Assembly: GCA_013791785.1 (NCBI GenBank)
Contig: VMTD01000052.1
Location: forward strand, 1-36,382
Length of the DNA: 36,382 bases
Reading direction: 5' to 3'
Source: Methanobacteriota archaeon
Lineage (GTDB): Archaea > Thermoplasmatota > Thermoplasmata > SG8-5
In this document: piece after piece, positions 1 to 36,382 of the stretch
Layout of the letters: every line of letters begins with the position of its first letter
Position numbering within the stretch: the stretch's first letter is position 1
The notes under the pieces: generated by a model
Database searches by the model: none
What the model saw: the letters and a program-made list of their open reading frames with translations, nothing else
Told to the model about the DNA's origin: nothing
Translations under genes and position numbers: made by a program

Positions 1-41
1 CACTCCCCGTTTCCAAACTCCCGTTGGGCCCACTTATTTTT

Positions 42-55
42 GGGGGGTTCCCCCC
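42..55. repeat. GGGGGG-TT-CCCCCC palindrome just upstream of the integrase
   Basis: Direct reading of tggggggttccccccatt. Confidence 0.7.
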
Positions 56-90
56 ATTAGATTTATAAGTACTGGATAACCATTATAATC

Positions 91-1284
91 ATGAATAACC
101 TTGATATTCACCGAAGAGAGAAAATATACAACCGTGGGTTGAGCCTAATAGAAAATTCTAAACAGATATCTCGAAAGAATAAGGATAATATCTATGCCTT
201 TGTAGATAAATTACAAAAACAACCAAATCTCTCTTTATCTCGGATTAACATATATTTATTCAGGTTATCTGTAATCTGTAAAAATATTGAAAAAGATTTG
301 AGCCAGTGTAATTTCAATGATGTACAAAATTTGATTGATAAAATGCGCTCGGGAGAGATGAAAAAGCAAAACGGTGAACCGTATTCCAAGAGATCAGCAG
401 AAAACATAGCTCAAACGTTCAAGAGATATTACAACCTCATGGGAAATAAGCGTCTAGCAAAGAAAATAAAGGTTCATAAAATAAGAACCAAAATAGATGC
501 TGCAGATGTCTGGACCGATAAAGAACGAAAGTTACTCCCCTCTTATTCACAGAACCCTATGCAACGTGCATTTCTTGGTATTATGGCCGAGTGTGGAACG
601 CGGTGCGAGGAAGCAGGAACTCTGCGCCTTAAAGATATCACAATTCTTGATAATGGCCATGTGAAAATATTTATCTCAAGATCAAAGACGGTCCAGAGGG
701 AAAATTTTCTGATTTGGAGTGCGACAGATCTCAGACTCTGGTATGATATGCACCCACATAGAGATAGTCCTGATTGTCCAGTTTTTATTAGCCCTCAGAA
801 AAATGAAAACGGTAATCACAACTGTATGAGCTACAATGGACTGGTAAAATGGTTAAAGGAAGCGGCATCAAATTTCATTAAGAACAAGCCAGTTCATCTC
901 CATATTTTGAGACATACATCAATCACATTAGACTTGAGAGCGGGAATTCCTATTTCTATAGTATCAAAAAAACATGGGGTCAGCATCAGTGAAATAGAGA
1001 GAACTTACTCTCACCTTGTTTCTGATGACATTTACAATGAACAGTTAAAGGTCAATGGCCTAACTAAAAAACAAGAACAGCCAACATTGAATAGGTGCAA
1101 GAGCTGTGGTAGTGTTTTAGCAATTGGAGATGAATGCGGAATCTGTAAGAAGATGAAGCAGGACCAACAGCTACATTATGAAAGAATTAAGCTGGAGAAT
1201 GAGAAACTGACAGAGAAAATATTGGGCATACTTGCTAAACACGGAGTAATGTCGGTTTCAAAGAATGAACTTCCGAACATTTGA
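91..1284 (+). CDS. Tyrosine recombinase / integrase with C-terminal zinc ribbon
   Basis: Catalytic-domain signatures GTRCEEAGTLRLKD (first Arg), HLHILRHTSIT (HxxR) and late Tyr in IERTYSHL; C-terminal CKSCGS...CGICKK zinc ribbon. TATA-like tttataagta about 26 nt upstream of the ATG. Confidence 0.93.
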   Translation: MNNLDIHRREKIYNRGLSLIENSKQISRKNKDNIYAFVDKLQKQPNLSLSRINIYLFRLSVICKNIEKDLSQCNFNDVQNLIDKMRSGEMKKQNGEPYSKRSAENIAQTFKRYYNLMGNKRLAKKIKVHKIRTKIDAADVWTDKERKLLPSYSQNPMQRAFLGIMAECGTRCEEAGTLRLKDITILDNGHVKIFISRSKTVQRENFLIWSATDLRLWYDMHPHRDSPDCPVFISPQKNENGNHNCMSYNGLVKWLKEAASNFIKNKPVHLHILRHTSITLDLRAGIPISIVSKKHGVSISEIERTYSHLVSDDIYNEQLKVNGLTKKQEQPTLNRCKSCGSVLAIGDECGICKKMKQDQQLHYERIKLENEKLTEKILGILAKHGVMSVSKNELPNI

Positions 1285-1299
1285 GGTCAGATAGTGAAA

Positions 1300-2325
1300 T
1301 TATGGATACACTTCTTCAATGGAAAAAAACAAAGCATTTAAAATTCTTTCAGATATTTTGTCAAAGTTTTGATAAATAACGGGTTGATCTTCTATCCTAT
1401 GGGCTCCGAAGTTTCTAAAACCATAAACAAGTGCGAAATCCACTTCAATGGGTTGGAGGGCTGCCCCATCTTGGAAGCGATACTCTGAACTTAATAAGTT
1501 TTGAACTGTGTTAGAGAAATTGGTCTTGAATGCACCATTTAATTCTACTATCTTTTGATCATTAAAGATTAAAGAAGATTGAGTAGAAAGAAATTTCAAG
1601 TGGTCAGAAAATTTCCATTGACCTGGATTCTTATGTTTCAAAACATTATCTATGATGAGACAAAGAGTAAATATTGTATTTGCCTGTAGCAAAGAACTAA
1701 GGGTATTTTTTGTTAATCTTTGATCAATCTCTGCAAGTAACTTTTTAAGATGGAACGATTCAAATGCGAAGTAGAAGACCACCTCTCTTAAAGCAACAAA
1801 TTCTAAGAACCTTGATTTAAATTCAGATAAATTCAATGTTCCCTCCCTTGATGAACGATAAACATTCAGCTTTCCATCAATGAAATTTGTGATTTCCTCA
1901 ACTTTTTGCTTAAAAAACTGGTCTTGTTTCTCATAATCTAAAGTTACAAAAGAGTAGGCAGGCGTAGTAGGTGAATCAACACCATATGTTATTTTATCTT
2001 CTTCTAAAGCTTGATGCATCAATAAGAAACCTTTTTCTAGATCTCCATTTAAGATACAGGTTACGCCCCAAAAGTAGTATGGGGTTCCTTTATGGATTCT
2101 CTTACCATGTTTATCCTCCCATTCATATGCTATTTTCAAAGCTAAATCCCATACTAATTCACAAGCCCTAAAACGTCCTTGGTGTAGAAAAAATCTCCAG
2201 ATAATTGTGAAAGATCCAAAAAATGGATCATGGCTTTTATTATCATCAATATTCTGGCCGAAAAATTCTTCTGGATCCAGAACCCTAAAGCCTTGTTCTT
2301 CAATACTAAGTTCTATTACCTTCAT
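1300..2325 (-). CDS. Uncharacterised protein, TPR-like N-terminus and HEPN-like C-terminal motif (YGFRNFGAHR)
   Basis: Long ORF; RNFGAH fits the Rx4-6H HEPN RNase motif; alpha-helical composition. Confidence 0.7.
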   Translation of the reverse strand: MKVIELSIEEQGFRVLDPEEFFGQNIDDNKSHDPFFGSFTIIWRFFLHQGRFRACELVWDLALKIAYEWEDKHGKRIHKGTPYYFWGVTCILNGDLEKGFLLMHQALEEDKITYGVDSPTTPAYSFVTLDYEKQDQFFKQKVEEITNFIDGKLNVYRSSREGTLNLSEFKSRFLEFVALREVVFYFAFESFHLKKLLAEIDQRLTKNTLSSLLQANTIFTLCLIIDNVLKHKNPGQWKFSDHLKFLSTQSSLIFNDQKIVELNGAFKTNFSNTVQNLLSSEYRFQDGAALQPIEVDFALVYGFRNFGAHRIEDQPVIYQNFDKISERILNALFFSIEEVYP

Positions 2326-2480
2326 AGTTAAAATATAGAACGGATGGTTAAAAACATATCGCTAATATCAATTTTCTTCTCATCCCTCAGGAACGCTTCC
2401 ATCTGCTAACAACAAACCCGCAAATGACATCTTAGCTAATCTGACCGAACGCAAAGCTGTCTATTTGGGGCTTTGCCCTA

Positions 2481-3233
2481 TTATTGAGATTCGGCATCTG
2501 GCTTATCACTCAAGTAGGATTCAAAGTTAGCTCCAATAGATTTTGCTGGTATCTCCCATTGCAACCTTTTTGCTATAATTCTGGTAAATATTTCATATAT
2601 ATCTTGAGTCAAGATTAGATATTTAGAATACCATTTTCCACCGTATTCATATATAGTGTATGTATAATCTTTCTTAGCCTCAAAAATCATTATTTCATTA
2701 GTTTCTGTGTTTTTCATTGGAAAGATACGCAAACCATGTTTGTAAGAAGTGTAAAATGGATAATACTGGATATAAAATTCAGCAATTTCATTCAGTTTTG
2801 CTTGTAATTTCTCTGCTGATTTGTTGAGAGATTCTACTTTGTTATCATCAATTTTTGTGTAACCAAATATATCAATGAAATAGTCAATTGGCCTGTTCTT
2901 GATGTTTTGATAGAATTCCAATATAGAACCAGAACCTGTTTCATGAATTGACATTAAGCGCTTCTGTAAATTTGGAATATCTTCTTTTAAAGTAATGATT
3001 ATTGCAGCTAAGTCTGCAGCATACTGGACTGTATTAATGACAACCTCAACTTCATACATCCTTTTTAACGATGGACGTTTATCTTCTTCTATCTCTGGTA
3101 TTATCTCTTCCATATTTTCTATGAAACGTTGCAACATATGAGCTTTGTAATATCTAAATAAAAAAGCATATGAATATCCGAATACTGCGTTTTCAAGCCC
3201 TATTTGGCGAAAATGTATCTTTCCTTGCTTCAT
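2481..3233 (-). CDS. Uncharacterised alpha-helical protein
   Basis: 250-aa ORF with coding-like composition, contains FYTSYKHGLR motif; no family recognised. Confidence 0.65.
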   Translation of the reverse strand: MKQGKIHFRQIGLENAVFGYSYAFLFRYYKAHMLQRFIENMEEIIPEIEEDKRPSLKRMYEVEVVINTVQYAADLAAIIITLKEDIPNLQKRLMSIHETGSGSILEFYQNIKNRPIDYFIDIFGYTKIDDNKVESLNKSAEKLQAKLNEIAEFYIQYYPFYTSYKHGLRIFPMKNTETNEIMIFEAKKDYTYTIYEYGGKWYSKYLILTQDIYEIFTRIIAKRLQWEIPAKSIGANFESYLSDKPDAESQ

Positions 3234-3417
3234 ACAAATGTATTATTTTTAGATATATTAAAGATGACCTCCAATTGTATAATTTTGCAGAGATGCGAAC
3301 ACCTTTTCTCCTGAACAAAGCCAGTGAGAAAATGAGTTCTCAGGTTTCAGACACCTGCGCCCCAGGTGTCAAGGAAGCAGGGGCTGTTAGAGAGAATGAT
3401 TATAGGCAGGTGAAGCC

Positions 3418-3528
3418 ATGATCTGGCTGATGTGTGAAGTTTGCGGCCAGGCCTTCAATAGGAATCGAATGGTCATGTATGGCACTGGTTCCGATGTTTG
3501 TCCTGGGTGCAAAAAACCAGAAAAATAA
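3418..3528 (+). CDS. 36-aa putative zinc-ribbon microprotein (MIWLMCEVCGQAFNRNRMVMYGTGSDVCPGCKKPEK)
   Basis: Read from the sequence; two CxxC pairs. Below the ORF-track cutoff. Confidence 0.45.
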   Translation: MIWLMCEVCGQAFNRNRMVMYGTGSDVCPGCKKPEK

Positions 3529-3532
3529 AATA

Positions 3533-3579
3533 ACGGAGTGCTTGGCTTTAACGCCAGGTTGGAGAGAGAAACACTCCGT
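3533..3579. repeat. Inverted repeat ACGGAGTG...CACTCCGT with inner TGGC/GCCA
   Basis: 8-bp perfect stem just downstream of the small zinc-ribbon ORF. Confidence 0.5.
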
Positions 3580-3794
3580 CGTGGGGAAGAGTTTATCCTA
3601 ATCTATCATTCATTGCCCATTTATTTTGCCTTACTAATTTCCTTTGCTTCCCGAAGACCTGTATAATGAAACATGATATTAGGTTTTCGTATGCTTTTGA
3701 TTCACATTGATGAACTTAGTAATATTTGATTACAATAAAGCCTAATATGCCCTTTTGCTAGGTGAGCCAACGTTCAATTTGAGTGCTGTCTTTT

Positions 3795-4025
3795 CTATTC
3801 GACCATATCCACCCTACAACCCTTTAACCATTTCTTGGACACTTGAAAACAATCATCATTGGTAATATCATGGGCTAATTTCCAGTTGACATGATTTTTA
3901 TCTTGTTTATAGCACATATGCATCATAAGGTGGTTTAATTCCTTGAACCATTTTGTGCAGGCTGGGCATTCATAATAATACTTCAGCACTTTTCCATCAA
4001 GCAAATCCATGAGTTCGACTTTCAT
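3795..4025 (-). CDS. Small C2H2-type zinc-finger protein
   Basis: CPACTKWFKELNHLMMHMC (CxxC...HxxxH); divergent from the helicase operon. Confidence 0.6.
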   Translation of the reverse strand: MKVELMDLLDGKVLKYYYECPACTKWFKELNHLMMHMCYKQDKNHVNWKLAHDITNDDCFQVSKKWLKGCRVDMVE

Positions 4026-4110
4026 TGTTCCCCTATCAACTTGATTCTATTAAATATAATGCGCCATTTTATTTAATCCTACATTAACAGCAAAGGTTTA
4101 TTTTTCTGTA

Positions 4111-7014
4111 TTGCTTCGAGGCTCTGTAAGGCTTGTTCTCTCTGGAAGTGAGAGTGCGGGGGTAAGGTGCGTGTCTGGAGAAGGCTCATTTAATCCTGGA
4201 GAAATAATCGAAATGCGTTCACGATTGTGGCGTGTTGATTCAATCATAGATGATATCTTGGAGGCCACACCAATAGACGGCCTAATCTTTGAGCAACAAA
4301 AGTTCTTCATGCCTTTCGAGAACATTAAACCGGGGAAATTATCTGCACCCAATCCAAACTTGATTGGCAACTATGCACAGCAGAAGCTTCTGCATCACGC
4401 TTACAAACTGGATTTACTGCATAGCACAGCCCCAATTCTCAGCCTTCAACGCTCTCGTGTAATTCCTGAAGAATATCAGCTGGTTCCATTAATCATGTCA
4501 ATGGATATGCCCAAGGTTAGGCTGTTGATTGCTGATGATGTTGGATTAGGAAAAACCATCGAGGCGGGCTTAATAATTAAAGAGTTACTGGCCAGAAATC
4601 GAGCAAAGAGGGTTCTGGTCGTGTGTCCAGCAAACCTTAGAGAACAATGGAAAAACTCAATGGATTATTTCTTCCACCTTGACGCAAGGATTATATCAAC
4701 CAGGCACAGGCGAGGCATGGAGAGGGAGCTACCTCCGGGAGCTAATCCCTGGGAACATTATGACTTATTGATTACTTCTGTGGATTATGTAAAAAACGAC
4801 CCCACCAGAAATTACGTGTTTGAGCAGGACTGGGATATTGTTGTTGTTGATGAAGCTCACAACTGTGCAAAACCACACCAGATGCAGAGAAGCCAGAAAG
4901 TGGATATGAAGCGTTTTGAGTTCGTAAGGGATCTCGCAAAAGAATGCAAACATTTGTTGTTGCTTACGGCTACACCGCACAACGGTTACTCAGATAGCTA
5001 TGGAAGTTTATTCGGGTTCTTAGGCATGGACCTCACATCTGGGCCTGTTCACAATCCCCGCATATTAAAAGATAGGGCCAGAGACTATGTTTGCCAGAGG
5101 AGAAGGAAAGATGTTATGGAATGGATTGAATCCTCTGGAGGGAGAGTTGTACCCTTCCCAAAAAGAGATCAGAAAGAGATTTCAATACTCCTATCACCAC
5201 AGCAAAAAGAAGCTATTGACAAAGTAGATGATTTCACAAAGTATCTGTCATCTGTTGCACAGGCGGAAGGTCAGGGGCATAAGAAATTAATGGCTGGCTG
5301 GACTATAATGCACTTCCATAAACGGGCATTAAGTTCGCCAGCAGCACTAATTAAATCGCTACAAAACAGAATCAGGAAGATAACAGAAGATGAACATGCC
5401 GAAGACTCTGGACTCACTCTCTCAGAGGCAAAGGCAACCGCCCTCGATGAGGACACTGGAGAAAAACTTAGTGAGGAGGAAGCCTCTACCCAGCTCGACA
5501 AAGAGATTTTTGGCACAACTGAATCTCGTTCGACGGAGCTGGCCTTATTGGAAGGGGCTTTGGAATGTGCTAAAAAGATAACGCCAGCTAGGGACATGAA
5601 GCTTCGAGAGTTGAAATCAAGACTTTCAGATCGTCTGAAAATCAATCCCAAACTTATAATTTTTACCAAGTACAAAGACACACTGGACTATCTAGAAAAA
5701 CAAATTGGAAAAGATAATGATTTCAAGGATACCAGGATAGTTACTATTTATGGAGAAATGACCGAAGCCCATCGTAGAGAGAAATTCATTCAGTTCGAGG
5801 ATGCTGCAAAAGCCGTAATGATTGCAACGGATTGTATTTCTGAGGGAATTGATTTGCAATATCTTTCATCTCAATTAATCCACTATGAGATTCCCTGGAA
5901 CCCAAACCGATTGGAACAAAGGAATGGACGTATTGATCGATATGGACAAAAAGAAAGCGAAGTCTATATCCGGATATTTTACATGGAAGACCCTCTTGAT
6001 GCAGCCATCCTGAAGGTCCTTGTGAAAAAAGCTGAACAAATACGCAAGGACTACGGTTTTTCTCCACCATTCTTTGGAGACGACCAAACAGTCATTGACC
6101 TCATTTTAGAAATGGGTTTGGACATTCCTTATAAATCTCAAACCAGTCTTTTAGAGTTCGAGAAAGGTGATAAAGCCACTGTAGAAATCAACCCGATGTC
6201 AGATGAAACCATTGAACGAATAAAGGAAGAATCCTTCTTTGGCCAGACTAAATTAGACCTTGCGGAGGTTCAGGAAAGGCTTGAAGAAACCAGAAAGCAA
6301 TTTGGCAATCAGGAGCAAATTGAGAAATTCATTATTAGTGCTTTGAACAGATTTAGTACAAAAATCACAAAACATAATGACTTGTATGATCTGGAAATAA
6401 CCGATGACACTCTCCTGGCCCCAGGCATTGAAAAAGAAATGAAGAACATTTCATTCGACCCCAATCGCTCAGCAAAGAGTTCCCGAATCGGATTGATTGA
6501 CCTGGGCCACCCGCTAGTACGTCAATTAATCGAACGCCTGAAAACTTCGGCTTTCGAAGACACTGAAAGATATGAACGAACCGCATATATTACTTCAAAA
6601 TCTGTTAAAGAGGTAACAGCAATCTACCATCTCCTTGTTCGGTACACAGTTGCTACAAAACCAATCTCAATCTTGGAAGAAATTGTCCCGATAGCTCGAA
6701 CTGTCTATGGAAAAGAAACATTGGACGACAATTCTTTAACCCTCATTCTCGACTCTTCTCCCGAGCGCACAACCCAAAGCGAAATAACAGTTAAGGACAC
6801 ATTACAAAAGGCACTATCTGGCATTTCTGGGGATTCTTTTGGGGATACCATTGAACAGAGGCGTAGAAATTTATGCTTGGAAAGACGGCGGTTGAAAGAG
6901 AGGCTTGAGAAAGAAGGCTCTGCAGAATGGGCAAAGGGAATTGACAACATCAAGATAGCATCAATAGACCTCTTAACCGTGACTCTTTATTTCCCAATTC
7001 CTGGAGGGGCGTAA
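4111..7014 (+). CDS. drmD-like: SNF2-family helicase, DISARM DrmD-like
   Basis: DDVGLGKTIEAGLI (motif I), VVDEAHN (DEAH), LLLTATPHNG, LEQRNGRIDRYGQ (motif VI). TTG start is tentative. Confidence 0.87.
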   Translation: MLRGSVRLVLSGSESAGVRCVSGEGSFNPGEIIEMRSRLWRVDSIIDDILEATPIDGLIFEQQKFFMPFENIKPGKLSAPNPNLIGNYAQQKLLHHAYKLDLLHSTAPILSLQRSRVIPEEYQLVPLIMSMDMPKVRLLIADDVGLGKTIEAGLIIKELLARNRAKRVLVVCPANLREQWKNSMDYFFHLDARIISTRHRRGMERELPPGANPWEHYDLLITSVDYVKNDPTRNYVFEQDWDIVVVDEAHNCAKPHQMQRSQKVDMKRFEFVRDLAKECKHLLLLTATPHNGYSDSYGSLFGFLGMDLTSGPVHNPRILKDRARDYVCQRRRKDVMEWIESSGGRVVPFPKRDQKEISILLSPQQKEAIDKVDDFTKYLSSVAQAEGQGHKKLMAGWTIMHFHKRALSSPAALIKSLQNRIRKITEDEHAEDSGLTLSEAKATALDEDTGEKLSEEEASTQLDKEIFGTTESRSTELALLEGALECAKKITPARDMKLRELKSRLSDRLKINPKLIIFTKYKDTLDYLEKQIGKDNDFKDTRIVTIYGEMTEAHRREKFIQFEDAAKAVMIATDCISEGIDLQYLSSQLIHYEIPWNPNRLEQRNGRIDRYGQKESEVYIRIFYMEDPLDAAILKVLVKKAEQIRKDYGFSPPFFGDDQTVIDLILEMGLDIPYKSQTSLLEFEKGDKATVEINPMSDETIERIKEESFFGQTKLDLAEVQERLEETRKQFGNQEQIEKFIISALNRFSTKITKHNDLYDLEITDDTLLAPGIEKEMKNISFDPNRSAKSSRIGLIDLGHPLVRQLIERLKTSAFEDTERYERTAYITSKSVKEVTAIYHLLVRYTVATKPISILEEIVPIARTVYGKETLDDNSLTLILDSSPERTTQSEITVKDTLQKALSGISGDSFGDTIEQRRRNLCLERRRLKERLEKEGSAEWAKGIDNIKIASIDLLTVTLYFPIPGGA

Positions 7015-10000
7015 ATGCGTGAAAAATCTGCATTTCATATACACCCCAGCGGTGGCCTTTTGACAACCCAGTTTATTGACAAGCTTAAGAACAGGGATAT
7101 AAATGAGCCATATGTAAAAGCAAATACATTTGCTTACGATGACCGTCCAGCACCCAACCCAGCAGATTTAGAAATGCTGGTTTCTAAGGCCTGGATTGAC
7201 CTGCTTGAAAAGTGGCATTCTGTTTCCATTTTCATTGAGAAATATGATGCATCAAAAGCACGTATGCGATGGATTATTCCATTGCTCGAAGCACTGGGCT
7301 ACGAGCCTGTTTTCCTGAAAAGCGATACTTTGGTTTCTAACGTAAATGATGTTAAGATTCCACTCTCACACCGCGGAGGAAGCTGGAAGCATGCGCCGAT
7401 AATCCATACTGTCGAGCCAGGCCAGAATCTTGATGAGCGCCCGTCCCAAAAGCGTGGCATCAAGAGCCCTCATGATGATGTTCAGATATATCTCAATGAA
7501 ACAAAAGAAGACCAGTGGGCCATTGTGACAAATGGTCGCATACTGAGACTACTCAGAGACTATCATCACACTTACACTAAAGGTTACATTGAATTCGACC
7601 TAGAGGGTATATTCGAGGAGAGGAGCTTCTCTGATTTCTATGCTCTGTATCGTCTGGTACACCCGAGCCGATTTGTCCCTGACGGGGATGGAATTTCGCC
7701 ACTTGAACACTTCTACAAGAAGAGCCTAGCTGCTGGAGAAAAGATTGGGGACGACCTCCGAGAGAATGTGAAATCCTCAATCGAACTTCTTGGAAACGGC
7801 TTCCTGACCAAGGAACTAATCGACAAATTCATTGAAGACCCAGAGGAATGCCAGAAATATTACCAAGAGATTTTACACGTTGTTTATCGAATAATGTTCC
7901 TCATGTTCGCTGAACAGAGAGGAATGCTCCCAACTAGGGGCTCCCTCTACGCCGAGGCTTATAGCATTACCAAGCTCAGGGAACGAGCTGAGAAAGCTAA
8001 GAAAAGAGACACCCATAAAGATGTCTGGCAGGGGCTTCTGGTAACCTTTAACATGATAGGACAGGGTGTGGAAGATAAGCGGGTCAATATATTCGGATAC
8101 AATGGCGGTCTTTTTGACAATTCCAAAATCAAGACCCTGGAAAAGTTGAATTGTGAAAATTCCCATCTACTTCAAGCTATCAGGTATCTTACATATTTTG
8201 AGGCCGAGAGAACATTACAGAGGATAAGTTACGTTGATCTGGGTGTTGAAGAGATTGGCTCGATTTATGAAAGTCTTCTAGACTACACACCGAGGATACT
8301 ATCGGAAGACGTAGCAGTTGATAATAGGACATATCTGGCCAGAACATTCTTTTTGGACCCACGGGGGGCTGCCAGGAAATCCACCGGAAGCTATTACACA
8401 GACCCACGGTTGGTTAATGAACTCATTAATAGTGCATTGAAGCCAGTCCTCGAAGACCGGCTCAAAGGCAAGCGTTCTAGAGATGAGAAAGTGGAAGCTC
8501 TGTTGGACATCAATGTCTGCGATCCCGCTTGTGGGAGTGCTGCTTTCCTCATTGCAGCCACAAATTTCTTAGGAAAGGAGCTGGCTAAGATAAGAACTGA
8601 TACCGAATATCCACCAGATAAAGAAGAAAGGATAGCAAGACGTGATGTACTCCAGCATTGTATTTATGGAGTTGATTTGAACCCAATGGCCGTTGAACTG
8701 GCTAAGGTATCTCTCTGGATAAATGCATGTGTTTCAGAAATGCCATTAAACTTTTTGGATTATCACATCAAATGTGGAAATTCATTAATTGGTACAACTC
8801 CAGATTTGCTGGAAAATGGAATTCCAGACGAAGCTTTCACACCTGTCGAAGGGGATAATAAGGGATATGCAAGTGAAATCAAGACCCTCAATAAGAAACA
8901 GAAGCAAATAAAAACGTTGGACCGCTGGGAAGAGGAGGAAGAGGCAGTCAAAACAGATAAGTTCGATTTGTTGAAGGACCTGCCAGAAGATTCTATCGAG
9001 GATATCAATCTCAAGAAAGCAGAATATGAGAAGCTATTGGCAAACGAGGATTACAAGCTTGATAAGTTGCTGTGTGATACTTGGACATCTGCTTTCTTCT
9101 GGCCTTTGACTTCTGAATCCCCCGACCCGCCTACTGCGAGAGTTTTGGACAAGATGTACGACCATGGTGTAGCTGATGTGGATGAGGGCACTTTAGAATT
9201 GATTAGAAAGCTGGCTGAAGAACATAGGTTCTTCCATTGGCATTTGGAATTCCCGGAAATATTTTCAGAAGACAAGTCGGGTTTCAGCTGTATCATTGGA
9301 AATCCACCCTGGGACAAAATAAAACTTCAAGAAAAAGAATTTTTCGCCCCATATAATCAAGAGATTAGTGAGGCATCTACAGCTGCAAAAAGGAAAAAGA
9401 TGATTAAGAAGTTGAAAGAAAGTGAAAAAGTAAATGATATTTTACTTCATGACACTTATAGATTAGAAATGAAAACGTTTGAAAACTATAATCATTTTGT
9501 TAGAAATTCGGGCAGATTTCCTCTAGCTGGACGGGGAGATGTTAATACATATTCGGTTTTTGCTGAATTGTCATCACAGTACACCAATTCAGGCGGATAT
9601 TTTGGGATGGTGTTAAAGACGGGAATAGTTTCAGATGACACAAATAAATATTTCTTTCAGGAGATGGTTTCAAACAGACGGATTGATTCTATTTATGACT
9701 TTATAAATAAAGAAAAACTATTTCCTGATGTTGGAGCAATAGAGCGATTTTCATTATTTACTTGTGCATCTTCTTTGGCTGGACCTGAAGAATTTGAAAT
9801 ATCAGTATTAAATGAAAACTTTGAGGATCTTCACAATCAAGATAAACGATATAGATTATCTTTTGAAGATATTAGACGAATGAATCCTAATACACTTACG
9901 TGTCCACTTTTCCACAAGAAGGAAGATGTCGAGATATGTAAGAGCATGTATCAAAAGAATCCAGTTTTAATTAATGAAACCGAAGATAATCCTTCAAATT

Positions 10001-10959
10001 ATTGGGATTTGGAGTATTTTAGAATGTTTGATATGACCATTGATTCTGGATTATTTAAGGATAAAGAATGGCTGGAAGAAAATGGATTTTCAAAGAGTTA
10101 TTACGGATCATATGAAGCATCAGATAAACTCTATCTTCCTTTGTTAGAGGGAAAATTGTTTACAAATTATGATCATAGACATGGAACTTTCACTGGAGTT
10201 CCTCGTGAACGGCGGTTTGTTACCAAAGCAATGGCAAAAAGTGTATCATTAGAGCAAAAACAGGATATGAGATTTCAAATCGAAGCGAGATATTGGGTTG
10301 AAGAGAAGGATGTGATTAATCTGTGTGAGAACAAAAATATTCCACAAGATGCTATCTTCTTATTTCGCAATGCTTCGCAACCTATGACAAATGCACGAGT
10401 ATCCATTGGTACTATTGCTCCATTAAGTGCTGCTAGTAATGGTTGCCCTCTCTTTATATTCAGAGGCGAGGATAACACTGAAAGAGCTAAGCGAATGATT
10501 TTATTCACAACTGTATACAATTCTTTACCATTTGATTTTGTATTAAGGCAAAAAATGGCTACTGGAAATATTAATAAATTTATTGTAGCTCAAGTTAGTG
10601 TAGTAAAACCCATTGAATTTCAAAGAATCATTAATCATAAGGGAATCGTGAAGCCAGCAGAAGAATTTGTGTTAGATGTGGCTCCGAATTTTCTTTACAA
10701 TGATGAGTCTTTAACTCCCTTTTTTAAGCATATAGGTAAATCTGAGCCAATAGTATATGATAGTTTAAAGCGAAAAAAAGATATTTGTTTCGTTGATGCT
10801 ATCATTGCTCATTTATATAATCTTAACCGAGAGGAATATGATTATATCCTTTCTCAATTCAATATGATTAAGACAAATGACGAAAATGAATATGGCGAAT
10901 TTTTAACTAAAAGAATGTGTTTATCCTTCTATGATGAAATTGAAGAGGTGATTCCATGA
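7015..10959 (+). CDS. drmMI-like: Large N6-adenine methyltransferase, Eco57I / DISARM DrmMI-like
   Basis: VCDPACGSAAFLIAA (motif I), IIGNPPWDKIKLQEKEFF (NPPW motif IV); immediately follows the SNF2 gene (TAA-ATG). Confidence 0.88.
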   Translation: MREKSAFHIHPSGGLLTTQFIDKLKNRDINEPYVKANTFAYDDRPAPNPADLEMLVSKAWIDLLEKWHSVSIFIEKYDASKARMRWIIPLLEALGYEPVFLKSDTLVSNVNDVKIPLSHRGGSWKHAPIIHTVEPGQNLDERPSQKRGIKSPHDDVQIYLNETKEDQWAIVTNGRILRLLRDYHHTYTKGYIEFDLEGIFEERSFSDFYALYRLVHPSRFVPDGDGISPLEHFYKKSLAAGEKIGDDLRENVKSSIELLGNGFLTKELIDKFIEDPEECQKYYQEILHVVYRIMFLMFAEQRGMLPTRGSLYAEAYSITKLRERAEKAKKRDTHKDVWQGLLVTFNMIGQGVEDKRVNIFGYNGGLFDNSKIKTLEKLNCENSHLLQAIRYLTYFEAERTLQRISYVDLGVEEIGSIYESLLDYTPRILSEDVAVDNRTYLARTFFLDPRGAARKSTGSYYTDPRLVNELINSALKPVLEDRLKGKRSRDEKVEALLDINVCDPACGSAAFLIAATNFLGKELAKIRTDTEYPPDKEERIARRDVLQHCIYGVDLNPMAVELAKVSLWINACVSEMPLNFLDYHIKCGNSLIGTTPDLLENGIPDEAFTPVEGDNKGYASEIKTLNKKQKQIKTLDRWEEEEEAVKTDKFDLLKDLPEDSIEDINLKKAEYEKLLANEDYKLDKLLCDTWTSAFFWPLTSESPDPPTARVLDKMYDHGVADVDEGTLELIRKLAEEHRFFHWHLEFPEIFSEDKSGFSCIIGNPPWDKIKLQEKEFFAPYNQEISEASTAAKRKKMIKKLKESEKVNDILLHDTYRLEMKTFENYNHFVRNSGRFPLAGRGDVNTYSVFAELSSQYTNSGGYFGMVLKTGIVSDDTNKYFFQEMVSNRRIDSIYDFINKEKLFPDVGAIERFSLFTCASSLAGPEEFEISVLNENFEDLHNQDKRYRLSFEDIRRMNPNTLTCPLFHKKEDVEICKSMYQKNPVLINETEDNPSNYWDLEYFRMFDMTIDSGLFKDKEWLEENGFSKSYYGSYEASDKLYLPLLEGKLFTNYDHRHGTFTGVPRERRFVTKAMAKSVSLEQKQDMRFQIEARYWVEEKDVINLCENKNIPQDAIFLFRNASQPMTNARVSIGTIAPLSAASNGCPLFIFRGEDNTERAKRMILFTTVYNSLPFDFVLRQKMATGNINKFIVAQVSVVKPIEFQRIINHKGIVKPAEEFVLDVAPNFLYNDESLTPFFKHIGKSEPIVYDSLKRKKDICFVDAIIAHLYNLNREEYDYILSQFNMIKTNDENEYGEFLTKRMCLSFYDEIEEVIP

Positions 10960-13900
10960 ATCCATTTGAGGCCCTAGAGAATATCCAGGAAGAGTACAAG
11001 AGATACGTCTTTAGTTTTCAGAAGTTTAAGAATCCAACTATTAAAGACTGGGTTGAGGAACGGGTCCAGGGTGGAACTCTTCTGTGGAAAGAACCACATA
11101 TTCAATTGAATAAGAACTTCAAGAAAGGAGATTCTCTCAAGTCGTTAGTTGATTCAGGGGTGTTGCATCCAGGGGTTCTGAAGGTCTTCAGAATTAATCT
11201 GGACGAAGATGGTTCACCACCGATAAAACCTCACATGCATCAGAGCGAGGCTGTGAAATACATACTTGAGAAACAAAAGAACACTATTGTATCTACTGGC
11301 ACTGGTTCAGGAAAGAGTTTTTGTTTTGGCATACCCATTGTGAGCACATGTTTGAAAATGAAGGAGGAAGGGCTCAAAGGAATCAAAGCCATTATAGTGT
11401 ATCCAATGAACGCCCTGGCCAATTCCCAGTATGATGATTTCTCAAGGAGGCTTCACGGCACTGGATTGAAGATATCACTTTATACAGGCGATACAGAAAC
11501 GAGCCCGGATCAGGCATTGAGGACATACCGTGAGACCACTGGGCGTGAAGAGCCCTGGGACTCTGAGGTTTTATCGAGAGAAGAGATTCAAGCCAATCCA
11601 CCAGACATCATAATGACCAACTATGTCATGCTGGACCTGATATTCTCAAGATTCGATGATAAGAATCTATTCCCAGATGCCCATATAGGAAATCTAAAGT
11701 TCCTTGTCCTGGATGAGGTTCATACTTACACTGGCCAGCAAGGGGCCGATGTGGCATGCCTGATAAGAAGGGTCAAACAACGCACAGGAACAATTGGAAA
11801 ACTTACCTGTATAGGGACAAGTGCTACAGTCCAAGCAGGAGAGAATGAGGATGGAGCCAAGATTGTCGCTGATTTTGCCACAGAGCTTTTTGGTGAAAAA
11901 TTCAACTCAGAAGAAGTAGTCGGTGAGATGTATGAAGAAAGTGAGAATCCACCAGGGGCCCTATTTGCACCCGTACCAAGCATAACCTCAGAATTGCTAT
12001 CTGGCTATGATGGAAGCATCGAATCCGCAACCACCCTACTAAAGGCTTTGGCGAATGATGATTCTATAACTTGTAGCACTCCAATCGATCTAGGAGCATA
12101 TTTAATTCAGACCAAGATATTTGAATTTATTTTAGAAGAAATAAACCATACATCGTCATTTAAGGAGCTGGTTATTCGGTATCAAAAGAAACTAAGGCCG
12201 GAAGCCAGTCTTCAGGCCTGCATCAACGAAGTCAAAGCTTTATTTCTGATAGGAACGCTCGCAGACATGGAAAAAGACGATGGTATTCAGAGTGTGATTA
12301 TTCCCAAGCTCCACACCTTCTTCTCTCAAGGTAGAACCATTTCCAGCTGTTTAACAGAAAATGAACCACACCTAAATGACCGGGGTGAGTCCATATGCCC
12401 CACTTGTATCAATAATGGCCGGGAACGGATAACATTCCCTCTTAATTTCTGCCGTGCTTGCGGGCAGGAATATTATGGGGCTGCCCTGCTTGAGAATGGA
12501 GAATTACTGCCGAGAGACATTGATACAGAGGTCGAGGAAGGACTGGACATCTACATCTACCCCAATGAATTCAAAGAGGAGGACCAACCTTACCCTGGGG
12601 ACTGGTACAAGGATGGTGGCGGTCTAAAGGACTCTTATAAAGAATCGGTTCCGCACAATTGTGAATACTGCCCCGAATGTAACAAGTTCGACCCATCTCC
12701 TGAAGAGTGTTTCGGTCATCGAAAAATAAAGGTATCGACAATAGCCAGCCCATTTCAATTCTGCCCAAGTTGCGGAGTCTATTTCGACAGGCGAAGACGT
12801 GAGTTCAACAAGCTCTTCACCTTTGGATCTGTTGGGAGAAGCACGGCCACAGATGTGCTTCTGGCAGCCACCCTTGAACAATTACCAGAGGACCAAAGGA
12901 AGATAATTGCCTTCAGTGACAATCGACAAGATACTGCACTGCAAGCAGCTCACATCAACAATTTTCAGAAACGGATACATTTTAGGCGTGGATTATTCCA
13001 ATCGTTATTTCAAAATGGAGCAAAGGAAATTGCTGATATCGGTTCAGAGATATACAACCTGTATGAGAAAGAGAATGTCATGCCCAAATACTCCAGCATG
13101 GACAACAAATACATTCCAGATACCGCTTCTGAACGAGCCTTTCGAAGGTATCTTCAGTATAATGTTATAGTTGATTTAAGATCCAGCCAGCACAAAAATC
13201 AACAGAACCTTGAGGATGTTGGACTCCTGAAAGTTTCATATGGTGGCATCGATAAGTTAGCTGCCGATGAGGGGGTTTGGTCAAAGGTTCCTGAAATGTC
13301 TAGATTATCTGATTTGGGAAAGCAGGATTTTCTTTCTGGATTCTTCGATATCTTCAGAAAGCAACAGGCAATTGAGCATGAATCCATATTGAATTTTATT
13401 AATTTTGAAACTGAAACCATCGACAAGATTGATGAGGAAGCGCATTTCCATATTGCTAGATTTGGTAGAGCCATTGTGGGTTATAGCGAATCGGCAGACA
13501 ACAAAAATCGTCGGGCTAGAATCTTGAGAATAACAACAGCCAGGAGCCGATTAGTGCTCTGGATTAAAAAAGTCTTGGGCACTGAATTGGATAGGTCAAA
13601 AGATATCGCCCTTGAATTGGTCGATATCCTAACTCGGGTTGGATATTTGGCTAACCACACTGTAAAAAAGTGTGGTAATATTCATGTGCTAAAGTCCGGG
13701 ACAATACTCTTAGAAGCAAACACAGATCCCATTAATAAGAAATGCAGAAAATGCGGGGCAGTGTATCATTTCAAAGAACTCGATTTATGCACTGAATCTG
13801 GATGCACTAATTTGATAGATGATGACCTCTCGAATAACTATTTCAGAAGACTATATTCAAAGCCATTTATTGAGGCGGTCAAGATAGAGGCAGAAGAACA

Positions 13901-16148
13901 TAGTGGTCAGGTGGGGGGAAATGAGAGGAAGGACATTGAGAACAGATTCAAGAATCCAACGGATTCGCTTAACACCATCATATGTACGCCAACAATGGAA
14001 TTGGGCATCGATATTGGCAACCTGTCTGCTGTGTACATGAGAAATGTTCCACCCAGCCCCAGTAACTACGCACAGCGTTCTGGAAGGGCTGGAAGGAAGG
14101 GGCAGTCATCAATAATATCCACATTCTGTGGCGTTGGGATGAGACGTGGGCCACATGACCAATATTTCTACAAGTATCCAGAGAAGATAATTGCTGGTCA
14201 GATAACACCACCAAGATTTATGATAGATAATCAGAAGCTGGTCAAAACACACCTGCATTCTTTGATACTGGAAGAATCAAATATGAGGCTTCCAAGCAAG
14301 CCTTATGAGATACTGAATCTAGACCATGAGGGCGAGAACTTCCAGATGTATGACAGTTTGAGAGAAGAGATTACAAAACATGTAACAGCATCCAAATCTA
14401 GAATATTGGGTTCAATACATGAGGCGTTCGCATCTGAGATGGAAAAATATCCATCATGGTTTGCGAATTCATTTATCGAAGAAACCATTGATGGGTTTAC
14501 TGATGGAATCGATGACACATTCAATTACTGGCGAAACGAATACAAAAACCTGCTGAGAGAGTTGAAATTGCTCAATATTCAGGGTGAGAAAGAAGGACCT
14601 TTAAAGAAGAATACCAGTAGGAGAATGGCGATAGAGGCAAAGTTAAAGGCTATGCGCGAAGGCGAGAAGGGATTCTCGACTTACAATTATCTAAGAGGCC
14701 AGGGCTTCTTACCGAGCTTTGGGTTCCCCACCTCATTTGCTACGTTATCATTGAGTGATGTCGATGACGAGATAACAAGAGATAAAATAATGGCTCTTTA
14801 TGAATTCGCTCCTGGCAATACATTGTACTTTAAGAATCAAAAATACAGCATTATTAGAGCAAGGCCAAGGACTGAAGAAATGAGGCCTCTGAGGGAGGCC
14901 ATGATTATCTGTCCCACTTGTGATTCAGCATATTTGGGAGAGAGGGCGAAGACCCTTTCGGCCTGTGCAGAATGCGGAAGTACATTTGAGAATATTCATC
15001 CCAACCTCAACACAATGGAAATGCCTGATATGTACGGATCTAAAATTGAGCGTATATCAAGTGATGAGGAGGAAAGAAGGAGGCTGGGCTATAACATCAC
15101 ATCACATTATGAAAGGGGCCCAACCGTAGAAAATTATACAATTACAAGCGGTGAAACCAGTTTTGATATAAGTTATGAACATAATGGAAAAATAATAATC
15201 GTGAACCAGGGGACCAACCGAAGCGAAGATGAGGCTGAGGGCCAAGAGGCTGGGTTCGTATTCTGTAATGCTTGTAATAAGTGGCTATTCGGTGAACGTG
15301 GGAACAAGCACCTGGAAGAGGGCTACGACCAGTGTCCCAGGAATGCCTCGGATGATGATATAATCAAAGGGATTTTCTTGTTTGCCCATGGATTGCATGA
15401 CGTAGTGACCTTAGACATCCCTTATCCAAAGAACCTACCTCCCGAATCCCGAGAAGCCTTCTATTTATCAGTAAAAGGAGCGATTCTCCAGGGGCTCCAG
15501 ATAAGCTTGAACATAGAAGAAAGCGAAGTCAAAGGAATGATAAAGCCAAACCCAGAAAGGGAAGGTGAATACAAGATTCTGATTTATGAGAAAGTTGAAG
15601 GTGGAATTGGGGTTGTCAAGGCCCTCACCGAAGAAGCACGTCTAAAGGATATTCTATTGAGGGCCAGAGAGATACTTCATGAGGGGGAACCAGAGGGGTG
15701 CCAACGAGCCTGTTATGAATGCCTATTGAGTTATTACAATCAAATTGAACACGCTCTATTGGACAGAACTCTGGCACTCGATTTCCTGAAGGATTACATT
15801 GATTTGCGAATACAAAAGGGCATTGAAGAGGATAGATTCCAGGAATTGTATGATAAATGTGATTCTGGTTTCGAGAAAGCCGTGTTGAATAAAATTGTGG
15901 AAATTGGTATCCGCCTACCTGACGATGGCCAGAAGATAATCTATGACTCGGAATCAGTTCCAATTGCTAAACCGGACTTTTTCTATAAGCCAAATATAGC
16001 AATATTCGTGGATGGCCCAGATCATGAGAAGGAGCATGTGAAGAAATCGGACGAAGTGAAGAGAGACAAATTGAGAGCACTGGGATATACTGTTGTTGAA
16101 ATAAAAGATATGAGCCAGGTTGATAATTTAAAGGGATATATCAATTGA
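10956..16148 (+). CDS. DEAD/DEAH helicase with Cys clusters and DUF1998-like C-terminal region (DrmA/DrmB or MrfA-like), with C-terminal Vsr/DUF559-like nuclease
   Basis: STGTGSGKSFCFGIPIV, VLDEVHTYTGQQGAD, QRSGRAGRKGQ, repeated CxxC, CQRACYECLLSYYNQ, terminal PDFFYKPNIAIFVDGPDHE...KRDKLRALGYTVVEIKD. ATGA overlap with the methylase. Confidence 0.85.
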   Translation: MNPFEALENIQEEYKRYVFSFQKFKNPTIKDWVEERVQGGTLLWKEPHIQLNKNFKKGDSLKSLVDSGVLHPGVLKVFRINLDEDGSPPIKPHMHQSEAVKYILEKQKNTIVSTGTGSGKSFCFGIPIVSTCLKMKEEGLKGIKAIIVYPMNALANSQYDDFSRRLHGTGLKISLYTGDTETSPDQALRTYRETTGREEPWDSEVLSREEIQANPPDIIMTNYVMLDLIFSRFDDKNLFPDAHIGNLKFLVLDEVHTYTGQQGADVACLIRRVKQRTGTIGKLTCIGTSATVQAGENEDGAKIVADFATELFGEKFNSEEVVGEMYEESENPPGALFAPVPSITSELLSGYDGSIESATTLLKALANDDSITCSTPIDLGAYLIQTKIFEFILEEINHTSSFKELVIRYQKKLRPEASLQACINEVKALFLIGTLADMEKDDGIQSVIIPKLHTFFSQGRTISSCLTENEPHLNDRGESICPTCINNGRERITFPLNFCRACGQEYYGAALLENGELLPRDIDTEVEEGLDIYIYPNEFKEEDQPYPGDWYKDGGGLKDSYKESVPHNCEYCPECNKFDPSPEECFGHRKIKVSTIASPFQFCPSCGVYFDRRRREFNKLFTFGSVGRSTATDVLLAATLEQLPEDQRKIIAFSDNRQDTALQAAHINNFQKRIHFRRGLFQSLFQNGAKEIADIGSEIYNLYEKENVMPKYSSMDNKYIPDTASERAFRRYLQYNVIVDLRSSQHKNQQNLEDVGLLKVSYGGIDKLAADEGVWSKVPEMSRLSDLGKQDFLSGFFDIFRKQQAIEHESILNFINFETETIDKIDEEAHFHIARFGRAIVGYSESADNKNRRARILRITTARSRLVLWIKKVLGTELDRSKDIALELVDILTRVGYLANHTVKKCGNIHVLKSGTILLEANTDPINKKCRKCGAVYHFKELDLCTESGCTNLIDDDLSNNYFRRLYSKPFIEAVKIEAEEHSGQVGGNERKDIENRFKNPTDSLNTIICTPTMELGIDIGNLSAVYMRNVPPSPSNYAQRSGRAGRKGQSSIISTFCGVGMRRGPHDQYFYKYPEKIIAGQITPPRFMIDNQKLVKTHLHSLILEESNMRLPSKPYEILNLDHEGENFQMYDSLREEITKHVTASKSRILGSIHEAFASEMEKYPSWFANSFIEETIDGFTDGIDDTFNYWRNEYKNLLRELKLLNIQGEKEGPLKKNTSRRMAIEAKLKAMREGEKGFSTYNYLRGQGFLPSFGFPTSFATLSLSDVDDEITRDKIMALYEFAPGNTLYFKNQKYSIIRARPRTEEMRPLREAMIICPTCDSAYLGERAKTLSACAECGSTFENIHPNLNTMEMPDMYGSKIERISSDEEERRRLGYNITSHYERGPTVENYTITSGETSFDISYEHNGKIIIVNQGTNRSEDEAEGQEAGFVFCNACNKWLFGERGNKHLEEGYDQCPRNASDDDIIKGIFLFAHGLHDVVTLDIPYPKNLPPESREAFYLSVKGAILQGLQISLNIEESEVKGMIKPNPEREGEYKILIYEKVEGGIGVVKALTEEARLKDILLRAREILHEGEPEGCQRACYECLLSYYNQIEHALLDRTLALDFLKDYIDLRIQKGIEEDRFQELYDKCDSGFEKAVLNKIVEIGIRLPDDGQKIIYDSESVPIAKPDFFYKPNIAIFVDGPDHEKEHVKKSDEVKRDKLRALGYTVVEIKDMSQVDNLKGYIN

Positions 16149-16334
16149 TTTTATCTTCTAAGTTGTAGTATACCTCTAGATAGCGCCTTTAAATTTCGCA
16201 TAATAGAGATTAGTTTAGTTAATAATGTATGTAGCACCTCTGATAGGCGTCATAGTAGTTTTTAACATGTTGGTTGCTATTTGAATAACGCTTTAAATAT
16301 GGATGAATTATAGTCATCTCCATAAGAGGAAATT

Positions 16335-17636
16335 GTGAAGGATAGAGATAATATGACTAAGAAGATTGGTAGAAACAAGCCATGTCCTTGTGGATCCGGT
16401 AAGAAATATAAAAAATGCTGTTTATTACACGATTTAGATAAGGGTGCAGGAACTACAAAAATAACATTGAAAACAATAATCAACGCTGCTAGCTTGCATA
16501 TTTCTACTTTAGAATCTGCAGGTGATTCTACAAAAAGAGTGGTAATTAAAGGTATAGATATGATGAATGGGATTATTGTAGCCACTATAGGACTATATTC
16601 AAAAGATCCTATGGGAATAAAAATTGAATCAGGCCAAATAATTGCTTACCTTTCTAGTCTTTTTGATGGGGAAGATAAGATAGGGGATTTTGGAATTACA
16701 CACTTTGCAGTGAGGGGTATTGATGACAATAACAATGAAATCATGTATGTGGTTTCTTCGAAAGAATCCGCACGTTTTGCTAGAAATGGACAGTCTGTGG
16801 AATGGTTAATGCATTCACTATTTCAAGACAATACCGATGAAACCAGGTTATCTCAAGCTAAGAATATGATATCGAGAGTAGAGAAAGGATTGCGAAATGT
16901 TATAATCCATGTCCTTCAGAATAGAGAGGGGAACGATTGGTGGAACAGTATACATAATAAAAGTAGAAAAAGTGCAGAGAGTGTTTATTCAAACAAATAT
17001 GGAGTAACGACTTTACCAAATGGGGATGAATTAATTGATTACACCTATCTTCCATCTTTAAAAGTCATAATCTTGGAAAACTGGTCTGATTTTAATCATA
17101 TATTCAGGGATGAAAATGATTTTACATCAGATATGGATAGACTAAATATTATCAGGAGAGAGGAGAGCCATAATAGGATAATCAGCCCACCTCTTATTGT
17201 CGAACTTGGAGAGATATACAAACGATTGCTTGGCTTAATTGAACAGGAAATTCCAGGCACAGTTCCACATTTTTTGATTGAGAATTGGAGAAATGAATTA
17301 GCGAAAATGTTTGACAATCTAACAAATAATATGATTGATATTACTGATGAAGACAGAAAGAAACCAATTGTTATGATGGAAAAATTCCAAATAATTAGAG
17401 ACCTCAATTTTGATTTGAGTATCAAATTAAATGGCGTAGTAGTTCCACCAAGTAAGGAAGAGCTACACACGAATTTATCTGGCATTATTACGAAATCGGT
17501 AGCAGCTTTAGATCGAATGAATGCTGCTTCAAAGATAATAAATGTGAAAGAGGTTGAGGAAGCTACTAAAGAGTATGAGAGATGTATGAACGAATTGAAT
17601 AAATTTAAGGAAGTGTATTTATTATCTGAATTATAA
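16335..17636 (+). CDS. SEC-C motif protein of unknown function
   Basis: N-terminal GRNKPCPCGSGKKYKKCC is a canonical SEC-C zinc motif; rest unrecognised. Confidence 0.8.
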   Translation: MKDRDNMTKKIGRNKPCPCGSGKKYKKCCLLHDLDKGAGTTKITLKTIINAASLHISTLESAGDSTKRVVIKGIDMMNGIIVATIGLYSKDPMGIKIESGQIIAYLSSLFDGEDKIGDFGITHFAVRGIDDNNNEIMYVVSSKESARFARNGQSVEWLMHSLFQDNTDETRLSQAKNMISRVEKGLRNVIIHVLQNREGNDWWNSIHNKSRKSAESVYSNKYGVTTLPNGDELIDYTYLPSLKVIILENWSDFNHIFRDENDFTSDMDRLNIIRREESHNRIISPPLIVELGEIYKRLLGLIEQEIPGTVPHFLIENWRNELAKMFDNLTNNMIDITDEDRKKPIVMMEKFQIIRDLNFDLSIKLNGVVVPPSKEELHTNLSGIITKSVAALDRMNAASKIINVKEVEEATKEYERCMNELNKFKEVYLLSEL

Positions 17637-17705
17637 CTTAGTAGAAGAAGTTCCGCAAGAAACAAATAAATACATTTAATAATATGTGGGGTTGAATGTG
17701 ATTAT

Positions 17706-17849
17706 ATGCCTTCAAAAAACGTAACTTTGAATGTCGATGAGGATTTATACAATAAATATCGAAAGTTCTGCAAGAAGAAGGGTTGGATTATTTCTAGACA
17801 ATTTGAGATTATGATGGAATATCAAATGAAGGAGGAAAAGAATCAGTGA
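17706..17849 (+). CDS. 47-aa ribbon-helix-helix-like protein (MPSKNVTLNVDEDLYNKYRKFCKKKGWIISRQFEIMMEYQMKEEKNQ)
   Basis: Read from the sequence; NVTLNVDEDLYNKYRKFCKKKGWIISRQFE resembles RHH (CopG/MetJ-like); GTGA overlap with the methyltransferase ORF. Confidence 0.6.
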   Translation: MPSKNVTLNVDEDLYNKYRKFCKKKGWIISRQFEIMMEYQMKEEKNQ

Positions 17850-18925
17850 TTGAGATGGAAAATACCCAACATAAATCCACGCCAAATTTCACTGCAATAG
17901 ATTTATTCTGCGGTTGTGGAGGAGTTACACAAGGACTTAAAAGCCATTTTAAAGTCATTGCCGCAGTAGATAACAATCAGTATGCTTCTGCATCATATGT
18001 TACTAATCATCCAGACGTCCACTTCTTTGAAGAAGATATTACTAAATTAGACCCAACGACAATTCTTCAAGTTGTTGGCGATCAAGACATAGATCTTATG
18101 GTAGTCTGTGCCCCCTGCCAACCGTTCAGCAGTCAGAATAATATAAAAAACTCGGATGAGAGAATGGATTTAATACTTCAGGCAAGTCGTTTCGCGGAAA
18201 TTTTGAAACCTAAATTGATTTTTTTTGAAAATGTTAAGGGCATTATTGCATCTAAACATTCCGGCATTATAAAAACACTTAAAATTGATTTGAAAAAGCT
18301 CGGGTATAAATATTGGCTTGGACCTATCAGCGTTGATGCCGCGGATTATGGAGTACCACAACGTCGACAGAGGTGTATAATGATGGTAACAAATGAGAAA
18401 AAGACACTACCTACCTTACCTAATCCAACCTCGCCGAAAGGCCAACGAATTACCGTGAAAGATGCGATAGGTGACTTACCTTCTCTCTCATCTGGAGAAG
18501 TAAGTGAAAATGATCGGCTCCATTTTGCACGAAAACACAAACCCATCGCTCTTAGGCGATTCGCTTACATAAAAAAAGATGGCGGATCGCGGTTTGACCT
18601 GCCTCCTGATTTGGAATTGAATTGTCACAAAGGACATAAAGGTCACCCAGATGTATATGGTCGAATGACTTGGAACGATGTTGCCCCTACTTTGACTACG
18701 GGATGCACGGATGTGACACGAGGCAGATTCCTACATCCACGTGATGATAGAGCAATCACCATTAGGGAGGCTGCAAGACTTCAAACTTTTCCCGATAATC
18801 ACCAATATGAAGGTTGCCCGTCAGAGATAGCACGTCAGATTGGTAATGCAGTACCTGTGGAATTTGTTCGGACTATCGGACATGCAATTGCCGAATCTTT
18901 GAGGGAATCCAGTCGGAGGGATTAG
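17846..18925 (+). CDS. dcm-like: C5-cytosine DNA methyltransferase (Dcm family)
   Basis: DLFCGCGGVTQGL (I), APCQPFSSQN (IV), FFENVKGI (VI), PQRRQRCIM (VIII), EAARLQTFPD...QIGNAVP (IX-X). GTG start, or ATG at 17855. Confidence 0.95.
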   Translation: MIEMENTQHKSTPNFTAIDLFCGCGGVTQGLKSHFKVIAAVDNNQYASASYVTNHPDVHFFEEDITKLDPTTILQVVGDQDIDLMVVCAPCQPFSSQNNIKNSDERMDLILQASRFAEILKPKLIFFENVKGIIASKHSGIIKTLKIDLKKLGYKYWLGPISVDAADYGVPQRRQRCIMMVTNEKKTLPTLPNPTSPKGQRITVKDAIGDLPSLSSGEVSENDRLHFARKHKPIALRRFAYIKKDGGSRFDLPPDLELNCHKGHKGHPDVYGRMTWNDVAPTLTTGCTDVTRGRFLHPRDDRAITIREAARLQTFPDNHQYEGCPSEIARQIGNAVPVEFVRTIGHAIAESLRESSRRD

Positions 18926-21900
18926 ATGGCAAAAATTAGAGTCAGAGCAAGAGCAGTTGATATGCTTGGTCGGCAACAGATTGCAGGAATCCCGACTGCA
19001 TTACACGAAATTTTAAAAAATGCACATGATGCTTATGCTGATTATGCGGAGGTTGACTACTTCCGACAAGACAAATCGCTGCTTATAAGAGATGATGGTA
19101 TAGGAATGACCAAGGATGAGTTCGAACTGAGATGGCTCACAATAGGTACGGAAAGTAAATTGGAATTAAGTGGAATAATTCCACCTTATCGTGACCCGAA
19201 TAAACCTTTGAGATCAATTCTCGGTGAAAAAGGAATAGGCAGACTTTCCATAGCCGCAATCGGAAAACAGGTTTTGGTTTTAACCAGGGCAGAACGGGAT
19301 GGTGTTTTGCATGACATCGTAGCATGCTTCATACATTGGGGGTTGTTTGAAATTCCGGGTCTTGACCTGAGCGAAATCGAAATACCAGTTGAAACATGGT
19401 CGGAAAATGTTTTGCCCAATCGCAAATTTGTCGACAAATTGGTTGAGAGTGTTCGTAAAAATGTAAATAAACTTGGAAATAAATTTCCTGAAACTACACG
19501 TATTTCTATTCTTCATGATTTGGAAAGCTTTAAAATTGCCCCTGATGTTCTTTCAAAACGGTTAGAAGGATTGTCACTTGCAAATGGACGAGGAACCCAT
19601 TTTTTCATCCACCCCGTGGATTCCATCCTTGAAACAGATATAGATGGAGGTGGGGATACCAAATTATTCGCTCCACCATTAAAGAAAAATCTCATTGGGT
19701 TTTGCAACACCATGACACCCGATGCACCAGTTCCCGCCGTGCGAATCACCTTCCGAGACCATCGAATGGATGGTAGCATACACGACTTAGTCGACCCAGA
19801 TATAGAGTTCTTCACACCCGGCGATTTCAAATCAGCAGATCACCAGTTCGATGGGGTATTCAACGAATTCGGACAATTCGATGGTACAATCTCAATTTAC
19901 GGTGGAAAGCCAATAAAATACGTTCTCCCTTGGAACGGAGCGAGAGGGAAGCCAACAAGCTGCGGACCATTTCGGCTGAAAATGGCGTACGTGCAAGGAT
20001 TGCAAAGAGAATCACGCCTCCCACCAGAGATATATGGCCCAATCACAAACAAACTGAACCAAATTGGTGGAGTTTACGTGTACCGCGACGGAATTCGAAT
20101 TCTACCTTATGGTAATTCAGACTATGATTGGCTGGGTGTAGAACGTCGTCGCAACCTGGCAGCAAAGGATTATTTTTTCAGCTATAGACGCATATTCGGG
20201 GTTGTCGAGATAAAAAAAGAGGCGAATCCTGGGCTTATCGAGAAAGCGGGTCGCGAGGGGTTCATGGAAAATGCGGCTTTCCGCCAAGTGCGAGAATTAG
20301 TCCAGAACTTTCTCGTCGAGGTCGTACGCGAATATTTCCGCAAAGGAAGCAACCTTGCAGATGATTTTTGGCGAATAAAAATTGAACTTGATAGACAGGA
20401 CATACTTCTAAAACAACGTGAGAAACGAATATCGAATAAAAAACAAAATTTTGCTTCTGAACTTGGTAATTTTTTCCAGAAAATTGAGAACTCTAAACCT
20501 ACCTACGAAGTTAACAATATCAAGGACAGTATAGAAGCGAAGCTCAAGTCTGTCAGTGCACAGATAGAAAGCAATCCCGAAGAGGCTGGAAGAATACTTT
20601 TGAAAATTGAGGCAACACTTAGGACAGAAATTGCTGACCTTCGCAAACGATACTCCATCACCCGACCACGAGGGATGGGACTTACCAAAAATCAGCAAGA
20701 TAACTGGAATGCTTACATGAAAGAAGCCGAGGAACTCGAAAATAAACATTTCAAAATATTGGAAAAACATCTGCAAAATGAAATAAACAAAGCTTTCGCA
20801 TCATTATCCAGTTACGTTGACAAACGACGGCGTATCGATCAAATGTTACAAGAGATGAAGAAGCAGACTGAAAGCGATGCAAAACGAATGAGAACGGAAA
20901 CAACCGACGAGGTAAAAAGCCTCCAAGACACAGTCCTCGTTGAAATTAAAGAACATATGGAAGCTTTACAAAATACTTTGAAAGAAACACTGATTGAATT
21001 CGAACAAATGGACCTCTCTACATTATCGGATGCCGAACAAGAAAAATACCAAACAGAACTTGCGCGCAAATTGGAATCTTCTTCTACAAAGGAACTTAAA
21101 GGATTGGAAAGCGTCCGTGACCAACTTACCATGCTTAACGAAGCATTGGCAAACGACGAGTCTATCTCGGATGTGACCATCGCTTTAGAAGAAAGAGTAG
21201 ACTCCTTCAAAAATCAAATTGACCAATATGCTGAATTAGCCCAGATTGGCACCGCAGTTGGCATTGTACAACATGAATTCTCAAGCACTGTCAAAATGAT
21301 GCATGACTACATTAAACAATTACGTGCCTGGGCCGTCACAAATCCCCAAATCGATGAAATATATCAAAATATTCGAATCAATTTTGAGCACTTTGATGAA
21401 TATATGAATGTATTCAAACCATTTGACAGACGGCTCCAGCGTAAAAAAATGGACATACCTGGGCAGGAGATTCGTTATTACCTGCAAAGACTATTCGAAG
21501 ACCGATTGGCACGGCACAACATCAAAATCAAAGCCACACGGAAATTTGATAATGCTATAATATGCACATACCCATCGACAATATATCCGTGCTTCGTGAA
21601 CATAGTAGATAACGCCATATATTGGATTACCAAAGACGCAGAGGGAAGACCTCGAATAGGTGATACTAAAAAAGAAATCCGACTTGACGCGGATGACAAC
21701 GGTCTGTTTGTTAGCAATTCTGGACCTGGCATAAAACGAAGAATAGCCGATCGAATTTTCGATTTTGGTTATTCGGAAAAGAAAAATGGCAGGGGAATGG
21801 GCCTGTACATATCACGCGAAATCCTAAGAAGAGAGGGGTTAGATCTCGTTCTGGAAGAAAGTGGCAAGAACGTGAGACCGATATTCAGAATCGTGTTTGG

Positions 21901-21931
21901 ATCAGGGAAACAGGAGGAATCTGATGAGTAG
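18926..21931 (+). CDS. Large GHKL protein: N-terminal MutL/HSP90/MORC-like ATPase, coiled coil, C-terminal histidine-kinase-like domain
   Basis: N-terminus EILKNAHDAYADYAEV, IRDDGIGM, GEKGIGRLS; C-terminus GIVQHEFSSTVKMM (H-box-like), VNIVDNAIYWI (N-box), SNSGPGI (G1), GRGMGLYISREIL (G2). Confidence 0.87.
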   Translation: MAKIRVRARAVDMLGRQQIAGIPTALHEILKNAHDAYADYAEVDYFRQDKSLLIRDDGIGMTKDEFELRWLTIGTESKLELSGIIPPYRDPNKPLRSILGEKGIGRLSIAAIGKQVLVLTRAERDGVLHDIVACFIHWGLFEIPGLDLSEIEIPVETWSENVLPNRKFVDKLVESVRKNVNKLGNKFPETTRISILHDLESFKIAPDVLSKRLEGLSLANGRGTHFFIHPVDSILETDIDGGGDTKLFAPPLKKNLIGFCNTMTPDAPVPAVRITFRDHRMDGSIHDLVDPDIEFFTPGDFKSADHQFDGVFNEFGQFDGTISIYGGKPIKYVLPWNGARGKPTSCGPFRLKMAYVQGLQRESRLPPEIYGPITNKLNQIGGVYVYRDGIRILPYGNSDYDWLGVERRRNLAAKDYFFSYRRIFGVVEIKKEANPGLIEKAGREGFMENAAFRQVRELVQNFLVEVVREYFRKGSNLADDFWRIKIELDRQDILLKQREKRISNKKQNFASELGNFFQKIENSKPTYEVNNIKDSIEAKLKSVSAQIESNPEEAGRILLKIEATLRTEIADLRKRYSITRPRGMGLTKNQQDNWNAYMKEAEELENKHFKILEKHLQNEINKAFASLSSYVDKRRRIDQMLQEMKKQTESDAKRMRTETTDEVKSLQDTVLVEIKEHMEALQNTLKETLIEFEQMDLSTLSDAEQEKYQTELARKLESSSTKELKGLESVRDQLTMLNEALANDESISDVTIALEERVDSFKNQIDQYAELAQIGTAVGIVQHEFSSTVKMMHDYIKQLRAWAVTNPQIDEIYQNIRINFEHFDEYMNVFKPFDRRLQRKKMDIPGQEIRYYLQRLFEDRLARHNIKIKATRKFDNAIICTYPSTIYPCFVNIVDNAIYWITKDAEGRPRIGDTKKEIRLDADDNGLFVSNSGPGIKRRIADRIFDFGYSEKKNGRGMGLYISREILRREGLDLVLEESGKNVRPIFRIVFGSGKQEESDE

Positions 21932-23723
21932 TTTCGATGAAATGTGCAAAGAAGCGGTCGAGCGATTCATACAAACTGTCGCTATCATCGATGATATGGC
22001 AACATACGATAATAATTCACAATCAGATGATGACAAAGATAAAACAAAAACACTAACACCCCCTGCTAATGGTCTCACGACGGACATCCTTGAACAAGAA
22101 TCTCCATCAACTGAAAAAGGACCTGAAGACAATGACGATAATCTCGGTCAGCTTGATGCAAAGGTTGTGATCAATGCTTTTGCGGATATGGGTATCACAT
22201 GTTGTATCCAACGCCCTAAACACGAGGAGTCATCGTGTGAACGAGCAGTAAAATTGGCAACATCCGCTGATATCCTTGTCCTTGATTGGGTTCTCGATAA
22301 AAAAAATATAACGCTTCCTCGCGACATCATTAAACAGGTAATGAAAGAAGATAAGAGCAAAGGTGGTCGAATGCGACTCATAGTTGTGTACACATCCCAT
22401 AACTATGTCGACCAGATGCTCAAGGACTTAAAAGAAGATGCTGACGATGTATACGATGGCATCCTGAGGATGGACAAAAAACAGCTCACTATAGCAAATG
22501 ATTGTCTTCGAATCGTTATTCTCAATAAAGAAAAAACTAAAAACCCACCTGAAGAAGCTCGAATTGTCCCATTCAGCGATTTACCTAATAATATCATTTT
22601 GGAATACGTCGAACTGATGAAAGGCATAATTCCTGGTGTCACATTACACAGTATTGCTGCTATGAGGGAAAAAACTCATGCACTACTCTCGATATTGAAC
22701 AGAAATCTTGACGGAGCCTATTGTCTGCATCGTGCCTTTCTTCTCGAACCTTCAGACAGTGTTGACTTTGCCATGAACCTGATTACAAGTGAAATTGAAA
22801 CAGTTATTCAATCGGATGCAAAAGCACGGCAATTCGTTGATAGAAACGGGATAAAGGAGTGGTTAATACAAAAAGCAGGTGATGAAAAGAAATTTCCGTA
22901 CTGTAACAGTTCACTTTCGGTAAAAACAATTGAAAATTGTATATTAAATGGGCAACTATCCAAAAAAGAGGAGGTAACGAATATTAAAAAAGAATATGCA
23001 ACTAATTGGATTCAAGCTAAGTATGATGCAGGAGAGATTCTGAAAAATGATGAGGATGAAGACATTACTTTAACAGACGCGAAAAAATATATCAAACAAA
23101 ATAAATTGGAACGTATTAAGGGATGCAAACCTCCTGTAGAAACACGTTTTGCTGAAACATTGTATTCTACATCAAAAGAAGCTATCAATGGGTGCAAAGA
23201 ATTATCGCGTTTAAACTGTACAACTCGGGATACTGTAAGTCGCCCATATATTGATGAACAGCATGGCCCGACTATTAAATTAGGTAGCATTCTTAAAGTG
23301 CGAAAAAAAGACCACAATGATTTAGTTGATGATTGGTTCCTTTGTCTTACTCCACTTTGTGACTGCATACGTTTAGAAAAAGAAGAAAAGGTAGAATTTC
23401 TCTTTTTACATCTTTACCCTGGGAAAAAAGATAACGCAGACATTTACGTTGAGACACAAAAAGGGGAAATTGAACCTCTAGTTTTCAGAGGAAAAAATAG
23501 AAAAATAGAACTATTGACAATTCCATTCTTCCCTGATAAGAATGATCGCATTCGCGCTAAATTTTGTAAAAATAAATGGCGAGTCAAATCTAAAAGGAAA
23601 AATTATCAATGGATTGCTGAACTCAGAAATAACAAAGCTCTAGCAATTGCCCATCATGTTGCGGCTAATACATCAAGGGTAGGTATCGATGAATTTGAAT
23701 GGTTCCGTCGCCAAGCACCATAA
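21924..23723 (+). CDS. Receiver (response-regulator)-like domain protein with long unknown C-terminus
   Basis: VAIIDDMA, DILVLDWVLD (candidate phospho-Asp), RLIVVYTS; ATG at 21924 preceded by caggagg; overlaps the GHKL gene by 8 nt. Confidence 0.72.
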   Translation: MSSFDEMCKEAVERFIQTVAIIDDMATYDNNSQSDDDKDKTKTLTPPANGLTTDILEQESPSTEKGPEDNDDNLGQLDAKVVINAFADMGITCCIQRPKHEESSCERAVKLATSADILVLDWVLDKKNITLPRDIIKQVMKEDKSKGGRMRLIVVYTSHNYVDQMLKDLKEDADDVYDGILRMDKKQLTIANDCLRIVILNKEKTKNPPEEARIVPFSDLPNNIILEYVELMKGIIPGVTLHSIAAMREKTHALLSILNRNLDGAYCLHRAFLLEPSDSVDFAMNLITSEIETVIQSDAKARQFVDRNGIKEWLIQKAGDEKKFPYCNSSLSVKTIENCILNGQLSKKEEVTNIKKEYATNWIQAKYDAGEILKNDEDEDITLTDAKKYIKQNKLERIKGCKPPVETRFAETLYSTSKEAINGCKELSRLNCTTRDTVSRPYIDEQHGPTIKLGSILKVRKKDHNDLVDDWFLCLTPLCDCIRLEKEEKVEFLFLHLYPGKKDNADIYVETQKGEIEPLVFRGKNRKIELLTIPFFPDKNDRIRAKFCKNKWRVKSKRKNYQWIAELRNNKALAIAHHVAANTSRVGIDEFEWFRRQAP

Positions 23724-23833
23724 ATCGAAAAATAATGAAAAACCGCAAAACGTCCTCTTTATCCCTAAACTTCATATTCAGTTATAAGATGCATTCTAGA
23801 TATTCAACACCCACAGTAGGCGTTAGACTGTTC

Positions 23834-23913
23834 GCTTTTGTCCAGGCAAAAGCTGATTTGCAAGCAAATCAACAAAACCAGGAAATGACAGTTGATGGAG
23901 AGGAACCCTCTCC
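23834..23913. terminator. Cluster of three perfect hairpins between convergent genes
   Basis: GCTTTTG-tccagg-CAAAAGC (23834-23853), TGATTTGC-aa-GCAAATCA (23854-23871), GGAGAGG-aac-CCTCTCC (23897-23913). Confidence 0.5.
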
Positions 23914-23936
23914 AAACCACACCTAAATGAGACCGA

Positions 23937-25679
23937 CTACTCTTCCGGGGAACTTTGCTCATCACTTTCTTTTTCTGGCGGTTTCTTCATTCGGGAATAT
24001 AGTCCAATACCAATCACTGCAGCAACACCAACCAATATGACAAGCCAGAATAGGGAGGTAGTGAAAATATCATCACTAGAATCATCATCACTATCTAGCA
24101 AGCCGTCCTGAGCAGAATCGGTAGCAGTTGGCGTGGCAGATACTTCATTAGAAAAGGCCCCTTCACCTACGCTGTTTATAGCACGGACTTTGTAGTAATA
24201 TGTTTGGTCATTGGTGACAGAAGTATCTGTGTAAATTAGTACATTCTCCGTGTTTGTAAGGTAAGTTTCTATTCCTGATGAAGCTCCACGATAAATCTTA
24301 TAATTTGTAATAGTTAATCCACCATCGGAGCTTGGAACAGCCCATGTAAGTGTAACCTGTCCATCGCCAGCAGTCGCCTGAAGATTGCCTGGTGCAGAAG
24401 GCGCTGTTGTTCCAGTAATAGGTGTTGCACTAACTGAATTTGATTTTGTCCCCTCTCCCACAGAATTGATAGCACTAACTTTGTAATAGTAAATATGACC
24501 GTTGGTAACTGACAAATCTGTGTAGGTTAACACATTATCTACTGTTGTATGAAGTGTTTCTCCCCCAGTAGTTATGCCACGATATATTTTATAATTCGTT
24601 ATACTAGCACCACCGTCCGATGCAGGGGCTGACCAATCCAAAATAACTTTTCCATCACCAGCTGTTGCTTGAAGATTTAATGGTACACTTGGGGCTGAGA
24701 TGGGGTCTGGCTCATATGGTGTGTAAACTTCATTTTTCGAATATTCATAAAAGGTCGTGTAGGTTTCACTACTATAAGTTGTCGAGGCCCCACCAATTGC
24801 ATAGATTTTTCCTCCCAATTCTACAACACCAAGTTGAGTCCGGGGTGTCGGAAGCGGTGTTCCCTGCGACCATGTGTCTGTATCATAATCATATATCTCA
24901 ACTTTATTTACTACTTGATAATTAACGCCAGTTGGTGAGTTTTGATCCCCGCCAATCGTATATATTGAATTATTAATAACAGCAAGGCCAAAGTACTCTC
25001 TTGGTGTTGGCATTGAGCTTTTTAAATCCCAAGAATTGGTATTTGGATCATAAATCTCAACAATTCCAGTGTTTTCATAAGGATAATTACCAGTAAATCC
25101 TCCGATTGCAATAATTTTATTATCAATCACACCTGAAGATAATCCTCTTCTCTTCGTTGGCATTGGTGATTTTGTACTCCAACTATTTGAACCAGTATCA
25201 TAGACTTCAATCGTATCTAACCAATCCCCCCCTGCTGCTTCGCCACCGATGCAATATATTTTATTATCAATTACTGCCGTAGCAAAAGAATGACGTGGAG
25301 TGGGCATATTAGTTCCATTGCTCCAAATTTCTGTTTCAGGATTATATATTTGTACTAAATTACTATTTATCCCGATACAGTATATTAAATTATTAACTAC
25401 CGCAACACCAGCTCTGTAAAAACCCCCAAGCATATTGCCTTTTAATGTCCATATGTCTAATTCAGGGTCATATTTCTCAATTATTGTAGTATGTGCTCCA
25501 TCTTTTACACCACCCAAAGCGTAAATACCTTCATTAACAACTGCCAGACCCAGACCTCTTCTAGTATATTGCATTGATTGTTTAGTAGTCCAAGAATCCC
25601 CCTGGGCATTTACATTATAAGTTATCAAAGACGTTAGTAGCAGCAAGCTCACAAGGATTATCACGACAACTCTCTTCAT
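23937..25679 (-). CDS. Secreted/membrane-anchored kelch-repeat protein with two FN3 domains
   Basis: N-terminal signal peptide, repeated kelch blades (NKIYCIGG, NSIYTIGG, GKIYAIGG), two FN3 modules (APSAPGNLQATAGDGQVTLTW), C-terminal TM anchor. Confidence 0.9.
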   Translation of the reverse strand: MKRVVVIILVSLLLLTSLITYNVNAQGDSWTTKQSMQYTRRGLGLAVVNEGIYALGGVKDGAHTTIIEKYDPELDIWTLKGNMLGGFYRAGVAVVNNLIYCIGINSNLVQIYNPETEIWSNGTNMPTPRHSFATAVIDNKIYCIGGEAAGGDWLDTIEVYDTGSNSWSTKSPMPTKRRGLSSGVIDNKIIAIGGFTGNYPYENTGIVEIYDPNTNSWDLKSSMPTPREYFGLAVINNSIYTIGGDQNSPTGVNYQVVNKVEIYDYDTDTWSQGTPLPTPRTQLGVVELGGKIYAIGGASTTYSSETYTTFYEYSKNEVYTPYEPDPISAPSVPLNLQATAGDGKVILDWSAPASDGGASITNYKIYRGITTGGETLHTTVDNVLTYTDLSVTNGHIYYYKVSAINSVGEGTKSNSVSATPITGTTAPSAPGNLQATAGDGQVTLTWAVPSSDGGLTITNYKIYRGASSGIETYLTNTENVLIYTDTSVTNDQTYYYKVRAINSVGEGAFSNEVSATPTATDSAQDGLLDSDDDSSDDIFTTSLFWLVILVGVAAVIGIGLYSRMKKPPEKESDEQSSPEE

Positions 25680-25744
25680 CTACTTCCTCTAAGATTTGCT
25701 TTCGGAACATAGAATTTGGGATATAAAAGACTTTGCCTATTTAG

Positions 25745-25781
25745 GTTAATTAGATTAATGTGTTCAACACGCCTAATTAAC
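25745..25781. promoter_or_regulatory. Dyad GTTAATTAG...CTAATTAAC enclosing GTGTTCAACAC, putative operator of the HTH gene
   Basis: 9-bp perfect arms with an internal 11-bp palindrome, downstream of TATA-like gatataaaag and upstream of the ATG at 25812. Confidence 0.5.
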
Positions 25782-25811
25782 GCAATCACTTATCAGGTTT
25801 CTTGTGATAAT

Positions 25812-26069
25812 ATGAGTTTTTTAACTGAACGAGAAAGAGAAATCATGAGAATGTTGAAAGCTGGAAAGAGGGTCAAAGACATAGGGAAACACTTTAAGGT
25901 GTCCGATGCGAGTGTTTCCAAGTCTATTTCCAATGCAAAAAACAAGATAGTGAACTTGGAGGACGATATTGAATTTCTAATCGATATTGGTTTCATGACA
26001 ATCTTGAATAATGAAATTGAATTCATTTCAGAGAGCCGGGACCCAAAGGCATTGGCTAGAGAGAAATAA
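25812..26069 (+). CDS. Small LuxR/Tfx-like helix-turn-helix regulator
   Basis: LTEREREIMRMLKAGKRVKDIGKHFKVSDASVSKSISNAKNKI; internal ATG at 25812 preferred. Confidence 0.75.
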   Translation: MSFLTEREREIMRMLKAGKRVKDIGKHFKVSDASVSKSISNAKNKIVNLEDDIEFLIDIGFMTILNNEIEFISESRDPKALAREK

Positions 26070-26260
26070 CGACACTTTGACGTATTAATTATTGGATACT
26101 AAACGTGACGTATAATTTTGCTTGAGCATTTAATTAGGGTCCTGCGTGAATCCAGATGTTATCCCCAATTCTCTCCCTGATTTGTGGGACAAATCGTTTT
26201 GGATATAGTCATTGAAGGTCATGCCTAAGCTTGAGGTGACAAACCTCGGGAGTTGATATA

Positions 26261-26491
26261 ATCACAAAGAAAATAACAGTGAAATTTGTAAGATTGGGCC
26301 TCCTCACATGGAAAGATGTAAGATTACAAAAAGGTGCAACTGTTAGAGATTTAAAAAGGGTATTTAAACTAACACAATACTACAATGTTTATAGATGCAA
26401 GACCGAAATCATGTTAAATTATAACCAAGATATTTTCAAATTACTTGAAGAAGGTGAGTTTTTAGAAATTTCTCCCCCATTTATGCTATAA
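26261..26491 (+). CDS. Stand-alone ubiquitin-like beta-grasp protein (UBL copy 1), start codon uncertain (ATC at 26261 by homology; GTG at 26279 by ORF track)
   Basis: ITKKITVKFVRLGLLTWKDVRLQKGATVRDLKRVFKLTQYYNVYRCKTEIMLNYNQDIFKLLEEGEFLEISPPFML aligns along its length with the N-terminus of the next protein. Confidence 0.6.
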   Translation: MTKKITVKFVRLGLLTWKDVRLQKGATVRDLKRVFKLTQYYNVYRCKTEIMLNYNQDIFKLLEEGEFLEISPPFML

Positions 26492-26590
26492 TTTCTCTCA
26501 TTCTCTCTCCAATGTTTAGGACAAATTATGCTCAGATATATACTCTATTTTCGCTTATGTTATGAGGGAAAACCTCAGGAGCATGGAAAC

Positions 26591-27301
26591 ATGACAAAGA
26601 AAATAACAGCAAAAATACTAGGAACCGGAAGCCCGGTAGTGAAGGACCTAAATATAAAAGAAAAAACAACCCCAGCTGATGTGAAAAGGGTGATTAATGT
26701 CCCCCAGACATATCAGGTTTATAGGGTTTCAACAAAGACCTTTCTGAAGGATGGTCAAGATCTTCACGGGTTGCTAGAAGAACATGAAAAATTGGAGATT
26801 TCTCCCGAGTCAGAGTTGGGCTGGCTGGGGGAGAAAATCTCCTCCCTTTTTTTTTCTGTTGAGGAAGAAAACAAGATAGAAGTTACGAACTCATGGTCCA
26901 TGCCCCCGTTGGAAGTTGGCCCACAGCCTTTCAGTTATGTCCAGCCCCCTCAGGCAATGCCCAGGTTGGAAGTATCAGTTGAGCCTGCAGAATTGATTGG
27001 CGCACAAGCGGAAATGGCAAACATTGAGTGGTTCCCAACTGATGAAGGATATGCTGGATTTTACACAACATGGGCGGGGAGGAAATATCAAGGCAAGATG
27101 AGCAGAAAATGGAGCTTGTTTCCACGATATTACATCAAGGATCCCCCACCAAACATTTTCTCTGGAAGGCATAGTCATTGCTTTTCCATAGCTATCGATG
27201 GGTGGTATCATTGTCATTTCGCAAAAGGTGCTGGAAACAATCCACTCACACTAATTCGCAAAGTCGAAGAGTATCTGAACGATACGGAGGTATGCTCATG
27301 A
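26591..27301 (+). CDS. UBL domain fused to an E2/UBC-like domain
   Basis: MTKKITAKILG...LLEEHEKLEIS beta-grasp-like; C-terminus YYIKDPPPNIFSGRHSHCFSIAIDGWYHCHFAKGAGNNPLTLIRKVEEYL follows UBC motif order (PP, H, G..C, terminal helix). RBS-like aggag upstream of the ATG. Confidence 0.65.
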   Translation: MTKKITAKILGTGSPVVKDLNIKEKTTPADVKRVINVPQTYQVYRVSTKTFLKDGQDLHGLLEEHEKLEISPESELGWLGEKISSLFFSVEEENKIEVTNSWSMPPLEVGPQPFSYVQPPQAMPRLEVSVEPAELIGAQAEMANIEWFPTDEGYAGFYTTWAGRKYQGKMSRKWSLFPRYYIKDPPPNIFSGRHSHCFSIAIDGWYHCHFAKGAGNNPLTLIRKVEEYLNDTEVCS

Positions 27302-27996
27302 AAAAGGAAATCATAGTAGACAAGAAAAAAACCAAAACACTGATTAAAGATTCGAAATCAATACGAAAGGAATTCCTGAGCCTATACACCAAAGCTTGTG
27401 AGGAAGGAAAGGAAGAGGCCGACTTTTTTCACAATGTTTTAAAGCATCTGTATGGAACAGAGCAGCAAATATCCAATATTAGGAAGATGGATGGATTGGA
27501 AGATTCAGAATTTCCTCGATATCTGATGTCATCAAAATTAATCCACGATTTATTCGACTATCTTGTTGAAGATGATGAAATTGAGAAGATGTGCCAATGT
27601 ACTGGGGTTGTGGATGAGAAGACCAATACTATTGTCCCAACAGAAATTCTCAAGCTGGGGATGAGTCAGAGAAGTAGTATTTATGTCAAAGGAGATAGGA
27701 GATCGATAAATAATACTTATTCCCAACTTGATGACTACCTACACTCCATCGTCATTCAGGGACATAGACATCCCGGAAGTGGACCTGGAGCAACACAGCC
27801 ATCAAGCATTGACTTAAGGAACCACAAGGACATGGAGATGTGCTATCCAGTAATTGGAATAATCTTTGTGAAAGGTGGCTATTTCAGATTTTTCAGCTCT
27901 GATGATAAGTTTGAGATAGAGATTTACGGAACGATAAACGGAAAAGAGGTGGTGAAAGTAGATGACAGAACCTACCGTATCCAAGATGTTAATTAG
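27298..27996 (+). CDS. JAB/JAMM (MPN) metalloprotease, deubiquitinase-like
   Basis: GHRHPGSGPGATQPSSIDLRN gives HxHP...SxxD; ATGA overlap with the UBL-E2 gene. Confidence 0.82.
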   Translation: MKKEIIVDKKKTKTLIKDSKSIRKEFLSLYTKACEEGKEEADFFHNVLKHLYGTEQQISNIRKMDGLEDSEFPRYLMSSKLIHDLFDYLVEDDEIEKMCQCTGVVDEKTNTIVPTEILKLGMSQRSSIYVKGDRRSINNTYSQLDDYLHSIVIQGHRHPGSGPGATQPSSIDLRNHKDMEMCYPVIGIIFVKGGYFRFFSSDDKFEIEIYGTINGKEVVKVDDRTYRIQDVN

Positions 27997-28744
27997 GGCT
28001 CCAGGGATGGCCCCCACCGAGATGGGAGAGCAGGATGCTCATGACAGGCATACTTTAATTAATGGATGGAACCAGGATGCTTTGAAGGGTGCTAAGTTAG
28101 TTTTCGTTGGTGTTGGTGGTCTTGGAGGAGAAACCCTTGAAAAGGTGGCCAGACTTGGTGCAAATCATCTTGTATTCTGTGATTTTGATACTATTAATCT
28201 TCATAACATGCATACCCAACCTTTTTATTTAAGCCAGAGGTTCCAAAACAAGGCATTTGGTATGCTTGAAAATCTCAAAAAGGTGTGTACAGCCCCATCG
28301 TTATTAGAAGCATATCCCATGGATTTAGGTAGTATGATAAGAGACTATCCAGACGCCATTAAAGATGCAAACCTAATAGTTTGTCTTGTCGATAACGATG
28401 AAACCAGACGCCAAGCGAGTGAATATGGTTTGGAACACAACATCCCTGTGATATTCGCTGCAGTTTCCAGAACAACACTGAATGGTTATGTATTCATTCA
28501 AAATGGAAGGGCTTGCTTTAACTGCATCAACTCGTTAAAGAAGAACACAAAAGAGGAGTGCCGAGAACCATCTGTGATTTATATCCACACGGCCATTATT
28601 GGCATTGTCACATATGCGGTAGTCTCCCTTCTTATGAACTGGAATATGAGCTGGAATTTCTATGAATTATTCCTTGATAGTGAGTCAAGGGTACTCTTGA
28701 GGGAAAAAAGAGTGGATTGTGAAATCTGTAAGGGGGTGGAATAA
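27962..28744 (+). CDS. E1/ThiF/MoeB-like adenylating enzyme
   Basis: LVFVGVGGLGGETLEKVARLGANHLVFCDFDTINLHNMHTQ; VCLVDNDETRR; Cys pairs CFNC and EECREP. Overlaps the JAB gene. Confidence 0.9.
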   Translation: MTEPTVSKMLIRAPGMAPTEMGEQDAHDRHTLINGWNQDALKGAKLVFVGVGGLGGETLEKVARLGANHLVFCDFDTINLHNMHTQPFYLSQRFQNKAFGMLENLKKVCTAPSLLEAYPMDLGSMIRDYPDAIKDANLIVCLVDNDETRRQASEYGLEHNIPVIFAAVSRTTLNGYVFIQNGRACFNCINSLKKNTKEECREPSVIYIHTAIIGIVTYAVVSLLMNWNMSWNFYELFLDSESRVLLREKRVDCEICKGVE

Positions 28745-28758
28745 TCGAAGAGGAGATA

Positions 28759-28980
28759 ATGGTCGTGGGTCCAGAAGAGAAGCGGAATTGGCTCTATGGC
28801 TTTTGCCATGTAATCTATCGATTCTTCGCTTGGATTGGGGAGGGGATTCTAGCATGCCCGAACAAGGCATTTTACGCCGTTCTTATCATAATGTGCATCC
28901 TTGCCCCAATCATTGCGATAGTCCTCACAATAGGGCTTCTGTGTGGGATTTACAGGAGGGGAAAGCCATGCCACCAGTAA
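28759..28980 (+). CDS. Small membrane protein
   Basis: AFYAVLIIMCILAPIIAIVLTIGLLCGIY hydrophobic segment; in operon position. Confidence 0.6.
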   Translation: MVVGPEEKRNWLYGFCHVIYRFFAWIGEGILACPNKAFYAVLIIMCILAPIIAIVLTIGLLCGIYRRGKPCHQ

Positions 28981-29189
28981 TCCGTCCACAGTCCGACTAT
29001 GATGGCATTGCCTTGATCCTGTCAATTGTATTCTGCTTTGTTCTGGTGTTGATCGGGATTTACTTCGCTGTCGCTGAGGCCTATATCCCGATGATTATCT
29101 GTTTGGTGGCTGGAGCATTCTTTGTCTTCATTGTCTATGGATTGAAAGCTATCGTGGCTTGGTCCAGGCTCCGGAGACCCGAACAATGA
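28968..29189 (+). CDS. Small membrane protein, two predicted TM helices (MPPVIRPQSDYDGIALILSIVFCFVLVLIGIYF...)
   Basis: Internal ATG within the 28719 ORF; two hydrophobic stretches; ATGA junction with the ATPase gene. Confidence 0.6.
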   Translation: MPPVIRPQSDYDGIALILSIVFCFVLVLIGIYFAVAEAYIPMIICLVAGAFFVFIVYGLKAIVAWSRLRRPEQ

Positions 29190-31708
29190 AGTCATTCCAA
29201 AAAACTATTAAGATAGCCAAAATCAGTGAATTCAATCCTGTCATTTTTCTCAGAGGGCTAGTGGGTACTGGGATAGGTTGTAATCTTCACGTTTATACGG
29301 GTTCTCAGTCTTATGTTCATTTGTCCACGGTCGGAACTGGATTTTCAATTGTTAAAGCTCTGAAAAGAGCTGAACTCAATCAGAAAATTCTGGAAAGTTT
29401 GCTATACACAGTAAAATTTGAAGAAGTCGATGAGGAACCCGTTATCAGAGCTGGGAAGTGTTCAACATTATTCGAAATTGTTTCTCCTCAATCAATGGAA
29501 TATCAGGAACAATTTCATTTTCTGTGTTCAAGGCTGTTTAGTGCGGGTGTGCCTTGCCATATGATTGTAAAAGTTTCGCCCGTAGCCATTGGTTATGACT
29601 ATTATGAAGATGATACTCTCGGCATGAAATCCAAATCCCCAATAAGTAGCCAGTTACAAAAATTAGAGATAAAAGAGGAATTGGATCTTTTCATGGATTC
29701 AGCCTTCGAGGTAACCTTTGGTGTATTTATAACTGCAAATTCTGACTATCAATTGAAGAGATGGGCTTCAATTGCCTTGAGTTATTTGACCAGTACTTAC
29801 AATATAAACGGTGTTCACAGTCAGTGTATCCAATATGATGGAAAACGCGCTATTGGTGCTTTTAATAGAGTTATGGCTGGCGGTCATCTTAATTCCTCGG
29901 TGATTACTTCGAAGAACCTTGCAGCTTATTTTCAGATCCCCGCAATTGGACCATTAGAGCCCAGAGTAGAGATTGATTTTCCCACACCAGAACTTGGACA
30001 AAATGGCATTAAGCTTGGCAATGTTTTGGCTCCAGACAATGATGTTATGGGAGATGCTATCTTTGACCCCTGCTCAATTTTTGAGCATATTGCAATCTGG
30101 GGGGCAACTGGCACCGGAAAAAGCACCTTGTTAAAACGTATGATTATTGAGCTTCATAACAATGCTGGGCTCCGGTTAATAATCTTTGATTTACATGATG
30201 AATATCGAGAAATTATCAGTCACCTAAACGGTGAAATTGGCAAGGATATCACAATAATAAACCCAATATTACAAAAATTCTCTGTCAACCCCTTGGAATT
30301 GTTCACTCAAGATGCCGTTTCTCGTGATATTGCGGTTGCCGAGAGGACAGAAAATTTCATATCATTGCTTAAACAGGTCTTCATTCTAGGCGAGATACAG
30401 GAAAGCCGGGTTAGAGCCGGAATTTACAGCCTTTACAATTCTGGAACCCCAACCATTGAAGATCTTGTTAAGGTTCTCTTGTCGCAGAAAATTGATAACT
30501 TGTCAGGAAAGCTGATGAAATTTACGAGGGGGTTCTACGGGAATATATTCAATGTGAAAAGCTCCAGTCTTCCGTTTGATAAGTTGGAAACCACAACCAC
30601 AATCTTTGAATTAGGAAGGTTACCCACGGGAATGAGGTGCTTCTTTGTTTCTGTATTCTTGATACTTTGGTGGGATTACAAGCGCAGGAACCGTCCATCT
30701 GAAGCCACGCCCCATGTCATGGTTTTGGATGAATTTCATCATTATTCTGGGCTTTCGGTCATTAATAAGATGCTCTCTGAGGCCAGAAAATACAAGGAGG
30801 GATTGATATGTAGCCACCAAGGACCCAATCAAGTTACGTCCAATAATGTTCTTGATAACCTTGTTCGAAACACCGCTACGAAGATTATATTTCGTCAAGA
30901 ACAGGCAAGTGATAAGCACACGGTTTCAACTGCATTGGGTGGCCTGAGCAAAGAACAGGCCGCATACCTTTCAGTTATGGACGTGGGGGAGGCCATTGTC
31001 AAGCTCAAAGGTGTGAAAACCGCTTTTAGAATTAGAACAGATGATTTCCAGGCTGGTACACCTATTGATGATGATCAGGTAAGACAAATCGTTCTGAATG
31101 ATCAAATGATTACTTCCATTGAGCAATTATCTGATGATGAAATACGGTTTCTTAAGGCCGTTTATGAGCATCCGAGGTCTCGGGTGGCGGATGTATCAAA
31201 AAATCTCAAGATACGTAATTTGGACGGTTATGCCCTATTTAATGGCTTGAAACAAAGAGGTGCGCTCATCGAAGAAACCGTTAAGCATGGCGTTGGAAGG
31301 CCAAAGAACATACTAAGCCTGTCCGTTCAGGCGCACAGGGTGCTTGATTTAGGCAGAAGGAGCGAATCTGCCCACCATGGAGGAACAGAACACATCGAAA
31401 TGGGCAGAAGCATTGCGGATATACTGGAGGCAGACGGCTGGAATTGCCTGATAGAAGACGGATGTGATGTCAAGGCCGAAAGAGATGGTTTTATCATTGC
31501 TATTGAGGTGGAAACAGGCAAGGCAAAGACCCGGTCTCACCTGATTAAGAACCTTGAGAGAGATAGTTGGGCCGATATCATCATCGTGGTTTGCCCGAAC
31601 AAGGTTGATAAACAGGAGATTGAGAAAATTATTGCCCGGAACAATATTGGGAACGTATTTGTCATAACTTATGGAACAGTCGAGAGCATTATGGATTTAA
31701 TTCCTTAG
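29186..31708 (+). CDS. HerA/VirB4-like (DUF87) ATPase with winged-helix and C-terminal nuclease-like domain
   Basis: IWGATGTGKSTLLKRM (Walker A), HVMVLDEFHHYSG (Walker B), wHTH-like DDEIRFLKAVYEHPRSRVADVSKNL, tail CDVKAERDGFIIAIEVETGKAK. Confidence 0.85.
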   Translation: MKSFQKTIKIAKISEFNPVIFLRGLVGTGIGCNLHVYTGSQSYVHLSTVGTGFSIVKALKRAELNQKILESLLYTVKFEEVDEEPVIRAGKCSTLFEIVSPQSMEYQEQFHFLCSRLFSAGVPCHMIVKVSPVAIGYDYYEDDTLGMKSKSPISSQLQKLEIKEELDLFMDSAFEVTFGVFITANSDYQLKRWASIALSYLTSTYNINGVHSQCIQYDGKRAIGAFNRVMAGGHLNSSVITSKNLAAYFQIPAIGPLEPRVEIDFPTPELGQNGIKLGNVLAPDNDVMGDAIFDPCSIFEHIAIWGATGTGKSTLLKRMIIELHNNAGLRLIIFDLHDEYREIISHLNGEIGKDITIINPILQKFSVNPLELFTQDAVSRDIAVAERTENFISLLKQVFILGEIQESRVRAGIYSLYNSGTPTIEDLVKVLLSQKIDNLSGKLMKFTRGFYGNIFNVKSSSLPFDKLETTTTIFELGRLPTGMRCFFVSVFLILWWDYKRRNRPSEATPHVMVLDEFHHYSGLSVINKMLSEARKYKEGLICSHQGPNQVTSNNVLDNLVRNTATKIIFRQEQASDKHTVSTALGGLSKEQAAYLSVMDVGEAIVKLKGVKTAFRIRTDDFQAGTPIDDDQVRQIVLNDQMITSIEQLSDDEIRFLKAVYEHPRSRVADVSKNLKIRNLDGYALFNGLKQRGALIEETVKHGVGRPKNILSLSVQAHRVLDLGRRSESAHHGGTEHIEMGRSIADILEADGWNCLIEDGCDVKAERDGFIIAIEVETGKAKTRSHLIKNLERDSWADIIIVVCPNKVDKQEIEKIIARNNIGNVFVITYGTVESIMDLIP

Positions 31709-31835
31709 TAGCCAGATTATCATTTTCATAAATTATATCAGATTATTCATGCTTGAATAATATACTTCCTTTCCCTATGTCTCAGGTTCCTTTCAATTAT
31801 TCTGTAAATGACTACATTTGATGGAAAACTTTATT

Positions 31836-31857
31836 ATATACTTAGTATATACTTAGT
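31836..31857. promoter_or_regulatory. Tandem ATATACTTAGT x2 containing palindrome AGTATATACT, putative AbrB operator
   Basis: Direct repeat 31836-31846/31847-31857 just upstream of the AbrB ATG. Confidence 0.5.
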
Positions 31858-31864
31858 CGTTACT

Positions 31865-32032
31865 ATGCCTTTGAAACTTGAGACCAAAATTCAAAAAGTA
31901 GGTGCTACCGGTACGTTAGCAACTAGCATACCGAAGCCCATAGTCAAGGCTTTAGGTCTTCATAAGGGTGATAGAATTACCATGTTTCTTGATGAAAAAA
32001 ATCGCATTGTAATTGAGAAATCGGAGGGATAA
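31865..32032 (+). CDS. SpoVT/AbrB-family DNA-binding protein
   Basis: MPLKLETKIQKVGATGTLATSIPKPIVKALGLHKGDRITMFLDEKNRIVIEK, typical swapped-hairpin AbrB sequence. Confidence 0.88.
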   Translation: MPLKLETKIQKVGATGTLATSIPKPIVKALGLHKGDRITMFLDEKNRIVIEKSEG

Positions 32033-32083
32033 AAAATGAACAGAATTGGCTATACTGGACCGTTAAGTATATATAACCGAAAA

Positions 32084-32206
32084 CTACTTAATAATACACG
32101 CCACCTTGTTCACATGAATTCCTGGCACCAGCCCTGTAATTATGCCGGCCATGCAGCCGAGCAGCGTGAACAAGATTATTGCAAGCAGGAATTCCAGAGT
32201 CCCCAT
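32084..32206 (-). pseudogene. Truncated N-terminus of a TctA/COG1784-like membrane protein (MGTLEFLLAIILFTLLGCMAGIITGLVPGIHVNKVACIIK*)
   Basis: Read on the reverse strand; GIITGLVPGIHVN matches the family N-terminal signature; ggag RBS upstream; ends after 40 codons. Confidence 0.6.
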
Positions 32207-32368
32207 TGACTATTCTCCAGGGGATGGGATGGGGAAATGGCATAAAAAGGGATTTATTTGCTCCCTGATTTCTTATTTTGCTTCCGTCTCTGTAAACTAC
32301 CAGCCCCTAAAGTGGCTGGCGTTTCTAACTGGGCTGGAAATTTACCCAGGGGGCCATGCACCTGATTT

Positions 32369-32390
32369 ATCAAAGCCAAATGGCTTTGAT
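32369..32390. repeat. Perfect hairpin ATCAAAGCC-aaat-GGCTTTGAT
   Basis: 9-bp perfect inverted repeat. Confidence 0.65.
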
Positions 32391-32412
32391 TTCATGCGCA
32401 ATAGATTGGACG

Positions 32413-32461
32413 ATGCATGGCAGGTCATGCATATGAACACGATGCATGGCAGGTCATGCAT
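32413..32461. repeat. Two tandem copies (29-bp period) of ATGCATG-gcaggt-CATGCAT
   Basis: Copies at 32413-32432 and 32442-32461, identical 20-bp inverted repeats. Confidence 0.8.
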
Positions 32462-32483
32462 ATGAGCATGGCGATCTCCAACG

Positions 32484-32553
32484 TTTTTACTGTCGATGCC
32501 GATTCATCTCAGCCCCTCAGGGCTGGGCTTTCACGGCATTTGTACAGTAAAAA
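32484..32553. terminator. 70-nt nested hairpin TTTTTACTGT..TGCCG..CAGCCC-ctca-GGGCTG..CGGCA..ACAGTAAAAA
   Basis: Three collinear complementary arm pairs; overlaps the 3' end of the 32531-32983 gene. Confidence 0.6.
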
Positions 32554-32983
32554 GCACATCACAATTGGGACACTTGCCAAATCTCTCTCCACACGTTACA
32601 TGATAGTCCCTACCGCAGGAACATTTGATCATATCCATGTTCATCCTGATTGTGCCCATACAACTTTTACACTTTGTGTCTGTTAAAGCTTTCATTTTCT
32701 CGAATGATACTGTGTCGGGTGCCTTGGTGGCAATGATCTCTGAGTTGAGTGAATTTAAATGTTCTATCCCCAATTCGGTGATATATGCCATGAACTGGTC
32801 TGGACCCATCCATTCGATTTCAACAAAAACCTTCTTCTCCAGGGACTCGATAGCATTCTTCAAATCCTGATATTTCAAGCCAGGAATGGTATTATAAAAT
32901 ATCTCCCTCGTGACACCCCGATAATCCCACTTGAACAGGATGTGAAGAATAGCTTCCTCGAAATTCCCGCGTTCACCTTCCAT
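32531..32983 (-). CDS. Winged-helix-like protein with C-terminal RING/treble-clef-like zinc domain
   Basis: CKSCMGTIRMNMDMIKCSCGRDYHVTCGERFGKCPNC: CxxC-x12-CxC-x4-HxxC-x6-CxxC. Confidence 0.75.
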   Translation of the reverse strand: MEGERGNFEEAILHILFKWDYRGVTREIFYNTIPGLKYQDLKNAIESLEKKVFVEIEWMGPDQFMAYITELGIEHLNSLNSEIIATKAPDTVSFEKMKALTDTKCKSCMGTIRMNMDMIKCSCGRDYHVTCGERFGKCPNCDVLFTVQMP

Positions 32984-33056
32984 GTAAGAAATATAATGTG
33001 ATATGAAGTATTAATATTTAGGGGATAGTACGCACCCCTGTATTATCCTGACAGAC

Positions 33057-33386
33057 GGGGATCCGCCACAATAAATATTATGTATTTGTTTAGCTGGGAG
33101 CCAGATACCATCTTCGTTCCCTCGCTATCTCCAGACCAATTCGATTTTCAGTGAATAGTGATAAGTGAAAAATGAAAAAGAATCCACCGAAAGACACTGA
33201 AGGACACCGACAATATGACCCATCAGTGTATTCGGTGTATTCAGTGGATAAAAGAATAGGGCAGATTCGAGAACAAAAACCCCTTCGGGGTAAGCTGAGT
33301 ACGATAAACAAATACCTTTTCACTATTCACTCTAACTTTCTGTAATTAACGACAGCCAGAGGGGACCCGCCACAATAAATATTATG
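33057..33386. repeat. Palindromic repeat element bounded by 26-bp direct repeats (GGGGAyCCGCCACAATAAATATTATG)
   Basis: Direct repeats at 33057-33082 and 33361-33386 with one mismatch; internal 11-, 12- and about 26-nt inverted repeats. Confidence 0.6.
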
Positions 33387-33434
33387 GATATCCTAAGTCC
33401 GATACAAAAAGGTAAAAGGCGAATCGATAAATAC

Positions 33435-35450
33435 TTAATCAAAACTAATTGTGATATATAATGGAAGGTGGTCCGAACCTTCCTGGCCCATCAAAACATC
33501 ACAGGAGTTTACTCCGGATATCAGTTCCCCTGATACGAAGATATAGTCAATTCGTTCGTAGGGCTCAACCGAATCAAAAGTATAACCCGAGGAATCGAAT
33601 GGGTCATGACCTGCCAGCACCCATGCATCGTTCATCACCGTTGTCAAATTTGAATATATCGTTTCATTGGGCCAGGTATTGAAATCCCCCATCATGATGA
33701 AGGGCATTGTCTCATTGGCCAGCATTTCCACAACTTCGGCGGATTGGGATGTTCTATCCTCCGGACTGAGGCCCATGTGAATACCATAGATTGCTACGGT
33801 TTCTGAGCCAGTGTTCAGCTGGCATCTGAACCAAACTCGTTGGTCCTCCTGGCTTTCCAGAAAGAACAGGGCGCTGTCCTCTATCGGATACCTTGAAAGA
33901 AGCGCCAGCCCGTAAATCTGCTCCCCGGTCGACGGGCCGGAATACACGTACATTTCAAGCTTGCAAGCCAGCCAGTTAAGGATATCCACGTTCATGCTGG
34001 ATAATCTGTTGGTATCCGATTCCTGAAGCACCAGTATGTCCGGATTGACTTCCCTTATGGTATTCAATATCTCCCAGGGGTCCAACAGGCCGTCCATTCC
34101 GTAGCCCTGATGAATATTGTAGGTCATGACTGTTATGGAGTCAGTGCCTCCTTGGGTGATGGTGCGCACCCCGTCCGAGTTTGCAGCCGGAAAACCGCAG
34201 ATGCAAATCAATGCCAGTACACACAATATTACGAAAAGCGGGTGGATTTTCACCAAACCAGAACTTGCCAGGCCTGGCCTTGAATGTACGCCAATTCTGT
34301 AGAATACATGTGTGAAAAAGATGGTGGCCAGTGCCGCAAATAATGTCAGAATATCCATCTTGTCCTTGAGGGCGGCCGTTCCAGGCACATGAGCCCATGT
34401 AAGAGTCAGCACGGAAAGGATAACTAACATCACAAACACAAATCCGGCCAGGAATAAATTCCCCGGGACTCGATTCTTGTGCCCGTCCGAAGCGAGAAAA
34501 ACGTTTAGATTGTTGAAGAATAGAACTGCCAGCGGAAGGATGCTGGCCGGCAGAAGAACCGCCGAAATAATACCTGTTGGGTCAATGATGAGCATTATGA
34601 AGGTTACCGCCAGGACTGCCTCGAAAAGCAGCAGACCGAACTCGCTCAGCATTAAACTGCGGCCTGCTGGGATGTATAGCAGCATAATGAAAACAAAGAG
34701 CGAGACGGATGTAATGAGATAGCTCAACATGGGAGCGGTTGAAACCCAGCCAGCACAGCAATTGGGATAGCCGGAAAAGGCCATATACATGAAAAACAGG
34801 ATGCCCATATTGATTCCGAAGAAGGGTGTTGATGGTCCTTTTTCGACCCCTAATGTCTGAGCTTCTTTCAGATTGATGTAAAATCGAATCGTGCCGTAGA
34901 AGAATATTACCACAAGCGGGGCGGCAATTATCAAAGATGTGGCTCTGACATCTGTGAATCCGTAAATGGATATGTCAAAGCTACCTCCTGCGGCACGGAA
35001 TGCCATGTCCAGACATACTGCAACAATAACCCCGAGGATGACAAACTGGCTAATGCCTTGTGAATCGCCCCCTGGAACAAGATATGACATGGAAACAATG
35101 AAAACCAATGCAGAGGATACAAGAACAAAGGACATTGCAAGGTACAGGCCATCGTCCGGGCCGGAAGACATAATAATTCTGGAGGTGGCCATAAGAATTC
35201 CAGATATCAACATGAGGTGTTTTTGGTTTAGCCTTTTGAGGAAAATTGGGTAAAGCACCGGAGATAGGAAAGCGATGACCGCCACAATGGAAATGTTTAT
35301 GGACATGGTGGAAAGATTGAAATTGTAGATAGTTCCGATGAGTTCCCGGGAACCCTGAAGGAAGAACAGGGTGACCAGTGACAACATCATAACAAAGAGC
35401 CAGGACCGGCTTGTTTGTATTATTTTCCCTTCCTCATTGACATCTACCAT
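33435..35450 (-). CDS. Polytopic membrane protein with C-terminal endonuclease/exonuclease/phosphatase domain
   Basis: Many TM segments, then TVMTYNIHQGYGMDGLLDPWEILNTIREVNPDILVLQESD...IMMGDFNTWPNE...GSDHLPLYITI. Confidence 0.9.
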   Translation of the reverse strand: MVDVNEEGKIIQTSRSWLFVMMLSLVTLFFLQGSRELIGTIYNFNLSTMSINISIVAVIAFLSPVLYPIFLKRLNQKHLMLISGILMATSRIIMSSGPDDGLYLAMSFVLVSSALVFIVSMSYLVPGGDSQGISQFVILGVIVAVCLDMAFRAAGGSFDISIYGFTDVRATSLIIAAPLVVIFFYGTIRFYINLKEAQTLGVEKGPSTPFFGINMGILFFMYMAFSGYPNCCAGWVSTAPMLSYLITSVSLFVFIMLLYIPAGRSLMLSEFGLLLFEAVLAVTFIMLIIDPTGIISAVLLPASILPLAVLFFNNLNVFLASDGHKNRVPGNLFLAGFVFVMLVILSVLTLTWAHVPGTAALKDKMDILTLFAALATIFFTHVFYRIGVHSRPGLASSGLVKIHPLFVILCVLALICICGFPAANSDGVRTITQGGTDSITVMTYNIHQGYGMDGLLDPWEILNTIREVNPDILVLQESDTNRLSSMNVDILNWLACKLEMYVYSGPSTGEQIYGLALLSRYPIEDSALFFLESQEDQRVWFRCQLNTGSETVAIYGIHMGLSPEDRTSQSAEVVEMLANETMPFIMMGDFNTWPNETIYSNLTTVMNDAWVLAGHDPFDSSGYTFDSVEPYERIDYIFVSGELISGVNSCDVLMGQEGSDHLPLYITISFD

Positions 35451-35538
35451 AGTTTCCAGTTAGGCTTTTCTCAGATAAATATATATCCCAGGCAGCGATT
35501 TGATTATATAAGAATATTGGCTATTAAGTTGTGATACA

Positions 35539-36039
35539 TTGTCAAACATCGAGATTATCCAGGGCGACATAACAAAACTGGAGATAGAATGCATAGTGAA
35601 CGCGGCCAACAGTTCCCTTCTCGGAGGAGGAGGCGTGGACGGCGCGATACACGATGCCGCCGGCCCTGAACTCCTGGAGGAATGCCGTGAGCTGGGGGGA
35701 TGTGAGACCGGAGAGGCAAAAATAACCAGAGGTTACAACCTTCCGAGCAGATGGATAATTCACACAGTAGGCCCCGTTTGGAGGGGCGGCAGCCACAATG
35801 AAGATGCTTTATTGGCCAGTTGCTACCGGAATTCCCTGGAACTCGCCGTGGAGAACGATATTCTGGATATTGCATTTCCTTCCATCAGCACCGGTGCGTA
35901 CAGTTTTCCGCTGGACAGGGCGGCCGGGATAGCCATCAAGACAATGATGAATTCCGGAGCTCCGATTAGAAGAGTGGTCATGGTTTGCTTCAACGAAATA
36001 GTGAAAAATGCCTATGATATGGCTTTGTCAAAACAATAA
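35539..36039 (+). CDS. Macro-domain protein (ADP-ribose-binding / deacetylase type)
   Basis: [96 protein letters not shown] start. Confidence 0.96.
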
Positions 36040-36084
36040 AATGAAAAGGAGAGGGACCCGTGGGCCCCTCATTCTGTTTCGTGT

Positions 36085-36382
36085 TTACGGATACGGTACG
36101 TCCCACGTTGTTGTGGAAGGTACGAACACCCAGTAGGCGTTTCCATCCGACATGGTCACGCTGACCAGATTCGTATAATCCTGGATGTACGGTGTAGTGG
36201 AAGTGTAGACCGAAATTATGGTCGCACCAGTCCCGGCAAGTGCCAGGTTGGCCGTCATGGGATTCTGCGACGGATACCCGACCATATTCCAACCGGCGTA
36301 GAGGGTTATCTGCACCTGGCTGGAGGGGAAATCGCCAGCAAGACCGGTGGTCAGCTTGCTGCCGCCGACCGCAATGAGGTGC
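36085..36382 (-). CDS. C-terminal fragment of a surface protein (partial at window edge)
   Basis: Reading frame continues past the ATG to the window end: HLIAVGGSKLTTGLAGDFPSSQVQITLYAGWNMVGYPSQNP...SDGNAYWVFVPSTTTWDV. Confidence 0.7.
   Translation of the reverse strand, partial: HLIAVGGSKLTTGLAGDFPSSQVQITLYAGWNMVGYPSQNPMTANLALAGTGATIISVYTSTTPYIQDYTNLVSVTMSDGNAYWVFVPSTTTWDVPYP

Follow-up and report, generated by a model that had tools for sequence, protein, structure and literature searches.

The window, i.e., the whole stretch of 36,382 nucleotides that was analysed, contains an operon on the forward strand in which the first gene encodes a UBL–E2-like fusion protein and is followed by genes encoding a JAB peptidase, a ThiF-type E1, two small membrane proteins, and a HerA-like ATPase. 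The initial annotation had described the first gene as encoding a UBL and an E2-like domain in a single polypeptide next to an E1, and the locus agrees with this: 26591–27301 (+) is a single unbroken frame of 236 amino acids, in which the E2-like part is probable on basis of operon context and homologs, and a ThiF-type gene is found nearby. The following genes were assigned:

26255–26491, + strand, second UBL-like frame upstream of the operon, 45% identical and in the same frame as the fusion gene; ORF start uncertain (GTG at 26279)
26591–27301, + strand, UBL–E2-like fusion protein, 236 amino acids (ORF, relatives, and AlphaFold)
27298–27996, + strand, JAB/JAMM peptidase with E96, H156, H158, S169, and D172 invariant; start overlaps the fusion stop
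27962–28744, + strand, ThiF/MoeB-type E1, start at 27962 or 27989 (Pfam ThiF, E = 8.6e-29)
28759–28980, + strand, small membrane protein 1
28968–29189, + strand, small membrane protein 2
29186–31708, + strand, HerA/VirB4-like ATPase (library scans, HerA-type domains); start overlaps the stop of small membrane protein 2

Gene content and surroundings of the operon

All six genes of the operon are open, and each of them overlaps or adjoins the next. The stop codon of the fusion gene and the start codon of the JAB gene share the sequence ATGA at 27298, and translation of the two genes is coupled; the E1 gene overlaps or abuts the JAB gene, and the ATPase start falls within the stop of small membrane protein 2. 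Relatives match the fusion ORF at E values of 1e-28 to 1e-35, which places its conservation far above chance, and the library scans that recognised ThiF in the E1 and HerA-type domains in the ATPase gave no match for the fusion protein. The upstream UBL-like copy lacks the Gly tail and has ISPPFML as its C-terminus.

The JAB protein contains the metal site E...HxH...SxxD, and its match to Pfam Prok-JAB is weak (E = 0.0093, in three of seven members). The E1 is made up of one ThiF domain, about 250 amino acids in length, without a separate catalytic Cys domain, and its best PDB match is MoeB. Its glycine loop, K88, D135, the Zn-type Cys pairs 176/179 and 244/247, and C191 are all invariant, and C191 occupies the position of the functional Cys in ThiF and MoeB. 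In the NxxR motif the window protein has Thr where the relatives have Arg, which this genome's other copy, encoded on contig C42, also keeps, and the window E1 may therefore be weakened.

At a distance of a few kilobases from the operon is a defence island (4111–18925) that encodes a DrmD-like helicase, a DrmMI-like methylase, a DruE-like SNF2 protein, and a C5 cytosine methylase, and of which the matches are mixed DISARM/Druantia. Beside the island, 18926–23723 encodes a pair consisting of a GHKL ATPase (HEF_HK) and a response-receiver protein (Response_reg_2), and 23937–25679 (−) encodes a predicted secreted, membrane-anchored protein with Kelch-like repeats and fibronectin type III-like domains, as judged by eye. 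On the other side of the operon, 32531–32983 (−) encodes a winged helix and a Prok-RING_1-like finger (E = 3.9e-5, below the cut-off). This RING-like protein was considered as the E3 of the system and rejected: its finger and winged helix are widespread across Thermoplasmata, and the finger often occurs in frames of about 1500 codons; since both are present in genomes without the UBL operon, the protein is not specific to the system.

Predicted structure and conserved residues of the fusion protein

The fusion protein was divided into two domains and a linker on the basis of alignment and structure prediction, and the following features were placed in it:

26591–26821, + strand, UBL domain, residues 1–77, C-terminus ELG77 (AlphaFold2 with Foldseek, and alignment)
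26819–26821, + strand, Gly77, the UBL C-terminal Gly; predicted JAB cleavage site, and the point at which the gene is split in relatives
26822–27001, + strand, linker, about residues 78–137, disordered and Pro-containing
27002–27298, + strand, E2-like domain, about residues 138–236 (alignment and domain model)
27179–27181, + strand, Cys197 (GRHSHC), invariant; probable active-site Cys
27212–27214, + strand, Cys208 (GWYHC), earlier candidate; not conserved
27215–27217, + strand, His209, invariant, 12 residues after Cys197

The N-terminal half is a UBL with a beta-grasp fold, as judged by structure prediction and fold search. The AlphaFold model, based on five sequences, has a pLDDT of about 80 for residues 1–72 and displays the beta-grasp order of elements, and Foldseek ranks the Caldiarchaeum ubiquitin 6fno first (E = 5.5e-4), with numerous ubiquitins and SUMOs after it. 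A UBL profile also matched SAMP2 weakly (E = 0.025). The C-terminal Gly of the UBL is kept in the fused copies and in most of the separate relatives. The Pro-rich linker that had been described is likewise recovered, as residues 74–136 are disordered (pLDDT below 50) and 8 Pro were counted in 65 residues; the start of the linker resembles the N terminus of stand-alone E2-like proteins.

In the C-terminal half, the elements PPPNIF, H, DGWYHC, and PLTLIRKVEEYL, from which the initial annotation had read a UBC order, are all present, but the likely active site lies one motif earlier than was proposed. Alignment with six relatives revealed that W147, a Gly, C197, H209, and a Pro are invariant, C197 and H209 thus being found in all seven E2-like sequences, whereas at the Cys of GWYHC five relatives have Val and the remaining one, the distant G040 sequence, has Ile. 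Conservation among homologs, by which the initial annotation had proposed to judge its candidate, therefore rules out C208 as the active Cys, and the neighbouring C197 is the probable active-site residue instead.

In a separate model of the E2-like domain (mean pLDDT 74, pTM 0.68), a first helix and three strands precede a PP loop, after which two more strands and a second helix follow, an order that is compatible with a UBC fold. Structure prediction and fold search, by which a UBC fold was to be recognised, did not confirm one: comparison of the model with PDB folds gave no significant match, and FANCL (E = 3.5) is the sole protein among the best 50 matches that we recognise as belonging to the UBC/RWD proteins. 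The C-terminal half had no match in Pfam, NCBIfam, PADLOC or the PDB, and sequence searches of the PDB with the E2-like and JAB profiles returned chance matches only. Homology with Prok-E2_E and Prok-E2_B was considered and dropped, as PF14461 and PF14462 had no hit above the cut-off in the genome and hhalign against a Prok-E2_E alignment gave a probability of 0.3%, both profiles being shallow. Because the domain model has no significant PDB match, we infer the E2 assignment from the operon context, the invariant Cys with an invariant downstream His, and the UBC-like order of elements, rather than from a demonstrated fold.

Fused and split operons in Thermoplasmata

Six genomes proved to contain true relatives when 100 relatives and 400 members of the class were searched, i.e., the genome under study, G009, G035, G060, G162, and G040. 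No further relative was detected in a 393-genome sample of the phylum, and phages and plasmids contained no relative; the weak, short matches in G080, G155, G276, and G177 were put down to chance, that in G080 after inspection. The genome under study carries two operons of this type, and the order UBL, E2-like, JAB, E1 is common to the six operons other than that in the window. This genome's second operon (L009, 7329–12306) is complete and has the same order; it also encodes a membrane protein, as well as a HerA-like ATPase that is 22% identical to the one in the window. Fused copies are found in three operons (window, contig C42, and G009), and UBL and E2-like protein are encoded by two adjacent genes in G035, G060, G162, and G040. 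In the JAB tree the fused operons group together in one clade (98/100), which suggests that the fusion may have a single origin and have been kept; the trees of E1 and E2 do not separate one fusion event from several.

Some further characteristics of these loci were recorded. The JAB proteins of the split operons at L028, L029, and L030 have N-terminal transmembrane-like stretches, in place of which the fused operons encode small membrane proteins as separate genes; L028–L030 derive from MAGs labelled Methanomassiliicoccales, Thermoplasmata, and 'Euryarchaeota', all of the same class as the window genome, which falls in Thermoplasmata. The G009 locus (L010, 1–1482) misses the JAB C terminus and the E1 N terminus at a junction, by deletion or by an assembly fault. 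The G040 operon is flanked by an AAA+ gene and by a gene, directly after the E1 (L026, 452–1249), that encodes a LIM-like zinc domain and a DA1-like metallopeptidase (PF12315, E = 0.0017).

In the split loci the genes part right after the Gly tail of the UBL, and the start of the E2-like protein follows at once; in G060 the two frames are separated by no more than a TGA and one codon. The separate UBL proteins end in KFGA, KFGR, or RSGGGFP, one to three residues past the Gly, and additional UBLs at contig ends in G009 end in RVGQAQ and are followed by sequence resembling the linker of the C42 fusion. Every Gly-tailed stand-alone UBL of the family thus has residues beyond the Gly, so that processing by JAB seems to be how the family normally begins. 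The UBL Gly is kept at the joint in all three fusions. The C42 joint reads LGG-MREAI (Gly-Gly-Met), in which the start Met of the E2-like protein seems to survive, and the window joint consists of a single Gly followed by a bulky Trp (G77-W78). The genome under study (93% complete) encodes two fusions and one Gly-less copy of the family and no other Gly-ended UBL, which makes cleavage the evident way to a usable UBL.

Proposed function and comparison with known systems

With a probability that we put at about one half, the fusion is a linear precursor that belongs to an archaeal pathway of UBL conjugation and would be separated by cleavage. The JAB of the operon would cut after Gly77, yielding the E2-like protein and a UBL whose C-terminal Gly is free, after which the ThiF-type E1 would adenylate the released UBL. 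The UBL would then pass to C197 of the E2-like protein, directly or via C191 of the E1 and with the assistance of H209, and C197 would hand it to targets, which may lie close to the membrane and to the HerA-like ATPase. The cleavage, the thioester on C197, the targets, and any role in defence are elements that we infer; judged by its neighbourhood a defence role is plausible, and the proximity of the defence island makes an antiviral role worth considering. Cleavage of this type has an archaeal precedent in CsRpn11, which trims its UBL precursor exactly after Gly-Gly and also acts on UBLs in linear fusions (PMC6043591). In CsUb, cleavage is blocked by some bulky residues close to the site, while another Trp substitution speeds it (PMC6043591), and because of the former the G77-W78 joint counts against the precursor, as do the unconfirmed UBC fold, the absence of sequence similarity between the E2-like part and any E2, the E1 without a separate catalytic Cys domain, and the Thr in the NxxR motif of the window E1.

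The initial annotation had proposed a permanent tether, in which the UBL is never released and serves as a docking or regulatory domain in cis or as a scaffold. The retention of three fused copies, the single clade of their JAB proteins, and the existence of polyUbl–E2-like fusions in bacterial 6e operons speak for it; nevertheless, we consider it unlikely, and less likely than the precursor. An uncut fusion could not be activated by E1 at the C-terminal Gly, and the genome would then lack an activatable UBL of the family and yet keep E1 and JAB; moreover, the UBL Gly stands at the joint in all fusions, in one as Gly-Gly-Met. The four sister operons that encode the halves separately, split at the UBL Gly, make a precursor probable, and the translational coupling of JAB to the fusion and the lack of another Gly-ended UBL point the same way. 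Another reading, which is rather improbable, takes the C-terminal domain for a different Cys-containing partner, such as a target protein or one that transfers sulfur, and the UBL for a SAMP/MoaD-type sulfur carrier. The E1 is of ThiF/MoeB size with MoeB as best match, the UBL profile resembles SAMP2 weakly, and E2 similarity is lacking in sequence and in significant fold matches, but the order UBL/X/JAB/E1 fits known conjugation operons, and the order of elements, the PP loop, and the invariant Cys with downstream His resemble the 6d E2. Furthermore, no cofactor-biosynthesis genes were recognised nearby, and G040 has the AAA+ and DA1-like peptidase genes beside its operon. Finally, the Gly-less upstream copy, the Thr in the E1 motif, and the truncated G009 genes could reflect a decaying locus of which the window copy is losing function; with six open genes that overlap or adjoin each other and with C197, H209, and the JAMM residues intact, this is the least probable explanation.

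As for the proposed precursor, its components resemble several known systems. Iyer et al. (2006) described 6d operons encoding UBL, JAB, E1, and E2, in which the E2-like protein has a Cys followed by a conserved His, and 6e polyUbl operons, in some of which the polyUbl is joined to an E2-like domain that lacks the Cys (PMC1779556). The window operon shares with 6d and Bil (BilABCD) systems the conserved C-terminal UBL Gly, the grouping of JAB, E1-like, and E2-like genes, the E2-like Cys followed by His (as in BilB), and a JAB expected to trim the UBL (PMC1779556; PMC11354881). It differs in that BilB has a CEHH motif whereas the window protein conserves only the Cys and one downstream His, in that BilD is a two-part E1 with a Cys domain (PMC11354881), and in that its UBL and E2-like domain are fused and the latter does not match Prok-E2 models. 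With the 6e type (multiubiquitin with Prok-E2_E) it has in common that the UBL is N-terminal to the E2-like domain and joined to it right after its last Gly, and on Rhizobium and Roseovarius plasmids an E2-like match was found inside the multiubiquitin gene, directly after the last UBL Gly (with a consensus-like query of 72 amino acids). However, 6e proteins have several UBL repeats, a Cys-less E2-like domain, and often a JAB–E1 fusion, whereas the window protein keeps its Cys, and the E2-like domains show no profile relation (hhalign 0.3%, from shallow profiles). Caldiarchaeum subterraneum (CsUb/CsRpn11) provides the best structural match of the UBL and the JAMM peptidase that acts on precursors and linear fusions (PMC6043591), but its UBL is separate, its E2 is a recognisable UBC, and its system includes a RING E3. 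The SAMP/MoaD–MoeB/ThiF systems share the E1 type and the weak UBL similarity, and lack an E2-like protein. The view that UBL and E2 are usually separate thus stands in general, but fusions are known from bacterial polyUbl operons (PMC1779556). Since these and the plasmid matches show that the fusion architecture is not new, the novelty lies in an archaeal variant with a UBL–E2-like fusion.

More speculatively, the locus could represent an undescribed Thermoplasmata family of E2-like proteins without detectable sequence relation to Prok-E2, acting in a UBL pathway that is linked to membrane proteins and to a DNA-translocating ATPase of the HerA-like type, with modifier and E2 made as a processed polyprotein like the ubiquitin–ribosomal protein fusions; we regard this as possible rather than probable. 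The locus would add a UBL–E2–JAB–E1 conjugation operon to Thermoplasmata, identified in only 6 of 400 genomes of the class, together with an E2-like family that is missed by current models, and a 1:1 UBL–E2 precursor would be a simple route to the co-production of a modifier and its enzyme.
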